NCBI RefSeq assembly: GCF_025452195.1
Contig: NZ_CP104971.1
Coordinates: 434,001-498,000 of the forward strand
Direction: 5' to 3'
From: Phyllobacterium zundukense
GTDB lineage: Bacteria > Pseudomonadota > Alphaproteobacteria > Rhizobiales > Rhizobiaceae
DNA: 64,000 bases
This document shows, one piece after another, positions 1 to 64,000 of the stretch. Made by a program: the position numbers and the translations under genes. Every line of letters starts with the position of its first letter. Positions within the stretch are counted from its first letter, which is position 1. Under the pieces are notes generated by a model. That model saw nothing but the letters and a program-made list of their open reading frames with translations, was not told the origin of the DNA and ran no database searches.

Positions 1-147
1 CTTTTGACCTTCATCGGCAAATTTGCAGTCGACTGGGGTCAGATGATGGCGGCTTCAGTGCTGGCACTCATCCCCGCATGCCTGTTCTTCGCCTTCCTGC
101 AACGATATCTCGTCACCGGTCTGACCGCTGGCGCAGTCAAGGGATAA
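1..147 (+). CDS. Sugar ABC transporter permease, C-terminal end only
   Basis: Only the last 48 codons are inside the window, entering in frame at base 1 and ending at TAA 145-147. The residues include a hydrophobic segment (ASVLALIPACLFFAFLQRY) followed by the short tail LVTGLTAGAVKG. This ending is characteristic of MalG/UgpE-type inner-membrane permeases of carbohydrate importers. The ATPase gene starts 7 bases later, so the two are cotranscribed. The sugar cannot be told from this fragment. Confidence 0.85.
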   Translation, partial: LLTFIGKFAVDWGQMMAASVLALIPACLFFAFLQRYLVTGLTAGAVKG

Positions 148-154
148 CAAATCG

Positions 155-1222
155 ATGGCTTCCGTCACAATCTCCAATGTCCAGAAAAACTATGGCGCCA
201 TGAATGTGCTGTCGGCAGTGGATCTCTCGATCGCCGACGGCGAGTTCGTTGTTCTCGTCGGACCTTCCGGTTGTGGCAAGTCCACGCTTTTGCGGATGAT
301 CGCCGGGCTTGAGGAAATTTCGGCTGGTGAGATCAAAATTGGCGAACGTATCGTCAATGACGTGGCGCCGAAGGATCGTGATATCGCCATGGTGTTCCAG
401 TCCTATGCGCTTTACCCGCATATGGATGTGGCGTCGAACATGGGCTTCAGCCTGCTGCTGCGCAAGACGGCAAAGGAACTCGTTATGAACCGCGTCGGCA
501 GTGCAGCCAAGCGCCTCGGACTTGACGTATTGCTGCAGCGTCTTCCGCGTCAGCTTTCCGGCGGCCAACGTCAGCGCGTCGCCATGGGCCGTGCCATCGT
601 ACGCGATCCGAAGGTGTTCCTGTTCGACGAGCCCCTGTCAAACCTCGATGCCAAGCTCCGCGTCCATATGCGGACAGAAATAAAGGCTTTGCATCAGCAA
701 TTGAAGACTACATCGGTCTACGTCACGCACGATCAGGTGGAGGCCATGACGATGGCCGATCGCATCGTTGTCATGCATGACGGCGTCATCCAGCAGGTTG
801 GAACGCCACTCGAACTGTATGATCATCCGGCTAACCTGTTTGTGGCAGGGTTCATCGGTTCGCCGGGTATGAACTTCCTTCCGGCCGTTGTCAGCCGTGA
901 GGGAAAGAGGGTTGCTGCAGAACTCACCGACGGCCAGATGATTGCCTTGCGCCCTGAACTCAAGGTGGAGGATGGCGACCGGGTGACCGTTGGTATACGC
1001 CCGGAAAATATCGAGGTCGGCGGCGAGGGGCTGAAGGCAAAGATCGGTGTGATAGAGCCGCTAGGGCTCTCGACGCAGTTTTATACCAAACTCGCCGACC
1101 AGCAGGTCTGCATCTTCGCCATGGGTCGCACGGATCGTGGCCCTGGGGACGCGATTGGGCTTGGTATCAAGGCGGCAGACGTGCATCTCTTCCAGGGCGT
1201 GACCGGCTTGCGGATCGCATAG
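155..1222 (+). CDS. Carbohydrate ABC transporter ATP-binding protein (UgpC/MsmK type)
   Basis: This 355-residue protein would energise the sugar importer whose permease end lies just upstream. The nucleotide-binding domain shows Walker A GPSGCGKST near residue 37, signature LSGGQRQR near 135 and Walker B VFLFDEPLSNLD near 155, followed by a switch His in VYVTHDQVEAM. The extra C-terminal 120 residues form the regulatory OB-fold domain typical of the MalK/UgpC group, with the family motif VGIRPENI near residue 282. Length is normal for the family. It closes the sugar operon; the next gene starts 178 bases on with its own leader. The substrate is unknown. Confidence 0.95.
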   Translation: MASVTISNVQKNYGAMNVLSAVDLSIADGEFVVLVGPSGCGKSTLLRMIAGLEEISAGEIKIGERIVNDVAPKDRDIAMVFQSYALYPHMDVASNMGFSLLLRKTAKELVMNRVGSAAKRLGLDVLLQRLPRQLSGGQRQRVAMGRAIVRDPKVFLFDEPLSNLDAKLRVHMRTEIKALHQQLKTTSVYVTHDQVEAMTMADRIVVMHDGVIQQVGTPLELYDHPANLFVAGFIGSPGMNFLPAVVSREGKRVAAELTDGQMIALRPELKVEDGDRVTVGIRPENIEVGGEGLKAKIGVIEPLGLSTQFYTKLADQQVCIFAMGRTDRGPGDAIGLGIKAADVHLFQGVTGLRIA

Positions 1223-1400
1223 ACCAATCCGGATAATTATTAGCAGCCTGGGATGGAACAGAATTCCCACATTATAGCGAAATCTGGTATTAATTTTGCC
1301 GGTCTGCGCCTGGCGGCGGCGTCGAATGCCTATACAGCGCCAGGGCAAAGTGACACTTTTCGGTCACGCCCAAAGCAAATTACAAACGGATGGAAACATA

Positions 1401-2171
1401 ATGAACTGGTTGAAATCACTTCTCGTCGTTAGTGCCCTCGCAATCGTGCCTGCCCAGGCACAAGCCGCGTCCAATCTTGAGGAGATCAAGGCGGCGGGCG
1501 TTCTCAAGATCGGCACGGAAGGCACCTATGCGCCGTTCACCTATCATAATGCCTCGGGCAAACTCGTCGGCTTCGACGTGGAGATCGGCGAGGCGATTGC
1601 CAAGAATCTTGGCGTTAAACCCGAGTTTCTCGAGGGCAAGTGGGATGGCCTGATCGCCGGTCTCGACGCCAACCGCTATGACACGGTCATCAATCAGGTC
1701 GGCATTACCGAGGCGCGGAAGGCAAAGTATGATTTCTCCGAGCCTTATATCGCTTCAAAGGCCGTTTTGATCGTCAGGAGCGACAATGAGGAGATCAAGG
1801 GTTTTGCTGATCTCAAGGGCAAGAAGTCTGCGCAATCGCTCTCCAGCAATTTCGGCAAGATCGCCCAGGAAGCCGGTGCAGAGCTGGTTGGAACAGACGG
1901 TTTCGACCAGTCGATCCAGTTGGTCCTCAATGGCCGTGCCGACTCGACGATCAATGACAGCCTGTCGTTCCTCGATTTCAAGAAACATAAGCCTGACGCC
2001 AAGGTGAAGATTGCCGCCGAGCAGGAGAATGCGGATTATTCTGGCGTCATCATCCGCAAGGGTGAGCCGGATCTGCTCGCTGCCATCAACAAGGCACTCG
2101 AGACCATCAAGGCGGACGGCACGTATCAGAAGATTGCCGACAAGTATTTCGGACAGGACGTTTCGAAGTAA
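1401..2171 (+). CDS. Polar amino acid ABC transporter substrate-binding protein
   Basis: The 256-residue protein is a periplasmic binding protein of the SBP_bac_3 family for polar amino acids. The start chosen is ATG 1401, because it gives a clean signal peptide (MNWLKSLLVVSALAIVPAQAQA) and mature sequence begins with ASNLEEIKAAGVLKIGTEG. The motifs GTEGTYAPFTY, LVGFDVEIGEAIA and GRADSTINDSLSFLDF are typical of cystine/glutamine binders. Permease and ATPase of the same importer follow at 2251 and 3204. A longer in-frame extension upstream to 1296 is rejected as leader DNA. Confidence 0.93.
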   Translation: MNWLKSLLVVSALAIVPAQAQAASNLEEIKAAGVLKIGTEGTYAPFTYHNASGKLVGFDVEIGEAIAKNLGVKPEFLEGKWDGLIAGLDANRYDTVINQVGITEARKAKYDFSEPYIASKAVLIVRSDNEEIKGFADLKGKKSAQSLSSNFGKIAQEAGAELVGTDGFDQSIQLVLNGRADSTINDSLSFLDFKKHKPDAKVKIAAEQENADYSGVIIRKGEPDLLAAINKALETIKADGTYQKIADKYFGQDVSK

Positions 2172-2208
2172 CAACCGTTTACGATCCTGAATATTTGCGC
2201 TCTAAGAG

Positions 2209-2237
2209 GGCAGGGGGCTCGCTCCCTGCCTTTGTTT
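2209..2237 (+). terminator. Hairpin with T-rich tail between binding protein and permease
   Basis: Arms GGCAGGGGG (2209-2217) and CTCCCTGCC (2222-2230) pair over 9 positions with one G-T wobble and loop CTCG, followed by TTTGTTT. It lies 37 bases after the binding protein stop and just before the permease ribosome-binding site. Such a partial terminator or 3'-end stabiliser usually lets the binding protein be made in excess over the membrane components. Confidence 0.75.
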
Positions 2238-2250
2238 GGGGAGAACGATT

Positions 2251-2931
2251 TTGACACATTGGTTGTCACTGATGCTTGAATCGCTTCCGTCGCTGTTGTG
2301 GGCGGGGTTGATCTTCACCATTCCCTTGACACTTTTGTCTTTCGCCTTAGGCCTGACTGTCGGTCTTATAGCTGCGCTTGTTCGGCTCTTCGCGCCAACG
2401 CCGTTTGCGGCGATCGTCAAGTTCTACGTGTGGATCATTCGCGGCACGCCGCTGCTGGTGCAACTGTTCCTGATATTCTATGGCCTCCCGAGTGTTGGCA
2501 TCGTGCTCGACGCTTTCACGGCCGCGCTCATCGGGTTCACATTGAACATCGGTGCCTATACGTCCGAAATTCTCCGTGCCGTCATATCTTCGGTTCCAAA
2601 GGGCCAGTGGGAGGCCGCTTACTCGATCGGCATGAATTGGCGCCAGGCAATGCAGCGGACTATTTTGCCACAGGCGGCCAGAGTGGCTGTTCCACCGCTA
2701 TCGAACACCTTTATTTCCCTTGTCAAAGACACTTCACTTGCGGCGGCCATAACCGTGCCGGAATTGTTTCAGGCGGCGCAACGCATCGTCGCTACGACCT
2801 ATGAACCGCTCATTCTCTATGTGGAGGCGGCACTGATTTATCTCGCTTTGAGTTCCATTCTGTCGTCGCTGCAAGCGCGGCTTGAAATACGCCTCAATCG
2901 CTATGGCGGCTTCCTGGAGGCAGGGTCATAG
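2251..2931 (+). CDS. Polar amino acid ABC transporter permease (HisM/GlnP type)
   Basis: This is an inner-membrane permease of about 226 residues of the HisMQ/GlnP family. It has at least five hydrophobic segments and the cytoplasmic EAA loop EAAYSIGMNWRQAMQRTILP, which docks to the ATPase. I place the start at TTG 2251 because GGGGAGA lies 6 bases upstream; ATG 2272 is the alternative. There is one permease gene, so the channel is probably a homodimer. The ATPase at 3204 is separated by 272 bases, unusually far for this operon type. Confidence 0.9.
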   Translation: MTHWLSLMLESLPSLLWAGLIFTIPLTLLSFALGLTVGLIAALVRLFAPTPFAAIVKFYVWIIRGTPLLVQLFLIFYGLPSVGIVLDAFTAALIGFTLNIGAYTSEILRAVISSVPKGQWEAAYSIGMNWRQAMQRTILPQAARVAVPPLSNTFISLVKDTSLAAAITVPELFQAAQRIVATTYEPLILYVEAALIYLALSSILSSLQARLEIRLNRYGGFLEAGS

Positions 2932-3203
2932 AGCCTCGGGTGACAATATTGACGCGTTCTGCCGGAGGGAATTCGTGGACAAGGTCACGGGGTTTGGCGA
3001 GACCGATGTCTTTCCACCGGACGATGTCGAAGCCCGAAGGATTTGGCCTGAATTCACCCGGCCCTTCGGGTTTCCGGCTGGCGGCCAACCACTTTGTCAG
3101 GTAGCTTCATCCGATGGATGAACATCGGCCTCGCCACCTTTCGCGTGGATTGTCTCGCCATCCGTGAAACAGAACTGCGCCAATATTATCAACCGAGGCT
3201 CTA
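2932..3203 (+). other. Gap inside the amino acid transporter operon; possible gene remnant
   Basis: No intact gene is seen here. A short open frame ending in TAA 3202-3204, which overlaps the ATPase start, reads FRVDCLAIRETELRQYY near its end. That is reminiscent of the conserved core of GNAT acetyltransferases (pattern LRLDCLAxNxxLRxYY), so the gap could hold a decayed acetyltransferase. The likeness is short and this is weak evidence. Confidence 0.25.
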
Positions 3204-3974
3204 ATGGTCGAACTAGAAAATATCGAGAAGCGGTTTGGCGACCACACAGTGCTTGATAATGTTTCCCTGAGCGTGGCCGAAGGCTCGGTCATGGCGCTTG
3301 TCGGCCCTTCCGGCGGTGGCAAGAGCACGCTTCTGCGCTGCATAAACCTTCTGGAGATACCGACATCTGGATCGGTTGAAATCGCTGGCGACCGGCTGGA
3401 GTTTCGGCCCGGTGTCCGAATGGGTATCAAGCAGATTCAACTGCTGCGCCGTCATACCGGCATGGTATTTCAGAACTTCCAGCTGTTTCCGCATCGTACG
3501 GTTATCGAAAACGTTACGGAAGGGCTGACGACAGTCCTCAAATGGCCAAAAGACAGAGCGAGGGAACGTGCAATGACACTTCTTGAGAAGGTTGGGCTTG
3601 CGCACAAGGCAGAGGTCTGGCCATCCACGCTCTCCGGCGGACAGCAACAACGCGTGGCAATCGCCCGGGCGTTGGCCCCTTCTCCCAAAGTTCTTCTATG
3701 CGATGAGCCGACGTCAGCACTCGATCCTGAGCTTTCCGGCGAGGTGGTCGATGTGCTTGCCCAACTTGCGCGTGAAGGTACGACGATGGTCATGGCGACG
3801 CACGATCTTCGACTGGCGTCCAGGATTGCCAATGAGGTGATCGTGCTGGATGCGGGAGTGGTCGTTGAAACGGGTTCCTCGCGGGATATCTTCACCAACC
3901 CGAAACGGGAGCGCACCAAGCGCTTCATCGCTACCCTGACACATGAAGGCCATACCCACGGCGAGGGCATTTAA
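3204..3974 (+). CDS. Polar amino acid ABC transporter ATP-binding protein (GlnQ/HisP type)
   Basis: The 256-residue ATPase completes the importer with the binding protein at 1401 and permease at 2251. Visible motifs are Walker A GPSGGGKST near residue 33, Q-loop MVFQNFQLFPH, signature LSGGQQQR near 144 and Walker B KVLLCDEPTSALDPE, then ATHDLRLA with the switch His. Size and motif spacing match the GlnQ/HisP family. A HlyD-type remnant faces it on the other strand 51 bases downstream. Which amino acid is carried cannot be read from the sequence; cystine or glutamine binders are closest by eye. Confidence 0.94.
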   Translation: MVELENIEKRFGDHTVLDNVSLSVAEGSVMALVGPSGGGKSTLLRCINLLEIPTSGSVEIAGDRLEFRPGVRMGIKQIQLLRRHTGMVFQNFQLFPHRTVIENVTEGLTTVLKWPKDRARERAMTLLEKVGLAHKAEVWPSTLSGGQQQRVAIARALAPSPKVLLCDEPTSALDPELSGEVVDVLAQLAREGTTMVMATHDLRLASRIANEVIVLDAGVVVETGSSRDIFTNPKRERTKRFIATLTHEGHTHGEGI

Positions 3975-4025
3975 CAGCCATATACATTAGGGTCCTAACG
4001 CTAGTGTGCGTCAACGCCTCGTTGG

Positions 4026-4325
4026 TCAACCCTCACGGAAGGCACGCTTTGCCTGATCTATTATTGGCTTGATGAAATAGGATGCGACGCTCCTGTCGCC
4101 AGTCTTGATGAAGGTTTCGACGGGCATCCCCGGTACAAGTTTGATTGCGCCAAGCCGTGCGACCTCGTCGGGTGTGATCGCTACGCGTACGGTGTAGTGG
4201 CTGAGGCCAGTGCGGGTATCGGTTGTAACATCTGCGGAGATTTGTTGCACGGTGCCGTTGGGATGAACGTTTTCAAAAAACAACGGGAGAATATTATACC
4301 ACTGGTGGTAGTGGCCAGATGTTCC
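4026..4325 (-). pseudogene. C-terminal remnant of a HlyD/PrtE-type secretion adaptor
   Basis: About 100 codons remain, open back to an in-frame TAA at 4326-4328. The residues ARLGAIKLVPGMPVETFIKT followed by a tail of the form SYFIKPIIDQAKRAFREG are the hallmark end of HlyD-family periplasmic adaptors of type I secretion systems. A full adaptor is around 430 residues, so some three quarters is missing. There is no ABC exporter or start codon with a ribosome-binding site. It lies downstream of the glycosyltransferase operon on the same strand and is probably the scar of a deletion or transfer event. Confidence 0.8.
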
Positions 4326-4368
4326 TTAGTCTAGGGAATATTCACGTTTCGCGTGCATCGCGCGAAGC

Positions 4369-5889
4369 TCATCGTTCTCGAACAAAGATAATAGCATTCT
4401 CATCAGAATACGCACGTCGCCAACCGATTAGTTCGTCGAGGAAAGGGATGCGACTATCGTCAGTTGTCAACAAAGCCCAGCCGATTGCATAGGTCTTCAT
4501 CTGTTCTTCCAGAACCGGCCTACCACCGCTGTTGCCCGCGGACATGGTTTTCTTCATGAAGCCATTCAGAAAGAGCTGGTCGGTTCGGCCATCGATGAAC
4601 GTTTTGATTCCATGAAAAATCAGCGTGCCGCCAAAATTGTAGGAATTGAAGACGTTCCCGGACAGATTGTGCTGCTGCGCAAATGCGAGGGCACCTTTCG
4701 CAGATGTCTTCGGGCTTGGCTCTACCCCTGAAACCGAGGAGAAAATTGCAGCCGCACACACGATCAATACACTGATAGCCGCTGAAATCGAGTGAAAGTG
4801 ACCGGCAAGGAACTGCTCCAGGCGGTCAAGGTGTCCTCTGGCCCATTTCCGGGCTGAGACCGAAGAGAACTGTTCGCCGATTTCCGCTGCGAGAACGAGC
4901 GGGATCAGTAGCACAAACAGATAAGCAAAGCGCTGATGCGTGAGGAGGAGATGCAAATTGAACAGGAGGAACAGCGCCTTCGCCCATCCAATTTGGAGTC
5001 TTGATACGAGTAATCCAAAAACGGAGGCAAGCAGGAAGCCTTCCATAAGGTAAGAATCCGAGGCGTTGAAGGGCTGCCATTCGTCGATATAAGCCACCGC
5101 CTCGTTGCCGTATGCAACCGTCAAGGTCGCGAGGATGGCCTTGAAACCGTAAGGATTGAGCAACGTCACGAGAGGGCAAAGCATTCCAAAGGCAACCCAT
5201 CTGCCAAGGAGACCCGGCTTCGCCAGATGCGTCCGCGCCAGAAAATCAAGACCCGCGAAGGCCGCAATAATGAATCCGAACGTAAATGTAGCGTGAAGAT
5301 TCGCCCAAAGGCATACGAGCGGTAGCAACCATAGCGGTGGTGCTTGCTCCCTGCGCGCAGCACGGAAAAGCTCTGCGGTCCAGATGATGATGATGGGAAA
5401 CGTGAAGACGAGCGGACGCGCGGTCAGGATGGGATCGATGAGAAACGACAGGACGAACGTCAGGCCGAACGCTATCGTCGGTTTCAGCGAGGCGCTGAGA
5501 TACCACGCTAGCAGGAAGACCGTTAGCGTGATCATGGCAATGGTCAATAGTGTGACCCCATTCCAGCCATTCAGCGAATAGGCAAGCGCAAACAATATCT
5601 GTCCAAGCCATTCCTTTGCTATCCAGGGACTGCCTGCAAACGTATAGGAATAGGTGTCGACAGTAGGAAACGTGCCGCTTGACAGCATGTCCAAACCGAC
5701 CCGGACGTGCCACCAATTATCAGGATCCTGTAAAAGCCCGCCCGCGGCGCAAATCAGCGCTGCCGCTTTGAAAATTGCGACAGCCAAACAGAACAGCAGT
5801 CTGACGCGCTGGTCGTCTGCGATCGAGAAGCCTGAAGCGGCTGGCGCTGGCGTGCTGTAGGTATCGTCAACCATTCTATCAGGGCTCAC
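4369..5889 (-). CDS. Multi-pass membrane protein, probable glycosyltransferase (GT-C fold)
   Basis: The 506-residue protein has roughly ten hydrophobic segments. Its first periplasmic loop carries DPDNWWHVRVGLDML and, further on, DTYSYTF and WIAKEWLGQ. A polar region early in the chain followed by many helices resembles GT-C enzymes that use polyprenyl-phosphate sugars. Its start overlaps the stop of the GtrA-like gene by four bases, so they are translationally coupled. By analogy with gtrABC operons it could be the GtrC-position transferase that attaches the flipped sugar; the acceptor is unknown. The function is inferred from topology and neighbours. Confidence 0.6.
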   Translation of the reverse strand: MSPDRMVDDTYSTPAPAASGFSIADDQRVRLLFCLAVAIFKAAALICAAGGLLQDPDNWWHVRVGLDMLSSGTFPTVDTYSYTFAGSPWIAKEWLGQILFALAYSLNGWNGVTLLTIAMITLTVFLLAWYLSASLKPTIAFGLTFVLSFLIDPILTARPLVFTFPIIIIWTAELFRAARREQAPPLWLLPLVCLWANLHATFTFGFIIAAFAGLDFLARTHLAKPGLLGRWVAFGMLCPLVTLLNPYGFKAILATLTVAYGNEAVAYIDEWQPFNASDSYLMEGFLLASVFGLLVSRLQIGWAKALFLLFNLHLLLTHQRFAYLFVLLIPLVLAAEIGEQFSSVSARKWARGHLDRLEQFLAGHFHSISAAISVLIVCAAAIFSSVSGVEPSPKTSAKGALAFAQQHNLSGNVFNSYNFGGTLIFHGIKTFIDGRTDQLFLNGFMKKTMSAGNSGGRPVLEEQMKTYAIGWALLTTDDSRIPFLDELIGWRRAYSDENAIIFVRER

Positions 5890-6332
5890 TTCGTCGGTTG
5901 ATTTGCATGCCGATTCTTAATCGAAACTGGTGTGTTTTCTGCAAACACGAAATAGACCGATCCCAGGTAGAAAAGGATTGTATAGGCACAAATGCCCAGT
6001 AGATGGATCATCGGTCCATCCATCAGTCCCGTTGAACGCGCCGCGAGGACAATTCCAAGATTGACCGCATAAGCCACCAGAAACGTTCCGACATACCTTG
6101 CGACGACGTTTGACGGCACATCTTTTGTTGCGCCGAACGTCCACTGGCGGTTGAGGACGAAGCTCAAGGCAAGACCTGCTGTATAGCCGATCAGGTTTGA
6201 AAGGATGTCGCCAGTTCCAAGCCAAAGGACGAACAGAATTACGGTATACCCGAACGCTGTATTCAGAACGCCGACGGACGCGAAACGCACGATTTGCAAA
6301 TAGTCAAATGGACGATTTGACCGCGTGGACAT
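5886..6332 (-). CDS. GtrA-like polyprenyl-phosphate sugar flippase
   Basis: The start is ATG 6332-6330, with GGAG nine bases before it; this gives 148 residues beginning MSTRSNRPFDYLQIVRFASV. Four hydrophobic segments and the motif FASVGVLNTAFGYTVI followed by FVLNRQWTFGA identify the GtrA family of small membrane proteins that move undecaprenyl-phosphate-linked sugars to the periplasm. It overlaps the methyltransferase gene by 29 bases and the membrane protein gene downstream by 4. A GT2 enzyme of the GtrB type is encoded in the same operon, as in O-antigen glucosylation clusters. Confidence 0.88.
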   Translation of the reverse strand: MSTRSNRPFDYLQIVRFASVGVLNTAFGYTVILFVLWLGTGDILSNLIGYTAGLALSFVLNRQWTFGATKDVPSNVVARYVGTFLVAYAVNLGIVLAARSTGLMDGPMIHLLGICAYTILFYLGSVYFVFAENTPVSIKNRHANQPTK

Positions 6333-7005
6333 AATACTGCGCTCCGATCGGGATTTTGGCGAGATGACGCTCGAGCGACCGCAGCCTCGCCAATAAACGC
6401 GGAAAAAAGATGCGATAAACGATACGGGATCTGGACAGGCCAGCGTCAGCAATCTCGGCGCGTATATTCTTGGCCTTGATAAGAACTGCGTTTTCATCGA
6501 ACGGACAATTGCGCACTGCATGCAAGGTGAGCGGGTTCCACGGATTGTGCTCGAACAGAAAAAAGTGTCCGCCCCTTGTCAGAACCCTGCTGATCTCCCG
6601 AAGGAGACCCGCGTGGAGACCGCCGGGGATATGGTGAAAGACGCAGGCAACAAATACGAGGTCGAACTGCCCGTTGTCATAGGGGATCGTTCTACCATCG
6701 AAATGCTGGAAGTGTGCTTGCCCGGGAAACCGCTTCTCGGCGATATCCAGGGATTGCGAGGAAGGATCGAGCAAGACGATTTCGCTCTCAGGAAACGCAG
6801 CCCTGAGATAGCTGAGCGAATTGCCCACACCGCCACCGAAATCGAGTATGCGTCGCGGCTTCACGCCCGCAGATGCGAGTACGGCAGCAACATCGTCAAT
6901 CTTGTACTTGGCAAAGAAATCCGGTGTTTCACCGCTCAGACGTATGCTGTTCGCATGTTGCCGGTGGTATTCGGACGCGAACTGGTCAAACTCAGCCTCG
7001 AGCAT
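6304..7005 (-). CDS. Class I SAM-dependent methyltransferase
   Basis: The 233-residue protein has the SAM-binding glycine-rich motif ILDFGGGVGNSLSYL near residue 52, an acidic residue after strand 2 (EIVLLDPSSQSL) and a third motif with FDLVFVACVFHHIP, the pattern of the Methyltransf_11 group. It lies between the GT2 gene (14-base overlap) and the GtrA gene (29-base overlap), so it belongs to the glycan operon. It may methylate the sugar or lipid carrier handled there; the substrate cannot be read. Confidence 0.88.
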   Translation of the reverse strand: MLEAEFDQFASEYHRQHANSIRLSGETPDFFAKYKIDDVAAVLASAGVKPRRILDFGGGVGNSLSYLRAAFPESEIVLLDPSSQSLDIAEKRFPGQAHFQHFDGRTIPYDNGQFDLVFVACVFHHIPGGLHAGLLREISRVLTRGGHFFLFEHNPWNPLTLHAVRNCPFDENAVLIKAKNIRAEIADAGLSRSRIVYRIFFPRLLARLRSLERHLAKIPIGAQYYVHAVKSSI

Positions 7006-8038
7006 GGACGACCTCCTTCACCCGTTCCTGCAGCCGGTGAATGGGTAAATCCTGGCGCGCGCTAATTGCGTCGTAGGAGACGATCTCATTGACAAGGTAA
7101 AGCGGACGCCGCTTCGTCTCCATGTACATCCGACCGAGATACTCACCAAAGATCCCAAGTACCAGGAGCTGGACGCTGCCAAGTATGAGGACGATGGCTG
7201 CCAGGCTGGTCCAGCCAGGCAAAACGTTCCCGGCAATCCAGGAACAGAAAGTGTAGCCGAGGGCGAAAAGTCCAAAAACCCCGAAGATCAAACCAAGGTG
7301 AGACGCGAAGCGAAGCGGAGCGATGGAGAAGCTCGTCATAGCGTCCATCGCCAGCAAGAGCATTTTCTTGAACGGGTAGTGCGTGGTGCCCGCAAAGCGC
7401 CGCGACCTTTCGTAGGGGAGCGCGACTTGCCTCAAGCCAATCCAGCTGACCATTCCGCGAATAAAGCGGTAGCGTTCCGGCATTGAATTCAGATGGTCGA
7501 GGGTTCGGCGGCTCATAAGGCGAAAATCGCCAGTGTCGGGAGCAATATCCACGTCGACCATCTTGCGCAGCAACCGATAGAACATGGCTGCCGAGGCCAG
7601 TTTGAACCAGCTCTCTCCGTCGCGTTTCAATCGCTGGCCATAGACGACATCATAGCCCTCATCCATCTTCGCCATCATTTGGCCGACGAGTTCCGGGGGG
7701 TCCTGCAGATCGGCATCGAGAATGAGAATTCTTTGTCCACGGCAAATATCCAGGCCTGCGCTGAGCGCAATTTGATGGCCATAATTGCGGGCAAGATCGA
7801 CGGCGACGAGGTGAGGGTCTCTTGCTGCCAAATCGAAGATCGCATGGCGGGTGCCGTCTGTGGCACCATCGATGACGAGGACAATCTCGTAGGATTGGCC
7901 AACCTGTTGCTGACACGCCGCGGTTACGCGTCGATAAAGCTCGTCGACACTATCCACCTCATTGTAGCAAGGGATAACGGCAGACAGCGCGATACTTTCG
8001 TGGATTTGGTTTTGTTTCGTGTTTGGCAACGCTCGCAC
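6992..8038 (-). CDS. Family 2 glycosyltransferase, GtrB/DPM type
   Basis: The 348-residue enzyme has an N-terminal GT-A domain with SAVIPCYNEVDSVDELYRR, the nucleotide-sugar motif ILDADLQDPPELV near residue 112 and a following QRLKRDGESW segment. Two C-terminal transmembrane helices follow (LGLIFGVFGLFALGYTF and LAAIVLILGSVQLLVLGIFG) and then GEYLGRMYMETKRRP. This architecture is that of polyprenyl-phosphate glucosyl/mannosyl transferases such as GtrB, which load a sugar on undecaprenyl phosphate on the cytoplasmic side. It is the first gene of the operon. Confidence 0.93.
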   Translation of the reverse strand: MRALPNTKQNQIHESIALSAVIPCYNEVDSVDELYRRVTAACQQQVGQSYEIVLVIDGATDGTRHAIFDLAARDPHLVAVDLARNYGHQIALSAGLDICRGQRILILDADLQDPPELVGQMMAKMDEGYDVVYGQRLKRDGESWFKLASAAMFYRLLRKMVDVDIAPDTGDFRLMSRRTLDHLNSMPERYRFIRGMVSWIGLRQVALPYERSRRFAGTTHYPFKKMLLLAMDAMTSFSIAPLRFASHLGLIFGVFGLFALGYTFCSWIAGNVLPGWTSLAAIVLILGSVQLLVLGIFGEYLGRMYMETKRRPLYLVNEIVSYDAISARQDLPIHRLQERVKEVVHARG

Positions 8039-8222
8039 CCCAAGTTTCTGATTATTCGCCCGATCTTACGGCACGGTGGGAATGTTATTGAGTACTGCCG
8101 ATCGCGGCGCAGACGTCGGGTGATCCAAGGGTACGCAGAGGCGATATCGCCTGAGTTTGGCTGCAGCACTAAGCTCTGTCGCCAGCAAAAGCCAAATTCG
8201 ATACCAGATTCTAGAATGAGTT

Positions 8223-8246
8223 GGGGCTGCCGGTTAAGACAGCCCC
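8223..8246 (-). terminator. Stem-loop after the Flp pilin gene
   Basis: GGGGCTG (8223-8229) and CAGCCCC (8240-8246) form a perfect 7-base stem with a 10-base loop, just after the stop of the pilin at 8258. No T-run follows on the minus strand, so it may be a 3'-end stabiliser instead of a strong terminator. Confidence 0.5.
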
Positions 8247-8257
8247 AGAATGCATTA

Positions 8258-8443
8258 TTACTCAGCAGCCGGAGCAGCGCCGTCCATCTTCACGCCAAGC
8301 TTGTTGAACGTGGAGTTGATGCTGCCACCAAGCGAAGTTGCACCGGCAATAATGCCGACGGAGATAAGGGCGGCAATCAGGCCATATTCGATGGCAGTTG
8401 CGCCGGATTCGTCTTTAAGGAAACGTGCGAAGAGAGTGTTCAT
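8258..8443 (-). CDS. Flp-family type IVb pilin (first copy)
   Basis: Start ATG 8443-8441 gives 61 residues: MNTLFARFLKDESGATAIEY then a hydrophobic stretch GLIAALISVGIIAGATSL. The short positively charged leader, the G/ATAIEY processing region with the Glu at mature position 5 and the single hydrophobic helix are diagnostic of Flp pilins, which are cleaved by a TadV-type prepilin peptidase and assembled by the Tad system. No tad genes are visible nearby. A second, similar pilin is transcribed away from it at 8826. The C-terminus ends in an Ala-rich tail. Confidence 0.93.
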   Translation of the reverse strand: MNTLFARFLKDESGATAIEYGLIAALISVGIIAGATSLGGSINSTFNKLGVKMDGAAPAAE

Positions 8444-8825
8444 TTGATTGCCTATCCTGTTGTTGTGCATGGTTTCGTTGAACCGTCATCAACATAGATT
8501 TTCAGCAATTTCAGTTTCCCTAATTTAGATGGTTACTGAAAAGTGACTGAATTTGTTGCTTAAATTAGCTTTACACAAGTTGATTAAATTCGGTTAAATT
8601 ATTAGGTACTTGTACTTGCACCTATATTTGACTGTTGGCCGCTCGGTAATACCCGCAGAGTTTGAAATCGCATCTGATCGGGTCGATATATCGTTATTGA
8701 TGCAAGGTTTAGTTAAATTAACCCATTTATCGAAAGTAAAAATTAACCAATAACAACAGTCTCTTTTGCTAATTTACCCAATGAGGAGGACGATTCAGCC
8801 AGACTTAGGACAGGAGAGGCGAACA
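8444..8825. promoter_or_regulatory. AT-rich divergent promoter region between two pilin genes
   Basis: About 380 bases with markedly higher AT than the flanks and many TTAA/AAATTA stretches. It must hold the promoters of both pilin genes. I see no protein-coding frame with a ribosome-binding site and no clear single regulator palindrome. Confidence 0.6.
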
Positions 8826-8981
8826 ATGACAAAGCTCTTCGCGCGCTTCCTCAAGGATGAAACCGGCGCAAGCGCCGTTGAATACGCACTGATTGTTGCT
8901 CTGATAGCGGTTGCCATCATCGGCGCTAGCAGCAAGCTTGGTACGAACATCAAAGATATGTTCGAGAAGCCCGGCCCGTAG
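8826..8981 (+). CDS. Flp-family type IVb pilin (second copy)
   Basis: Start ATG 8826 follows AGGAGAGG at 8812-8819. The 51-residue product is MTKLFARFLKDETGASAVEY followed by a hydrophobic helix ALIVALIAVAIIGAS. It shares the leader LFARFLKDE-GA with the copy at 8258 and keeps the Glu of the VEY motif required in Flp pilins. It is shorter at the C-terminus. The stop lies one base before the end of the opposing aldolase gene, so transcription converges there. Confidence 0.92.
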   Translation: MTKLFARFLKDETGASAVEYALIVALIAVAIIGASSKLGTNIKDMFEKPGP

Positions 8982-8982
8982 A

Positions 8983-9666
8983 TTAGGCAGAGCGTAATTT
9001 GCCTGCGTGATAGTCCCAGACCTTTTGCAACAGGTTGGGCTTCCAGAGATTGCCTGCGATCGTGGCAATCTGCTCCGGCGTCAGAATGGTTGGTGCGCCG
9101 AGACTTTTGGCGAGATACTGCCTTTGTGCATTTTCCTCGAGATACACTGCAAGGACGAATGCTTCGAGAATGCTGGTAGCAGCAATCACTGATCCATGCG
9201 ATTTCAACATTACGATGCGATGTGGGCCCAGCGTTGTGGCAAGCGCTTCACCGAGTTTCTTGGTGTTGATCGATGCGATCTCGCCAAACTGTTTGATCTC
9301 GCCGATCACAGCTGCCTGCATGATCACCGGTTCAACGGAATTGCCCGTCATGCTGAAGAGCGTTGACCACAGCGGGTGTGCGTGGATGACCGAACCCACG
9401 TCCGCGCGGCGACGGTATATTTCCGAGTGTATATGAAACTCCATAGGCGGGACTGCGCCGCCATCGACCGGCTTGCCGTCGAAATCGGTCATGACGATAT
9501 CGTCGATAGTGAGGGCCGAGCGGACCGATGCACCGGAATTGATCAGCATTCGATCTTCGCCAGGAACACGCCAACTGGCATGGCCGTTGAAATCGATGAT
9601 TGCCGCGCGTTCGAGCATAAGGATCGCATCGACCAGCATGCGCTTCTGTTGGGTGTAGCTATCCAT
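8983..9666 (-). CDS. Class II aldolase/adducin family protein, possible aromatic acid decarboxylase
   Basis: The 227-residue protein has the zinc site of the class II aldolase fold: MEFHIHSEIYRRR, then SVIHAHPLWSTLFS with the HxH pair, and a later LKSHGSV. Family members include L-fuculose-phosphate aldolase and the 3,4-dihydroxyphthalate decarboxylase PhtC. The gene follows the binding protein at 9709 in one operon whose promoter holds the shared GTTC-N9-GAAC element, which ties it to the aromatic module. It differs clearly from the more closely matching pair at 15451 and 43481. The exact substrate is open. Confidence 0.85.
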   Translation of the reverse strand: MDSYTQQKRMLVDAILMLERAAIIDFNGHASWRVPGEDRMLINSGASVRSALTIDDIVMTDFDGKPVDGGAVPPMEFHIHSEIYRRRADVGSVIHAHPLWSTLFSMTGNSVEPVIMQAAVIGEIKQFGEIASINTKKLGEALATTLGPHRIVMLKSHGSVIAATSILEAFVLAVYLEENAQRQYLAKSLGAPTILTPEQIATIAGNLWKPNLLQKVWDYHAGKLRSA

Positions 9667-9708
9667 ATCCTGCCAGTTCCATACCAGATTGCGTCTGAGC
9701 TACCCGCA

Positions 9709-10746
9709 CTATTTTTTTGCTTGATACGGACCCAGTTCCTTGACGGCTGCGTCGGCGAACGACGCGTCGAGGATTTGGGCGACAGTTGCGCTTGCCGGTA
9801 CGAGACCTTCGCTCTGGAAGTATTTGAGATCGTTTTCAAGGCTGGCGGTGTTGAGCTTGCCGTCTGGATCAATGCCTTGCGGGACAATGGCGCGATAGAC
9901 GGAAGCATCCTTGATCGGCGTATATTCGGTCAGTATCGAGATCACTTCGTCCGCGGCCGGGCCGGCCAGCTTGCCGTTGGCAAGCGCATCATTGTAGTCG
10001 CGAAGCGCACGGATATAGGCGCGCATGAATGCTTTTGCGGCATCGGACTGTTCCCCGATGAACTCTGCCGAGTAAAGAACGACCGCGAGCTGGTGATTGG
10101 GGTAAATCTCGTCATCGCCCATGATACGAACGGCGACACCACGGCGCACAGCTTCTGTTGCGGAAGGTTCTGTTGTGAGAGCGGCATCTACAGCCTTGTT
10201 CTCCAGCGCTATGATGTGCTGCGGAAATGAGAGGAATACACGCTCGACATCGCTGGGTTTAAGCCCGGCCTTCTTCAACGCCTCATTCATGGTCGATGTC
10301 GATGCGCTGCCAGTGGCACTGCCCGCGACCTTCATGCCCTTGAGATCGGCGAGAGACTTGTACTTGCCGCTCTCCACAAGATCCTTGCGGACGAGAAGTG
10401 GCTGATAGCCGTAACCCGGAGGCGTCGAACCCTTATCGGCCACCACCTTGATTCCGATCCCTCGTGCCACGGCATTATACAATCCTGCCGATACCGAGCC
10501 GCCGGCAACGTCGAGTTGGCCAGCTCCCAGCGGAGCAACCATCTTCGCCCCGGAATCGAAGGGTACGAATTCCACCTCGATACCTTCCTCGCGGAAGTAA
10601 CCCTTCTTGTCGGCGATGAAGAAAGCGATATCGCTGCTGGCGCTGACGATACCGATTTTCACCTTGGTGAGTTCCGCCGCTATCGCACTTGCCGCATTCA
10701 ACGAGAAGCAGGCAATGAGCGCTGCTCCCAGCAAAAGTTTCTTCAT
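9709..10746 (-). CDS. Periplasmic binding protein of the NMT1/SsuA type, orphan
   Basis: Start ATG 10746-10744, preceded by GGGAGTGG, gives 345 residues with signal peptide MKKLLLGAALIACFSLNAAS. The mature part shows the NMT1-like fold signatures VKIGIVSASSDIAFFIADKK, GYFREEGIEVEFVPF and LKGMKVAGSATGSAS. Such proteins bind sulfonates, nitrate, thiamine precursors or aromatic acids for ABC importers. No permease or ATPase gene is adjacent, so it either serves a transporter encoded elsewhere or acts as a sensor. It is first in an operon with the class II aldolase at 8983. Confidence 0.88.
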   Translation of the reverse strand: MKKLLLGAALIACFSLNAASAIAAELTKVKIGIVSASSDIAFFIADKKGYFREEGIEVEFVPFDSGAKMVAPLGAGQLDVAGGSVSAGLYNAVARGIGIKVVADKGSTPPGYGYQPLLVRKDLVESGKYKSLADLKGMKVAGSATGSASTSTMNEALKKAGLKPSDVERVFLSFPQHIIALENKAVDAALTTEPSATEAVRRGVAVRIMGDDEIYPNHQLAVVLYSAEFIGEQSDAAKAFMRAYIRALRDYNDALANGKLAGPAADEVISILTEYTPIKDASVYRAIVPQGIDPDGKLNTASLENDLKYFQSEGLVPASATVAQILDASFADAAVKELGPYQAKK

Positions 10747-10772
10747 GATGCCACTCCCGACGCTGCCTTGTT

Positions 10773-10789
10773 GTTCTTCTATAAAGAAC
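10773..10789 (-). promoter_or_regulatory. GTTC-N9-GAAC operator, site 1
   Basis: GTTCTTCTATAAAGAAC holds a perfect GTTCTT/AAGAAC inverted repeat. The same GTTC-N9-GAAC element with a TATAA core occurs at 16709-16725 and 28177-28193. On the minus strand the core reads TATAGA and would place a -10 box about 35 bases before the start codon of the binding protein at 9709. A second half-like GTTCTTCTTAAG follows at 10793. The IclR protein at 18807 is the likely ligand. Confidence 0.6.
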
Positions 10790-10909
10790 AACGTTCTTCT
10801 TAAGAGGAGCTTAGCATCGCGAAGGATGATGTCAACCTGACGCGCGTGCGTGCACTTAACAACCCGGCGGAAAGCGCTGACTGGTCGCTCCAAGGCAAGC
10901 TGTTTTTGG

Positions 10910-11311
10910 TTATCCTGCCGGCACCACGTGCAGATGTCCGTACCTCACTGCACGCTCTGAAATGACGTGTTCGGCGAAATGCTGAACCTCGTCCGGCGGT
11001 CCTTTGAGGACACCGATTTCGAGGCAGTTGTCATGATCGAGATGGACATGCATGCTCGATACCGCAAGAGAATGATGATCATGGAAGGTATTGGTCAACC
11101 GGCGGGCAAGATCGCGTGCCCCATGGTCGAAGACATAACTTAGAACACCGATCACCTGCGTCGCCGCACCTGTTTCAATTGATGTCAGCTTCATCCCGGC
11201 CCTGGCAAGATCGCGGATAGCCTCGGAGCGGTTTTGATAGCCCTTTGCGGCGATCACCCTGTCGAGTTCCTCCATCAGTTCGTCATCGAGGGTAATCGTT
11301 ATTCTTTGCAT
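10910..11311 (-). CDS. nikR: Nickel-responsive transcriptional regulator NikR
   Basis: The 133-residue protein starts at ATG 11311-11309 ([20 protein letters not shown]), the ribbon-helix-helix DNA-binding domain. The C-terminal ACT-like domain keeps the nickel ligands at His77, His88, His90 and Cys96 (TFHDHH, SMHVH and HDNC). Length equals the Escherichia coli protein. It is divergent from a nickel/cobalt permease gene, and the intergenic stretch carries a near-perfect NikR box. TTG 11323 is in frame but is part of the GGAG ribosome-binding region, so it was not used. Confidence 0.95.
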
Positions 11312-11341
11312 CTTCGGCTCCAAGTTTTTTTAAACGGGCGA

Positions 11342-11369
11342 GTAAGATTTTTTCGCGTAGACATCATAC
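11342..11369. promoter_or_regulatory. Predicted NikR box
   Basis: GTAAGA (11342-11347), 16 bases, then TCATAC (11364-11369). The Escherichia coli NikR operator is GTATGA-N16-TCATAC, so spacing is exact and one base of twelve differs. It sits between nikR and the nickel transporter and can repress one or both. Confidence 0.8.
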
Positions 11370-11414
11370 TTTGCGATTTTCTATGGTTGCTTCCGACACG
11401 ACGGCCCGCTGCGC

Positions 11415-12512
11415 ATGTTTACCAGCACACGCGATACCTGGCCAGCAGAGGAGGCTTATGTGATCCCCAATCCTTTCGACGATCAGCCGGCGCAACTGAA
11501 GGCCAAGGTCATCGTGACCTATGTGGTCCTGATTGCGGCCAATGTCGGCGCCTGGGCATGGGCGTGGATTGCCTTTTCAGATCGCCCTTCATTGCTGGGG
11601 ACTGCTCTTCTCGCTTACATGTTCGGTCTGCGCCATGCTTTCGACGCCGATCATATAGCCGCGATCGATAATGTCGTCCGCAAGTTGATGCAGGAGGGCA
11701 AGACGCCCTATTCCGTCGGTTTCTTTTTTTCCCTTGGGCACTCCAGCATCGTCGTCATCGCTTCCCTGATCATCGCCGCGACGGCCGCTGCGATGCAGAG
11801 CAATCTTGAATCGTTCCATGATGTCGGTGGTGTCATCGGCACATCCGTGTCGGCCATTTTCCTCCTCATTATCGGCCTGGCCAATCTTTTTATCCTGCGG
11901 GGTATCTGGTCAGCTTTCAGCCGCGCGCGTCGCGGCGAGAAAATTGTCGACGAGGACCTCGACGCACTGCTGTCAGGACGAGGACTTATCGCTCGCATCT
12001 TCCGGCCGATTTTCCGCGTGGTTTCGCGGTCCTGGCATATGTATCCGATCGGCTTCCTGTTCGGATTGGGATTCGACACCGCAACGGAAATCGGCCTGCT
12101 CGGAATTTCGGCAGCGCAAGCGACGCAGGGGATGTCATTCTGGACGATCCTCGTGTTTCCTGCGCTCTTCACAGCGGGCATGTCGCTCATGGACACGACA
12201 GACAGCGTGCTGATGACTGGTGCCTATGGTTGGGCGTCGATCAATCCCATGCGCAAGCTTTGGTACAATCTGACAATCACCGGAGCGTCCGTCATCGTCG
12301 CTGTCTTTATCGGCGGGGTGGAAGCGCTTGGTCTGATCAGCGACAAGCTCGGACTTCAGGGATCGTTCTGGCAGTTCGTTGGAGGGCTGAACGATAATTT
12401 GGCTAACTTCGGTTATGCAGTGGTCGGAATATTCGTCCTGAGCTGGATCGTTTCCGTTATCGTCTATCGCGCCAAAGGCTATGACAATCTGCACGCCGAA
12501 GTATCGGCGTGA
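11415..12512 (+). CDS. NiCoT-family nickel/cobalt transporter (HoxN/NixA type)
   Basis: The 365-residue inner-membrane protein has about eight hydrophobic segments. The family signature is present in helix 2: MFGLRHAFDADHIAAIDN near residue 73, where the HX4DH residues bind the metal, followed by GFFFSLGHSSIVV and later FGLGFDTATEIGLL. These are the four NiCoT motifs. It is divergent from nikR with a NikR box between, which argues for nickel as substrate, although cobalt uptake also occurs in the family. It lies next to the EutA-like gene of module A on the opposite strand, 8 bases apart. Confidence 0.94.
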   Translation: MFTSTRDTWPAEEAYVIPNPFDDQPAQLKAKVIVTYVVLIAANVGAWAWAWIAFSDRPSLLGTALLAYMFGLRHAFDADHIAAIDNVVRKLMQEGKTPYSVGFFFSLGHSSIVVIASLIIAATAAAMQSNLESFHDVGGVIGTSVSAIFLLIIGLANLFILRGIWSAFSRARRGEKIVDEDLDALLSGRGLIARIFRPIFRVVSRSWHMYPIGFLFGLGFDTATEIGLLGISAAQATQGMSFWTILVFPALFTAGMSLMDTTDSVLMTGAYGWASINPMRKLWYNLTITGASVIVAVFIGGVEALGLISDKLGLQGSFWQFVGGLNDNLANFGYAVVGIFVLSWIVSVIVYRAKGYDNLHAEVSA

Positions 12513-12520
12513 ACCTTTTC

Positions 12521-14041
12521 TCACGCCTGTTCGACTGGTTCGAGACCCTTCTGGCCAAGACCCATATTGGGAAATACCAGTGACTTTATGACGACGGGCA
12601 CGGCGCCGGAGGTTTCAAGCATAGCGCCGATATCGATGAAATCGAACTCGTCGAGCTTGATGCCGTCGATCGAGATGATCGAATTGACGCCTTCCGCACT
12701 GACGAAATGCATCCCGACCAGTCCCCCGACATCGCTGTCGCCAACGAGGATCAGGGGGTGACCTTTGGCAAGGATCCGCGACAAGCCCTCTCGTATCCCC
12801 AGACAGAAATCATCGAGGCGCCGGTAGCTCGCCGATCCCTGCCATTCATAGCAAATGGCCACGGGGCTGTCGCCACGGGTCAAATCGAGCCGTGCCAGTG
12901 CTTCCTTGATCATGGCGCCAATACGCTCGGCGTCGATATCATCATCGAATGCGAATGCGGGCTTTATGACGGGAACATTGCGAACGGGCAGGGCATCGAG
13001 AGGCCTGACGAAGATCGTACTGCCGCTTACCTGTACAGTATACTGTGAAGCGCCGACGACGGTCGCCCGGATACCCTGTTCGGGACGTTCGAGCCGCGGC
13101 CTCCAGTCGTCGAGCCGCTTGCGCAATTGCCGGGCCAACAAGGGGCCGAGATCGCTGAACTCTGCGTTTGTGTCGGTGTAGAGAAATTCCGCAACGCCGC
13201 CGGAAATCGTGACAATGTCCGGTGGCGGTCCCTCGGGCAGGGCAGGCAGGCGATGGAGACCAGCGGTTTCGCTGCGCATTGCGCCACCTTTCATAGCCTC
13301 GAACAGGTGGTCGACCATGGACGCGGCAAGTTTTTCGGCATCACCGGGGGTGATAACCACGCCGAGTACCAACGGCACGCCCGCTCGTTTCGCAAAATAT
13401 TTGCCGGCTTCTTCCAACCGCGTGACCCGCCGGTCGGAATCGAATGCGACGACGCGCGCGCCGATATCGATGGCGCTGATATGGCGAATGGCGCCGTTTT
13501 CGCACAGTGCGAGTTTTGACGTGCCTCCACCGATATCGACGTTGAGCACGCGCTGGCGTGTGCGGCCGGAAAGAGCGACCGCGCCAGACCCGAACGCAGC
13601 CAGAGTGGTTTCCAGGCCGTCTCCTGCACTGACGACCACAAATTTGCCGGTCTGCGCCGAAAAGATCTCGCCGATGGCGCGCGCATTGCTGCGCCTGACC
13701 GCAACGCCGGTGAGGATGAGCGCGCCCGTGTCGATATCCTCGGGCTTCAGGCCGGCGGCTTCATATTGGGCTTCGAAAAACGATGCCAGGGCCTCGGCGT
13801 CGATAGCATCATCGCTGCGGTAGGGCGTGAGCAAAACATCGGATTGATGCAGCAGCGTTCGCTCTACAACCATGTAGCGTGTGTCGAGCCGCTCCAGCAC
13901 GATGCGTGAGAAGGCGAGGTGAGACGTCGATGATCCAATGTCGATACCGACACTGGTCAACTGTATCTCATCCTCGAGTTCCATACTGCGGCCGATATTG
14001 GAGAAGAATATCCGGCCGCCTTCCTCTGGTTCCTCTGACAT
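12521..14041 (-). CDS. EutA-like actin-fold ATPase, copy A (orphan reactivating factor)
   Basis: The 506-residue protein is similar along its length to EutA, the reactivating factor of B12-dependent ethanolamine ammonia-lyase. Phosphate loop 1 is TSVGIDIGSSTSHLAFSRIV near residue 30, phosphate loop 2 is LNVDIGGGTSKLAL, and the nucleotide loop is TISGGVAEFLY; the end VVIKSLVFPNMGLG matches the EutA terminus. Neither eutB nor eutC nor a microcompartment gene is present in the window. It follows a bicupin gene by 12 bases, and the same pair recurs at 35795-38597. It may therefore serve an enzyme of this pathway. What it acts on is not known. Confidence 0.85.
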   Translation of the reverse strand: MSEEPEEGGRIFFSNIGRSMELEDEIQLTSVGIDIGSSTSHLAFSRIVLERLDTRYMVVERTLLHQSDVLLTPYRSDDAIDAEALASFFEAQYEAAGLKPEDIDTGALILTGVAVRRSNARAIGEIFSAQTGKFVVVSAGDGLETTLAAFGSGAVALSGRTRQRVLNVDIGGGTSKLALCENGAIRHISAIDIGARVVAFDSDRRVTRLEEAGKYFAKRAGVPLVLGVVITPGDAEKLAASMVDHLFEAMKGGAMRSETAGLHRLPALPEGPPPDIVTISGGVAEFLYTDTNAEFSDLGPLLARQLRKRLDDWRPRLERPEQGIRATVVGASQYTVQVSGSTIFVRPLDALPVRNVPVIKPAFAFDDDIDAERIGAMIKEALARLDLTRGDSPVAICYEWQGSASYRRLDDFCLGIREGLSRILAKGHPLILVGDSDVGGLVGMHFVSAEGVNSIISIDGIKLDEFDFIDIGAMLETSGAVPVVIKSLVFPNMGLGQKGLEPVEQA

Positions 14042-14053
14042 TGAATTAGCTGG

Positions 14054-15292
14054 TCAGACGACGGTGGACATTTTTTTCGTCGTGTCATCCGGCTTGACGT
14101 ACCACTCCGGCTTCATGCGGATTTCGACGCCATTGCGGTTCAGCTTCTCCTCGTATTCCTCGCGGATATAGGGGTCTTCCATCCAGTAGGGGATAGCCGT
14201 CCCGCCTTCATTGACGTCGATGGCGGTATAGTCGGTGTGCTTTTCACCAGGAGCGCCGGGATCGCGGCCAGGATTATGCGGGCCAAACCAGGCCATCAGG
14301 CGGAAAGGTTCCTTGGATACGCTGAAGTGCTGATGATACCAGCGCGCACCGCCCGGGGCGGCAGAAACCATCCCGAAGGGGCCGTAGTCGAGGCGCTTGA
14401 TCTTGTCGGCATGGCCATCCTTCCACGGATTGACGCCGTATTCCTCGGGCCAGGTATAGGTGTAGCCTTCGCCTTTCAGGCAGATCAGAATGGCGGCCGA
14501 TGTATGCGCGTGGGCTTTGGAATAGCGGCCATTCTCGTGCTGGCCAATCCAGTAGTAGAAGGTATTATTGGTCATGAACGGCTCAACGCGGCGGTAACCC
14601 GGCGAGCGTCTGTTGTCGAGCGGCAGTTCGCAATTGACGGCGTCGGGCATGAAGTTGGTCCGGCGCATGGCGAGGCCCCGAACGGGATCCGGCTCGATTT
14701 CCTCGCGATACTTGTAAAAGTCATCGGCTCCTGAAAAGCGATCGCGGAAGACATATGGGTTGTTGAAGACCGCATCGGCATTCTGGATCTGGTTGAGAAC
14801 ATTCGGCGCGGTCGTGCCGCCAAGCAGAAGTGCCGGACTGTTGGTTGCGTTGACGATCCGGTGCATGGCGTTCATCGGTATCGAGAACATCGACCCTTCC
14901 TGCCATTCGAAGACGTGCTTGCGACCCTCGCCCTCGAGCCACACCTCGGTGGAGCCGCGTCCTTCGACGACGATGTAAATTTCCTCATACATATGCTTTT
15001 CGGGATGTAGCGCGCCCGCCGCTGGCACCTCTACCAGATGGCAACCCCATTTGGTTTCTGTCCCGAGCAGCTGGATATAGGTGCCGCGCCCGCCGGTGCG
15101 CTTCCACGGTTTCAGGGGAAGGTTCTTGACACTCGATACGCCAAGGTCGCGAAAGACAGGGATGGCTTCTTCCACCATGAACTGGTCATAGGGGGTTGGC
15201 TGCTTCTTGAACTCACCGAAGCCGGCTTTCTTCGTGCCAGCGGGTTCGTGCCAGTGAGTTCCGGTGCCGCCGCCTAATGGATCCTGGTGCAT
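14054..15292 (-). CDS. Bicupin protein, copy A, putative metal-dependent enzyme
   Basis: Start ATG 15292-15290 follows AGGAGG, giving 412 residues. The N-terminal cupin shows HPEKHMYEEIYIVVEGRGS with candidate His/His/Glu ligands, then EGSMFSIPMNAMHRIVN with a further His. The C-terminal cupin shows GRYSKAHAHTSAAILICLKG and, late, RWYHQHFSVS. Two cupins in about 410 residues recall gentisate dioxygenases and related ring-cleaving enzymes, but I cannot match it to a named one. It is clearly paralogous to the bicupin at 35795, and both are followed by an EutA-like gene. It is likely cytoplasmic, as no signal peptide is seen. Confidence 0.8.
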   Translation of the reverse strand: MHQDPLGGGTGTHWHEPAGTKKAGFGEFKKQPTPYDQFMVEEAIPVFRDLGVSSVKNLPLKPWKRTGGRGTYIQLLGTETKWGCHLVEVPAAGALHPEKHMYEEIYIVVEGRGSTEVWLEGEGRKHVFEWQEGSMFSIPMNAMHRIVNATNSPALLLGGTTAPNVLNQIQNADAVFNNPYVFRDRFSGADDFYKYREEIEPDPVRGLAMRRTNFMPDAVNCELPLDNRRSPGYRRVEPFMTNNTFYYWIGQHENGRYSKAHAHTSAAILICLKGEGYTYTWPEEYGVNPWKDGHADKIKRLDYGPFGMVSAAPGGARWYHQHFSVSKEPFRLMAWFGPHNPGRDPGAPGEKHTDYTAIDVNEGGTAIPYWMEDPYIREEYEEKLNRNGVEIRMKPEWYVKPDDTTKKMSTVV

Positions 15293-15397
15293 TGATTCCT
15301 CCTGTCGATGCATTCCGCCGCGACCTGAAAGCGCTTGCGGGACGTAATACTTTGTGTATGAGCCTACCAGCCGTTCGCAGCGGCGGTAGCCTGATTT

Positions 15398-15416
15398 CGG
15401 AAAGACCATCTTTCCG
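15398..15416. terminator. Perfect hairpin between aldolase and bicupin genes
   Basis: CGGAAAGA (15398-15405) and TCTTTCCG (15409-15416) form an 8-base stem with a 3-base loop. It lies in the 158-base gap between the class II aldolase stop and the bicupin start. There is no T-run on the minus strand, so an expression-tuning or RNA-stabilising role is more likely than full termination. The rest of the gap shows nothing else. Confidence 0.45.
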
Positions 15417-15450
15417 GTTTTGTCCGGGCCGTTAGTTCCGCCGGCTTTTT

Positions 15451-16233
15451 CTACTTCTGTTCGCTCCAGCTCTCGGGGAACAATCCCTCACGCAACGCGC
15501 CGCGAACGTAGTAGCTCCAGAGCTTGCGAATGTGATGATCGCGGCGAAAACTGTGTGCAAATGAATCAAGCTCGGCCTCCGTCAACGGCTTCACTTTGCC
15601 GATGGCGGCAGCGCGGTAGGCCGCTTCCGCGTTCTCCACGAGATGGAGCGAATCGATGAATGCCGCGCGCACCGTTTCTGCGGTCACGATCTGGCCATGG
15701 GCACGTATCTGCATCGCATGGTGGGCGCCGAGCGTGGCGGCGACACTGCGGCCCTGTTCACTATTGCTGACGTGGGCCGGGTCTGCGTGAACGGGAATGC
15801 CGCTCCGCCAGCGTATTGCGTGATTCTTGAAGGGCAGGAGCTGCATATCTTCGACAAGCGTGAAGACATTGGTTGCATCATTGTGGAAATGCGCGATCGA
15901 TTTCACATCCGGTCGTGCACGATAAATCTCACAATGGAGGAAAACTTCTGAAGGAGGTTTGACGCCTTTCGGACCCGCTACAACCTTGCCGTCCATATCG
16001 CAGACCAGAAGATCTTCGGGTGATACTTCGGCGCGGCTTTTCTCCTGGGGCTGCACAAGCAAGGTCTCGTTTCCGGGCAGGAGGGCGCTGACATGGCCGC
16101 TGTATTCAAGTATTTTCAGGCTGTTCAGGAGCCGCGTGGCCATTGCGATTTCCGCTCGCAAGGATGTTTCCGATGGAAGCGCCGTCCCGGCCTTCCGGGG
16201 GTCCTCATCTGTCGTCCGCGCCTGAGTATCCAT
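15451..16233 (-). CDS. Class II aldolase/adducin family protein, module A
   Basis: I take ATG 16233-16231 as start (MDTQARTTDEDPRK), since GGAGG lies 4 bases upstream; an ATG three bases earlier is possible. The 260-residue protein has VFLHCEIYRARPDV, SIAHFHNDATNVF with the HxH metal pair, and RAHGQIVTAE for the third His. It matches the protein at 43481 along its whole length (SGHVSA-LP, KNHAIRW-SGIPVH-DP-HVS), so both modules carry this enzyme. Related proteins include PhtC-type aromatic decarboxylases. It stands between the ferredoxin and the bicupin genes on the same strand. Confidence 0.88.
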   Translation of the reverse strand: MDTQARTTDEDPRKAGTALPSETSLRAEIAMATRLLNSLKILEYSGHVSALLPGNETLLVQPQEKSRAEVSPEDLLVCDMDGKVVAGPKGVKPPSEVFLHCEIYRARPDVKSIAHFHNDATNVFTLVEDMQLLPFKNHAIRWRSGIPVHADPAHVSNSEQGRSVAATLGAHHAMQIRAHGQIVTAETVRAAFIDSLHLVENAEAAYRAAAIGKVKPLTEAELDSFAHSFRRDHHIRKLWSYYVRGALREGLFPESWSEQK

Positions 16234-16307
16234 CATTCCTCCCGTCATTGTGCTAATAAAAATCCCACATTATACGAATTTTGTGCGCCCGCAACATCAC
16301 ATCTGGC

Positions 16308-16634
16308 TTACACCTCGATCATCACGTCGTCGTTCTCCACGACCACTTTGTAGGTTCGCACGGGTACCATGCAGGGCGGAGCGACGACCTCTCCGGTGCG
16401 AAGATCGAATGCACCATTGTGGAAATCGCATTCGATCGTATGGCCGTCGATATATCCTTCCGACAGCGAGCCCGGGCCGTGGGTGCAGGCATCGTCTGTC
16501 ACGTAGAACGTCCCATTGACGTTGAAAACGGCCAGCACGAGATCGCCGGATTCGACCCTGATGGCGCTGTCGAAATCAACATCGTCCGCAGAGCAAAGCC
16601 TTATCCTCGAACGCGTTTGCGTCATCTGGTTCAT
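16308..16634 (-). CDS. Rieske-type [2Fe-2S] ferredoxin
   Basis: The 108-residue soluble protein binds a Rieske cluster through Cys50-x-His52 (DACTHG) and Cys69-x2-His72 (CDFHNGAFD). Size and spacing match ferredoxin components of multicomponent ring-hydroxylating oxygenases. It is divergent from the oxygenase alpha-subunit gene at 16840, and a reductase is encoded at 19692, so the three probably form one electron chain. It is the first gene of the minus-strand operon with the aldolase, bicupin and EutA-like genes. NirD-like proteins share the fold, but a separate NirD exists at 62657. Confidence 0.92.
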   Translation of the reverse strand: MNQMTQTRSRIRLCSADDVDFDSAIRVESGDLVLAVFNVNGTFYVTDDACTHGPGSLSEGYIDGHTIECDFHNGAFDLRTGEVVAPPCMVPVRTYKVVVENDDVMIEV

Positions 16635-16706
16635 ATCCTTTCTCCCTGCTGCCGCCGCGCGCTTGACTAGCCCGCCAACAGCCTGTAGCTTTCTAAAAAC
16701 GAAACA

Positions 16707-16727
16707 GCGTTCTGTATAAAGGAACGC
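16707..16727 (-). promoter_or_regulatory. GTTC-N9-GAAC operator, site 2
   Basis: GCGTTC (16707-16712) and GAACGC (16722-16727) form a perfect 6-base inverted repeat around TGTATAAAG. It lies in the 205-base divergent region between ferredoxin and oxygenase genes, 73 bases from the ferredoxin start and 113 from the oxygenase start. On the minus strand the core reads TATACA and could be a -10 box of the ferredoxin operon. It is the same element as at 10773 and 28177. Confidence 0.6.
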
Positions 16728-16839
16728 AGCGTTAGGATAACCGATCAGAGCCAGACGTCAACTCGAAACTGACGAATAACGTTCTGGCTCGGGCAAACAG
16801 CCGGATTTCGTCGCGACTGGACGATTCGAGGAGGATTGA

Positions 16840-18126
16840 ATGCTTAGAAAAGAACAAAACGACCTTCTGACGCAGACTGGTCCGGCCACACCTATGGGCG
16901 ACATGTTTCGCTGCTACTGGATACCGGCGCTGCTTGCGGAAGAACTGCCGGCCAATGATTGTCCGCCGGTTCGCATAAAGCTGCTCAGCGAACGTTTGCT
17001 GGCATTCCGGGATAGCGAAGGCCGCTACGGATTGATCGACGAGTTTTGCGCCCACCGGGGTGTTTCATTGTGGTTTGGCCGTAATGAGAAGGGTGGATTG
17101 AGGTGCCCCTATCATGGCTGGAAATACGATCACACGGGACAATGTATCGAGGTGCCGTCGGAACCTAAGGAAAGCGGCTTCTGCAACAAGATCAAGCTGA
17201 AGTCCTATCCACTCATCAAGATCGGCGATATTCTCTGGACCTATATGGGACCAGCCGACAAAGAGCCGCCCCATCCGGAATGGGAATTTGCGCTTGTGCC
17301 GCCTGAGCAGACGTTCACGTCGAAGCGCTGGCAGGAGTCGAACTGGTTGCAGGCCATGGAAGGCGGCATCGACTCGAGCCACGTTTCCTTCCTTCATAGC
17401 GGAAGCTTGAATAGCGACCCGTTGTTCAAGGGTGCTCGCGGCAACAAATACAACATGGCCGACTCCAAGCCATTTTTCGAAGTCACCGACAATGAAGGCG
17501 GACTATTCATCGGCGCCCGCAGGAATGCCGAGGAAGGCCGCTACTACTGGCGTGTAACGCCATGGGTCATGCCGTCTTTCACCATGGTACCGCCGCGTGG
17601 CAACCATCCTGTCCACGGCCATTTCTGGATCCCGATCGACGACGAGAATTGCTGGGCATGGAGCTTCGACTATCATCCCGTCCGGGCGCTGACGCCCGAA
17701 GAGCGCCAGGCAATGCTCGATGGCAAGGGCATTCATGTCACATACGTTCCGGGAACCTTCCGTCCCGCCGCCAACAAGGACAATGACTATCTAATGGATC
17801 GCGAGGCTCAGCGTCTTGGCGTAACCTATTCCGGCGTCGAAGGTATCGCCATGCAGGATGCATCCTTGCAGGAAAGCATGGGACCCATCGTCGACCGGAC
17901 AAAGGAAAATCTGGTGTCGACGGACAACGGCATCATCATGGCGCGCCACCGTTTGCTGAAAGCCGTCCGGGCATTCAAGGACAAGGGCATCACGCCTCCG
18001 GGTGTCGATCCCGCTCACCACCGCGTTCGATCGGCGGCTGTCGTTTTGCCTGTCGATCAATCTTACATCGATGCAGCCGCCGAAGCGTTGACAGTGATCG
18101 AGGGAAAAGCGCCGGCCTCTGTCTGA
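16840..18126 (+). CDS. Rieske aromatic ring-hydroxylating oxygenase, alpha subunit (phthalate 4,5-dioxygenase-like)
   Basis: The 428-residue protein has the Rieske centre at Cys70-x-His72 and Cys89-x2-His92 (FCAHRG, CPYHGWKYD) and the mononuclear iron site in GGIDSSHVSFLHSG. The opening residues (EQNDLLTQTGPATPMGDMF, then YWIPALLAEELP) are those of the phthalate 4,5-dioxygenase/Pht3 group, which work without a beta subunit. None is present here, consistent with that. GAGGAGG precedes the start. Partners are the ferredoxin at 16308 and reductase at 19692. A dihydroxyphthalate-decarboxylase-like gene at 27280 supports an aromatic dicarboxylate or similar acid as substrate. Confidence 0.92.
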   Translation: MLRKEQNDLLTQTGPATPMGDMFRCYWIPALLAEELPANDCPPVRIKLLSERLLAFRDSEGRYGLIDEFCAHRGVSLWFGRNEKGGLRCPYHGWKYDHTGQCIEVPSEPKESGFCNKIKLKSYPLIKIGDILWTYMGPADKEPPHPEWEFALVPPEQTFTSKRWQESNWLQAMEGGIDSSHVSFLHSGSLNSDPLFKGARGNKYNMADSKPFFEVTDNEGGLFIGARRNAEEGRYYWRVTPWVMPSFTMVPPRGNHPVHGHFWIPIDDENCWAWSFDYHPVRALTPEERQAMLDGKGIHVTYVPGTFRPAANKDNDYLMDREAQRLGVTYSGVEGIAMQDASLQESMGPIVDRTKENLVSTDNGIIMARHRLLKAVRAFKDKGITPPGVDPAHHRVRSAAVVLPVDQSYIDAAAEALTVIEGKAPASV

Positions 18127-18161
18127 GCCATGGTGACGGTCCGTTTCCAAAGGAAAACGAT

Positions 18162-18683
18162 ATGCAGCTTGGTCTCAGTGAAAGTGCGCGCGCTACGACG
18201 GCGGAGGAAGCCCGGTTCAGAATAGGGTACCCCAATTCGCGGCCGAGGAAGTCGCGCATCATAGCGCTCGATTCCGATAGCGTGGCGGCGCTGAAATCAC
18301 TGGCGGATCAAGCTTCAGACGGCGCTCACTTTCTGCGGTACATCGAACCAAAGGCCGCTGCGAATTCGCTGAAGATGTTGTCCATCGATGCGGTACTCGA
18401 GGATATTGATGGCAACCGGACCAGTCTCGTGGATGAGATTGCCGACGCGGATGTTATCGTCATGGTCACTTCCGCCGGAGCGTCGGCGGAAGCCGCCGAG
18501 GTGATCGGCAACGCCTGTTTCGTGCGCAACAAGATGACCACAGGTCTTGTCCTCAACTCGGCCAGCGTTCCGTCCGAGCAGTTGAAGCGGACATTGACCA
18601 CAATGCGTCCCTTCGCGGCCATGCTCGTTGTATCGACAGGCGCGGAATATGTCAGCGAAATGCTGAGCGCGTTGCGAGTTTGA
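18162..18683 (+). CDS. Unrecognised protein in the oxygenase operon
   Basis: The gene encodes 173 residues, starts 35 bases after the oxygenase and has AAGGAAA before its ATG. I do not recognise a family. The sequence alternates strands and helices (KSRIIALDSDSVAALK; DADVIVMVTSAGASAEAAEV; FAAMLVVSTGAEYVSEML), as in Rossmann-like alpha/beta proteins. There is no signal peptide, membrane segment or obvious metal site. Its place between the oxygenase and the IclR regulator suggests a role in this pathway, for example assembly or a small regulatory part, but that is only context. Confidence 0.75.
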   Translation: MQLGLSESARATTAEEARFRIGYPNSRPRKSRIIALDSDSVAALKSLADQASDGAHFLRYIEPKAAANSLKMLSIDAVLEDIDGNRTSLVDEIADADVIVMVTSAGASAEAAEVIGNACFVRNKMTTGLVLNSASVPSEQLKRTLTTMRPFAAMLVVSTGAEYVSEMLSALRV

Positions 18684-18806
18684 GATGCGATTGCCAGAGG
18701 GCGGCAATATCGTAAACGCAGGGCCGGGATTGCAGCATTCCAGAGCAACTCCAGCCGCCGGAATGTCTTTCAAATGGGTGGTCTGGGAAATCGTGAGGGC
18801 TGTGTT

Positions 18807-19670
18807 ATGAACGACGCTGTTGTCCACGCGATCAAACGGAATGTTGAACCCATGAACCCGCCTACCAAAGACACGTCCAGTTCAAAGAAAACGCCAGCCT
18901 CCAAGCGCAATCGGCTGTCATCCGTCACGACGGCAATACGGCTGCTGAAGGCCTTTTCAGAAGACGAGGTGGAGATCGGTGTCAGCGCACTTGCATTGAA
19001 GCTGAAGGTGGCAAAGAGCACGGTTCATCGCCTTGCCGTGACATTGGTTTCGGAAGGGTTGCTGGAGCAAAACCCGGAAACCGAGCGTTATAAGCTCGGT
19101 GTCGGACTGTTCGGTCTCGGGACACTCGTACGCCGGCGTATGAATGTCTCCAATGAAGCGCGCCCGTTTCTTTTCGACCTGCGCAAACACACCGGCGAAA
19201 CCATCATCCTTGGCATCCCGACAGATACCGAAATCATGCACGTTTATGATTTGGAAAGCCCGCAGGCATTGTCGATCAAATCGGAACTCGGCGTCCGCCG
19301 GCCGGCACATTGCACGGCAGTCGGTCGCGCGATCTTTGCATTCGCTCCGGAAGAAACGATCGAACACGTGCTGGCAGGACCGCTCGCCCGCCGTACGCCG
19401 CGCACTCCGGTCGATCCCAAGCAGATACGGAAGATATTCGCCGAAGTCCGTGAGCGCGGTTACGCCATTGAAGACGAGGAGAGTGAACCGGGGATTCGGG
19501 TCATCGCCGCACCGGTCCGGGATTCAAACGGTGTTGTCGTCGCTGCTGTCGGTATTGGCGGACCTTTGCAGAGATTGTCGATCGAAGCGCTCGAGGGTTT
19601 TGCGCCGCCGCTTTTGGAAACAGTGGCAGCGATATCTGCCCGTCTCGGATACTCGGCAAGGCATCGATAG
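18807..19670 (+). CDS. IclR-family transcriptional regulator
   Basis: The protein has an N-terminal winged helix (SSVTTAIRLLKAFSEDEVEIGVSALALKL, recognition part AKSTVHRLAVTL) and a C-terminal effector domain with the IclR features RRPAHCTAVGRAIFA and ERGYAIEDEESEPGIRVIAAPV. ATG 18807 was chosen for GAGGG upstream; ATG 18774 and 18852 are in frame. It sits inside the oxygenase operon. IclR proteins usually control aromatic and acid catabolism and bind palindromes, so it is the best candidate for the three GTTC-N9-GAAC sites at 10773, 16707 and 28177. Confidence 0.92.
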   Translation: MNDAVVHAIKRNVEPMNPPTKDTSSSKKTPASKRNRLSSVTTAIRLLKAFSEDEVEIGVSALALKLKVAKSTVHRLAVTLVSEGLLEQNPETERYKLGVGLFGLGTLVRRRMNVSNEARPFLFDLRKHTGETIILGIPTDTEIMHVYDLESPQALSIKSELGVRRPAHCTAVGRAIFAFAPEETIEHVLAGPLARRTPRTPVDPKQIRKIFAEVRERGYAIEDEESEPGIRVIAAPVRDSNGVVVAAVGIGGPLQRLSIEALEGFAPPLLETVAAISARLGYSARHR

Positions 19671-19691
19671 GCAGAAATGGGAAGCCCACGC

Positions 19692-20702
19692 ATGGCAGTC
19701 ATCACGCTGAATGGAAGAGACCTCCACTGGGAGTGTGACGAAGGCGACACGATCATGCGATCGGCACTACGGGCGGGATTGGGCTTTCCCTATGAGTGCA
19801 ATGTCGGTTCATGCGGCAATTGCCGCTTCGATCTCCTTGAAGGAGAAATCGAAGAGCTGCGTACTGATCCGCCGGGCTTGAGCGAACGGGATCGCGCGCG
19901 CGGCCGCCGCCTGGGCTGCCAGGCGAGCCCTTTGTCCGATTGCGCCGTCAAGCTGCGACTGATGCCGCAGTATGAGAGCCTTTTCAGGCCGCAACGCCAG
20001 GCTGCGACCTTGGTTGCGACGTCCGACATCACGCATGACATCCGGGAGTTTCGCTTCCGCTCAGAGGCAACGAGCCGTTTCCTTTCGGGTCAATATGCTT
20101 TGCTGCACCTGCCCGGAATACCGGGTGGTCGCGCCTATTCCATGGCGAATATCAGCAATGATGATGGGGAATGGCACTTTCAGATACGCCGCGTGCCAGG
20201 CGGCGAGGCGACGGGATATTTGTTTTCGCAACTGCGCCTGGGGGATAGGATCGAGCTCGATGGCCCCTATGGCATGGCATATCTTCGCGAGAACTCGCCG
20301 AGAGATATCGTTTGTATTGCCGGTGGTTCGGGCCTGTCGCCGATGGTGTCGATCACGCGCGCGGCGGCTGTTGCGCCAAGCCTTGCCGGAAGACGTATAG
20401 ACTTCGTCTTCGGCGGGCGCACGGCGCAGGATATTTGCGGCAAGGAAATGCTGCAAATGCTTCCGGGATTTGGTACAAATATTCACTACCATCCAGTTGT
20501 TTCCGGCATGCCTGAAGCCGATGATGGCTGGGATGGTTACAGAGGCTATGTGCATGAAGTGGCGCACAGTCTTTTCGCCGCACGGCTTCCTTCGTGCGAG
20601 ATCTATTTTGCAGGTCCCCCCGCAATGGGACAAGCAATACAGAAAATGTTGGTCGACCTCGGCGTCGACTCAACCCAAGTGCATTTTGACCAGTTCTATT
20701 GA
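19692..20702 (+). CDS. NAD(P)H:ferredoxin reductase with N-terminal plant-type [2Fe-2S] domain
   Basis: The 336-residue flavoprotein begins with a plant-type ferredoxin domain whose cluster ligands are Cys36, Cys41, Cys44 and Cys76 (YECNVGSCGNC, LGCQASP). The FAD domain has GRAYSMANIS and the NAD domain IVCIAGGSGLSPMVSI and FAGPPAMGQAIQKML. This is the domain order of BenC/XylZ-type reductases. The start ATG 19692 gives the usual family N-terminus MAVITLNGRD; ATG 19677 is also possible. It should pass electrons from NAD(P)H to the Rieske ferredoxin or directly to the oxygenase. Confidence 0.92.
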   Translation: MAVITLNGRDLHWECDEGDTIMRSALRAGLGFPYECNVGSCGNCRFDLLEGEIEELRTDPPGLSERDRARGRRLGCQASPLSDCAVKLRLMPQYESLFRPQRQAATLVATSDITHDIREFRFRSEATSRFLSGQYALLHLPGIPGGRAYSMANISNDDGEWHFQIRRVPGGEATGYLFSQLRLGDRIELDGPYGMAYLRENSPRDIVCIAGGSGLSPMVSITRAAAVAPSLAGRRIDFVFGGRTAQDICGKEMLQMLPGFGTNIHYHPVVSGMPEADDGWDGYRGYVHEVAHSLFAARLPSCEIYFAGPPAMGQAIQKMLVDLGVDSTQVHFDQFY

Positions 20703-20738
20703 TCATTTGGCTGCAACCGACAGCCGCTGAAAGCCGCA

Positions 20739-21689
20739 ATGAAACCTCGTCAGCTGATATATTTCATAAAGGTCGTTGACGTAGGCAACATTACGAAAGC
20801 GGCGGAACAGTTGAATCTGGCGCAGACCGCTCTCGGGATACAGATACGCAATCTCGAGGAATCGCTTCATGTTCAATTGCTCGACCGCCATTCGCGGGGT
20901 GTCAGCGCGACACCCGCGGGACTTTTGCTTTACGAACGTGCGCATGAGATTCTGCAGCGGATCGAGGACACGCGCCGCGACCTGATTTCGCTGGCGGGCG
21001 AGCGCGCACGCATCCGGCTTGGCGCTACGCCGAGCATCCTGAAGTTGATCGGAACCGAACTGGTGGTCGCCGCAAAACAGCAACTGCCTGGAATCGCATT
21101 GCATGTGGTGGAGGAGTTGAGTTTCGTCCTGACCGATGCGCTGGAGCGCGGCGAACTCGACTACGTCCTCGCCTATGACATCGACGAGAACCCCGGTCTC
21201 AGGCGCCTTGCCCTGATGAAGGAAGACTTGCTCCATATTGCGGCACCGGGGGGAGATACTCCCGAGGGTGGAATATCGTTCAAACAGGCGGTCGCGGGCG
21301 ATCTGGCCCTCGTGTCCAGCCGGGATATTATCTGGCGCCGCATCCACAAGACGGCCTCTCGCTTGTCGCTGGATGTCAACGTGACGTATCAGGTCCAATC
21401 GATGGAAGCGATCAAGGCGCTGATCCTTCATGGTCTAGCAGAAAGCATCATGCCGTTCGGTATCGTGTCGGAAGAAATTCAATCGGGCGCACTGATTGCC
21501 CGGCGTATCGAGCGCCCGTCGGTGAGACTGACACTTTATCTGGCTCACGCAGCCCACAAGGGATTGAGCGACGACACGGCATTCATCGCATTCGTCGATG
21601 GAATGATCGACAGGCTCGCCGCTACAATCGGGCCGTACGCGCACCCGATTGACCGCTCCCAACCGCCCCAAATAGAAACAGACCATTGA
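20739..21689 (+). CDS. LysR-family transcriptional regulator (Nac-like)
   Basis: The 316-residue regulator carries the LysR winged helix MKPRQLIYFIKVVDVGNITKAAEQLNLAQTALG style N-terminus (read in two parts: KPRQLIYFIKVVDVGN, then AAEQLNLAQTALGIQIRNLE). A periplasmic-binding-like effector domain follows (IRLGATPSILKLIGTELV). The opening PRQLIYFIKVVDVGN and RNLEESLHVQLLDRHSRGV recall the Nac branch. It follows the reductase on the same strand after 36 bases. It may govern part of module A. No clear T-N11-A site was pinned to it. Confidence 0.9.
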   Translation: MKPRQLIYFIKVVDVGNITKAAEQLNLAQTALGIQIRNLEESLHVQLLDRHSRGVSATPAGLLLYERAHEILQRIEDTRRDLISLAGERARIRLGATPSILKLIGTELVVAAKQQLPGIALHVVEELSFVLTDALERGELDYVLAYDIDENPGLRRLALMKEDLLHIAAPGGDTPEGGISFKQAVAGDLALVSSRDIIWRRIHKTASRLSLDVNVTYQVQSMEAIKALILHGLAESIMPFGIVSEEIQSGALIARRIERPSVRLTLYLAHAAHKGLSDDTAFIAFVDGMIDRLAATIGPYAHPIDRSQPPQIETDH

Positions 21690-21820
21690 AGTCGATCGCA
21701 TAGGCAATCTCCGCCGTTCATCTGCCATGCAAAATCGATATACCAGCTTTGCCGAAGCGTTGTTTCCGCCGTCGTCCACCTGATTTATATTGCGGTGCAC
21801 AATACCAGGAAGGACGTGTC

Positions 21821-22024
21821 GTGACTATACTTACCGAAGACCGCAATGCTGGACCAAGTTGGTTCCGCACTGTTCTTTCAAGCATCGCCGAAATGGTGAA
21901 TTGCCTCCGTGCCGCAAAAGAGTGTGCATTCGCCGTTGAACACAGGCGCACGCCGCCGGCCTCGGCACTGCGAACCTTGGGCATTGACCCGGCGTCGCTC
22001 AAGGATGTTTTCAAGCGTAGCTAG
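21821..22024 (+). CDS. Small hypothetical protein
   Basis: GTG 21821 follows GGAAGGA at a good distance and gives 67 residues (VTILTEDRNAGPSWFRTV ... ASALRTLGIDPASLKDVF). The C-terminal ALRTLGIDPASL faintly recalls DUF1127 proteins of alphaproteobacteria, which end in an LxDIGL-type motif. An upstream GTGCACAATA at 21795-21804 may be part of its promoter. Without a match the gene call rests on the ribosome-binding site and frame. Confidence 0.5.
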   Translation: MTILTEDRNAGPSWFRTVLSSIAEMVNCLRAAKECAFAVEHRRTPPASALRTLGIDPASLKDVFKRS

Positions 22025-22104
22025 AAGCCGATTTAGTACCGGCTTTTCCGGCCTTGACCGTCAAATCCCTTTACTCCGCCATTGAGTTTTTTTATTGTGG
22101 CTGA

Positions 22105-23040
22105 ATGAAAAACGTCACCTTTCGAAAGCTCCAGTCGCTGCTGGCGATCGAGACTCATCGAAAGATTGTAGATGCGGCGAAGGCCTTGGGGCTGACTGCA
22201 CCGGCCATCACATTACAACTGAAACAGCTGGAAGAAGATGCAGGCGTGACGCTTTTCGAGCGCACGCCGCACGGCATGTTTCCGACGGAAGCCGGAAAAG
22301 TTTTTCTCGAAGCCGCGAAAGAGATCGATGAGCGTTTGCAGCGACTCGATGACGATATCAACGCCTTCCGCCGCGTGAAACGCGGGCATATCACGGTCGG
22401 GGCCGTGTCCACGGTCAAGTATTTTGCGGCGCCATTGTTTGCAGCCTTCTCGAAAGAATATCCCGATGTACATCTCGAACTGATTATCGATCGCCGGGAT
22501 GAGACAATTGCCCGGCTGAAGGATCGCGCCGTCGACATCGCGCTGCTCGGCCGTCCGCCGCGGGATATATCGGTTCGTGCCGCGGTGTTCGGCGAGCACT
22601 CACTGGTCATCGTCAGCGCGCCCGGTCACGCCTTGGCAGGCAAGCGCGATATCACCAAAGCAGAGATTGCCAACGAACATTTCCTGCACCGGGGGAAGGG
22701 GTCCGGCACCAGAACGTTTTTCGAGCGGTTCCTGAAGGATATTCCCGGCCGGCTGGATGGCCCAAGCACGGAGATGGAAACTGTCGAGGCTATCAAACAG
22801 GCTGTGATGGCCGATCTCGGCATCGCCTTTCTGTCGATGCAGAGCGTTGCCGCCGAGGTTCAGGCGGGCCAGCTCGCCGTTCTCGACGTCATGGGATTGC
22901 CGATTCGCCGCCAGTGGTTTGCCATCAGCCGCAGCGATCGCGCGGTCACGCCTGTCATGGCTGCGTTTCAGGCGTTTCTTGCCACGCGCGGTGAAACGTT
23001 CCTGCCGAGTTTCAGCGACCCGGCGAAGGTGCCCGCCTGA
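22105..23040 (+). CDS. LysR-family transcriptional regulator (CbbR-like)
   Basis: The 311-residue protein has the LysR DNA-binding domain (FRKLQSLLAIETHRKIVDAA, LGLTAPAITLQLKQLEEDAG, LFERTPHGMFPTEAG) and an effector domain beginning GHITVGAVSTVKYFAAPLF, the pattern of CbbR-type regulators. Convergent with the hydrolase-aldolase-dehydrogenase operon 23054-25736, it is a plausible controller of that operon. Length is normal. Confidence 0.92.
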   Translation: MKNVTFRKLQSLLAIETHRKIVDAAKALGLTAPAITLQLKQLEEDAGVTLFERTPHGMFPTEAGKVFLEAAKEIDERLQRLDDDINAFRRVKRGHITVGAVSTVKYFAAPLFAAFSKEYPDVHLELIIDRRDETIARLKDRAVDIALLGRPPRDISVRAAVFGEHSLVIVSAPGHALAGKRDITKAEIANEHFLHRGKGSGTRTFFERFLKDIPGRLDGPSTEMETVEAIKQAVMADLGIAFLSMQSVAAEVQAGQLAVLDVMGLPIRRQWFAISRSDRAVTPVMAAFQAFLATRGETFLPSFSDPAKVPA

Positions 23041-23053
23041 ACGGCATCCAATT

Positions 23054-23908
23054 TTACCTCGGAACCGCCAGCAGAAAATCGAGCACCTTGGCATTGCAGT
23101 TTGCCGCACTCTGCTCCGGGACCGGCATATCCCAATAGTCCGAGTTTGGGATACATTCCTGCAGATAGCGCGCAGCAGACGTCGCATGCGAAGCGTCGGC
23201 GCCGGGAATGATCAACGTCGGGATGTCGAGGCACAGCAGGTCTTCCGGTTCGGCGCCGGGTGATGTATCGCGATCGAGCAAGGTTCGCACCATACCGGCC
23301 ACGATGGCCTTGTAATGATCGAGGTTGAGCCGAGCATACTTGTCCGCAAAATCGGGGAAATTGCGGATGACCGATACCCACGGGCCGCCTCTCGGGTCTG
23401 CACCAAAAGCCTTGTTGCTTTCCTTCGCCAGGCTTACGACAGCCTCGAGCCCGTTCTGGCTGACGAAGGCCAGGTGTTCGGCAAACCGCTGGTGACCGGT
23501 CATGCGATATCTCGCCCCCCCAACCGGCCAGAACAGGATCATGCTCAGCGTCTTTTCGGGATAGGTCGCACCGAAGGCGGAAACTGCGCTGCAGCCCATG
23601 CACCCGCCCATCAGATGGGCCTTGTCGATGCCGAGATGGTCGAGCAAGCGCTTGCCCTGTTCGACATAGTGGGCCCAGGTGACCCGCTCGACGCACCCGC
23701 CCGATTGCCCTGTTTCGCGCCGGTCGAAAACAATACAGCTGTATTTTTTGGAAAGTTGATCCAGAAACTTGATCTGCGCATAAATACCCTGGGTGGACCA
23801 CTTTTCGATCGTCGCGTCGAAGCCGCCCGGCGAATACATGAGCAAGGGCTCGCCCGAGCCGACAACCTCATAGCGTGTCGATATTCCGTCGATTGTGGCC
23901 GTCGCCAT
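23054..23908 (-). CDS. Alpha/beta hydrolase with a cysteine at the nucleophile elbow
   Basis: Start ATG 23908-23906 follows AAGGAG within the end of the preceding gene; 284 residues. The alpha/beta hydrolase fold is seen from the oxyanion stretch MYSPGGFDATIEKW, FDRRETGQSGG, the elbow HLMGGCMGCSAVSAFG, and DIPTLIIPGADASHA near the acid/His end. The elbow residue is Cys103 in G-G-C-M-G, where most relatives have Ser; dienelactone hydrolases are known to use Cys. It could open a lactone or cleave an ester or C-C bond late in the aromatic pathway. It is the last gene of the operon ADH-RraA-hydrolase. Confidence 0.85.
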   Translation of the reverse strand: MATATIDGISTRYEVVGSGEPLLMYSPGGFDATIEKWSTQGIYAQIKFLDQLSKKYSCIVFDRRETGQSGGCVERVTWAHYVEQGKRLLDHLGIDKAHLMGGCMGCSAVSAFGATYPEKTLSMILFWPVGGARYRMTGHQRFAEHLAFVSQNGLEAVVSLAKESNKAFGADPRGGPWVSVIRNFPDFADKYARLNLDHYKAIVAGMVRTLLDRDTSPGAEPEDLLCLDIPTLIIPGADASHATSAARYLQECIPNSDYWDMPVPEQSAANCNAKVLDFLLAVPR

Positions 23909-23910
23909 TT

Positions 23911-24588
23911 TCAAACTCCTTCGCAACCGAGGCGCTTTAGGCTTTCGTCGACCCAAAGTTTGGGATCGAGCTTGCCCGCAAGCGTAGTGGCCACTGTTTT
24001 CAATTCCGCTTCATGCTTGGCTTTTGCCAGCGGATAGATTTCGCCAGTCAGTTCGTATGGAACACAAAGCAGTCCGTCATCATCGCCCATGATCAGATCG
24101 CCCGGATTGATGACCATACCGTCGAGCGAGATCGGAGCGTTGATTTCGCCCGGACCGTCCTTGTAGGGGCCGCGATGCGTGATGCCTGCGGCAAACACCG
24201 GAAAGCTGTTGTTCCTGATCCAGCCATAGTCGCGAACGGCGCCATTTATCACAACGCCGGCAACGCCGATCTGCCTGGCGTGCGAAAGCATCATCTCGCC
24301 GACAAGTGCATTCGACAATTCTCCGCCGGCATCGACGACGATCACGTCGCCCCGCTTTGCCATCAGCAGCGCCTTGTGAATCATCAGATTGTCGCCGGGC
24401 CGGGTCTTGACCGTGAAAGCCGGTCCCGCCAAAGGCCCGCCTGCGTGCAACGGGCGGAGATTCGGTCCGCCCGCGGTCAGCCGTGACATGACATCGCTGA
24501 CATTGGCCACGGGCAGCTCGCGAAACTGCCTGACTGTCTCGTCGTCAACCCTGCGCGTTCGTTCGAGAATTCGAAATCCATGTGCCAT
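23911..24588 (-). CDS. RraA-family aldolase, probable 4-carboxy-4-hydroxy-2-oxoadipate (CHA/HMG) aldolase
   Basis: The 225-residue protein belongs to the RraA-like fold, which includes class II HMG/CHA aldolases of the protocatechuate 4,5-cleavage pathway and the RNase E inhibitor RraA. The residues needed for catalysis in the aldolases are kept: GDVIVVDAGGELSNALVGEMM and the R-D pair in INGAVRDYGWI. The LigJ-like hydratase at 26198 makes the substrate for such an aldolase, so pathway context favours aldolase over RNase regulation. Products would be pyruvate and oxaloacetate. The gene is translationally close to the hydrolase gene (2-base gap). Confidence 0.85.
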   Translation of the reverse strand: MAHGFRILERTRRVDDETVRQFRELPVANVSDVMSRLTAGGPNLRPLHAGGPLAGPAFTVKTRPGDNLMIHKALLMAKRGDVIVVDAGGELSNALVGEMMLSHARQIGVAGVVINGAVRDYGWIRNNSFPVFAAGITHRGPYKDGPGEINAPISLDGMVINPGDLIMGDDDGLLCVPYELTGEIYPLAKAKHEAELKTVATTLAGKLDPKLWVDESLKRLGCEGV

Positions 24589-24626
24589 GGCGTTGTTCCT
24601 TTTCAGATTCTGCTGAAATATCGAGA

Positions 24627-25736
24627 CTATTCCCAGGGTAGCAATGAGGCATGGATCACATCGGGCACGCCTTGTCCGCCGACGGACTGGATGGCAACGG
24701 CCGCGTCCTTCAACCCGAAACGGTGGGTCGTGATTTTTTCGAGATCGAAGCGTTTGGAGGCGATCTGTTCGAGCGCAAGTTCACAGGCCTCATAGCTGTG
24801 GCCCCGGGCACTCTTGAGCGTGATCGCCTTGACAGTCATCTTCTCAAGGGGAAAGTTCGGAAATTCCTTCAGTTCGCCCTGAACGAGAATGGTGCCGGCT
24901 TTACGAACCAGAGCCTCGACGCCGAGCAGGATCGGGATCGTACCAGCCCCGGCTGTACAATCGAGAGAGACATCGACACCTTTTCCGCCGGTAATCTCCA
25001 TGATGCGGGCAAGCGGGTCTTCTTTCTGCACATCGATGACGTAGTCGGCTCCGAGCGATTTTGCCACCTCGAGGCGCGCGGTATCCTTGGTGGTTCCGGT
25101 GACGATGATCAGCGAAGCGCCCGCCTGCTTGCAGATGACCGTCTGCGATAATCCTTGTTGGCCCGGACCCTGAATCAATACGGTGGAATTGTAGCCGACA
25201 TTGGAATCGAAGAGCGACCACTCGACACCGTTGGCCATAGGCGTCACCAGGCCTGCAAGTTCCGGGGTCACGCCGGCCGGAACGCGGTGCACCACGGCAT
25301 TCCACGGCAGATAGACGTATTGTGCAAAGCCGCCCCAGAGATGCGGGGCACGTTCTGCACTGGTATAGCCATAGCGGATACCGTCCGGATTATTGCGCCA
25401 GTCGGTATTTTCGCAATGCCGGTACTGACCCTGATGGCACCATTTGCATTTACCGCACATGACATAGTGCTCGACGAATACCAGATCGCCTTCCTTGAAG
25501 CCCTTGCGCCGGGTGAATTCACGGCCAGCCTTGGCGATATAGCCAATGTTTTCATGGCCCATGATGGTCGGGGCGTTTGAGGGCGGCGTTTTGAACAGCT
25601 TGACGTCGGTCCCGCAAATACCTGCCACTTCCATCTTCAGCAGCGCCGCGTCTTCGGGAATATCGGGCATTGGATATTCCCGAATCTCCATCTGGCTTGG
25701 CCCGGTGCGGACGGCAGCTAAGACTCGTTCTGTCAT
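24627..25736 (-). CDS. Zinc-dependent medium-chain alcohol dehydrogenase
   Basis: Start ATG 25736-25734, preceded by GGGAG, gives 369 residues. Catalytic zinc ligands are visible in VAGICGTDVKLF and MGHENIGYIAKAG, and the structural zinc site in EHYVMCGKCKWCHQGQYRHC. The Rossmann segment reads VLIQGPGQQGLSQTVICKQ, an altered GxGxxG. It heads the operon with the RraA aldolase and the hydrolase. It could serve as the dihydrodiol or hydroxy-acid dehydrogenase that the aromatic route otherwise lacks, but this is inference from position. Confidence 0.9.
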   Translation of the reverse strand: MTERVLAAVRTGPSQMEIREYPMPDIPEDAALLKMEVAGICGTDVKLFKTPPSNAPTIMGHENIGYIAKAGREFTRRKGFKEGDLVFVEHYVMCGKCKWCHQGQYRHCENTDWRNNPDGIRYGYTSAERAPHLWGGFAQYVYLPWNAVVHRVPAGVTPELAGLVTPMANGVEWSLFDSNVGYNSTVLIQGPGQQGLSQTVICKQAGASLIIVTGTTKDTARLEVAKSLGADYVIDVQKEDPLARIMEITGGKGVDVSLDCTAGAGTIPILLGVEALVRKAGTILVQGELKEFPNFPLEKMTVKAITLKSARGHSYEACELALEQIASKRFDLEKITTHRFGLKDAAVAIQSVGGQGVPDVIHASLLPWE

Positions 25737-25814
25737 TTCAAACTCCCTGGAAGTTCTCGTCGCTGGCTGTCGAACATGCAATTTCTGTCAGCGTTGCGGT
25801 TTTGCGTTCAGTTT

Positions 25815-25834
25815 TGACAAATTCGCGTTTGTCA
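25815..25834. promoter_or_regulatory. Perfect inverted repeat TGACAAA-N6-TTTGTCA
   Basis: TGACAAA (25815-25821), TTCGCG, TTTGTCA (25828-25834). It is 79 bases upstream of the alcohol dehydrogenase start and 10 bases before the divergent small gene. A dimeric regulator probably binds it. It does not match the GTTC-N9-GAAC element, so this operon seems to be under different control. Confidence 0.55.
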
Positions 25835-25844
25835 TCCTATTTAG

Positions 25845-26186
25845 ATGTCCGGTACCGGCGGCATTTGCGCCGGCCCTCAGGTTGAAACCATGCTCAAATC
25901 CGCTATTCCCGACCGTGAACGACTTGCCGCTATCAGGCGCGTAAAGACCTGGACGGTGGAACGTTTCAGTCTTTCGGACGACATGACAGTCTCGGTGATG
26001 GAGGTCGCTTGTGGATTGCCCGGATGCCCGCCGCTCGAAACCATCGTGACATTCTGGACCACGAGCGATAGCCGGCACGCGTTCAAGGTGTTCAAACCTA
26101 TCAGCGAGGTCACGCCGGAAGACCTGCCGCCGTCGTGGATGAAGCGGGCCATCGTCTCGAATGACGATGACCTGTCGTGCTGCTGA
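25845..26186 (+). CDS. Conserved small protein of unknown function
   Basis: Up to 113 residues; ATG 25890 (MLKSAIPDRERLAAIRR) is an alternative start. The core SVMEVACGLPGCPPLETIV, then HAFKVFKPISEVTPEDL, matches a pattern I have seen in conserved uncharacterised proteins of alphaproteobacteria (GCPPxET followed by KPxxEVTxxD). It ends in CC. It lies alone on the plus strand between two minus-strand catabolic operons and is convergent with the LigJ-like gene. Function unknown. Confidence 0.65.
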   Translation: MSGTGGICAGPQVETMLKSAIPDRERLAAIRRVKTWTVERFSLSDDMTVSVMEVACGLPGCPPLETIVTFWTTSDSRHAFKVFKPISEVTPEDLPPSWMKRAIVSNDDDLSCC

Positions 26187-26197
26187 GTGCAGTAACG

Positions 26198-27247
26198 TCA
26201 TCTCAGTTTGCCGGGCTTGGCGGGATGCCCGCGTTTCGTCAGCTGTGCGTCAAGGCGCGGATAGACCCGGCGCGCATTGCCTTCGAAAATCTTGTGGCGG
26301 CTTGGCTCGTCCAATGTCGCAAGCTGGTCGATATAGCGCTTGGTGTCGTCATAGTAATGACCGGTTTCCGGGTCGATGCCTTTAACCGCGCCCAGCATCT
26401 CCGAGGCGAATAATATGTTGTCGACCGGGATGACCTTGGCCATCAGTTCGATGCCCGGATAATGGTAGACACATGTGTCGAAGAAGACGTTCTTCAAAAG
26501 ATGGTCGGCAAGCAGCGGTTTCTTCATCTCCTGCGCAAGACCGCGATATCGGCCCCAATGGAAGGGTACTGCGCCGCCTCCATGGGGTATGACGAATTTC
26601 AGCGTCGGAAAATCTTTGAAAAGATCGCCCTGAATGAGCTGCATGAAGGCTGTCGTATCGCCGTTGATGTAGTGCGCGCCCGTGTGGTGGAAGTTCGGGT
26701 TGCACGATGAAGTCACGTGGATCATCGCTGGTACGTCGAGTTCGCACAGCTTTTCGTAGAGCGGATACCATTGAGGATCGGTCAGCGGCGGATCCGTCCA
26801 GTAACCGCCGGACGGGTCGGGATTGAGATTAACGCCGATGAATCCGAGCTCGCTAACGAGACGCTCAAGTTCCGGAATGCAATTCTTCGGAGGAGATCCG
26901 GGATGCTGCGGCAATTGACCGACAGCAGCAAAATTATCGGGGAGCAGTTGGCAGATCCGGTAGATCAAATCATTGGAAAGTGTTGTCCACTGCATGCTTA
27001 CAGCTTCGGTTCCCACATGGTGTGCCATGCCCGCGGCGCGCGGCGAAAAGATCGTGAGGTCACTGCCACGTTCGCGTTGCAACTTGAGTTGCGGCTCGAC
27101 GGACTGGCGCAGCATGTCATCGGTGATCCCGAGATCCGTGCTCGTCGGGCGCCGCATGGGATCAGCGAGGCCAGCCAGCTGCTTGTCCCGGAACTGATGC
27201 AGTGCCTGGGGTTCCGTGGTGTAGTGGCCGTGAATATCGATGATCAT
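26198..27247 (-). CDS. ligJ: Amidohydrolase-2 family protein, probable 4-oxalomesaconate hydratase (LigJ-like)
   Basis: The 349-residue protein resembles Sphingobium LigJ from end to end. The HxH metal pair is His6 and His8 (MIIDIHGHY); SPRAAGMAHHVG, GFIGVNLNPDPSGGYW, DVPAMIHVTSSCNPN, FVIPHGGGAVPFHWGRYRGL, FFDTCVYHYPGIELM and FASEMLGAVKGIDPETGHY are all LigJ-type motifs. LigJ adds water to 4-oxalomesaconate in the protocatechuate/gallate 4,5-cleavage route. It lies 32 bases after the decarboxylase-like gene and likely shares its GTTC-N9-GAAC promoter. The RraA-type aldolase at 23911 would be the next step. Confidence 0.85.
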   Translation of the reverse strand: MIIDIHGHYTTEPQALHQFRDKQLAGLADPMRRPTSTDLGITDDMLRQSVEPQLKLQRERGSDLTIFSPRAAGMAHHVGTEAVSMQWTTLSNDLIYRICQLLPDNFAAVGQLPQHPGSPPKNCIPELERLVSELGFIGVNLNPDPSGGYWTDPPLTDPQWYPLYEKLCELDVPAMIHVTSSCNPNFHHTGAHYINGDTTAFMQLIQGDLFKDFPTLKFVIPHGGGAVPFHWGRYRGLAQEMKKPLLADHLLKNVFFDTCVYHYPGIELMAKVIPVDNILFASEMLGAVKGIDPETGHYYDDTKRYIDQLATLDEPSRHKIFEGNARRVYPRLDAQLTKRGHPAKPGKLR

Positions 27248-27279
27248 GAAAATTACCCAAGAATGAAGTTGTGTTGGAT

Positions 27280-28140
27280 TCAGATTTTCCAGAAAAGCTC
27301 ATCGACTTCGTAGGGTCGTGAACTGAGCCTTTGGTCGAAAGCATAGTCGAGCAGCGTCTGCATTGGCTTGCGAGTCGCTTCCAGTCCGTAGGGCAAAGCA
27401 GCTGTCCCCTTTGCACCGGATTTCACCCGCGCCTCTTCAAAGAGCGCCATCAGTTCACCGCCAAGCCAGGGATGCCGTTCGAGAAGTTCTTTCCTGACGG
27501 AAACGATGTGGTTCACCGGGAGTATTCCCGTCTTCTCGGACCACTTCAGCGCTGCATCTTCTGCATTCCGTATGACAGGGCGCACGTCGGCGGGATCGAC
27601 GTTGCGTTCACCCATGATTGCCGCAAGTTCACCCGACAGCAGGAGTTCGCGCAGACCCTTGCCGCTGTTGCGGACCGCATTTTCCGGATCCTTGTATTCG
27701 GCAACATGGGCATCTTCCATGGTCACCCACGTGATGCGATTGAGGTCCACACCATATTCCGATTTGAGAATCCCGCGAATCCAGACGCCCGTGGTCTGCG
27801 TATAGGCGCGCACGCCAACCTTCTTGCCTTGAAGTTCGGCCGGATCGCCGAGGTCAGATCCTGCCGCGCAAACCAGATTGTCGTGATGCAACCTGCGCCA
27901 AAGTGGAATGGGAAGCGCTGTAATGGGTTTGCCCAAGTCGACGGCAACCAGATGCGTGGTCAGAGCCATTTCGCTCACATCGAGATCCCCGCCCCGAACC
28001 ATGGTTCGAAATGCCTTCGGCAGGGGATCAAACTCCTGAAACACCAGTTTGAGACGGGGTGACGTTACGCTGCCATCCTTGAGCGGCCGCACGTGATCGT
28101 GCTTGCCGAGGGCTGTGCGTAACACCAGTGGTTCGACCAT
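27280..28140 (-). CDS. 4,5-dihydroxyphthalate decarboxylase-like protein
   Basis: Start ATG 28140-28138 follows GGAGG; 286 residues, no signal peptide. It resembles Pht5/OphC-type 4,5-dihydroxyphthalate decarboxylases, which have a periplasmic-binding-protein-like fold: LALGKHDHVRP-like N-terminus, AFRTMVRGGDLDVSEMALT, LQGKKVGVRAYTQTTGVWIR and ILKSEYGVDLNRITWV. The lack of a leader supports an enzyme in place of a transporter component. With the phthalate-dioxygenase-like oxygenase it would yield protocatechuate. A GTTC-N9-GAAC operator lies 37 bases upstream of the start. Confidence 0.8.
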   Translation of the reverse strand: MVEPLVLRTALGKHDHVRPLKDGSVTSPRLKLVFQEFDPLPKAFRTMVRGGDLDVSEMALTTHLVAVDLGKPITALPIPLWRRLHHDNLVCAAGSDLGDPAELQGKKVGVRAYTQTTGVWIRGILKSEYGVDLNRITWVTMEDAHVAEYKDPENAVRNSGKGLRELLLSGELAAIMGERNVDPADVRPVIRNAEDAALKWSEKTGILPVNHIVSVRKELLERHPWLGGELMALFEEARVKSGAKGTAALPYGLEATRKPMQTLLDYAFDQRLSSRPYEVDELFWKI

Positions 28141-28176
28141 TTCTGCCTCCTCCCACAGCTTCAACGAAGATGGTAT

Positions 28177-28210
28177 GTTCTTCTATAAGGAACTGCGTTC
28201 TATTTTACGC
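28177..28210 (-). promoter_or_regulatory. GTTC-N9-GAAC operator, site 3, with adjoining palindrome
   Basis: GTTC-TTCTATAAG-GAAC at 28177-28193 differs from site 1 by a single base in the spacer. A second palindrome GCGT-N8-ACGC follows at 28195-28210. On the minus strand the core reads TATAGA, which suits a -10 box about 45 bases before the decarboxylase-like start codon. Confidence 0.62.
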
Positions 28211-28256
28211 ATAATACCGCGAATTGCGCGCCGGTCAATTGCCGAGAAGGGCGTAA

Positions 28257-28796
28257 CTAGATTTTGCCGGCGGCACTCAGGCAGAAATAGAGCGCTCCAA
28301 CGGTGCCAAGCACCGGATACGGACCGACCCTCGTGAGCGTGAGAAAGGCCGCCGCCGCCAGGGTTGTAGCGATTTCGAACAGGCTCAGCCCCGCAGACTG
28401 CGAAACCGCCAACCCGCCTGCGACGATCAATCCAACTGCAATCGGTGTTAGCCCTCGTTCGACGGCGCGTCCCCAGGGGGAAAGGCGATGTTGCTGCCAC
28501 CAGCGTCCAAAAATGCAGATCAATGCCGAGGACGGAATGAAGATCGCCAGCGTAGCGATGACTGCTCCCCAAAAACCACTGATCCCCCATCCGATCAGCG
28601 CGACAATGAGCGTGCTAGGACCCGGAGACGCGCGCGAGATGGCGTAGAGATCAGTGAACTGGCGGCTTGTCAGAAGGTGCTGCACATCGACGGTCTGGTG
28701 CTGCAAGCTGGCAACGATCGTCTGCCCCCCGCCAAAGGAGACGAGAGAGAGCGGAATACACAAAAGGACGAGGCCGAGTAGCTTGTCGTCATCCAT
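28257..28796 (-). CDS. chrA: Chromate transporter, C-terminal-type half (CHR family)
   Basis: Start ATG 28796-28794 gives 179 residues with five or six hydrophobic segments. The CHR repeat motif is SLVSFGGGQTIVASLQH and, later, AISRASPGPSTLIVALIGW. It overlaps the partner half at 28789 by eight bases. In the short-chain CHR group the two repeats are encoded by separate genes and work as a heterodimer, exporting chromate or taking part in anion exchange. Confidence 0.88.
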   Translation of the reverse strand: MDDDKLLGLVLLCIPLSLVSFGGGQTIVASLQHQTVDVQHLLTSRQFTDLYAISRASPGPSTLIVALIGWGISGFWGAVIATLAIFIPSSALICIFGRWWQQHRLSPWGRAVERGLTPIAVGLIVAGGLAVSQSAGLSLFEIATTLAAAAFLTLTRVGPYPVLGTVGALYFCLSAAGKI

Positions 28797-29376
28797 GCTT
28801 TTTGTCCCTGCTCGACAGGTAGGACACCAGTACGCTGGGCGGAATGCTTGCGAAGACGACGGGAACGAGCGGCCAGCGCAACACGCCAACCATGATAAAC
28901 ACGGCTAGCGCGATGAGAATGGGTAACGTCTGTCCATGCAGTCGCCGCGCCGTCTTCATCCCCATCGTCAGCGTCGATGCTATGCCGACGCAGGCAAGTC
29001 CCCGCAGAACCGAATGCGTCTCGGGATACGCACTCAATTGCCGGTAAACCGTGCTCAACAGGATGATGACGGCGAAAGCCGGCGCCACCATTGCGAATGT
29101 GGCAATGATGGCGCCTGGGAGGCCGCGCAGTTTGAGCCCAATATAGACGGCGAGATTTACCGGGTTGGCTCCCGGCAGTATCTGGGCGATGGTTTGTGTC
29201 TGCAGGAAATTCTCATCGGTCATCCAGCCGCGCCGCTCGACAATCTCGCGATACGTCCAGGCTGCCATGCCTCCGCCAAAGGAGGAAGCACCGAGTTTGA
29301 GAAAGGACATGAGCAAGGATCCGAGCGATGCACGCGGCTCCTCTGGTGGGTTCGATGCGTCGACGCGTTGTTCCAA
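28789..29376 (-). CDS. chrA: Chromate transporter, N-terminal-type half (CHR family)
   Basis: I place the start at TTG 29376, preceded by GGGGAGA seven bases upstream; no ATG with a ribosome-binding site is available, and ATG further in would cut the first helix. The 195-residue product has the CHR motif FLKLGASSFGGGMAAWTYRE and IAQILPGANPVNLAVYIG. It is coupled by overlap to the second half-gene. No chrB regulator is next to the pair. Confidence 0.85.
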   Translation of the reverse strand: MEQRVDASNPPEEPRASLGSLLMSFLKLGASSFGGGMAAWTYREIVERRGWMTDENFLQTQTIAQILPGANPVNLAVYIGLKLRGLPGAIIATFAMVAPAFAVIILLSTVYRQLSAYPETHSVLRGLACVGIASTLTMGMKTARRLHGQTLPILIALAVFIMVGVLRWPLVPVVFASIPPSVLVSYLSSRDKKHG

Positions 29377-29849
29377 AAAATCTTCTCCCCGCAGCAAGGC
29401 CAGTTGCCACTCGATCTCGCCTGATAAGCTGAAGTGGCGAGGGCGCCGATGACAATGATTGGAATTTTTGTAGCCGTGATGCCGGGGCACACAGACCTAT
29501 AAAATCACATAAAAACGTTGCCGTTAATGCAGAGGAAGTCCACGCTATTTCGCCTTAACGGCAAACTAAGAAAAACTTAGTGCGATGTGATTTCCCGTTA
29601 TCTTCCGCGCGGGCGGCGACAAACTCGCCAGCTAAGCCGCTGTGCCAGCCCACACAAAAACAACTGGTCTGAGCGTAATATTTTGCTTTGGACAAAATGC
29701 ATCGGATTGACCCTAATTGGAGGGCCGCTGCCGTTTTAGCCAGCGCAATAACTGTGCATGCGCCGTGCTCGTGGAGGAGCTTAGCAGCAATTGCATGACG
29801 GATCGCAATCCGGGATTGCCGTTCGTTGGATGGGAGGATTGATACTGTA
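29377..29849. promoter_or_regulatory. Long intergenic region with a LysR-type T-N11-A palindrome
   Basis: No convincing gene is present in these 473 bases. ACTAAG-AAAAA-CTTAGT at 29565-29581 is a perfect inverted repeat and fits the LysR consensus T-N11-A. It lies about 270 bases upstream of the TTT permease start, so it may be the upstream site for the LysR protein encoded at 38618. The rest holds nothing I can name. Confidence 0.45.
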
Positions 29850-31361
29850 ATGATCGACACTATGTTTGCCGCGCTCTACGGCCTAGTGAGCTCGCCCCAC
29901 ATAATGGGCCTCATGCTGATAGCCGTCATTTTCGGATTGCTGGTCGGTGTCACGCCCGGTATCGGCGGGAAGCTTTCCATCGCAATGGCCATTCCATTCG
30001 TCTACGGCATGGACAAGGTGTCAGGAGCGGTATTCCTGCTGACGATGCACGCCGTCAACGGCACCAGCGGCCAGATATCCAGTATCATGTTCGGTATACC
30101 CGGTGACGGTGACGATGCCGCGACGACCCTCGACGGATATCCTCTGGCCAAGCAGGGGCAGGCGGCGCGGGCACTTGGTGCCAGCATCACCGCATCCGGC
30201 GTCGGAGGTATCATCGGAGCGATCGTATTCGCCATCATGATACCTGTTCTAGAGCCGGTCATTCTCATGTTCAGTCCTGCTGAGTTCTTCTTGATTGCCC
30301 TACTGGGCATCAGCTTCATTGCGTTTCTCTCCAGCGGCAAGAAGATCGTCAAAGGCCTGATCGTCGGCTTTTACGGCTTGATGCTGGCTACGATTGGCAT
30401 GGACCCGATCACAGGTACACCGCGCTATGCCGGCGACATGCTATTCCTTTGGGACGGTGTCAGTCTCGTCACCGCCGTACTCGCTCTTTTTGCAGTGCCG
30501 GAAATGATCGCGCTCAGCACCAAGGGCGGAGCCATCTCGGCGGTGCCCATGGATAAGGGTTTCAACTATCAGCAATTGCTTTCGGGTGTCATGGAAGTGC
30601 CGCGCCATTGGTGGCTCGTCCTGCGCACCTCGGTGATCGGCGCTGTGATCGGCATGATTCCGGGCCTTGGGGGTTCGACTGCTGCCTGGCTCTGCTATGG
30701 CCATGCGGTACAGAGCTCGAAGACACCCGAGCGCTTCGGCAAGGGAGCTATTGAAGGTGTTATCGCGCCTGAGACCGCAAGTAACGGCAAGGAAGGCGGC
30801 TCGCTGCTGCCGACCCTCTTCTTCGGTATTCCCGGAAGTTCCGGAATGGCCGTGCTGCTCGGCGCGTTCCTCATTCTCGGCATTCAGCCGGGCGCGACGA
30901 TGGTCACCCAACACCTTGAGCTTGTCTGGACGCTGATATGGGCATTGGTCGTCGGCAATCTGATTGCGGTTGGCATCCTGCTCGTCGTCTGCCGCTGGGT
31001 TGCGGTGCTCACCTTCGTCAATGGCCGCTATCTGGTGCCGTTCATTCTGGTCTTCGTGTCGCTCGGCTGCTTCGTTAGTGACTATCAGTGGCAAAATCTC
31101 ATCATCCTCGTGCTGTTCAGCGCGATTGGTTATGGCTTCCTTCGGGCAGGCTGGCCACGCTCGCCTTTCGTGATCGGTCTCGTTCTCGGGGGAAAAGCCG
31201 AAGCGTCACTCAATCAGGCACTGCAGCTCTGGGGCTACAGTTTCTTCCTGCGTCCCATCTCGCTTGTCCTGATCGCCATGATCGTTGGACTGATGGTCTA
31301 TGCGTTCTACCGCAATTTCAGGCCGCATCGTGCCAATTCAAGCGTTGGAGTGAACCTATGA
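29850..31361 (+). CDS. Tripartite tricarboxylate transporter large permease, TctA family (system 1)
   Basis: The 503-residue inner-membrane protein has about eleven hydrophobic segments and the TctA signatures FGLLVGVTPGIGGKLSIAMA near the N-terminus and IGMIPGLGGSTAAWLCYGHA in the middle, then KGAIEGVIAPETASNGKEGG. ATG 29850 is used; GGGAGG is 12 bases upstream, which is long. Its stop overlaps the TctB start (ATGA). With TctB and the binding protein downstream it forms a sodium- or proton-driven carboxylate importer, probably for the substrate of module B. Confidence 0.93.
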   Translation: MIDTMFAALYGLVSSPHIMGLMLIAVIFGLLVGVTPGIGGKLSIAMAIPFVYGMDKVSGAVFLLTMHAVNGTSGQISSIMFGIPGDGDDAATTLDGYPLAKQGQAARALGASITASGVGGIIGAIVFAIMIPVLEPVILMFSPAEFFLIALLGISFIAFLSSGKKIVKGLIVGFYGLMLATIGMDPITGTPRYAGDMLFLWDGVSLVTAVLALFAVPEMIALSTKGGAISAVPMDKGFNYQQLLSGVMEVPRHWWLVLRTSVIGAVIGMIPGLGGSTAAWLCYGHAVQSSKTPERFGKGAIEGVIAPETASNGKEGGSLLPTLFFGIPGSSGMAVLLGAFLILGIQPGATMVTQHLELVWTLIWALVVGNLIAVGILLVVCRWVAVLTFVNGRYLVPFILVFVSLGCFVSDYQWQNLIILVLFSAIGYGFLRAGWPRSPFVIGLVLGGKAEASLNQALQLWGYSFFLRPISLVLIAMIVGLMVYAFYRNFRPHRANSSVGVNL

Positions 31362-31894
31362 AACAGCTCAGCTTCAGCACGTGGCTTACCTTCGTCATGC
31401 TCGCGATCTTCGGCACGATGGTTGCAATGGCCACCCAGTTTCCGCCGAACGCACGGTTCATGCCATTCGTGGTTGGCATACCGGGAATCGCGTTGTGCCT
31501 GCTGCAACTCGGCATGGATCTGTTGCGCACACCTGGCAATCAGCTGGTCGAAAGCTTCCAGCCGGCATCGAAGGCGGGCGTGCCGGCCAATCTCGTCCCC
31601 GAGGAAGAGCCGGAATTCGGTCCGCACACCGTGTCACGCGAATTGACGATGTGGGCCTACTTTGTCGGTTTCATCGCGGCAGTCCTCGTCTTCGGCTTCT
31701 ATATCAGCGTGCCGGTGATGTTGTTGTCGTTCCTCCGCAGGCAGGCGGAGGCGAGCTGGAAGTTCGCGCTCTTTCTCGCGGTAGCGGCGACGGTCGTTCT
31801 CTATCTGATGTTCGGCGTCTTGCTGCGCGTGCAGCTCTTTCATGGCTTCCTGACGCCCATCGTTCTGCGAGCCTTCGGGTTCGAAGTGAGTTAA
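31358..31894 (+). CDS. Tripartite tricarboxylate transporter small subunit, TctB family (system 1)
   Basis: ATG 31358 overlaps the TctA stop. The 178-residue protein has four hydrophobic helices (LTFVMLAIFGTMVAMA, FVVGIPGIALCLLQLG, AYFVGFIAAVLVFGFYI, FLAVAATVVLYLMFGVLL) and the DUF1468 arrangement of TctB. A longer frame extends upstream into tctA but lacks support. It pairs with TctA at 29850. Confidence 0.9.
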   Translation: MKQLSFSTWLTFVMLAIFGTMVAMATQFPPNARFMPFVVGIPGIALCLLQLGMDLLRTPGNQLVESFQPASKAGVPANLVPEEEPEFGPHTVSRELTMWAYFVGFIAAVLVFGFYISVPVMLLSFLRRQAEASWKFALFLAVAATVVLYLMFGVLLRVQLFHGFLTPIVLRAFGFEVS

Positions 31895-31942
31895 CCGACA
31901 AATTACCTATCAACAAAAGGCAGTAAAAAGGGAGGGAATGGA

Positions 31943-32947
31943 ATGATGAAACAATCAATTCGCACGGCAGTTTTTGGTGCCGTCCTGATCGCCGGGCTCG
32001 GGTCCGCGCTAGCGCGGGCGGACGAGGCCGCCGACTTCTACAAGGGTAAAACTGTGACCTATATCGTCGCGACGGCCCCCGGCGGCGGTTACGATACGAA
32101 CGGCCGTCTTGTCACGGAGTTCATGCAGAAACACCTGCCGGGATCGACGTTCGTCGTACAGAACATGCCGGGCGCCGGCCACCTGATCGGCACAAACTAT
32201 ATCTATGCTTCCGACCCGGACGGTCTGACCTTCGGTACTTTCAACACCGGCCTTATCTACGGTCAGCTGGCGGGCGATCCTGGCATCAAGTTCGACCTGA
32301 CCAAAATGTCCTGGATCGGCAAGGTATCCTCCGATCCGCGCGTCATCGTGGTTTCGAAGGATTCCGGCATCACGAGTTTCGATCAGCTGAAAAACCTGAA
32401 GGAGCCGATAAAGTTTGCGGCCGCCGGTGTCGGCAGCGCGTCGACGATCGAAACGACGATGCTGGTCAAGTCGATCGGCCTGCCGATCCAGGTCATCACC
32501 GGCTACAATGGCAATGAAGATCAGCTGGCGATGCGCCGCGGCGAAGTCCAGGGCATCGTTGGCTCGCGCTCGACGTTCCAGCAGTTCGTCGATGACGGAA
32601 ATGGCAAGTTCATCGCGCAGATCGGCGGTTCCGAGACCGATGTTCCACAGCTTGCCTCGATGGTTACGAGCGAGGAGGGCAAGAAGGCCATCGCGCTGGT
32701 TGAATCCCAGAGCGATATTTCGCGATTGACGGCGGGACCTGCAGGCATTCCAGCCGATCGGCTGAAGGTGCTGCGCGACGCCTATGCGGCCGCAACGTCC
32801 GATCCCGAGTTTATCGCCAAAGCCAAGACGCTCGGCCTGCCGCTTGATCCGCTTATCGGCGACGCCGTGGGCGACTCCGTGAAAACGGCCATGGATCAGA
32901 CGCCGGAGATCGTGCAGTTCCTCAAGGATTCGCTCAAGCCGGAATAG
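31943..32947 (+). CDS. Tripartite tricarboxylate transporter binding protein, TctC/Bug family (system 1)
   Basis: The 334-residue periplasmic protein has a signal peptide (MMKQSIRTAVFGAVLIAGLG ending at ALARA) and the Bug-fold features FYKGKTVTYIVATAPGGGYD, FVVQNMPGAGHLIGTNYIY and IKFAAAGVGSASTIE. Bug proteins bind carboxylates with the conserved water-mediated loops found in these segments. A start at 31946 is equally possible. A stem-loop follows the stop. Confidence 0.92.
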   Translation: MMKQSIRTAVFGAVLIAGLGSALARADEAADFYKGKTVTYIVATAPGGGYDTNGRLVTEFMQKHLPGSTFVVQNMPGAGHLIGTNYIYASDPDGLTFGTFNTGLIYGQLAGDPGIKFDLTKMSWIGKVSSDPRVIVVSKDSGITSFDQLKNLKEPIKFAAAGVGSASTIETTMLVKSIGLPIQVITGYNGNEDQLAMRRGEVQGIVGSRSTFQQFVDDGNGKFIAQIGGSETDVPQLASMVTSEEGKKAIALVESQSDISRLTAGPAGIPADRLKVLRDAYAAATSDPEFIAKAKTLGLPLDPLIGDAVGDSVKTAMDQTPEIVQFLKDSLKPE

Positions 32948-32967
32948 CAGAGCTTTCTGCCTGCTTG

Positions 32968-32993
32968 GGGCGACCGGACCACCCTGGTCGCCC
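32968..32993 (+). terminator. Stem-loop after the first TctC gene
   Basis: GGGCGACC (32968-32975) and GGTCGCCC (32986-32993) form a perfect 8-base stem, loop 10 bases, followed by TGAATTTT. It lies between transporter and ThDP enzyme genes and probably lets the binding protein be expressed above downstream genes. Confidence 0.65.
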
Positions 32994-33024
32994 TGAATTT
33001 TGCTCAACTGTACAAGGACTGAAG

Positions 33025-34803
33025 ATGGATAGCTCGGCGCCGACAGCATCAGTGACACAGAATGACGGACTCGGGTGGCAATCCGATATTATCGCTGACC
33101 TGATCAAGCAATACGGGTTTCCCTTCATAACGCTCAATCCTGGTGCCAGCTATCGCGGGCTGCATGACTCACTCGTCAATCACAATGGCGATGAGCCGCC
33201 AATGCTGCTTTGCCAGCACGAAAAGATCGCCGTCCAGATTGCGCATGGCTATGCGAAAGCGTCGGGCCAGCCTTTGGCTGTCATTGTACACAATGTCGTC
33301 GGTCTCCTGCACGCCACCATGGGCATCTACTACGCCTACACGGATCGTGCTCCGGTCTTTGTTATCGGCGCAACCGGACCGATGGACGAGGGCAAGCGGC
33401 GGCCCCGGGTCGATTGGGCCCATACGGCGAACGTTCAGGGAACGCAGATCCGCGACTACGTGAAATGGGATTATCAGCCGGGCGGCATGGGCGGCGTTGT
33501 GGACAGTTTTGCCCGTGCTTACTCGATCATGATGACAGAGCCGCAAGGCCCGATCTACATGTGCTATGACGCCGCCTTGCAGGAGGCGCCGCTATCCGAA
33601 CCGATTGCGCTGTCATCGCTGACATCCACAAAAACGCCGAGCCGGATCGCCCCCGATCCTGCCGCACTTGAAGAGGCTGCAGACCGCTTGATCGCAGCGG
33701 ATTGGCCTGTGCTGGTGCCGCAATTCGTCGGTCGCGACAAGAACGGCTATTCGGACATGGTTGCTCTTGCGGAAACGTTGGGCGCCCCCGTCGCCGACAC
33801 ACAATGGCGGCTTAATTTTCCAACCGGGCATCCACTCGACATGCGGATGAACCGGGACGTATTCAAACAAGCCGATTTGATAACGCTGCTCGACTGCCGG
33901 GATTGGGAGCGGCCGACGCACGAAAACGATCGTATAAATCGCACGTTGAAGCCGCTTTTTCCGGAGCATTGCGAATGGCTGGATATCGGTTTTGCCGATA
34001 TCGAGATTTCGAAATGGGCGACCGACTATCAGCGGTTTCCCGAATGCGCGCAACGCGTGCTCGCCGATACGGCGCTCGCCCTGCCTGCACTGACATCGAT
34101 CATTGGCAAGCGTGCCAAGGACGACGCGAAACTTGCCCGGAAGATTACGGAGCGCGGGCAGGCCGTTGCTGAAATGCATGACGCGCAGCGTGCAAAATGG
34201 CGCGAACAGGCAAAGGTCGATTGGGATGCAAGCCCGATCACTTTGCCCCGGCTCGCCACCGAAGTATGGAACAAGATCCAGCATGAGGATTGGGTTTTAA
34301 CGACCAACGCATTCGAGGACTGGGCGTTGAAGCTCTGGGATTTCGACCGGCCCTACCGTTGGCCCGGCAAGGCGCTCGGGACGGGAACACAGATCGGCAT
34401 GGCGACAGGCGTGGCGCTTGCCCATCGCGGCACCGGACGTCTCGTTGTCGATTGCCAGACCGATGGCGATTTGCTGTTTGACGTCGGCGCTCTTTGGTTT
34501 GCGGCAAAACACAAAGTGCCGTTCCTCTGTGTCATGCACAATAACCGCGCCTATTACAACGATTGGGAGCACCAGATCACCGTGGCGCGCCAGCGCGGAA
34601 CGCCCGTCGAACGCGCCTATATCGGCATGGATATCATGGATCCGGCCCCGGACTTTTCCACTATCGCGCGTGGGTTTGGCTGGTACGCCGAAGGTCCGAT
34701 CGAAGATGCCAAGGATATCGCCAGCGCGCTCGACCGGGCGATAGCGCAGGTCAAGAGGGGCGTTCCAGCGCTCATCGACATCATCACTCAACATGCCGGG
34801 TGA
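33025..34803 (+). CDS. Thiamine diphosphate-dependent enzyme (acetolactate synthase/benzoylformate decarboxylase superfamily)
   Basis: Start ATG 33025 with AAGGACT upstream; 592 residues. The N-terminal PYR domain keeps the cofactor-activating Glu in LLCQHEKIAVQIAHGYAKASG. The C-terminal PP domain has CQTDGDLLFDVGALWFAA followed by MHNNRAYYNDWEHQI, the GDG...NN magnesium motif. Central domain 200-330 is typical. It is not a close match to known acetolactate synthases, and its operon (TTT importer, hydroxyacid dehydrogenase, bicupin, EutA-like protein) suggests decarboxylation of a 2-oxo acid in a specialised route. Product unknown. Confidence 0.88.
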   Translation: MDSSAPTASVTQNDGLGWQSDIIADLIKQYGFPFITLNPGASYRGLHDSLVNHNGDEPPMLLCQHEKIAVQIAHGYAKASGQPLAVIVHNVVGLLHATMGIYYAYTDRAPVFVIGATGPMDEGKRRPRVDWAHTANVQGTQIRDYVKWDYQPGGMGGVVDSFARAYSIMMTEPQGPIYMCYDAALQEAPLSEPIALSSLTSTKTPSRIAPDPAALEEAADRLIAADWPVLVPQFVGRDKNGYSDMVALAETLGAPVADTQWRLNFPTGHPLDMRMNRDVFKQADLITLLDCRDWERPTHENDRINRTLKPLFPEHCEWLDIGFADIEISKWATDYQRFPECAQRVLADTALALPALTSIIGKRAKDDAKLARKITERGQAVAEMHDAQRAKWREQAKVDWDASPITLPRLATEVWNKIQHEDWVLTTNAFEDWALKLWDFDRPYRWPGKALGTGTQIGMATGVALAHRGTGRLVVDCQTDGDLLFDVGALWFAAKHKVPFLCVMHNNRAYYNDWEHQITVARQRGTPVERAYIGMDIMDPAPDFSTIARGFGWYAEGPIEDAKDIASALDRAIAQVKRGVPALIDIITQHAG

Positions 34804-34836
34804 ACCGATGAAATATCGACTTATGTGGAGGCAGAC

Positions 34837-35697
34837 ATGAAGGTTGGAGTCGTGGGAGTTGGAGAGATGGGGCTGGCTATGGCGGGCCACATACTCGACC
34901 ATGACATCGAAGTCGCTGTCTTCGACGTCGACCAGGAAAAGCTCGGACAGGCTCGCGAGCGCGGCCTCGCAACGAAGGAAAGCCTCGCTCAACTGGCCGA
35001 AGTGGCGGATGTGTTTGTTCTCGTTGTGGCGACGGACCAGCAGGTGATCGATGTTTCGCTGGAGCTGGCCGAAAAGGCCGCCGACGGAGCCAACATCGTC
35101 GTTGCCGCCACCATAAGCCCCGAGACGATGCTCGAGCTCGGACCTCAGGTCGAAGCCAGGGGCAAGCGGCTCGTTGACGCGCCAGTCGTCTACGGCGCTT
35201 CAGGTGCGCGTGAGGGTACGCTGCTTTCGCTGTGCGGCGGTTCGGAAGAAGATATCGAGCGCATCCGGCCGGTCTTGATGAGCTACAGCCGCGACCTTAT
35301 TCACGTCGGGCCACGCGGAGCCGGGCAGATCGCCAAATCCTGCAACAATCTGTTGCATTGGGTTCATTGCGTGGCCAACTTCGAGACGCTGTTGATCGCC
35401 AAGCGTTACGGGATCGATGCACAGCGAATGCGCGAAGTCCTCCTGCAATGCCCGGGAACCAACGGTACCCTCAGCCGGTGGGACAGCACGCGCTTCACCT
35501 GGCAGGAAAAGGATATGGATGTGACGCTGGACCTTGCCCAGAAGGGTGGCCTGATGCTGCCGCTTTCCGGACAAGTCGACCAGATCATCAAGACGTTGCA
35601 TGCCGATGACGTCAAGGCTCTGCTGTATGGGCCGGAGGCAAGCTATCTCGGCAGGGTGGTTCGACCGTTGTCCTCGTCTGAAGGCGGGGTTGGTTGA
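34837..35697 (+). CDS. NAD(P)-dependent beta-hydroxyacid dehydrogenase (3-hydroxyisobutyrate dehydrogenase family)
   Basis: Start ATG 34837 follows GGAGG; 286 residues. The Rossmann motif is MKVGVVGVGEMGLAMAGHIL, the substrate loop VYGASGAREGTLLSLCGG and the catalytic Lys lies in GAGQIAKSCNNLLHWVH. This is the standard order of the family. It lies between the ThDP enzyme and the bicupin B gene. It could reduce an aldehyde made by the ThDP enzyme, or oxidise a hydroxy acid. Confidence 0.9.
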   Translation: MKVGVVGVGEMGLAMAGHILDHDIEVAVFDVDQEKLGQARERGLATKESLAQLAEVADVFVLVVATDQQVIDVSLELAEKAADGANIVVAATISPETMLELGPQVEARGKRLVDAPVVYGASGAREGTLLSLCGGSEEDIERIRPVLMSYSRDLIHVGPRGAGQIAKSCNNLLHWVHCVANFETLLIAKRYGIDAQRMREVLLQCPGTNGTLSRWDSTRFTWQEKDMDVTLDLAQKGGLMLPLSGQVDQIIKTLHADDVKALLYGPEASYLGRVVRPLSSSEGGVG

Positions 35698-35794
35698 CGG
35701 GAAGACGGTTTTTCCGAAATGGCGATACCGAAGGCCCGGCCAGAAACGGATACTTCCCAATCAGGAATAGAAACGTAAATCGAGAGTGAGTTCT

Positions 35795-37024
35795 ATGGCG
35801 ACCAGTGCTGAAAAAGCGACGACATTTGGTTCCGAACCCGTTGCGGTTCAGGATCCGGACAATTCGAAATTTCTGGTAGACCCTTACAAGGATTGGTCGA
35901 CGGGAGAAGGCATCCCTATCCATTTCGATTTTGGTCACGACCTGCTCGAGCTCGAGACAGGGCCTTGGGATCGATACGACGCTCGCGGTTGTTTTGCACA
36001 CACTGTGGGTATGGGCGATTTCATGGCCAATTATGTCATCGAGGTCTTGCCTGGCCGCAAGACCAGCCCCGTCAAGCACCTCTATGAAGCATTCTTCTTC
36101 GTGCTCGCCGGATATGGTTCGACGACCGTCTGGCTGCCGAATGGCGAAGTCCGCACCTTCGAATGGGGACCGAAGGCGCTGTTTGCCATACCGCTGAACT
36201 GCACCTACCAGATACACAATGGATCGGGGCGCGAACCGGTGCGGCTGTCCTGCACCAATGATGCTCCGCTGAGCATCAATCTTTATCACAATCTGGATTT
36301 CATCTTCAAAAACGATTTCGCGTTTCCGGAAAGAAGCGGGCAGTCGAAGCACTTCGAAGGTGAGGGCGTGCTCTATTCCTACGGGACCGAGTCAGCCCGC
36401 AAGATCCAGAACGTCTGGGAAACCAATTTCGTCCATGACCTCACCAGCTTCAAGCTTTACGAGTTCGAAGGACGAGGCAAGGGATCGCTCAACGTCAACT
36501 TCGTGCTTGCCGATGGCACCATGCATGCCCACGTGTCGCAGATGCCCGTGGGCCGCTACAAGAAGGCACACCGGCATGCCGCCGGTACGCACGTTCATGC
36601 GGTCGATGGCACGGGCTATTCGCTGCTCTGGTACGAGGGCGAGTCGGAGTTCAAGGAATTCCCGTGGAAGCACGGGTTCATGTATACGCCACCATTCTGG
36701 ATGTATCATCAGCACTTCAACACGGGACCTGAACCAGCGCGCTATGTTGCGTGCAGCCTGGGGAGCCGGCGTTATCCGTTCATATCCCTGCGGCGGAAAA
36801 GTGCTGAGGGCAAGGGCGCAACATCTGTGAAGGACGGCGGACGCCAGATCGAGTACGAGGATCAGGATCCACGCGTACATCGCAAATTCCTGGAGGCGCT
36901 CAAGGAGACGGGCGTGCCTTCTGCCATGGGCGACACTTTCGATGAAGCCGCAGTATTGGCGCTGCCCAAGGAATCGCTGACAGGCGTCATCCAGACCCCC
37001 GTTCTGGTGGGACCGGCCATCTAG
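35795..37024 (+). CDS. Bicupin protein, copy B, putative metal-dependent enzyme
   Basis: 409 residues from ATG 35795. Cupin 1 shows SPVKHLYEAFFFVLAGYGST and ALFAIPLNCTYQIHNGSG; cupin 2 shows GRYKKAHRHAAGTHVHAVDG and WMYHQHFNTGPEPARYVA. These line up with copy A at 14054 (KHMYEEIYIVVEGRGST, GRYSKAHAHTSAAILICLKG, WYHQHFSVSKEPF). The His-rich second cupin (HRHAAGTHVHA) is the more likely metal site. In cupin 1 the usual second Glu of KHLYEA is followed by Ala where copy A has Glu. Reaction unknown; it may be a dioxygenase or isomerase. Confidence 0.8.
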   Translation: MATSAEKATTFGSEPVAVQDPDNSKFLVDPYKDWSTGEGIPIHFDFGHDLLELETGPWDRYDARGCFAHTVGMGDFMANYVIEVLPGRKTSPVKHLYEAFFFVLAGYGSTTVWLPNGEVRTFEWGPKALFAIPLNCTYQIHNGSGREPVRLSCTNDAPLSINLYHNLDFIFKNDFAFPERSGQSKHFEGEGVLYSYGTESARKIQNVWETNFVHDLTSFKLYEFEGRGKGSLNVNFVLADGTMHAHVSQMPVGRYKKAHRHAAGTHVHAVDGTGYSLLWYEGESEFKEFPWKHGFMYTPPFWMYHQHFNTGPEPARYVACSLGSRRYPFISLRRKSAEGKGATSVKDGGRQIEYEDQDPRVHRKFLEALKETGVPSAMGDTFDEAAVLALPKESLTGVIQTPVLVGPAI

Positions 37025-37035
37025 TTCTTCGTTGA

Positions 37036-37063
37036 GGAAGTCGCGCTGCCCGGCGCGACTTCC
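37036..37063 (+). terminator. Perfect 11-base hairpin between bicupin B and EutA-like B genes
   Basis: Arms GGAAGTCGCGC (37036-37046) and GCGCGACTTCC (37053-37063) pair fully around loop TGCCCG. It fills most of the 67-base gap. No T-run of note follows (ATTGTAATT), so it can reduce read-through or protect the upstream mRNA end, giving more bicupin than EutA-like protein. Confidence 0.65.
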
Positions 37064-37091
37064 ATTGTAATTCGTATAGCAGGAGAAATGC

Positions 37092-38597
37092 GTGCACGAT
37101 TTTGATCTGGACCATGAGCACGAGGATTTATCGGAATCCGATCAGCTGGCGATTTCGCGGGCGATCTGGGAACAGGAAAACCTCGAGCTTCTCACCGTCG
37201 GTATCGATATCGGCAGCTCCACCTCGCACCTGCTGTTTGCCCGTATCGTTCTGCAGCGGGAGAAGGATGATCTGTCGAGCCGGTTTGTGGTTGTCGAACG
37301 CACTGTTCTTTGGCGCTCGCCCATTCTCCTCACGCCCTTCCTGCCGGACGGCACGATCGATGCCCATGAGCTTCGCCATTTCTTCCACCATTGCTATCAC
37401 GATGCCGGCTACAAGCGAGCCGATGTCGATTCAGGCGCTGTTATTCTCACAGGCGAGGCCATAAAACGAACGAACGCCCGCGCGATCGACGAAATATTCG
37501 CAAATGAATCAGGCAAATTCGTCTGCGCGACTGCCGGCCACAAACTTGAATCCATCCTGGCGGCACATGGGTCGGGCGCGACAGCCCTTTCGAGAAAACG
37601 GGATGCTTGCGGCCTTCACGTCGATATTGGAGGCGGCACGACCAAACTTGCGCTCATCGACAAGGGGGAAATTCTCGGCGTTGCCGCTTTCGCCGTCGGC
37701 GGACGTTTGCTGGCAAAAGACCAGCATGGAAAATGGTCTCGCATCGACGAGTCGGCAAGGATCGTCGCGCAATCGCTCGGTATAGAGATTTCCGGTGATG
37801 AATTGCCCGATGAAGCGGCTCGCCAAGGCATCACGAAGCGGCTCGCAGCGCTTGCGGTCGATCAGATTTTGGGAGAGCCGCTTGACGATCTCGGCGAGAA
37901 ATTGCTGCTGACCGATGCGCTGGAGAGGCATGTCGCCCCGACTTACATCACCTTCTCGGGCGGCGTCTCCGAATATATTTTTGGCCATGAGACCGAGGAT
38001 CACGGAGACATCGCGCAAACACTCGCACAGGAGATCGTGGCGCAGCTTGGCCCGCGCATCGACGTGCCGGTTATCGATGCAGGGCAACGCATCAGAGCAA
38101 CGGTCATTGGAGCATCGCAGTTCACCGTTCAGGTCAGCGGCAAGACGCTCTATATGAGCGGCATCAAGGCACTGCCTGCTCATAACATTCCCGTCGTTCA
38201 CCTCGGGACCAGCTTGCCCGAAGTCATCGACGCCGATGAGATCGCAAGCATTTTCAAGGCAAGTGCTGAACGTCAGGATCGGGATCTGTTACTACCCCTG
38301 GCACTGGCATTCTCGTGGAGCGGATTGCCGGACTATCCGCGGCTATTGGCCATGGCCACCGCCATCAAGTCGGTAGCGGCACCGGCAGGTCAGCGCGAGG
38401 AACTGCTTGTGCTGGTGATCGACGGCGATATCGGGCAGACGATCGGCCGCATTCTCGAGAAAGAACTCGATCTTGGATCAAACCTGGTTTCCATCGACGG
38501 GGTGCAGCTCAAGGATCTGGATTTTGTCGATCTCGGCGAATTCATCGACCCGCCCGGTGTGATTCCGGTCGTCATCAAGTCGTTGCTCTTCTCATGA
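37092..38597 (+). CDS. EutA-like actin-fold ATPase, copy B (orphan reactivating factor)
   Basis: GTG 37092, preceded by AGGAGA, gives 501 residues. Phosphate loop 1 is LTVGIDIGSSTSHLLFARIV, phosphate loop 2 LHVDIGGGTTKLALI, nucleotide loop ITFSGGVSEYIFG, and the C-terminus VVIKSLLFS resembles the EutA end. The N-terminus is rich in Asp, Glu and His. It is similar to copy A at 12521 throughout, and both follow a bicupin. No eutBC or B12-dependent lyase gene is in the window. Role presumably in activation or repair of a partner enzyme; the partner is unproven. Confidence 0.86.
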   Translation: MHDFDLDHEHEDLSESDQLAISRAIWEQENLELLTVGIDIGSSTSHLLFARIVLQREKDDLSSRFVVVERTVLWRSPILLTPFLPDGTIDAHELRHFFHHCYHDAGYKRADVDSGAVILTGEAIKRTNARAIDEIFANESGKFVCATAGHKLESILAAHGSGATALSRKRDACGLHVDIGGGTTKLALIDKGEILGVAAFAVGGRLLAKDQHGKWSRIDESARIVAQSLGIEISGDELPDEAARQGITKRLAALAVDQILGEPLDDLGEKLLLTDALERHVAPTYITFSGGVSEYIFGHETEDHGDIAQTLAQEIVAQLGPRIDVPVIDAGQRIRATVIGASQFTVQVSGKTLYMSGIKALPAHNIPVVHLGTSLPEVIDADEIASIFKASAERQDRDLLLPLALAFSWSGLPDYPRLLAMATAIKSVAAPAGQREELLVLVIDGDIGQTIGRILEKELDLGSNLVSIDGVQLKDLDFVDLGEFIDPPGVIPVVIKSLLFS

Positions 38598-38617
38598 TCT
38601 GCAGCGGTTGACAGGTA

Positions 38618-39613
38618 ATGGCAAAGGTCCAGGAACCGAACCAGTCTGCTGGTGCCGCCCGGTCAAGTTTCGATGGGCTGGACCTCAATGACATCGTCAT
38701 ATTCACACGCGTCGTTCAGTATGGCAGCTTCACCGAAGCGGCAAAGATATTCGCAAAGTCGCCGTCCTATATGAGCAAACACGTTACCCAGCTCGAAAAT
38801 TCTCTGGCCCTGACACTGCTGCACCGCTCGACGCACAAGGTGTTTCTCACCGATGCTGGCAGTGTGCTGTTCGACCATTGCGTCCGGATACTCGCCGAAC
38901 TCGATGCAGCCAAGGCAGATGCCAGCGGGCTCAGCAGTGAACTGATCGGAAATCTCAGGATACACACGACACCGGGGGTAGGGCAGGGGCTGGTCGTCCC
39001 GGCCATCATCGATTTCAATACTGAATTCCCGGCCGTGAAAGTGGAACTTACCGTCAGTGTCAATTCGGTGAGCCTCATGGAGCGAGGCGTGGACGTCGTC
39101 GTCGGCAGCCGTCATTTCGAAGATGATGTGTCTTTTCACAGTGGCCTTTTCGAACGCAAACTCGGTCCTGCTCCCTATGCCATTTGTGCGGCGCCGGGTT
39201 ATTTTGCGCGCCATGGAATGCCGAATCACCCGCACGATCTTCAAAACCACAATTGCCTTGTCCATATGACGCAGAAACGAGATCCCAAGATCTGGCAAAT
39301 CAGATCAGATGGCGAGGATGTCGCCGTTCCCGTCGATGGAACGTTTCATTCCAACCTGGAGGGCGCGATTTTGCTCGCAGCGGTTGAAGGGGCCGGCATC
39401 GTGCGCCTGCCACTTTATAGCGTTGCTGCTGAAATCCAGTCGGGGCAACTGGTTCCGATCTTCGACGGAGATGTCGCTTCTGATCGGGTGATCAAGGCAT
39501 TCTATCCGAAAAGCCGGTTCGTGCCAAAGAAGGTACGCGCATTCCTGGCCATTCTGGAAACCAAGTTGAACACGCGCATGCAGGATTGTGAGAAATCGAG
39601 CGTCGCCATTTAG
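38618..39613 (+). CDS. LysR-family transcriptional regulator of module B
   Basis: 331 residues with the LysR DNA-binding domain starting near residue 24 (LDLNDIVIFTRVVQYGSFTE, PSYMSKHVTQLENSLALTLL, HRSTHKVFLTDAG) and an effector domain with RIHTTPGVGQGLVVPAIIDF. The branch resembles DsdC/AaeR-like regulators of acid catabolism. It is the last gene of the plus-strand operon of module B, so it may control the upstream genes; a T-N11-A palindrome at 29565 is a candidate target. Confidence 0.92.
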   Translation: MAKVQEPNQSAGAARSSFDGLDLNDIVIFTRVVQYGSFTEAAKIFAKSPSYMSKHVTQLENSLALTLLHRSTHKVFLTDAGSVLFDHCVRILAELDAAKADASGLSSELIGNLRIHTTPGVGQGLVVPAIIDFNTEFPAVKVELTVSVNSVSLMERGVDVVVGSRHFEDDVSFHSGLFERKLGPAPYAICAAPGYFARHGMPNHPHDLQNHNCLVHMTQKRDPKIWQIRSDGEDVAVPVDGTFHSNLEGAILLAAVEGAGIVRLPLYSVAAEIQSGQLVPIFDGDVASDRVIKAFYPKSRFVPKKVRAFLAILETKLNTRMQDCEKSSVAI

Positions 39614-39685
39614 ACGCCTGTATCGAGCGTACAATTTGCCGAACTGTACCGCGATTCATCTATAACCAAGCGAGACCACCCCACT

Positions 39686-40327
39686 ATGCCGTTCAATTTA
39701 GATCAAGCCACCATTGCTGCTTATTTCGAGGTGATCATGATCAACGTGCTCCTGTCGGGAGACAATGTGATCGTCATCGCCATGGCGGCGGCAGGTCTCG
39801 CCAACGATCTGCGTGGCAAGGCCATTGCCGCCGGCATTGCGGCGGCTGCGGTCATCCGGATCGTTTTCGCGGTGACGGCGGTCAAGCTTCTCGCAATCAC
39901 CGGCATCACGTTTGCCGGCGGCCTGCTGCTCCTGTGGATATGCTGGACAATGCTGCAGGAACTGCGTGCTTCCGGCGAGGATGATGAGGATCATCTCGCG
40001 GGAGTCGATGGCGGCGGCGGGCTCGCCATAAAACCCAAGATGTTCCGCCAGGCCATCTTCCAGATCATTCTTGCCGATGTTTCCATGTCCCTCGACAATG
40101 TGCTGGCTGTCGCCGGCGCGGCCAAGGAAAATATGCACGCGCTGATATTCGGATTGATCCTGTCCGTTTTGCTGATGGGACTGGCATCGTCGTTCGTTGC
40201 GAAACTCCTCAACAGATACAGGTGGATTGGCTGGATAGGCTTGGCGATCATCGTCTACGTCGCCCTCGACATGGTCTGGCAAGGTGGCAATGAGCTCGCG
40301 ACACTCTACGGAGTTCACATCGCCTGA
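39686..40327 (+). CDS. TerC/YjbE-family integral membrane protein
   Basis: The 213-residue protein has about six hydrophobic segments and the two repeat motifs INVLLSGDNVIVIAMAAAG and LADVSMSLDNVLAVAGAAKE, each with the Asp-Asn pair of the TerC family. Family members export manganese or other divalent metals. A cytoplasmic acidic loop (EDDEDHLAG) separates the halves. It has no clear link to the neighbouring catabolic genes. I looked for a yybP-ykoY riboswitch in the 72 bases upstream and saw none. Confidence 0.9.
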   Translation: MPFNLDQATIAAYFEVIMINVLLSGDNVIVIAMAAAGLANDLRGKAIAAGIAAAAVIRIVFAVTAVKLLAITGITFAGGLLLLWICWTMLQELRASGEDDEDHLAGVDGGGGLAIKPKMFRQAIFQIILADVSMSLDNVLAVAGAAKENMHALIFGLILSVLLMGLASSFVAKLLNRYRWIGWIGLAIIVYVALDMVWQGGNELATLYGVHIA

Positions 40328-40454
40328 TCCCTTTGCTTAACAAACCAACCGAAGCTTGCCAGCTAATTTCCATGGGGCAGAGAGCTAAAATTTGTTCTTG
40401 TCACCGCTAGGTCACGATGTGACGGTCCCTCGCGGAGGACATGGAGGAGAGATT

Positions 40455-41414
40455 ATGAACAAGTTGCTCGCAGCATTTATCACCTGCGTTGGCATGGTGA
40501 CTGCCCCTGTGGCAATGGCTGCGGATTTTCCGGCCAAGAACATCCAATTCATCATACCCGTCAGCCCTGGCGGTGGTTTCGACACCTATGTGCGGGCGGT
40601 CGCGCCAATCCTTGAGCGTCACCTGCCGCAGTCCGTCAACATCGTCCCGACAAACATTCCGGCCGCGGGCGGTGCGCGAGGTGCCGCGCAGGTCTATCGC
40701 GCAAAACCCGATGGCTACACGATCGGCATCTTCAACATACCGGGCATGCTGGTTCCACAGATCAGAGGCGACAGCGATCTGCAGTACGATCTGAAAAAGA
40801 TGACATGGCTCGGCAGTTTCGGACAGGATGGTTACGGCGTCGGCGTGCCCACAGCGTCGCCCTATAAAACGGTCGCGGATTTGAAGGCGCTCGGACGTCC
40901 GGTGAAATTCACCGCTTCAGGACCCTCGTCGACCGCCTATTCGGCGACGATGATCGCCACCGACATGCTTGGTATCAAGCGTGAAATCATCTCGGGCTAC
41001 AAGGGCAGCAATGATTACGTGCTTGCGGTCATTCGCGGCGATGGGGATGCGGTGATCGGTCCGCTTCCGGTCATGGAGAAATTCGTCGAATCCGGCGAAT
41101 TGCGGATCATCGGAACCTTCGAGGAAAAATCGTCTGTGCCAGGCGCTCAAAACGCCATCGAGATGGGCCAGCCTGATCTGTCGAAACTGTCGGTCGGACG
41201 TCTTGTGGCCGGTCCTCCCGATCTTCCGCCAGAGGTGGCCAAGACTCTGTCCGAAAGCCTTATGGCGGCCATGCAGGACCCGGCGATGGCGACATGGTCG
41301 AAGGAAAGCGGCATTGCGGTCGAACCTGGCGATGCAGCCGCCGCCAAGGGAATTCTCGAAGGACAATTCAACTTCTACGAGCGCTACAGCAAGTATCTCG
41401 GCCCCGCTAACTAG
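40455..41414 (+). CDS. Tripartite tricarboxylate transporter binding protein, TctC/Bug family (system 2)
   Basis: ATG 40455 follows GAGGAGAG; 319 residues with signal peptide MNKLLAAFITCVGMVTAPVA (cleavage near AMAADF). Bug-fold segments are IQFIIPVSPGGGFDTYVRAV, NIVPTNIPAAGGARGAAQVY and VKFTASGPSSTAYSATM. Gene order in this system is TctC-TctA-TctB, unlike system 1 (A-B-C). The 127-base gap before it contains GTCAC-GAT-GTGAC at 40411-40423, a short palindrome. Confidence 0.92.
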   Translation: MNKLLAAFITCVGMVTAPVAMAADFPAKNIQFIIPVSPGGGFDTYVRAVAPILERHLPQSVNIVPTNIPAAGGARGAAQVYRAKPDGYTIGIFNIPGMLVPQIRGDSDLQYDLKKMTWLGSFGQDGYGVGVPTASPYKTVADLKALGRPVKFTASGPSSTAYSATMIATDMLGIKREIISGYKGSNDYVLAVIRGDGDAVIGPLPVMEKFVESGELRIIGTFEEKSSVPGAQNAIEMGQPDLSKLSVGRLVAGPPDLPPEVAKTLSESLMAAMQDPAMATWSKESGIAVEPGDAAAAKGILEGQFNFYERYSKYLGPAN

Positions 41415-41432
41415 GCTGTTCGAGGAGTATCC

Positions 41433-42935
41433 ATGCTTGATATCGCGCTAACCGCTGCTGGCAACGTATTTACACTCCAGTCGCTGCTTTTCCTGACCAT
41501 CGGAATGTTGATCGGCCTTGTCGTCGGTGTCGTTCCGGGTATGGGCGGTACAACCGCGCTTGCCGTGTTCGGACCGATGACGGTCGGTCTCGATCCGTAC
41601 TCGGCACTTTCGCTCGCCGGCGGGCTCATGGGTGCCGTATCCTTCGGTGGATCCGTCACGTCCATTCTCATCAACCTGCCGGGCGGCGCTCCGAACGCGG
41701 CAACCTGTCTCGATGGCTATCCGCTCGCTCAGCAAGGCAAGGCAGGGCTGGCGCTTGGTGCTTCCGCCAGTGCCTCGTCGGTGGGCGGGGTCATCGGCGT
41801 ATTCACGCTGTTGCTGGTTATTCCGATCTCCAAGAAGATCGTGCTTGCCTTTGGTCCATCGGAATTCTTCCTGCTGGCGACCCTCGGCCTTGTGACGATC
41901 GCAGCCTGCGCGCCAGGGCGCATGCTTCGCGCCATGATCGTCGGTGGCATCGGGCTGCTGTTCGCGTTTATCGGCTTCGACAATGTCAATGGCGGGACGC
42001 GGTTCACATTTGGCATCGAGCATTTGTGGGAAGGCATCCCGCTCGCACCGGCAATGATCGGTCTGTTCGCCTTTCCGGAAATGATCGAGCTTTCAGCCAA
42101 GGGCGGCTCGATCGCCAAGGACAAAGGGCAGGTCGGCCTGACGGGAACGCTCGACGGCGTCTGGGCTTCGTTCAAATATTGGAAGACACTCCTGCGCGGT
42201 TCGTTGATCGGAACGCTGGTGGGCGCCATCCCCGGTGTCGGCGGCACCGTCGCTGCGTTCCTCGCTTATTTCAGTACGGTCCAGGCATCCAAGAACCCGG
42301 AAAGCTTCGGCAAGGGTAATATCGAAGGCGTGATCGCGCCGGAGGCTGCCAATAACGCCAAGGATGGCGGCAATCTCATCCCCACGCTCGCATTCGGCAT
42401 TCCGGGTACAGCCGAGATGGCGGTGCTGCTCGGTGTGCTTGTGCTGCACGGAATGGAGCCCGGACCGACGATGATCCTGCATCATGAGGCGGAGATCTAC
42501 GGTCTTATCCTGACGCTTACGCTGTCATCCATTCTTGCATCGGTGATCGGATTGATGATGGTACGGCCGCTCGCCATGATTACGCGGCTCGATGCGCATA
42601 TCCTGGTTCCGTCAGTCATTGCGATCTCATTCGTCGGCGCCTACGCCAATGACTCATTGCCCGGTGACATCGTGCTGGCCTTCGTCTTCGGCGTTATCGG
42701 TTATCTGCTGATCCGTTTCGATTATCCGCGCTTGCCGCTGGTCATCGCATTGGTGCTCGGCGAGCTTGCCGAACGCAGTTTCGCGCAGGCTATGATGATC
42801 TCGGGCGGCAGCTGGTCGATCTTCGTGACACGGCCGATTTCAGCACTGCTGTTTGCATTGATCGTCATGGCTCTGACCTATCCAATGATACGCACGCTCT
42901 TGCAGCGGCGCCATTCAGTCGAGGAAGCATCATGA
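41433..42935 (+). CDS. Tripartite tricarboxylate transporter large permease, TctA family (system 2)
   Basis: The 500-residue permease has the TctA motifs MLIGLVVGVVPGMGGTTALA and IGTLVGAIPGVGGTVAAFLA, and KGNIEGVIAPEAANNAKDGG. About eleven hydrophobic segments. It follows the binding protein by 18 bases and overlaps TctB by four (ATGA). Sequence differs enough from system 1 to suggest a different substrate or an old duplication. Confidence 0.93.
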   Translation: MLDIALTAAGNVFTLQSLLFLTIGMLIGLVVGVVPGMGGTTALAVFGPMTVGLDPYSALSLAGGLMGAVSFGGSVTSILINLPGGAPNAATCLDGYPLAQQGKAGLALGASASASSVGGVIGVFTLLLVIPISKKIVLAFGPSEFFLLATLGLVTIAACAPGRMLRAMIVGGIGLLFAFIGFDNVNGGTRFTFGIEHLWEGIPLAPAMIGLFAFPEMIELSAKGGSIAKDKGQVGLTGTLDGVWASFKYWKTLLRGSLIGTLVGAIPGVGGTVAAFLAYFSTVQASKNPESFGKGNIEGVIAPEAANNAKDGGNLIPTLAFGIPGTAEMAVLLGVLVLHGMEPGPTMILHHEAEIYGLILTLTLSSILASVIGLMMVRPLAMITRLDAHILVPSVIAISFVGAYANDSLPGDIVLAFVFGVIGYLLIRFDYPRLPLVIALVLGELAERSFAQAMMISGGSWSIFVTRPISALLFALIVMALTYPMIRTLLQRRHSVEEAS

Positions 42936-43450
42936 GCGCTCCCCGAAAGAGCCTTTCGGCATTTGCCGAGAATTTTGGCCCGCCGCTGGTGTTTCTTGCC
43001 GTCACGCTGGTATTCATCATCGCGGCCTATGGCTATCCTCCGGCCTCGCGTGAAGTTCCGCTTCTCATCGGCTATGCCCTGATCGTGCTCATCGCGCTGG
43101 ACATACTTTCGCGGACCTCGACCTCGACCGGAGAATTGGTCCGGCGCTATCTCAACCCCGCAAGTGGGTTGCCGGGCGTTCCGAAGTCGCCGGGCGACGA
43201 AGGCGAAGAACATCCTTCAGGGCAAAAGGAACTATTGGCCGTCGGTTGGGTCGCCGCATTTACAGCCGCCGTCATGATAGTCGGCATTCTCCCTGCAGTG
43301 CCGGCCTATGTCGCATCCTACATGATCGTCGAGGGCCGCAAGAGCGTGAAGTTCAGCGTCCTGATTGCAGCTTCGATCGCACTGTTCCTTTGGCTCAGCT
43401 TCGAGATGGTCCTTTCCATCCCCCTTTACCGCGGCATGCTCTTCGAATGA
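42932..43450 (+). CDS. Tripartite tricarboxylate transporter small subunit, TctB family (system 2)
   Basis: 172 residues with four hydrophobic segments (GPPLVFLAVTLVFIIAAYGY, PLLIGYALIVLIALDIL, AFTAAVMIVGILPAVPAYV, LIAASIALFLWLSFEMVLS). Start overlaps the TctA stop. A charged loop (SPGDEGEEHPSGQKE) separates the helix pairs, as in DUF1468 proteins. The class II aldolase gene follows after 30 bases, so it is probably in the same unit. Confidence 0.9.
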   Translation: MSAPRKSLSAFAENFGPPLVFLAVTLVFIIAAYGYPPASREVPLLIGYALIVLIALDILSRTSTSTGELVRRYLNPASGLPGVPKSPGDEGEEHPSGQKELLAVGWVAAFTAAVMIVGILPAVPAYVASYMIVEGRKSVKFSVLIAASIALFLWLSFEMVLSIPLYRGMLFE

Positions 43451-43480
43451 TGCGCATGAAATCTATGCCAGGAGCCATGA

Positions 43481-44239
43481 ATGACCATTAATCAGCGATC
43501 CCCATCCGGAAGCGTTGAGCAGAAATTGCGCGAAGAGGTCGCTGCCTGCACGCTTATCCTCAATAGTCTCGGCATTCTTGGCTATAGCGGCCATGTCAGC
43601 GCGCGGCTGCCGGATGGTCAGCATCTGTTGATCCAGTCGTTCGATCAGAGCCGCGCTTCGTTGCGGCCTGACGACCTGTTGATCTGTGATCTCGATGGTG
43701 TCGTGGTGGCTGGTCCGGAAGGTATTCGCGCCCCGGCTGAAGTCTACCTGCACACGGAGATACTTCGCGCCCGGCAGGATGTTCAGGCTGTCGCGCATTT
43801 CCACGATGATCTCGCCACGACATTCACCATCGTCAAGAACAGGCCGCTTTTGCCTGTCAAAAACCACGCAATCCGCTGGGCGAGCGGCATTCCCGTTCAC
43901 CCCGATCCAAGTCACGTGAGTGACGCCATTCTTGGCCGGGCGCTCGCGGAGACGCTGGGACAAAAGCAGGCGCTGCAGATCAGGGCACATGGTCAGGTGA
44001 TTGTCGCCGAATCGGTCAAACATCTGCTGATCGATCTGATCCATTTCGTTGAGAACGCCAAAGCATTGTACGACGCCCACATGTTGGGAGAGGTTGAACC
44101 CCTTACGGCCGGCGAACTGGAAGACTTTGGCCGGACATTCAATAGGGACAGACACGTCCACAAGCTCTGGAAATATTACGCGGGAAGAGCGATCGATTCA
44201 GGTATTGTTCCCGCGGATTGGTCCTACGCGGCACCCTGA
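43481..44239 (+). CDS. Class II aldolase/adducin family protein, module B
   Basis: The 252-residue protein shows VYLHTEILRARQDV, AVAHFHDDLATTF with the HxH metal pair, and IRAHGQVIVAE. It aligns with the module A protein at 15451 across its length (LGYSGHVSARLP, SHVSD, VENAKALYDAH), so the two are paralogues. It is the last gene after the second TTT system. Family reactions include aldol cleavage and decarboxylation of hydroxy or dihydroxy aromatic acids. Confidence 0.88.
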   Translation: MTINQRSPSGSVEQKLREEVAACTLILNSLGILGYSGHVSARLPDGQHLLIQSFDQSRASLRPDDLLICDLDGVVVAGPEGIRAPAEVYLHTEILRARQDVQAVAHFHDDLATTFTIVKNRPLLPVKNHAIRWASGIPVHPDPSHVSDAILGRALAETLGQKQALQIRAHGQVIVAESVKHLLIDLIHFVENAKALYDAHMLGEVEPLTAGELEDFGRTFNRDRHVHKLWKYYAGRAIDSGIVPADWSYAAP

Positions 44240-44241
44240 AT

Positions 44242-44275
44242 GAGAAGGCCGCCAGCGATGCGCAGGGGCCTCCTC
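44242..44275. terminator. Inverted repeat between converging genes
   Basis: GAGAAGGCC (44242-44250) pairs with GGCCTCCTC (44267-44275) over nine positions with one A-C mismatch, loop 16 bases. It stands between the aldolase end and the end of the opposing PRC-barrel gene and could stop transcription from either side. There is no T-run. Confidence 0.4.
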
Positions 44276-44284
44276 GTCTGGTCG

Positions 44285-44827
44285 TTATTTGGCAGGCTCC
44301 GTTGCAGGTGGATTCGAACCGGTTTTCATCGGATCAGCTATACCGTCGGTGAAATTGGCCGATCTGTCGAACGCCGGAGCGGCGTTCAGCTGATCCTTTG
44401 TCGCGTTCATTACGAGCCACGTTTTCCCGTCACTGCGCTTTGAAAGTTTCAGCTGGGCCGGCGCTACGGCTACATCCTTGTCGCCGACGCCGAGGAAGCC
44501 CCCTACACCGATCACTGCGGCCTGAACCAAACCATCAGGTCCAATGACAAGGTCATTGAGCTTTCCTATTGTTTCTGCCTTGTCATCATCGCCGTTGTAC
44601 ACGGCTGTACCGATGAATTCAGAGGCCAGGATTTGTCCTTCCGAAGCTTTGGTGAGACTTGCTGCATCCGGCGCAGGCGGACTGCCGGGCGCTGGCTTGA
44701 ACACGTCCTTGTTCGTCACGGTCAGCGGAGCAGGATTCTCGGCAGGTGCCGGCGAGACGCCCTGGCTCAACGCTGTCCCGGACATGAAAGCCACACATGC
44801 TATGGCCGCGATGAGGTTCCTGATCAT
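44285..44827 (-). CDS. Secreted PRC-barrel domain protein
   Basis: ATG 44827-44825 follows GGAG at eight bases; 180 residues with signal peptide MIRNLIAAIACVAFMSGTAL. After a Pro/Ala-rich linker, a PRC-barrel domain occurs (residues about 75-150) with ILASEFIGTAVYN, KAETIGKLNDLVIGPDGLVQ and VIGVGGFLGVGDKDVAVAP. Such proteins are common in Hyphomicrobiales periplasm, role unclear. The tail is Pro- and Ala-rich. An extended upstream frame is not used because it lacks a leader. Confidence 0.85.
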   Translation of the reverse strand: MIRNLIAAIACVAFMSGTALSQGVSPAPAENPAPLTVTNKDVFKPAPGSPPAPDAASLTKASEGQILASEFIGTAVYNGDDDKAETIGKLNDLVIGPDGLVQAAVIGVGGFLGVGDKDVAVAPAQLKLSKRSDGKTWLVMNATKDQLNAAPAFDRSANFTDGIADPMKTGSNPPATEPAK

Positions 44828-44957
44828 GATGTTTACTCCATATTTACGCGAGAACATCCAGGTTTCAGCCTGGAAATTCCCATCCTTGAGTAAAACACCA
44901 AAAGTCGCCAGAGGTTCCGTAATGAAGCGTGTGCAGGATCGTTTGAAGGGAGGAGAG

Positions 44958-45242
44958 CTAACCGACGATGTTAAAACCGTTAGCCGGCTGGTCGCCATCG
45001 ACGGCTTCGCTGGTGACGCTTGAAACCGCCGCAGCTGCCGGTCCCTCACTGAAGCGTTGTAGCATCGTGGATACAGCTTGTTCCGATCCAGCGATGCGGG
45101 CGGTAACCGACCCGTCGCTGCCATTGCGCACCCAACCGCTCAGGCCGAGCCTTCGTGCCTCCGCTTGCGTCCAGAGGCGAAAACCTACGCCCTGCACCCT
45201 TCCGCGGACGTGAACCATAAATGCTCTGCGGTCGGTCGTCAT
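44958..45242 (-). CDS. acyP: Acylphosphatase
   Basis: ATG 45242-45240 follows GGAGG at five bases, giving 94 residues, the usual size. The signature VRGRVQGVGFRLWTQAEA contains the phosphate-binding loop and Arg, and GWVRNGSDGSV the catalytic Asn. The enzyme hydrolyses acyl phosphates such as carbamoyl phosphate in the cytoplasm. Monocistronic by position. Confidence 0.93.
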   Translation of the reverse strand: MTTDRRAFMVHVRGRVQGVGFRLWTQAEARRLGLSGWVRNGSDGSVTARIAGSEQAVSTMLQRFSEGPAAAAVSSVTSEAVDGDQPANGFNIVG

Positions 45243-45306
45243 CGCCGCCTCCATGCTATGACGGGTCATCGTGGACCGATCGATCAACGTTCCACGCTAT
45301 TATCTT

Positions 45307-46587
45307 TCAACGCATCATCGTCAGAGCGGTTGCAAAAAAGTCCTTGCCCCCGAAGTTTCCCGACTTGAGCGCCATGAGCATATCTCCCTGCGCGCTCCCG
45401 ACTGTGCGCAAGATTGGCACGCCCGGTGCGATTTCAGGCCCGATCAGGAATGCCGGAATGGCAAGGCGGTCCACCACCGCGCCGGAGGTCTCGCCGCCTG
45501 CGACCACCAGGCGACGTACGCCCCTTGCCACGAGTTCGGCGGCGATGGTCGACGTTGCAGCCTCGATCGCATGGCCTGATGCCTCACGTCCGTATCGCGA
45601 TTGCAGCATGGATACCGTTTCGGGTGACGCACTTGCCGCGATGGCGACAGGACCAGACGAAATGTGCTCGCCAGCCCAGCTAAGGGCCGCGGCTATTTCG
45701 TCTGAAGCTGCAATCAGCTTTTCGCTATCAAGCCTCAACACGGGCATGGACCGCTCGGCAATCTCCAGCTGTTCCAGCGTCGCCCTGGAGCAACTGCCGG
45801 CAACAATGGCGGCCAGTCCGCCGACGGGACGCATGGCACCATCCGTCGTTCCCGCATGCAATGGTACCTGGCCCGATTCTACCAGAGCGCGGGCAAGTCC
45901 AAGACCCAGTCCGGATGCTCCGGTTGAGATTTCCATTTCAACCGCGACAGCACCAAGTGTTCCGAGATCGCGTTCTGTGACTGCATCGACGATTGCCGTG
46001 GTGCAGCCCTGAACCCGTAAGCTGTCGAGTCGTGCCTTCACGGCCGCTGGTCCAGCTGCGACTGTCGTCAGATCCACGAGGCCCACGGTTCCCTGCGACT
46101 GCCTTGCCATGACGCGTACCAGATTGGCATCGTGCATTGGATTGAGAGGGTGGTCTTTCAGCGGGCTTTCGTTCAGCGGTTGTCCGTTAACGAAGAGGTG
46201 GCCGAAATAGACCGTGCGCCCCGTCTCCGGGAAAGCCGGTGTCACGAGGACGGTCCCGCCGCCTGTAAGGTCGGTGAGAGCTTCAGTGACCGGACCGATA
46301 TTGCCGGCGTCGGTGGAATCGAATGTCGAGCAGATTTTGTACAGCACGTGCTTGGCGCCGTGTCCGTGCAGCCATTGATGCGCCTGCGCCGCAGCGGACA
46401 CAGCGTCCGCTGCAGGGACAGAGCGGATCTTCAGTGCAACGACGACAGCATCGACATCGGGCAGCGCTAACGCAGCGTCGGGTATGCCTACGGTCTGGAT
46501 GGTACGCAGGCCATTCTTTGTCAGTGTATTGGCGAGATCGGACGCTCCTGTGTAATCATCCGCGATTGATCCAAGCAAAATAGCCAC
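45307..46587 (-). CDS. otnK: Four-carbon acid sugar kinase, probable 3-oxo-tetronate kinase (OtnK type)
   Basis: The 426-residue protein belongs to the DUF1537 kinase family. The N-terminal motif SIADDYTGASDLANTLTKNG and the C-terminal nucleotide domain with RRLVVAGGETSGAVVDRL are conserved. OtnK phosphorylates 3-oxo-tetronate made by a threonate or erythronate dehydrogenase. The gene follows the isomerase OtnI by four bases and the dehydrogenase at 47382, and a class II aldolase of the OtnC type is at 49524, so the complete route to dihydroxyacetone phosphate is encoded. Confidence 0.9.
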   Translation of the reverse strand: MAILLGSIADDYTGASDLANTLTKNGLRTIQTVGIPDAALALPDVDAVVVALKIRSVPAADAVSAAAQAHQWLHGHGAKHVLYKICSTFDSTDAGNIGPVTEALTDLTGGGTVLVTPAFPETGRTVYFGHLFVNGQPLNESPLKDHPLNPMHDANLVRVMARQSQGTVGLVDLTTVAAGPAAVKARLDSLRVQGCTTAIVDAVTERDLGTLGAVAVEMEISTGASGLGLGLARALVESGQVPLHAGTTDGAMRPVGGLAAIVAGSCSRATLEQLEIAERSMPVLRLDSEKLIAASDEIAAALSWAGEHISSGPVAIAASASPETVSMLQSRYGREASGHAIEAATSTIAAELVARGVRRLVVAGGETSGAVVDRLAIPAFLIGPEIAPGVPILRTVGSAQGDMLMALKSGNFGGKDFFATALTMMR

Positions 46588-46590
46588 TGT

Positions 46591-47367
46591 CTAGCTCCGT
46601 CTAAAGGGTTCGAACCATTTCAAACCGTCCAGGGTTCCGGCTCTGGGGATGTATTCGCAACCGACGAAGCCATCATAGGCAAGCCGGTCGATTTCATCGA
46701 AGAGATAAGTAAAGTTCAGCTCTTCCCCGTCCGGCTCGTGGCGCGAGGGAATGCTGGCGATCTGGATATGACCGGTAACGGGCATGAGACGGCGCAAGGC
46801 CATGGCCACATCGCCGTGCATGACCTGACGATGATAGATATCGAACTGCAGTTTCAGGTTAGGCAGCTCGAGTTCTGTAATGAGCTGTTCGGCCGCGCCG
46901 AAATCATTAAGATAATATCCCGGCATGTTTCGCGCGTTGATCGGCTCGAGCACCAGGTCGATGCCAGCTTCGGCAAGCCGGCCGGCAGTGTAAGTGACCG
47001 AGCGTCGGTAACACGCCGCCGCGGCTTCGTCGTGGGGATCCGCAATGCCGGCCATCAGATGCAACCGCTTTACGCCAGTCGCCGATGCATATTCGAGTGC
47101 CCGTCCCACATCCGACTTCAAGGCATCGAACCGCCCGGGCAGGGCAGCGATGCCGCGCTCACCCGCCGCCCAGTCCCCTGGAGGGAGGTTGAACAGGGCT
47201 TGCTCAAGATTATTGCGGACGAGCCTCTCGGAGATCGCTTCGGGCGGAAACTCATAGGGAAACAGATATTCGACCGCAGTGAAACCAGCATCGGCAGCAG
47301 CGGCGAAGCGATCAAGGAACGGCCACTCGTTAAACATCATCGACAGGTTGGCGGCAAAAACCGGCAT
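46591..47367 (-). CDS. otnI: Hydroxypyruvate isomerase family, probable 2-oxo-tetronate isomerase (OtnI type)
   Basis: ATG 47367-47365 follows AAGGA; 258 residues. A TIM-barrel with MFNEWPFLDRFAAAADAGF, EYLFPYEF, HLMAGIADPHDE, VLEPINARNMPGYYLNDF with the metal-binding Glu, LQFDIYHRQVMHGD and a last GCEYIPRAGT. These match the Hyi/OtnI family. It would convert 2-oxo-tetronate to 3-oxo-tetronate, the OtnK substrate. It sits between the dehydrogenase and kinase genes. Confidence 0.9.
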   Translation of the reverse strand: MPVFAANLSMMFNEWPFLDRFAAAADAGFTAVEYLFPYEFPPEAISERLVRNNLEQALFNLPPGDWAAGERGIAALPGRFDALKSDVGRALEYASATGVKRLHLMAGIADPHDEAAAACYRRSVTYTAGRLAEAGIDLVLEPINARNMPGYYLNDFGAAEQLITELELPNLKLQFDIYHRQVMHGDVAMALRRLMPVTGHIQIASIPSRHEPDGEELNFTYLFDEIDRLAYDGFVGCEYIPRAGTLDGLKWFEPFRRS

Positions 47368-47381
47368 CAACGCGTTCCTTC

Positions 47382-48317
47382 TCAACCCTTGGGTTTCGCA
47401 TCCGGCAACCTTGCACCGGACAGGCTGGCATATATCCGTGCAAGAGATGCGTCATCATCGTGACCCATGCCGGCACCGGAGGCTGCCAGATACATCTGCA
47501 AAGCCGCGGCGACGAGCGGTACAGGATAGCGCTCTGCCCGCGCCATATCCTGGACGATGCCAAGATCCTTGACGAAAATCTCGACCGTGCTGAGCGGTGT
47601 ATAGTCTCCCGCCAGCACGTGGGGCACGCGATTTTCGAACATCCATGAGTTGCCGGCGGAGGCGGTGATCACTTCGTATACCTTGTCGAGATCGAGCCCC
47701 TGTTTGGCAGCGAAGGCTATAGCCTCGCAGGCAGCGGCGATGTGCACACCGGCAAGAAGCTGGTTGACCATCTTGAAGGCTGCACCGGCTCCAGCCGCAT
47801 CGCCGAGTTCGTAGACTTTGCCGGCCATGGCATCAAGAGCCGGACGGGCAAGCTCGAAAGCTTGCCTGGAGCCTGAGGCCATGATCGTGAGTTCGCCGCT
47901 CGCCGCTTTTGCTGCGCCGCCGGATATCGGGGCATCCAGATAATGAAGGCCGAGAGCTTCGACACGTTGCGCAAGATCCCATGCGACAGCGGGATCCATC
48001 GTTGCGGACGAGATGAACACGGCGCCGGGTTGCATTGTATCGGCGATGCCATTTGGCCCGAACAATATGGCCTCGGTCTGCGCGCCATTGACGACCACGG
48101 ACACGACGATGTCCGCACCTTTTGCAGCATCGGCGGCTGTGGTTGCGCCGCGTCCGCCATCCGCTATGAAGCGATCGACGGCCGCGGGGGCAATGTCACA
48201 GCCGATCACGTCGATTCCGGCGCGGTGCATGGATTTCGCCATTCCCATTCCCATGGAACCAAGCCCGACTACCGCCGCCACAATGGCATTTTGGCGGCCC
48301 GCATTGGTCTTTGACAT
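47382..48317 (-). CDS. ltnD: L-threonate/D-erythronate dehydrogenase, beta-hydroxyacid dehydrogenase family (LtnD type)
   Basis: ATG 48317-48315 follows GGAGG; 311 residues. The Rossmann motif is VAAVVGLGSMGMGMAKSMHR, the substrate loop LDAPISGGAAKAASGELTIM and the catalytic Lys is in GAGAAFKMVNQLLAGVHIA. The family and neighbours (OtnI, OtnK, OtnC types) point to oxidation of a four-carbon acid sugar. First gene of the minus-strand operon, with tandem LacI operators 80 bases upstream. Confidence 0.9.
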   Translation of the reverse strand: MSKTNAGRQNAIVAAVVGLGSMGMGMAKSMHRAGIDVIGCDIAPAAVDRFIADGGRGATTAADAAKGADIVVSVVVNGAQTEAILFGPNGIADTMQPGAVFISSATMDPAVAWDLAQRVEALGLHYLDAPISGGAAKAASGELTIMASGSRQAFELARPALDAMAGKVYELGDAAGAGAAFKMVNQLLAGVHIAAACEAIAFAAKQGLDLDKVYEVITASAGNSWMFENRVPHVLAGDYTPLSTVEIFVKDLGIVQDMARAERYPVPLVAAALQMYLAASGAGMGHDDDASLARIYASLSGARLPDAKPKG

Positions 48318-48398
48318 AAAATATCCTCCGGTCTTGCAGGCATCCACTCGCCCAGCATGGGATCCAACAAGCGCTCTCCAGATGTGATAAACCACGAA

Positions 48399-48435
48399 TG
48401 GCAGCGCTGCCAACCATAAAATGGTAGCGCTGCCA
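48399..48435. promoter_or_regulatory. Tandem LacI-type operators
   Basis: TGGCAGCGCTGCCA (48399-48412) is a perfect 14-base palindrome and TGGTAGCGCTGCCA (48422-48435) nearly so, with centres 23 bases apart. The central CG and AGCGCT core are typical of LacI/GalR operators. They lie between the dehydrogenase at 47382 and the LacI gene at 48507, so both are probably controlled. Confidence 0.85.
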
Positions 48436-48506
48436 AAAAAACTTTACTAGGGAATTGGGAGAGCAATGCTGTCTGTCGACCGCGCGTTGGAAAGAATAGA
48501 AGAGGG

Positions 48507-49508
48507 ATGGGTACCTCCAGATATCAGGCGGCAGTGACACTTGCGCAGGTTGCCGAGGCGGCCGGCGTTGGCGAAAGCACGGTCTCTCGTGTCTTAAGAA
48601 ACCATGGCTCTTATTCCGGAAAGACAAGGGATCGTGTCATGACAGCCGTTGAGCGGCTGGGTTATGTGCCAAACCGCATCGCCGGTACGCTGGCCTCGAC
48701 AGGGTCCCGCCTGGTCGCCTTTGTCATACCGTCGCTGTCCAATATCGTTTTCGCCGATGTTTTAAGAGGCGCGGGCGCGACGCTGGAGGAAAATCAATAT
48801 CAGGCGGTTTTTGCGGTCACTGATTATGATCCCGCAAGGGAGGAGGCGCTGGTCGGCTCGATGCTCGCCTGGCGGCCTGCGGCGGTGATGCTGGCAGGCT
48901 ATGAACATACCGGGCGCACGATCACGATGCTGCGCACCGCCAATTGCCGGGTCGTGGAAATGCTCGATGTGGATGGTACTGCGCTGGATCTTGCGGTTGG
49001 CTTCTCCAACCGCGCCGCCGGCCGTGCAAGCGCCGAGTTTCTGTTGAAGCGCGGTTATCGCCGGATTGGTTATGTCGGCCATGACCTCGAGCGCGATACA
49101 CGTGCCGGCAAACGTTATTCGAGCTTCTGCGAGACATTGAGTGTCAATGGCGTGCCGCTTGCAGGCCAGCAAATTTATCGGGAAGCTTCGTCTGTCGAAA
49201 GAGGCCGTTTGGGTCTCGATCTCCTGCTGGCCAGAACTCCCGACCTGGACGCCGTCTACTTTTCCAACGATGACATGGCGCTCGGTGGCTATTTTCACTG
49301 TTTGGCGCGAGGAATTGTCATCCCCTCCCAATTGGCGATTTTCGGCTATAATGGCCTTGATCTCGGCCGGGTTATGCCGCAAGCCCTGTCGACGATACGC
49401 ACGCCGCGCGTCGCGACCGGACAGTTGGCGGCAAAGCTCATCGTGGACAATGCGCCATCACAGGTTATCGATCTTGGTTTTGAGTTGATCGAAGGCGCAA
49501 CTGCCTGA
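48507..49508 (+). CDS. LacI-family transcriptional regulator of the acid-sugar cluster
   Basis: The 333-residue regulator opens with a LacI helix-turn-helix (VTLAQVAEAAGVGESTVSRV, then GYVPNRIAGTLASTGS with the hinge helix). The effector domain is of the ribose-binding type (LVAFVIPSLSNIVFADVLRG, DAVYFSNDDMALGGYFHC, LAIFGYNGLDLGRVM). It lies between its likely operators and the OtnC-type gene. Acid sugars of four carbons or their phosphates are the probable inducers. Confidence 0.93.
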   Translation: MGTSRYQAAVTLAQVAEAAGVGESTVSRVLRNHGSYSGKTRDRVMTAVERLGYVPNRIAGTLASTGSRLVAFVIPSLSNIVFADVLRGAGATLEENQYQAVFAVTDYDPAREEALVGSMLAWRPAAVMLAGYEHTGRTITMLRTANCRVVEMLDVDGTALDLAVGFSNRAAGRASAEFLLKRGYRRIGYVGHDLERDTRAGKRYSSFCETLSVNGVPLAGQQIYREASSVERGRLGLDLLLARTPDLDAVYFSNDDMALGGYFHCLARGIVIPSQLAIFGYNGLDLGRVMPQALSTIRTPRVATGQLAAKLIVDNAPSQVIDLGFELIEGATA

Positions 49509-49523
49509 CACCGGAGGATTCGA

Positions 49524-50192
49524 ATGTCTGATGCACGCCTGCGTGAGGAAATCTGCCGATACGGACGCTCGCTGTTCGAGCGGGGGCTGACACCCGGATC
49601 GTCGGGCAATATTTCATTGCGGCTCGATGATGGCGGCTGGCTGGTGACACCGACGAATGCCTCGCTCGGCTTTCTTGACCCGGCTCGGCTTTCTCGTCTC
49701 GATGCGGCAGGGGCGCTGGTTTCAGGCCATACACCCACCAAGGAAATTCCGCTTCACAGCGCCATTTACGAGACTCGCGCAAGCGCCCGCGCGGTCGTCC
49801 ATCTTCATTCAACGCACGCCGTTGCCCTGACAATGCTGCCGGAGATCGATCCGCGCGCCGCGCTGCCGCCGATGACGCCCTATTATCTCATGCGGTCCGG
49901 TCAGACCGCCCTCGTGCCCTATTACCGTCCCGGCGATCCGGCGGTTGCCGATGCGATCCGCGGCCTTGCGGGCAAATATTCCTCCGTGCTTCTGGCGAAT
50001 CATGGGCCCGTCGTGGCCGGCGACAGTCTTGAGGCCGCGGTTTTTGCCACCGAGGAGCTGGAGGAGACGGCGAAGCTTTATCTCCTCCTGCGAAACCTCA
50101 ACCCCCGCTACCTCAGCCCTGCGCAGGTCGCCGATCTTGTTACGACTTTCGGCCTCGATCTACCCTTTCATGAGGATCACGATCACAAGTGA
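49524..50192 (+). CDS. otnC: Class II aldolase family, probable 3-oxo-tetronate 4-phosphate decarboxylase (OtnC type)
   Basis: 222 residues; GGAGG precedes ATG 49524. The metal site is in IPLHSAIYETRASAR, VVHLHSTHAVALTML (HxH) and LANHGPVVAGDS. SSGNISLRLDDGGWLVTPTN is the phosphate/oxyanion region of the family. OtnC decarboxylates 3-oxo-tetronate 4-phosphate to dihydroxyacetone phosphate. It is transcribed with the LacI gene, while dehydrogenase, isomerase and kinase are on the opposite strand. Confidence 0.9.
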   Translation: MSDARLREEICRYGRSLFERGLTPGSSGNISLRLDDGGWLVTPTNASLGFLDPARLSRLDAAGALVSGHTPTKEIPLHSAIYETRASARAVVHLHSTHAVALTMLPEIDPRAALPPMTPYYLMRSGQTALVPYYRPGDPAVADAIRGLAGKYSSVLLANHGPVVAGDSLEAAVFATEELEETAKLYLLLRNLNPRYLSPAQVADLVTTFGLDLPFHEDHDHK

Positions 50193-50270
50193 GTGCAAGT
50201 TCCGGCTGGAACTTCGTCCGAGCCGCAGCGTTCCTGTCACGATGATCGTAACTTTGTGCAAGGGGCAGGC

Positions 50271-51344
50271 ATGTCGCAACGCCAGGATAATTTGAAACAG
50301 GATAATCCTGTGCCAGTTGCGCATGGCGCCGTTTCATTGCCGTCAGTCACGGTCGACGGCTACAATTTGAAGCTGCGCGACAAGGATGGCTTCATTGGCG
50401 ACAAGGCCAGTAAATCGGCATTCCAGCAGAAACTCGACGATTGGCGCAAACGCATCCAGAATGGCGGCGACGATCCGCTTGGAGACACTCCGACAAAGGA
50501 TCTGTCGAAGAAAGAGATCGATGCGCTGGTGCAGGGAAAGGACAAGGAGGCCGCGGCCCTTGTTCTCGGCGCTGTCGATGATTTCGCCGAAGAACTCGCC
50601 CAGGTGCTTGCCCGTTTCCTGAAGGAAAAGAGCTGGAAGGGCACCGAACGCGTCGTCGTCGGCGGCGGCTTGAAAGAAAGCGCTTTCGGGGAACTCGCTA
50701 TAGCCCGGGCGATGGTGCTGCTGAAATCGGATGGCTTGAAAATCGAGCTTTTGCCGATCGCGCATCATCCGGATGAAGCCGGACTTACCGGTGCAGTATA
50801 TCTCATGCCTGCCTGGATGCTTGAGGGGCACGATTCGTTGCTGGCGGTTGATATTGGTGGAACGAATATTCGTGCAGGGATTGTCGAAACGCGGATCAAA
50901 GACAAAGCGGATCTGTCGAAAGCCAGGGTCTGGAAATCGGAACTTTGGCGCCACGCCGATGACGAGCCCAATCGCACGGCAACCGTAGAGCATATCGTGG
51001 GCGTGTTGGAACGTCTCATCGCAAAAGCGCAAAAGGCCGATCTTATGCCGGCTCCGGTAATCGGAATTGCATGCCCAGGTACGATCATGCCGGACGGTTC
51101 CATCGCGAATGGCGGCCAAAATCTTCCCGGCGGGAATTGGGAGAGCAAGAGTTTCAATCTTCCGGAAGCTCTCGCTGAAGCCATCCCGAAAATCGGTGAT
51201 CATCCCACCTTTGTAATCATGCACAACGATGCGGTGGTGCAGGGGCTCTCACAGGTTCCGTTCATGCGGGACGTCAAGCGTTGGGGCGTTGTGACTATCG
51301 GCACGGGCCTCGGAAATGCCCGTTTTACCAACAGGACCGTTTGA
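50271..51344 (+). CDS. ROK-family sugar kinase
   Basis: ATG 50271 follows AGGGGCAGG; 357 residues. The ATP loop is LLAVDIGGTNIRAGIVE near residue 199 and the second glycine motif VVTIGTGLGNARFTNRT is at the extreme C-terminus. ROK kinases usually have these near residue 5 and 130, so this protein has a 190-residue N-terminal extension in a region predicted helical and acidic (KDLSKKEIDALVQGKDKEAA). It could phosphorylate a sugar; polyphosphate glucokinases are relatives. Link to the acid-sugar genes is not shown. Confidence 0.75.
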   Translation: MSQRQDNLKQDNPVPVAHGAVSLPSVTVDGYNLKLRDKDGFIGDKASKSAFQQKLDDWRKRIQNGGDDPLGDTPTKDLSKKEIDALVQGKDKEAAALVLGAVDDFAEELAQVLARFLKEKSWKGTERVVVGGGLKESAFGELAIARAMVLLKSDGLKIELLPIAHHPDEAGLTGAVYLMPAWMLEGHDSLLAVDIGGTNIRAGIVETRIKDKADLSKARVWKSELWRHADDEPNRTATVEHIVGVLERLIAKAQKADLMPAPVIGIACPGTIMPDGSIANGGQNLPGGNWESKSFNLPEALAEAIPKIGDHPTFVIMHNDAVVQGLSQVPFMRDVKRWGVVTIGTGLGNARFTNRTV

Positions 51345-51540
51345 CCAGATGTCTGCACAGGAGGGAATTGTGGAACAGCAAATCCAATCAGCACGATGCC
51401 TTCAAAATGTCCCAATGGCGCTGAACTGTGCGGCTGTCTGCTACTGCGCCCTCACACATCCGTTGACCTGTACAGCTTGCTGAGTTTGTCGGCTGAACGA
51501 CCGATTGCGTTGCACCGGTCATACCAAAAAGGAGAAAATG

Positions 51541-52059
51541 ATGAAGAAGACTCTTGCGATGGCACTTACGGCAGCGTCGCTGACTCTCGCTGGCACGATG
51601 GCTGCCAAGGCGGCGGACACCATCCGGACCTATGAAGAACCGGATCTGCGCAGCGGCGTGAAGATCGGTTATCTCGATTGCACGATCGGCGGCGGTATTG
51701 GTTATGTGCTTGGCTCGGCCAAGGAGATCGAGTGCGACTTCCGCTCCAGCCTCAGCGGCGAACGTTCAGATCACTACAGCGGCGCAATCAAGAAGCTCGG
51801 TGTTGACGTTGGCTTCACTACACGCAGCCGGCTCATCTGGGCCGTGTTCGCACCGACAGCCGGCTACCATCATGGCTCGCTCGGCGGCATCTATCGTGGC
51901 GCTACCGCGGAAGCGACTGTCGGCGCCGGTATCGGTACCAATGTGCTTTTTGGAGGCACGGCCGGCTCTATTCATCTTCAGGCAATCAGTGTAACGGGCC
52001 AGATCGGTCTTAATCTTGCTGCCACCGGCACGTCGATGACACTCGCCTCGGTGAATTGA
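51541..52059 (+). CDS. Secreted DUF992-type protein
   Basis: 172 residues from ATG 51541 (AGGAG six bases upstream; the ATG at 51538 is equally possible). Signal peptide MKKTLAMALTAASLTLAGTM, cleavage after AAKAA. The mature part has GVKIGYLDCTIGGGIGYVLG, ECDFRSSLSGERSDHYSG, and a Gly-rich end GAGIGTNVLFGGTAGSIHLQ, the DUF992 pattern in Hyphomicrobiales; two Cys may form a disulfide. Function unknown. A stem-loop follows at 52075. Confidence 0.85.
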   Translation: MKKTLAMALTAASLTLAGTMAAKAADTIRTYEEPDLRSGVKIGYLDCTIGGGIGYVLGSAKEIECDFRSSLSGERSDHYSGAIKKLGVDVGFTTRSRLIWAVFAPTAGYHHGSLGGIYRGATAEATVGAGIGTNVLFGGTAGSIHLQAISVTGQIGLNLAATGTSMTLASVN

Positions 52060-52074
52060 CGGTATTGTCAATAT

Positions 52075-52100
52075 CTCCCTTTCGCCCCGGCGGAAGGGAG
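52075..52100 (+). terminator. Stem-loop after the DUF992 gene
   Basis: CTCCCTTTCGCC (52075-52086) and GGCGGAAGGGAG (52089-52100) form a 12-position stem with one wobble and a very short CC spacer (so the inner pairs must open). It lies 15 bases after the stop and has no T-run. Confidence 0.6.
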
Positions 52101-52173
52101 CAAGTTCCTAAGCGCGCCGAACTCGATTGCTGAGGCGTCATTTTCACGATTTTGATAATCCGGGGGGATTCTG

Positions 52174-52773
52174 GTGAAAACAGTCGTCCGAATTTCGTTG
52201 CTGGCTGCCTGTTGCGCCTTGTTACCTGAAATTGCACATGCCGAGTGGCAAGCAGTCGAAAAAATAGAGAGCTATGCGGTTTCAGGAAAATCCGGTGCTG
52301 AACTCTACGCGTCTATCGGGGAGAGGGGGCCAAGAGCCGGTGACAACGGGAGCGCCATCGCGCATACGAATTTCCGCCTGACATGGTCGAGGAAATACGA
52401 GAACCAGCGCAATGCCTGCACGCTCGTCTCCGCAAAGCCGAAACTTGTAATCACCTACACTGTACCGAAGCCTGCTGGAAAGCTGCCGGACGCCGTCGCC
52501 AGAAACTGGGAGACGTTTATCACCGGGATCCGCCGTCATGAAGCGGTGCACGGCGAAATGATCCGCGAGATGGTAAAATCAATCGAGACTGCAACAGTCG
52601 GCTTGTCTGTGCCCGATGATCCCAAATGCACCAAGATCAGAGCGGAGATGACGAAGCGTCTTTCGGAACTCTCTCAAACCCAGCGACAGCGCAGCCGTGA
52701 TTTTGATCGAACTGAACTCAGTGAAGGCGGAAATATCCACCAGCTCATCCTCGCATTGGTCAACGGGGCGTAG
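52174..52773 (+). CDS. Secreted DUF922-type protein with HExxH motif
   Basis: GTG 52174 with a G-rich ribosome-binding site; 199 residues. Signal peptide VKTVVRISLLAACCALLPEI. The mature sequence has KPAGKLPDAVARNWETFITG and RRHEAVHGEMIREM; HEAVH is a HExxH zinc motif. DUF922 proteins are annotated as putative secreted zinc-dependent proteases, which fits. It precedes ampC by 57 bases on the same strand. Confidence 0.85.
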   Translation: MKTVVRISLLAACCALLPEIAHAEWQAVEKIESYAVSGKSGAELYASIGERGPRAGDNGSAIAHTNFRLTWSRKYENQRNACTLVSAKPKLVITYTVPKPAGKLPDAVARNWETFITGIRRHEAVHGEMIREMVKSIETATVGLSVPDDPKCTKIRAEMTKRLSELSQTQRQRSRDFDRTELSEGGNIHQLILALVNGA

Positions 52774-52830
52774 GCCTGCGGCGTGAGGATACTTTGGCAC
52801 TGGATTGATATTCTCGAAGGATGAAAACTG

Positions 52831-54024
52831 ATGAATCTGAAACTTCTGGCTCCGATCCTGACTGCGTTCGTTTTCGCCACAACGGCGAGCCCTGTTGGCG
52901 CAGCGGAAAGTCAACGGGATGAGGTCGAAGTCTGGGTAAATGATGCCGTGCGGCCGGTCATGAGCCAGTACGATATTCCGGGCATGGCTGTCGGGGTAAT
53001 TCTTGATGGGAAATCCTATATTTTCAACTATGGCAGAATGACGAAGGAGGGCAGCAAGCCGGTAACGGACAAAACGCTGTTCGAGATCGGCTCGATCAGC
53101 AAGACGTTCACCGCCACGCTGGCCACCTACGCACAAGCCAACGGAAATCTCGCCTTGACGGAGCCGGCGGGCAAGTACGTTCCAGCCCTGCAAGGCCGTC
53201 CCTTTGGCGATGTGGAAATTCTGCATCTCGCGACGCACACTCCGGGAGGCTTTCCGCTGCAAGTGCCGGACAACGTCAAGAACGAACAGCAGATGCTGAA
53301 ATATTTCAAGGAATGGCAGCCAGCTTATCTGCCCGGCACGCATCGGACCTATGCCAACCCCAGCATCGGCATGCTCGGCTACATAACGGCGCACAGCATG
53401 AAAGGGGATTTCCCTACGTTGGTCGAACAGAAGCTGTTTCGACCGATGGGCATGGCCGACAGCTATATTAACGTCCCGCGCGACAGGATGGCGGATTATG
53501 CGCAAGGTTACACGAAAGCGGGCAAGCCCGTGCGCATGAGCAATGCGGTCCTGTCAGCGGAGGCTTATGGTGTGCGAACGACGGCCGCTGACCTGGTCCA
53601 GTTCCTCAAGGCAAATATGAACCTGCTGTCCCTGGATGAGACGCTTGCGCGCGCAATAAGGGATACGCATGCGGGTTATTTCAGGGTCGGCGAGATGACC
53701 CAGGACCTCGTATGGGAACAATATGACTATCCGGTCGCGCTTCCCACACTGCTTGAGGGCAATTCCCAGAGAACGTCAAGGCCGGCGCTTCCCGTCAAGC
53801 GGATAAGTCCTCCAATGTCACCTCGTCAGGACGTCCTCATCAACAAGACCGGATCGACGAACGGGTTCGGCGCCTATGTCGCTTTCGTACCAGAGAAGCG
53901 GATGGGTATCGTGATCCTGGCCAACAGGTACTACCCCAATGAAGATCGGGTGAAGATCGTGCACCAGCTTTTCTCCCGCTTCGACAGCGGCGGTGCGGGT
54001 CATGAGCCAGCTCCCGTCGAATAA
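52831..54024 (+). CDS. ampC: Class C beta-lactamase (AmpC family, OCH-like)
   Basis: The 397-residue protein has a signal peptide (MNLKLLAPILTAFVFATTAS) and the three class C motifs: S88-I-S-K91 with the catalytic serine, Y174-A-N176, and K-T-G in LINKTGSTNGFGAYVAFVP. NEIG-like segments and the long R2 loop resemble OCH-type enzymes of Ochrobactrum. No ampR is divergent from it; upstream is the DUF922 gene. It hydrolyses beta-lactam antibiotics in the periplasm, or acts on cell-wall peptides if activity is low. Confidence 0.9.
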   Translation: MNLKLLAPILTAFVFATTASPVGAAESQRDEVEVWVNDAVRPVMSQYDIPGMAVGVILDGKSYIFNYGRMTKEGSKPVTDKTLFEIGSISKTFTATLATYAQANGNLALTEPAGKYVPALQGRPFGDVEILHLATHTPGGFPLQVPDNVKNEQQMLKYFKEWQPAYLPGTHRTYANPSIGMLGYITAHSMKGDFPTLVEQKLFRPMGMADSYINVPRDRMADYAQGYTKAGKPVRMSNAVLSAEAYGVRTTAADLVQFLKANMNLLSLDETLARAIRDTHAGYFRVGEMTQDLVWEQYDYPVALPTLLEGNSQRTSRPALPVKRISPPMSPRQDVLINKTGSTNGFGAYVAFVPEKRMGIVILANRYYPNEDRVKIVHQLFSRFDSGGAGHEPAPVE

Positions 54025-54091
54025 GACGTCCTCTCTGCGCATCAATTTGGGGCGGCTAACGCGGTCCACAGCGGTGCATCGAACCAAACAG

Positions 54092-54122
54092 CAACGCCCC
54101 CGGGGCGCTCCCGGAGGCGTTG
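54092..54122. terminator. Bidirectional terminator-like hairpin after ampC
   Basis: CAACGCC (54092-54098) and GGCGTTG (54116-54122) form a 7-base stem, with CCGG/CCGG pairs inside. It lies between converging ampC and the 119-residue secreted protein gene. Confidence 0.6.
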
Positions 54123-54147
54123 TCCAGCTGGGAGGAAGCCGGTGTAT

Positions 54148-54507
54148 CTAGTTTAGATGGTCCCACCGATAATACGGTTCGCCGAACAACTGACCATTCA
54201 CCTTCTCGATTTTCCCCATCAATGGCCGATACTCTCCCATCGGGATCACACCATCCCTGTTGACGACAATTGCGTCTTTACGGATCGAAGACAGTTCGGC
54301 CTTGAGACCATGGGCCTCGGTGGGTGTCATCAACCTTTGATTGCGTTCCTGAGAAATCCGCCTGTCCGCATTGTTAAGGTCGGTAAGAATGGAATCGAGC
54401 TGGCCACTTGGCACATACCGGGTAGGGCCGGGCGCCGCGAAGGCCATTGTAAGGGGAGCGGAGGTGAGAAGTGCGGCAAGCGCCGCTTTCAGAATAGTTG
54501 AGCGCAT
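54148..54507 (-). CDS. Small secreted hypothetical protein
   Basis: 119 residues with signal peptide MRSTILKAALAALLTSAPLT, cleavage near AFAA. ATG follows GGAGAC at six bases. The mature part is helical and rich in polar residues (SILTDLNNADRRISQERNQR) and ends GEPYYRWDHLN. I do not recognise the family. A perfect inverted repeat lies 18-41 bases before the start codon. Confidence 0.8.
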   Translation of the reverse strand: MRSTILKAALAALLTSAPLTMAFAAPGPTRYVPSGQLDSILTDLNNADRRISQERNQRLMTPTEAHGLKAELSSIRKDAIVVNRDGVIPMGEYRPLMGKIEKVNGQLFGEPYYRWDHLN

Positions 54508-54930
54508 TTTGCGTCTCCGGTTTTCATGGAGCGACAGGTCGCTCCATGGTCAGCCGCCCGTCTCGTTCCGTCGCGTCGCGATGGGATCATCGCCGGCGGT
54601 TCCCGGGTAGCAGGCCAAGGGTAGATCTTGCAGGGGCCGGAGAAAACCAGCCATGTGTATGATGGCGGCAAACCTGAGTATGACAGCGTTGAACAGCGGA
54701 TACTACCCGACTTGGTAGAGGTGTACGCCCTGCTGGATTTTCGGCATATGAATGCTTTGAAAACACACGAATCTCACACAAACATTGCGCATTCTTGCAC
54801 ACGAGTCCTCGAATCCGGGGCAAGAATTTCAACCCCAGAGGGAAATTAGTTGCGCGAAGTTGATGTTTCTTTCCACCAGTGTGGCTTATTGTAGCATTGC
54901 ACAATATTCATGCATGCGCAAAAATAAGGC
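54508..54930. promoter_or_regulatory. Intergenic region with a perfect 11-base inverted repeat
   Basis: CATGGAGCGAC (54525-54535), AG, GTCGCTCCATG (54538-54548). On the minus strand it lies just upstream of the ribosome-binding site of the small secreted protein, so it could be an operator or an RNA structure in its leader. The nasT promoter must lie near 54890; TTGCACAATATT at 54897-54908 may be part of it. No gene is supported in the rest. Confidence 0.5.
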
Positions 54931-55518
54931 ATGAATGCTGCCTTGTCGATCATGATTTTCGATGAAAACCGTATCCGCGCCGCCATTATCGAAGAGGGCT
55001 TGCGGGAGGCGGGGCACACGCACGTGGTGGTGCTGCACGATATCGTCGGACTGGCGCGGCAGATAGAGCTTATCGGTCCGGATGTCATTGTTATCGATAT
55101 CGAAACGCCCAACCGCGATATGCTTGAGCATTTGTTTCAGCTGACGCGCTCGGTTCGCAAGCCTATCGCGATGTTTGTGGATCGCTCGGATACTTTATCC
55201 ATTGAAGCGGCTGTTGAAGCTGGCGTTTCGGCCTATGTGGTCGATGGCCTGAGAAAAGAACGCGTGAAGCCTATCCTTGATATGGCTGTGAGCCGTTTCA
55301 AGGCGTTCAGCCGGTTGCAGCAGGAACTGGCCGACGCCAAGAGCGCCCTTGAGGAGCGCAAGATCATCGACCGGGCCAAGGGAATCCTGATGAAATCGCG
55401 CAAATTAACCGAAGACGAGGCTTATGCGCTCTTGCGTCAGACAGCCATGAACGAAAAGAAGAAACTTGCCGATATTGCCCAAAGCGTCGTCATGGCGGCG
55501 GCAATTCTGGGAAGTTAG
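54931..55518 (+). CDS. nasT: Nitrate antitermination regulator NasT (receiver-ANTAR)
   Basis: The 195-residue protein has a response-regulator-like receiver domain (SIMIFDENRIRAAIIEEGLR, VIDIETPNRDM with the Asp position) and a C-terminal ANTAR RNA-binding domain (LEERKIIDRAKGILMKSRKL then TEDEAYALLRQTAMNEKKK). NasT binds hairpins in leader RNA and prevents termination when NasS releases it upon nitrate or nitrite. The nasS gene follows by 11 bases. Its target is probably the leader at 57002. Confidence 0.93.
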   Translation: MNAALSIMIFDENRIRAAIIEEGLREAGHTHVVVLHDIVGLARQIELIGPDVIVIDIETPNRDMLEHLFQLTRSVRKPIAMFVDRSDTLSIEAAVEAGVSAYVVDGLRKERVKPILDMAVSRFKAFSRLQQELADAKSALEERKIIDRAKGILMKSRKLTEDEAYALLRQTAMNEKKKLADIAQSVVMAAAILGS

Positions 55519-55529
55519 GAAAAGGCAGA

Positions 55530-56816
55530 ATGAGTTTCATCCCGACCGGAATTGATCAGTACAAGAGCGGCCTAACAGCTCCTGCCACGATCCGCACGGA
55601 AAGCGCCAAGCTGGTTCGCGCCGGGTTCATCCCGCTCGTCGATGCCGCTGTTCTCATTGCCGCTTCGGAGTTCGGATTTGCCGCTCGCGAAGGTATCCAG
55701 ATCGATCTGGTCAAAGATGTCTCATGGGCCAATATCCGCGACCGGCTGGCGTTCCGCCAGTTCGATATCGCCCATATGCTGGCTCCGATGCCGGTTGCCT
55801 CAGCGCTGGGTCTTGGGTCCAATCCTTCTCCGACGATTGCTCCTTTCATGCTCGGGCGTGGCGGTAACGCCATTACGCTTTCCGTAGAGCTCTATCGTCG
55901 TATGCAGGAAAAGGCAGGTCTTGCCGGACATGAAGATGCCCTGACCAATGCCAAAGCCCTCAAGCTGGTAATCGAGGAGATGCGGGCAAAAAGCGAGGCT
56001 TTGCCGGTCTTGGGGATGACCTATCCGTTCTCCTCGCATAATTATGAACTGCGCTATTGGCTCGCTGCTGGCGGTATTCATCCGGAAGAGGATGTAAAAC
56101 TGGTCGTGGTACCACCGCCGATGACATCCGATGCCCTATCCGCGGGAGCGATCGACGGGTTCTGTGTAGGGGCACCGTGGAATATGGTGGCAGTGTCGCG
56201 CGAAGTTGGACGCATCGTTGCCGTCAAGGAAGACATCTGGCCTTCAAGTCCGGAAAAGGTGATCGGTACACGGCCGGAATGGGCAGCGCAGAATCCCGAG
56301 ACATTATCCCGGCTGATTGTGGCGCTTGATCGCGCGGCGGCATGGTGCGATGTCCCGGACAATCGGCGTGAGCTGGCGCAAATCTTGGCGGAACCCCGTT
56401 ATCTCGACGTGCCGTTCGACATTCTCCATCGAGTGCTCACCGGACGATTCACTACTGATCCGAACGGGACCGAGCGGACTGTTCCAGAATATTTTACCTT
56501 TCATCGCCAAGGCGCAAATTTCCCTTGGATCAGTCAGGCCCAATGGATATTCAGCCAGATGGTGCGATGGGGCCAGGTCGCCTATGCGCCGGAAGCCTAT
56601 CGGCAGGTTACTTCAGCCTTCCGGCCGGATCTCTATCGCAACGCGCTTGGAAGCCGCGCCGATATTTCCGTGACGGATGCGCGCATAGAGGGAAACGCTG
56701 AGGGTGATGTGTTCATCGATGGCGCCACGTTCGATCCAGAAGATATTCGTGGCTATGTTGCACGTTTCCCAATTCGGAATACCGGCTCCGGAACCACGGA
56801 CCAGAGTGACGTTTAG
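55530..56816 (+). CDS. nasS: Nitrate/nitrite sensor NasS
   Basis: 428 residues, NrtA/CmpA-like fold but with no signal peptide: the N-terminus MSFIPTGIDQYKSGLTAPAT is hydrophilic, so it stays in the cytoplasm. Nitrate-binding fold segments are GFIPLVDAAVLIAASEFGF, FRQFDIAHMLAPMPVASAL and GAIDGFCVGAPWNMVAVSRE. NasS holds NasT inactive without nitrate. It resembles the periplasmic NrtA at 57173 and is likely the older sensor copy of it. Confidence 0.9.
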   Translation: MSFIPTGIDQYKSGLTAPATIRTESAKLVRAGFIPLVDAAVLIAASEFGFAAREGIQIDLVKDVSWANIRDRLAFRQFDIAHMLAPMPVASALGLGSNPSPTIAPFMLGRGGNAITLSVELYRRMQEKAGLAGHEDALTNAKALKLVIEEMRAKSEALPVLGMTYPFSSHNYELRYWLAAGGIHPEEDVKLVVVPPPMTSDALSAGAIDGFCVGAPWNMVAVSREVGRIVAVKEDIWPSSPEKVIGTRPEWAAQNPETLSRLIVALDRAAAWCDVPDNRRELAQILAEPRYLDVPFDILHRVLTGRFTTDPNGTERTVPEYFTFHRQGANFPWISQAQWIFSQMVRWGQVAYAPEAYRQVTSAFRPDLYRNALGSRADISVTDARIEGNAEGDVFIDGATFDPEDIRGYVARFPIRNTGSGTTDQSDV

Positions 56817-56973
56817 GGCCGCACATGTTTTGTGCTGTGCACAATAAATTCGCACTCGACTGACGACATCTGCACAAATCTATTGCTTTAAATATTCGTA
56901 GGCCCTTCGCGCCTTGCAAGGCTAAACAAAAAAATATGTAACTTTTTCAGCTAGTTGCTGTTTTTATTAAGAG

Positions 56974-56990
56974 TTGGCACGCGGTTTGCA
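56974..56990 (+). promoter_or_regulatory. Sigma-54 promoter of the nitrate operon
   Basis: TTGGCACGCGGTTTGCA matches the -24/-12 consensus TGGCAC-N5-TTGC(A/T) exactly. Transcription would start near 57002. A perfect inverted repeat TTGTGC-TGT-GCACAA lies upstream at 56830-56844 and could bind an activator such as NtrC, although it is not in the usual NtrC orientation. Confidence 0.9.
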
Positions 56991-57001
56991 TTGATAATTC
57001 T

Positions 57002-57024
57002 GTTCCGTCAATGACGACAGGAAC
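57002..57024 (+). promoter_or_regulatory. ANTAR target hairpin P1 in the leader RNA
   Basis: GTTCC (57002-57006) and GTC (57007-57009) pair with GAC (57016-57018), bulged A (57019) and GGAAC (57020-57024). The six-base loop AATGAC has A at position 1 and G at position 4, the ANTAR recognition rule. A second candidate, GAC-ACAGAC-GTC (57054-57065), also has A1 and G4 and overlaps the terminator's 5' arm. Confidence 0.75.
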
Positions 57025-57058
57025 CGCAGGCACCGGCATCGGGTGCTTTCAAAGACAC

Positions 57059-57126
57059 AGACGTCGCTCGGGCGAGTTCATTCTGCAGGTATGCCTGTAA
57101 TGCACTCCATCCAGCGGCGTTTTTTT
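57059..57126 (+). terminator. Leader terminator controlled by NasT
   Basis: AGACGTCGCT (57059-57068) pairs with AGCGGCGTTT (57113-57122) over ten positions with two wobbles, and the run of T continues to 57126. The long loop contains CAGG-TATG-CCTG. This would stop transcription before nrtA unless NasT binds. Confidence 0.65.
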
Positions 57127-57172
57127 ATGATTCAACCGGCTGCAAAGGCTGACGCGTTTCAGGGGAAATACT

Positions 57173-58471
57173 ATGAAAGACATTCTGTCGACTGGCATGC
57201 ACAGACGAAAACTTCTGAAAGCGGGCGGAACGCTGGCACTGTTTGCTGCCGCCAAATCTGCTTTTCCTGGCGGCGCTTTTGCGGCAGCTGCCGGTCCCGA
57301 GACCACAAAGGCAACGCTTGGCTTCATTGCGCTCACCGATTCTGCGCCACTAATCGTCGCCAAAGAAAAAGGCCTCTTCGCAAAATATGGCATGCCGGAT
57401 GTCGAGGTAGTCAAGCAGGCCTCCTGGGGCACTACACGTGACAATCTCGTATTGGGTTCGGCCGGTAACGGTATTGACGGCGCCCATATCCTCACCCCGA
57501 TGCCGTACCTTATCAGTACCGGCAAGGTCACCCAGAACAATCAGCCTTTACCCATGGTTATCCTTGCGCGCCTCAATCTCGACGCGCAGGCAATTTCCAT
57601 TGGGTCTGCCTATGCGGATCTGAAAGTCGGTGCCAACTCCGGTGCACTGAAAGAGGCTTTTGCCAAGAAGAAGGCAGAAGGCAGCCCAGCCAAGGCCGCA
57701 ATGACATTCCCGGGCGGTACACATGATCTCTGGATTCGTTACTGGCTCGCAGCCGGGGGTATCGACCCCGACAAGGATGTCGAAACCATCGTGGTTCCAC
57801 CGCCGCAAATGGTCGCCAATATGAAAGTCGGCACGATGGATTGTTTCTGTGTTGGCGAGCCGTGGAATGCCCAGCTCGTCAACCAGGGCATCGGTTACAC
57901 AGCAATCAATACGGCGGAAATCTGGGCCAAGCATCCGGAAAAATCTTTCGCCATGCGTGCCGATTGGGTCGAGAAAAATCCCATTGCGACCAAGGCGCTG
58001 CTGATGGCCGTCCTCGAAGCCCAGCAATGGGCTGACGACATGGCGAACAAGGACGAACTGGCTGCAATCGTCGGCAAGCGTGCCTGGTTCAATGTTCCCG
58101 CCACCGATATCGCCGGGCGGTTGAAGGGTGAGTATGACTATGGCTCCGGACGTATCGAGACAACCAGCCCGCATTTGATGAAATTCTGGCGCGATCACGC
58201 ATCTTATCCGTTTCAGAGCCATGAAAAATGGTTCCTGACCGAGAATATCCGCTGGGGCAAATTTGCGCCGGATACGGATATCAACGCATTGGTTGGCAAG
58301 GTCAACCGGGAGGATCTCTGGCGCGAGGCGGCATCAGCCCTTGGCGTTGCTGCAACGGATATCCCAGCTTCGACATCGCGAGGTGCTGAGACCTTTTTCG
58401 ATGGCAAGGTCTTCGATCCGGACAACCCGCAGACCTATCTCGCCAGCCTCGACATCAAACGTTTTGCCTAA
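57173..58471 (+). CDS. nrtA: Nitrate ABC transporter substrate-binding protein NrtA
   Basis: 432 residues with a Tat-like leader: HRRKLLKAGGTLALFAAAKS after MKDILSTGM, cleavage near GAFAAAA. The CmpA/NrtA fold segments are ATLGFIALTDSAPLIVAKEK, NGIDGAHILTPMPYLIS, MKVGTMDCFCVGEPWNAQLV. First gene of the assimilation operon, downstream of the sigma-54 promoter and ANTAR leader. Confidence 0.93.
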   Translation: MKDILSTGMHRRKLLKAGGTLALFAAAKSAFPGGAFAAAAGPETTKATLGFIALTDSAPLIVAKEKGLFAKYGMPDVEVVKQASWGTTRDNLVLGSAGNGIDGAHILTPMPYLISTGKVTQNNQPLPMVILARLNLDAQAISIGSAYADLKVGANSGALKEAFAKKKAEGSPAKAAMTFPGGTHDLWIRYWLAAGGIDPDKDVETIVVPPPQMVANMKVGTMDCFCVGEPWNAQLVNQGIGYTAINTAEIWAKHPEKSFAMRADWVEKNPIATKALLMAVLEAQQWADDMANKDELAAIVGKRAWFNVPATDIAGRLKGEYDYGSGRIETTSPHLMKFWRDHASYPFQSHEKWFLTENIRWGKFAPDTDINALVGKVNREDLWREAASALGVAATDIPASTSRGAETFFDGKVFDPDNPQTYLASLDIKRFA

Positions 58472-58481
58472 AGGAACCGGT

Positions 58482-59375
58482 ATGACTGCCAGCCCCGTAC
58501 GGATGAATCCACAAAAACAGCCACACACCCAAGCAAAGGTCGTCACTTTGAGCACTCCGAGATCATCTGTTGCTCGGCGGCGCTTTCCGCAGTGGCTCTC
58601 CGCCCTTGCAGGACATATCTTGCCGCCGCTGGTAACGCTGGCGTTTCTGCTGGTTCTTTGGGAAGTCATCTGCTCCTCGCCAACGGCGAGTGTTCCCCCG
58701 CCGTCGCGCGTTGTATCCGAAACCTGGGAATTGATTGTCCATCCATTCTATGTTGGGCAAGGCGTTGACCAGGGTCTGTTCTGGCACATCTTCGCCAGTC
58801 TCAAGCGCGTGGCCCTCGGTTATTGCCTTGCGGCAATCGCAGGGATCGCTCTTGGTGCGCTGGTGGGCCAGAGCGACTGGGCGATGCGCGGTCTTGATCC
58901 GATCTTCCAGGTTTTGCGCACCGTTCCACCACTTGCTTGGCTGCCGCTATCATTGGCAGCCTTCAAGGACGGTAGTCCCTCCGCAATTTTCGTGATTTTC
59001 ATCACGGCCATCTGGCCGATCATCATCAATACGGCGGTTGGTATCCGCAATATTCCGCAGGATTACCGGAACGTTGCAAGGGTGCTGCGTCTCAATCAGT
59101 TCGAGTACTTCACCAAGATCATGATCCCGGCGGCCGCACCATACATCTTCACGGGTTTGCGTATCGGTATCGGTCTGTCCTGGCTCGCCATTGTCGCTGC
59201 CGAAATGCTCATTGGTGGTGTCGGCATCGGCTTCTTCATCTGGGACGCGTGGAACTCCTCGCGCATAAGCGACATCATTCTCGCGCTCATCTATGTCGGC
59301 ATCGTTGGCTATCTGCTTGATCGCGCAATTGCGTCCATTGCCAAAGTCGTCACCCGCAACACGCTCAGCGCCTGA
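58482..59375 (+). CDS. nrtB: Nitrate ABC transporter permease NrtB
   Basis: 297 residues from ATG 58482, preceded by AAAGGA. Six hydrophobic segments are visible, with the EAA-type loop NVARVLRLNQFEYFTKIMIP and the NrtB ending segment IAAEMLIGGVGIGFFIWDAW-like (read AAEMLIGGVGIGFFIWDAW). It lies 10 bases after nrtA and 11 before the ATPase gene. It forms the membrane channel, probably as a homodimer. Confidence 0.93.
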   Translation: MTASPVRMNPQKQPHTQAKVVTLSTPRSSVARRRFPQWLSALAGHILPPLVTLAFLLVLWEVICSSPTASVPPPSRVVSETWELIVHPFYVGQGVDQGLFWHIFASLKRVALGYCLAAIAGIALGALVGQSDWAMRGLDPIFQVLRTVPPLAWLPLSLAAFKDGSPSAIFVIFITAIWPIIINTAVGIRNIPQDYRNVARVLRLNQFEYFTKIMIPAAAPYIFTGLRIGIGLSWLAIVAAEMLIGGVGIGFFIWDAWNSSRISDIILALIYVGIVGYLLDRAIASIAKVVTRNTLSA

Positions 59376-59386
59376 AGGAAATAATC

Positions 59387-60184
59387 ATGTCAAAACCCTA
59401 TCTCTCGCTCGAACAGATCGACATGGTGTTCAGTCGCGGTGGTGCGAGCACACAAGTTCTGAACCAGGTCTCTCTCGACGTCGACAAAGGTGAGTTCATA
59501 TCGATTATCGGCCATTCCGGTTGCGGGAAATCGACGCTGCTCAACATCGTGGCGGGCTTGACAGAGGCAACACGCGGCGTGGTGCTTCTTGAGGGGGCTG
59601 TCGTCGATGCACCGGGACCGGACCGGGCGGTGGTGTTTCAGAACCATTCTCTGCTTCCCTGGCTGACAGTTTATGAGAACGTCAAACTGGCTGTGGACAA
59701 GGTTTTCTCAGGTATGAAAAGCCGGGCCGAGCGGCATGAGTGGACCATGCGCAACCTCGAACTGGTTCAAATGGTTCATGCCAAGGACAAGCGCCCGTCG
59801 GAAATATCGGGCGGCATGAAGCAGCGTGTCGGCATTGCTCGGGCATTGGCGATGGAGCCGAAAGTCTTGCTGCTCGACGAGCCGTTCGGAGCCCTCGACG
59901 CACTGACGCGGGCCCATCTGCAGGATCAGGTCATGCAGATTCACGCCGAACTTGCCAATACCGTACTGATGATCACCCACGACGTAGATGAAGCGGTGCT
60001 TCTCTCTGATCGCATTGTCATGATGACCAACGGACCATCGGCCAAGATCGGAGAAGTCCTGGACGTACCGCTTGTTCGTCCGCGCCGCCGCATCGAACTT
60101 GCGTCGGACGCTACCTATATTCGCTGCCGCTCGGCAGTGCTGAAGTTCCTCTACGAACGTCATCGCCTCGTGGAGGCTGCGTGA
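59387..60184 (+). CDS. nrtC: Nitrate ABC transporter ATP-binding protein
   Basis: 265 residues of the SsuB/NrtD type: Walker A IIGHSGCGKSTLLN near residue 42, signature EISGGMKQRVGIARAL with ISGGM in place of LSGGQ, Walker B VLLLDEPFGALDAL and switch LMITHDVDEAVLL. It lacks the extra NrtA-like C-terminal domain of cyanobacterial NrtC, so NrtD would be an equally fit name. It powers nitrate uptake together with NrtA and NrtB. Confidence 0.92.
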   Translation: MSKPYLSLEQIDMVFSRGGASTQVLNQVSLDVDKGEFISIIGHSGCGKSTLLNIVAGLTEATRGVVLLEGAVVDAPGPDRAVVFQNHSLLPWLTVYENVKLAVDKVFSGMKSRAERHEWTMRNLELVQMVHAKDKRPSEISGGMKQRVGIARALAMEPKVLLLDEPFGALDALTRAHLQDQVMQIHAELANTVLMITHDVDEAVLLSDRIVMMTNGPSAKIGEVLDVPLVRPRRRIELASDATYIRCRSAVLKFLYERHRLVEAA

Positions 60185-60185
60185 G

Positions 60186-62651
60186 ATGGAAGCATACGGG
60201 AAAAAGCAGAAGCTGGTTATCATCGGCAACGGCATGGCACCGGGTCGTGCGCTGGAACATTTGTTCGAACTGGCGCCCGACACTTATGACGTGACGATTT
60301 TCAACGCCGAACCACGTGTCAATTATGATCGGATCATGCTCTCGCCGGTGCTTTCCGGCGAAAAGGAATTCGAGGAAATCATCATCCATGGCGACGGCTG
60401 GTACATCAAGCATGGAATCATGCTGTACAAAGGCCACAAGGTGGTCAATATCGACCGCGTTGCCAAAACGGTTACCTCCGATGCGGGAACGACCGAACCT
60501 TACGACAAGTTGCTGATTGCCACCGGCTCTTTGCCATTCATATTGCCCCTGCCCGGCAAGGATCTTCCCGGCGTACTGACCTATCGCGACCTTGACGACG
60601 TCAACGCTATGTTGCTTGCGGCGCAATCGCGGGCGAGGGCCATCGTCATCGGTGGCGGATTGCTCGGTCTCGAAGCGGCGGCCGGACTCAAATCGCGCGA
60701 TATGGATGTGACAGTCCTGCATGTCATGCCGACATTGATGGAACGGCAGCTCGATCCGGCGGCAGGCTATCTCCTCGAAAAGGCGGTTGAAGCGCGGGGT
60801 ATCAAGGTCCTCACCAAGGCCAGCACCAAGGAGATTGTTGGCGAGAAGAAGGTCGAGGGCGTGTTGCTTGCCGATGGCACCATACTCCCCGCCGATCTTG
60901 TGGTGATGGCTGTCGGCATCCGGCCAAGCGGTTCGCTCGCCAAGGAGGCGGGACTTGAATGCAATCGCGGCATTGTCACGGATTCCGGCATGCGCACGTC
61001 CGATCCGGACATCTTTGCTATTGGCGAATGCGCGGAAGTCGGCGGCCAATGCTACGGGCTCGTCGCGCCGCTCTATGAAATGGCGCGGGTGGTTGCTTCG
61101 CAGCTTGCGGGCAACAGCGAAGCCGCCTTTGTTCATAGCGAAACGCCGACCAAACTGAAGGTCACCGGCATCAACGTCTTTTCGGTCGGCGATCTCGGGG
61201 AAGGCGATGATCGCCAGGAAATTGTGTTGCGGGATGCTTCTGCCGGCGTTTACAAGCGCCTTGTCCTCAAGGATGACCGGATCATCGGGACAGTCCTGTA
61301 CGGCGAAACGTCCGATGGTGCCTGGTTCCACGATCTCACCAAAAAGCGCACCGACATTTCGGAGATGCGCGACACCCTGATTTTCGGCCAGTCCTATCAA
61401 GGAGGATCCCCGCTGGACCCTATGGCGGCCGTTGCAGCCTTGCCAGATGATGCGGAAATCTGCGGTTGCAACGGCATTTGTAAGGGAAAGATCACCGGCG
61501 CCATCACAGGCAAAGCCCTGACATCGCTTGACGATGTGCGTGCTCATACCAAGGCTTCCGCCTCTTGCGGGAGTTGTACCGGACTTGTCGAGCAGCTTTT
61601 GTCGCTAACATTGGGCGATAGTTATAACCCTTCCGCAGTCACGCCGATGTGCAGCTGCACCGATCTCGGCCATGACGATGTGCGTCGCCTGATCAAGGCG
61701 AAGGGTCTGAAATCGATTCCCGCTGTCATGCAGGAGCTTGAGTGGAAGACGTCCTGCGGCTGCGCCAAGTGCCGCCCGGCATTGAACTACTATCTCGTCT
61801 CCGATTGGCCGGATGAATATGCCGACGATTACCAGTCGCGTTTCATCAATGAGCGTGTTCACGCCAATATCCAGAAAGACGGAACCTATTCTGTCGTGCC
61901 GCGCATGTGGGGCGGCATGACCAGCTCGAAGGAATTGCGTGCCATTGCCGATGTCGTCGACAAGTTCGAGATACCGGCTGTGAAAGTCACCGGCGGTCAG
62001 CGTATAGACATGCTCGGCATCAAGAAAGAAGACCTGCCCGCTGTCTGGGCCGATCTCGGCAAGGCCGGTTTCGTCTCGGGCCAGGCCTATGCCAAGGGCC
62101 TGCGCACCGTGAAGACCTGTGTCGGGACGGATTGGTGCCGGTTCGGTACGCAGGATTCGACCGGACTGGGCATCCGCATCGAGAAGTTCATGTGGGGATC
62201 GTGGACGCCAGCCAAACTGAAAATGGCGGTATCCGGCTGTCCGCGCAATTGTGCCGAGGCGACCTGCAAGGACATCGGCATCATCTGCGTCGATTCCGGT
62301 TTCGAGATCCATTTTGCCGGGGCGGCCGGGCTCGATATCAAAGGGACGGAAGTCCTGGGGCTGGTCCATACGGAAGATGAGGCGCTGGAGCATGTGGTGG
62401 CATTGGCCCAGATGTACCGCGAGCAGGGCCGTTATCTGGAGCGCATCTACAAATGGGCCAAGCGTGTCGGCCTCGATGAAATCCGCCGGCAGATCATGGG
62501 CGATGCGGATAAGCGCAAGGGGTATTTCGATCGCTTCGTCTTCAGCCAGAAATTTGCCCAGGTCGATCCCTGGTCCGAGCGTGTGTCAGGCGTGGACAAA
62601 CACGAGTTCCAACCCATGGCGACCATTGCCTACCAGCAAGCAGCGGAGTGA
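60186..62651 (+). CDS. nirB: Assimilatory nitrite reductase large subunit NirB/NasB
   Basis: 821 residues, the usual size. The N-terminal flavin domain has LVIIGNGMAPGRALEHL and an NAD motif AIVIGGGLLGLEAAAGL. A BFD-type [2Fe-2S] site lies at Cys426, Cys428, Cys461 and Cys464. The C-terminal sulfite/nitrite reductase half has CVGTDWC at 645-651 and CPRNC at 685-689, binding the [4Fe-4S]-siroheme centre. With NirD it reduces nitrite to ammonium with NAD(P)H in the cytoplasm. One base separates it from the ATPase gene. Confidence 0.96.
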   Translation: MEAYGKKQKLVIIGNGMAPGRALEHLFELAPDTYDVTIFNAEPRVNYDRIMLSPVLSGEKEFEEIIIHGDGWYIKHGIMLYKGHKVVNIDRVAKTVTSDAGTTEPYDKLLIATGSLPFILPLPGKDLPGVLTYRDLDDVNAMLLAAQSRARAIVIGGGLLGLEAAAGLKSRDMDVTVLHVMPTLMERQLDPAAGYLLEKAVEARGIKVLTKASTKEIVGEKKVEGVLLADGTILPADLVVMAVGIRPSGSLAKEAGLECNRGIVTDSGMRTSDPDIFAIGECAEVGGQCYGLVAPLYEMARVVASQLAGNSEAAFVHSETPTKLKVTGINVFSVGDLGEGDDRQEIVLRDASAGVYKRLVLKDDRIIGTVLYGETSDGAWFHDLTKKRTDISEMRDTLIFGQSYQGGSPLDPMAAVAALPDDAEICGCNGICKGKITGAITGKALTSLDDVRAHTKASASCGSCTGLVEQLLSLTLGDSYNPSAVTPMCSCTDLGHDDVRRLIKAKGLKSIPAVMQELEWKTSCGCAKCRPALNYYLVSDWPDEYADDYQSRFINERVHANIQKDGTYSVVPRMWGGMTSSKELRAIADVVDKFEIPAVKVTGGQRIDMLGIKKEDLPAVWADLGKAGFVSGQAYAKGLRTVKTCVGTDWCRFGTQDSTGLGIRIEKFMWGSWTPAKLKMAVSGCPRNCAEATCKDIGIICVDSGFEIHFAGAAGLDIKGTEVLGLVHTEDEALEHVVALAQMYREQGRYLERIYKWAKRVGLDEIRRQIMGDADKRKGYFDRFVFSQKFAQVDPWSERVSGVDKHEFQPMATIAYQQAAE

Positions 62652-62656
62652 GTGCC

Positions 62657-62989
62657 ATGAACGACTGGATCGAGATCGGTGTGCTCAACGATATCCCCCG
62701 CCGGGGCGCGCGCTGTGTAAAGACGCCGCAAGGCAAGATCGCCGTATTCCGCACGATGGAGGATCAGGTCTTCGCCATCGACGACCATTGCCCGCACAAA
62801 GGCGGGCCGCTGAGCCAAGGGATCGTCCATGGTGCTTCGGTGACTTGCCCGCTGCACAATTGGGTGATCTCGCTGGAAACCGGCAGGGCGCTTGGAGCCG
62901 ATGAGGGTAGCGTTAAAACCATTGCGATAAAGCGCGATGGCGAGCGCATATTTGCCCTTCTTGAACGCGCTGCCATGGCGGCGGAATAG
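62657..62989 (+). CDS. nirD: Assimilatory nitrite reductase small subunit NirD
   Basis: 110 residues from ATG 62657, with GGAG nine bases before it. Rieske-like fold with the CPHKGGPLSQG and CPLHNWVISLETG segments, so the Cys-His pairs are complete (CPH, CPLH), as in Rieske-type NirD. A GTG at 62648 overlapping the nirB stop is an alternative start. It partners NirB. Confidence 0.94.
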   Translation: MNDWIEIGVLNDIPRRGARCVKTPQGKIAVFRTMEDQVFAIDDHCPHKGGPLSQGIVHGASVTCPLHNWVISLETGRALGADEGSVKTIAIKRDGERIFALLERAAMAAE

Positions 62990-62990
62990 A

Positions 62991-64000
62991 ATGCTTGAAT
63001 CTCCCAACACCGTTCGCACCACCTGCGCCTATTGCGGAGTGGGTTGCGGCGTTCTCGCCACAAGGGAGGAGAGCGGAGCCATCGGCATCAGGGGTGATCC
63101 CCAGCACCCTGCCAATTTCGGGCGTCTTTGCTCGAAAGGCTCCGCTCTTGGCGAGACCGTCGATCTGGAAGGGCGGCTGCTCGAACCGCAAATCCGGGGC
63201 AACTCCGCGAACTGGGATACCGCGCTCGATCTCGTGGCAAAGCGCTTTGCCGATACGATCGCCGAACATGGCCCAGACAGCGTCGCCTTCTATGTCTCCG
63301 GCCAACTTCTGACCGAAGATTATTACGTTGCTAACAAGCTCATGAAGGGCTTTATCGGCTCGGCTAATATCGACACCAATTCACGGCTGTGCATGTCGTC
63401 ATCGGTGGCGGGCCACAGGCGCGCTTTCGGGTCGGACACGGTTCCCGGCACCTATGAGGATCTGGAGCTCGCCGATCTCATCGTCCTGACAGGTTCGAGA
63501 TCTTGCCTGGTGCCATCCTGTGCTTTATCAGCGCATCGCTGCGGCAAAGATTAAGCGCCCAGACATGCGCGTTGTGCTTATCGATCCGCGCCGTACCATG
63601 ACCGCCGATATCGCTGACATGCATCTCAAAATAAAACCGGATGGCGATACGGCGCTGTTCGTCGGTCTACTTGGGTTTTTGGCGGCACAAGGCGCGGTGG
63701 ACCGGAACTATGTCGAGCGGTACACGTCGGGGTTCGATGCGGGATTGGCTATCGCCAACAGTCACGATCTGCGCAGCATTGCCGCACGGACCGGGATCTC
63801 TCCCGAAGAACTTCGTGCGTTTTTTGAACTGTTCACGCGAACCGAGCGAAGCGTGACGGTTTATAGCCAGGGTGTGAACCAATCCGCCAGCGGCACCGAC
63901 AAGGTCAATGCCATCATCAACTGCCATTTGGCGACAGGCCGTATCGGTCGTCCGGGCATGGGTCCGTTTTCGATAACCGGCCAGCCCAATGCCATGGGCG
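62991..64000 (+). pseudogene. nasA: Assimilatory nitrate reductase catalytic subunit, frameshifted and truncated by the window end
   Basis: The N-terminus is sound: the [4Fe-4S] motif TTCAYCGVGCGV (Cys12, 15, 19), LCSKGSALGET, and SRLCMSSSVAGHRRAFGSD. Around 63499-63507 one extra base breaks the frame: the first frame runs LIVLTGS then off to TAA 63553-63555, while WCHPVLYQRIAAAKIKRPDM continues from 63508 in the next frame and is open to base 64000. Relatives have GSNxAWCHP here. So a one-base insertion, real or a sequencing error, separates two halves that belong together. If real, nitrate reduction would fail and the uptake and nitrite genes would be stranded. Confidence 0.88.

Follow-up and report, generated by a model that had tools for sequence, protein, structure and literature searches.

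Why should a genome in which no ethanolamine ammonia-lyase is found carry two full-length homologues of EutA, the ATPase named after its role as reactivating factor of that enzyme, and why should each of them lie beside a gene for a two-cupin protein (bicupin)? We addressed this question starting from a 64,000-nucleotide stretch of Phyllobacterium zundukense (the window), for which a sequence-only reading had described a bicupin and EutA-like pair (copy B), recurring as a second pair in the same order (copy A), and had proposed that the two proteins work together.

Two paralogous bicupin-EutA pairs

The two pairs consist of the following genes.

35795..37024, + strand: bicupin B, 409 residues from the ATG at 35795 (open reading frame from 35786); Pfam Cupin_2, E = 1.2e-07
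37092..38597, + strand: EutA-like B, ASKHA ATPase family, 501 residues, GTG start, N-terminal tag HDFDLDHEHE directly after the start residue
14054..15292, - strand: bicupin A, about 412 residues; the open reading frame reaches 15409 and the start was set at 15292 from 412-residue homologues; N-terminal tag MHQDPLGGGTGTHWHE
12521..14041, - strand: EutA-like A, ASKHA ATPase family, 506 residues; His tag absent

Open reading frames and Pfam matches bear out the description of copy B as a bicupin of 409 residues followed, after an intergenic gap of 67 bases, by an EutA-like gene. Both EutA-like proteins match Pfam EutA (PF06277; gathering cut-off 27, full length), with 352.5 bits for B (5.3e-105) and 382.8 bits for A (3.3e-114). 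The gene order is identical in the two copies, which lie on opposite strands with the bicupin upstream of EutA, and the claimed likeness along their length corresponds in pairwise alignments to 30% identity between the bicupins (375 residues) and 39% between the EutA-like proteins (488 residues); the two class II aldolases of the window share 56% (236 residues). By sequence, copies A and B are old paralogues. A search of the whole genome (6.41 Mb, five contigs) recovered two full-length EutA genes, both inside the window, and a third, short match outside it. The closest named relatives at the locus are P. trifolii and Phyllobacterium sp. KW56, with 97% EutA identity.

Bicupin and EutA adjoin across distant bacteria

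EutA relatives were recruited by EutA similarity alone, giving 18 stretches from seven genomes of the class and 80 named contigs (the best 80 of 535), that is, 98 loci which together with the window make 99 stretches with 108 EutA-type genes; L038 and L041 repeat contigs already in the set under other identifiers, and G481 enters it twice. Adjacency was counted from six-frame HMM matches, because the greedy ORF calling used for gene-family clustering had put some reading frames on the wrong strand in GC-rich DNA. A bicupin was found no more than 400 bp from 88 of the 108 EutA genes, and a mono-cupin within that distance of two, leaving 18 with neither. Among these 18, seven have a mono-cupin at 766-778 bp, one a bicupin at 1.3 kb, two a bicupin at 6.8-7.4 kb and eight no cupin; four of the 18 sit within 30 bases of a stretch end (L090, L100, L105, L129). 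Neither a bicupin (0/20) nor an EutA (0/20) was found in 20 control stretches, a small set taken from three of the genomes with taxa not matched. The pairing is far above chance. Named hosts belong to the Alpha-, Beta-, Gamma- and Deltaproteobacteria, the Actinobacteria and the Chloroflexi including SAR202. Over 77 distinct pairs the median gap is 93 bp, and the order is variable, with the bicupin upstream in 44 and downstream in 33.

A strict one-to-one pair is not the whole story, since bicupins outnumber EutAs in some genomes, for example G113 (15 bicupin matches and two full-length EutAs). Together with the rows of two to four bicupins that precede one EutA in L040, L107, L111 and L117, this excess suggests that a single EutA may serve several bicupins. 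The G113 genome (contig C17) measures 2.4 Mb, and several of its 15 matches are in tandem. In P0258, a database protein of 784 residues, a B-like bicupin (38% identity to B) and an A-type bicupin (76% identity to A) share one reading frame, which may reflect either a true gene fusion or faulty assembly of a single contig.

The adjacency could reflect a common pathway only, the EutA-like protein serving another enzyme, such as the prenyl-FMN enzyme UbiD or an unlinked cobalamin enzyme. UbiD occurs in 18 of the 99 stretches, and was called directly upstream of EutA in L034, L079, L108 and a marine Rhodospirillaceae-type group. We consider this improbable, as those 18 stretches compare with 88 of 108 EutAs adjoined by a bicupin, the UbiD group retains a small HxH cupin beside EutA or one gene away, and partner trees agree within genomes (see below). 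In seven stretches of the marine group (L041, L043, L109, L112, L113, L116 and L131) UbiD, EutA, the permease NicO and the small HxH mono-cupin are consecutive, the bicupin being replaced.

Partner trees are largely congruent

The sequence-only reading had suggested comparing the trees of the two partners, in which congruence would support co-evolution as a unit and discordance an independent assembly of the pairs. Over the 77 distinct pairs, partner tree distances correlate with r = 0.77 (no higher than 0.23 in 999 permutations); the EutA and bicupin trees have 42 of 74 splits in common, against 0.2 expected. A common species history alone could yield such a correlation, so partners were shuffled only among paralogues within a genome. 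For the 26 pairs of 12 multi-copy genomes, r was 0.91, whereas shuffles averaged 0.27 and none of 2000 was as high; when the within-genome shuffle was applied over all 77 pairs, 2 of 2000 reached the observed r. Nevertheless, congruence is incomplete: 13 of 51 well-supported EutA splits clash with a well-supported bicupin split, and in only 17 of 26 pairs do both partners have the same closest relative in another genome. Independent assembly of the pairs was not seen. Adjacency and agreeing trees strongly support the proposal that bicupin and ATPase work together, and the pair is very probably a genuine, old, co-evolving unit.

In the EutA tree (n = 91), the 11 A-type EutAs form a clade with support 1.0. 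The 86 EutAs that are not of the EutB type (77 paired, nine not) stand apart from Escherichia coli EutA and four EutB-type EutAs, with a support for this split of 0.84 as printed after re-rooting; a fifth EutB-type stretch, L163, had no frame with the search motif and is not in the tree.

An accessory neighbourhood suited to aromatic-acid catabolism

The genes around the two pairs are listed below.

11415..12512, + strand: NicO nickel/cobalt permease, convergent to EutA-like A
15451..16248, - strand: class II aldolase/decarboxylase family protein A, accessory
16840..18126, + strand: Rieske oxygenase, C-terminal domain LigXa-like; L135 and L137 also have one close to the A pair
19677..20702, + strand: ferredoxin/FAD/NAD reductase, likely partner of the Rieske oxygenase
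23911..24588, - strand: RraA-like protein, scoring 137.8 bits with the model of 4-carboxy-4-hydroxy-2-oxoadipate aldolase, whose cut-off is 179
26198..27247, - strand: Amidohydrolase_2 family protein
27280..28164, - strand: product that we take to resemble 4,5-dihydroxyphthalate decarboxylases; no Pfam match; family in 35 of 99 stretches
29826..31361, + strand: TctA, tripartite tricarboxylate transporter
31943..32947, + strand: TctC periplasmic receptor
32965..34803, + strand: ThDP-dependent enzyme
34825..35697, + strand: hydroxyisobutyrate-dehydrogenase-family oxidoreductase
38618..39613, + strand: LysR regulator, directly 3' of EutA-like B; same position in L052-L054 and L057
43481..44239, + strand: class II aldolase/decarboxylase family protein B, accessory

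At least one of Rieske oxygenase, UbiD, a Pht5-like protein and class II aldolase occurs in 55 of the 99 stretches and in 1 of the 20 control stretches, the small, taxonomically unmatched set described above. The predicted functions of the neighbourhood suit aromatic-acid catabolism via ring cleavage. The system is present in three of the 247 genomes of the host's family, and the island is thus accessory.

The assignment of different partners to the two copies in the sequence-only reading (an oxygenase for A; a ThDP enzyme and transporter for B) gives a wrong impression. A single cluster holds both pairs in G481, with an EutA-to-EutA span of about 29 kb and neighbours largely as in the window (Rieske oxygenase and reductase, dihydroxyphthalate-decarboxylase-like, RraA-like and amidohydrolase proteins, tripartite transporter, ChrA and oxidoreductase); the ThDP enzyme had no match in that cluster. 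Tandem pairs in the order bicB-eutB-bicA-eutA occur in L055 and L056, while L070 has adjacent A-type and B-type bicupins with one EutA, arrangements which suggest that A and B may contribute to a single route. The class II aldolase, which that reading had placed with the pair in a recurring three-gene set, does not hold as a third core gene, as it was found in only 14 of the 99 stretches and had no match in the 20 kb surrounding the G351 A pair.

The aldolase bears on another interpretation, in which the EutA-like protein would be a small-molecule kinase and form, with a cupin isomerase and the aldolase, a sugar-acid pathway of the isomerase-kinase-aldolase type. Many ASKHA proteins are kinases, sugar phosphates are frequent substrates of class II aldolases, and the window itself holds a 3-oxo-tetronate/threonate set at 45307-50192 (kinase, isomerase, L-threonate dehydrogenase and decarboxylase, all four scoring over their NCBIfam cut-offs). 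We regard this pathway as quite improbable.

Nickel or cobalt supply was considered as the main clue to function and demoted to a lead: the window, L064 and the marine Rhodospirillaceae-type group each have NicO near EutA, but the permease is present in 223 of the 247 family genomes and had no match in the G481 and G351 stretches around the EutAs. The betaproteobacterial L064 (505-3780) has EutA, a class II aldolase with 51% identity to window positions 8983-9666, NicO and ChrA genes in a row that resembles the A side of the window. Beside cluster B, a ChrA-type transporter pair (28257-29490) is found in 12 of 99 stretches including related loci, where a chromate role is not obvious. The interval between the Rieske oxygenase and an IclR regulator encodes a 173-residue protein with no Pfam match (18162-18683), and 54931-63554 resembles by eye a nitrate-assimilation locus (regulator, two substrate-binding proteins, ABC transporter, nitrite reductase and the start of a nitrate reductase).

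The pair-type EutAs are distinct from EutA of ethanolamine ammonia-lyase

Ethanolamine catabolism can be ruled out, as a genome search returned no EutB. In a phylum sample of 378 genomes (EutA at E<=1e-30, bicupin at E<=1e-20), EutA occurs in six: five have EutB directly adjacent and no bicupin, and the sixth is the present genome, with two bicupins and no EutB. All other genomes of the sample are devoid of bicupins at this threshold; EutB is present in 70 of the 378 and is common without such an EutA. Conversely, bicupins were found in all ten searched genomes with a pair-type EutA (58 matches including fragments), and EutB in one of the nine others than the present genome, on a different contig.

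Both EutA-like proteins are full-length homologues of E. coli EutA (34-35% identity) and keep the shared positions G-D-G...T, D-GGGT, SGGV-E and RAT-GA, which we take to be the ASKHA nucleotide-binding (ATP-site) motifs. They differ from it in having a bicupin as neighbour, and from EutB-type EutAs also in the His tag on the EutA-like protein or its partner and in their separate place in the tree. The NCBIfam EutA equivalog model scores at best 317.5 (A) and 295.1 (B), below its cut-off of 598, and the scores of three other NCBIfam EutA models are also below cut-off. Among the 50 matches listed by fold comparison, EutJ is present, and there is no diol-dehydratase reactivase or EutA chain. Among the 120 matches listed from a capped 8000 scored candidates, a list that does not set pair-type EutAs apart from true EutA, many are named ethanolamine ammonia-lyase reactivating factor; for this subfamily the name is probably wrong, because the genome has no ethanolamine lyase. 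Activator ATPases of 2-hydroxyacyl-CoA dehydratases and benzoyl-CoA-type reductases transfer electrons through a [4Fe-4S] cluster; unlike these, the EutA-like proteins have no invariant cysteine (alignments A1 and A3), Cys145 being nearly invariant in A3.

An invariant three-histidine site in the C-terminal cupin

Bicupin B has a two-cupin fold resembling gentisate/salicylate 1,2-dioxygenases, to which its sequence similarity is distant only and with which it shares the motif HRH...HxHxN. To our knowledge, no ATPase is linked to those enzymes. Three histidines of the C-terminal cupin (H259, H261, H305), joined in bicupin B by H307, are present in 57 of 57 sequences, and the site aligns with the C-terminal motif of 3bu7. 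At the matching positions of the N-terminal cupin (93/95/138), the full set of three histidines is found in none of the 57 sequences and a His/Glu/His alternative in 12. The three-histidine set is that of gentisate/salicylate dioxygenases, where it holds Fe(II). In contrast, the invariant site of the bicupin is C-terminal, while in gentisate/salicylate-type bicupins, following the part of PMC10306065 drawn on here, the functional site is usually in the N-terminal cupin, with one two-site exception.

These features suggest that the bicupin cleaves aromatic rings as a dioxygenase of the gentisate/salicylate 1,2-dioxygenase type and depends on a metal, most likely Fe(II). It is unlikely, although the EutA partnership would stand, that the protein is instead a metal-dependent decarboxylase, hydratase or isomerase: Glu is not among the commonest residues at positions 264-266 of the C-terminal cupin (the motif 1 Glu site), and the three invariant histidines agree with the dioxygenases when set against the cupin metal-ligand sets given in that part of the source (PMC10306065).

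A histidine-rich tag on one partner and a proposed metal exchange

A first tag pattern (HxH followed by D/E within the first 35 residues) occurs in 109 of the 120 listed homologues of EutA-like B, in none of the 120 listed homologues of bicupin B, and in 115 of the bicupin A homologues listed, where it typically reads MPHD..THWHEP; elsewhere in the same proteins it matched one of 3685 windows. In the 77 pairs this pattern is on EutA in 36, on the bicupin in nine, on both in none and on neither in 32. A widened pattern (start, then H, D/E/Q, HxH), broadened after inspection of the data, marks EutA in 58 pairs and the bicupin in nine, never both partners, and neither of them in ten, so that exactly one partner is tagged in 67 of 77 pairs; it matched 3 of 1325 other ORFs. 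All nine bicupin-tagged pairs belong to the A clade, which has ten pairs; in the remaining one (L045) neither partner is tagged. Eight of the ten unmatched pairs have, by eye and with unsure start codons, another His-rich stretch ahead of the EutA core. The tag is absent from E. coli EutA and the four EutB-type EutAs.

His-rich tails are known from the nickel metallochaperone systems HypB, UreE/UreG and CooC/CooJ, which likewise combine an NTPase and a His-rich terminal tail, here putative in function, for one metalloenzyme; those proteins are P-loop NTPases or non-NTPase carriers, while the EutA-like protein is an ASKHA ATPase. The clearest pointer to mechanism is a putative metal-holding tail borne by a single partner: it would deliver metal to the three-histidine site, ATP being spent to open that site. 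We give even chances to the reading that the pair is one functional unit within an accessory aromatic-acid catabolic island, the ATPase loading or reactivating the metal centre of the bicupin. From the pair, its co-evolution, the conserved site, the ATP-site motifs and the exclusively placed tag, we infer the following steps. The bicupin would be a dioxygenase holding its metal, most likely Fe(II), in the C-terminal cupin; the EutA-like protein, its dedicated ATP-driven partner, would bind the inactive form and spend ATP on opening the site, where a damaged or wrong metal would be exchanged; and the metal to be transferred would be held by the N-terminal tail rich in His, Asp and Glu, which belongs to EutA in B-like pairs and to the bicupin in those of the A clade. 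The scheme is modelled on EutA and ethanolamine ammonia-lyase, with a metal in place of cobalamin.

The part of PMC5821096 consulted describes canonical EutA as releasing a bound damaged cofactor, which would also fit a reactivase that frees the bicupin of a tight inhibitor or oxidised product instead of a metal, with the tag serving for docking and not as a metal relay. A tag on one partner only suits docking as well; however, its HD..HxHE composition resembles metal binding, and HD and HxH are kept while the residues between the histidines vary. We regard this alternative as quite unlikely, and metal transfer stays our preferred reading. Its broadest form, a widespread class of ring-cleaving cupins dependent on their own ASKHA ATPase to swap the metal, with a His-rich tail, borne by either partner according to lineage, handing it over, we put forward tentatively, as rather less than an even prospect. 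If true, cupin oxygenases would gain their first ATP-driven reactivase, one that extends from soil Rhizobiales to marine Chloroflexi. The pair provides an experimentally testable explanation of how Fe(II) or other metal centres in ring-cleaving cupins are loaded or repaired. It also points to a large group of seemingly uncharacterised aromatic-acid pathways, found in soil bacteria as well as in marine lineages believed to oxidise recalcitrant organic matter.

No description of an EutA-cupin pair was found in the literature, judged by titles and the first part of abstracts. For SAR202, the portions of PMC6123686 and PMC6946804 at hand name ring-cleaving or ring-hydroxylating dioxygenases, and the word EutA does not occur in them. 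The tag is also carried by SAR202 EutAs with no cupin found nearby (L120, and twice in L126), and a partial tag by the marine EutAs that precede NicO and a mono-cupin (MDVHDLGFEH in L043).
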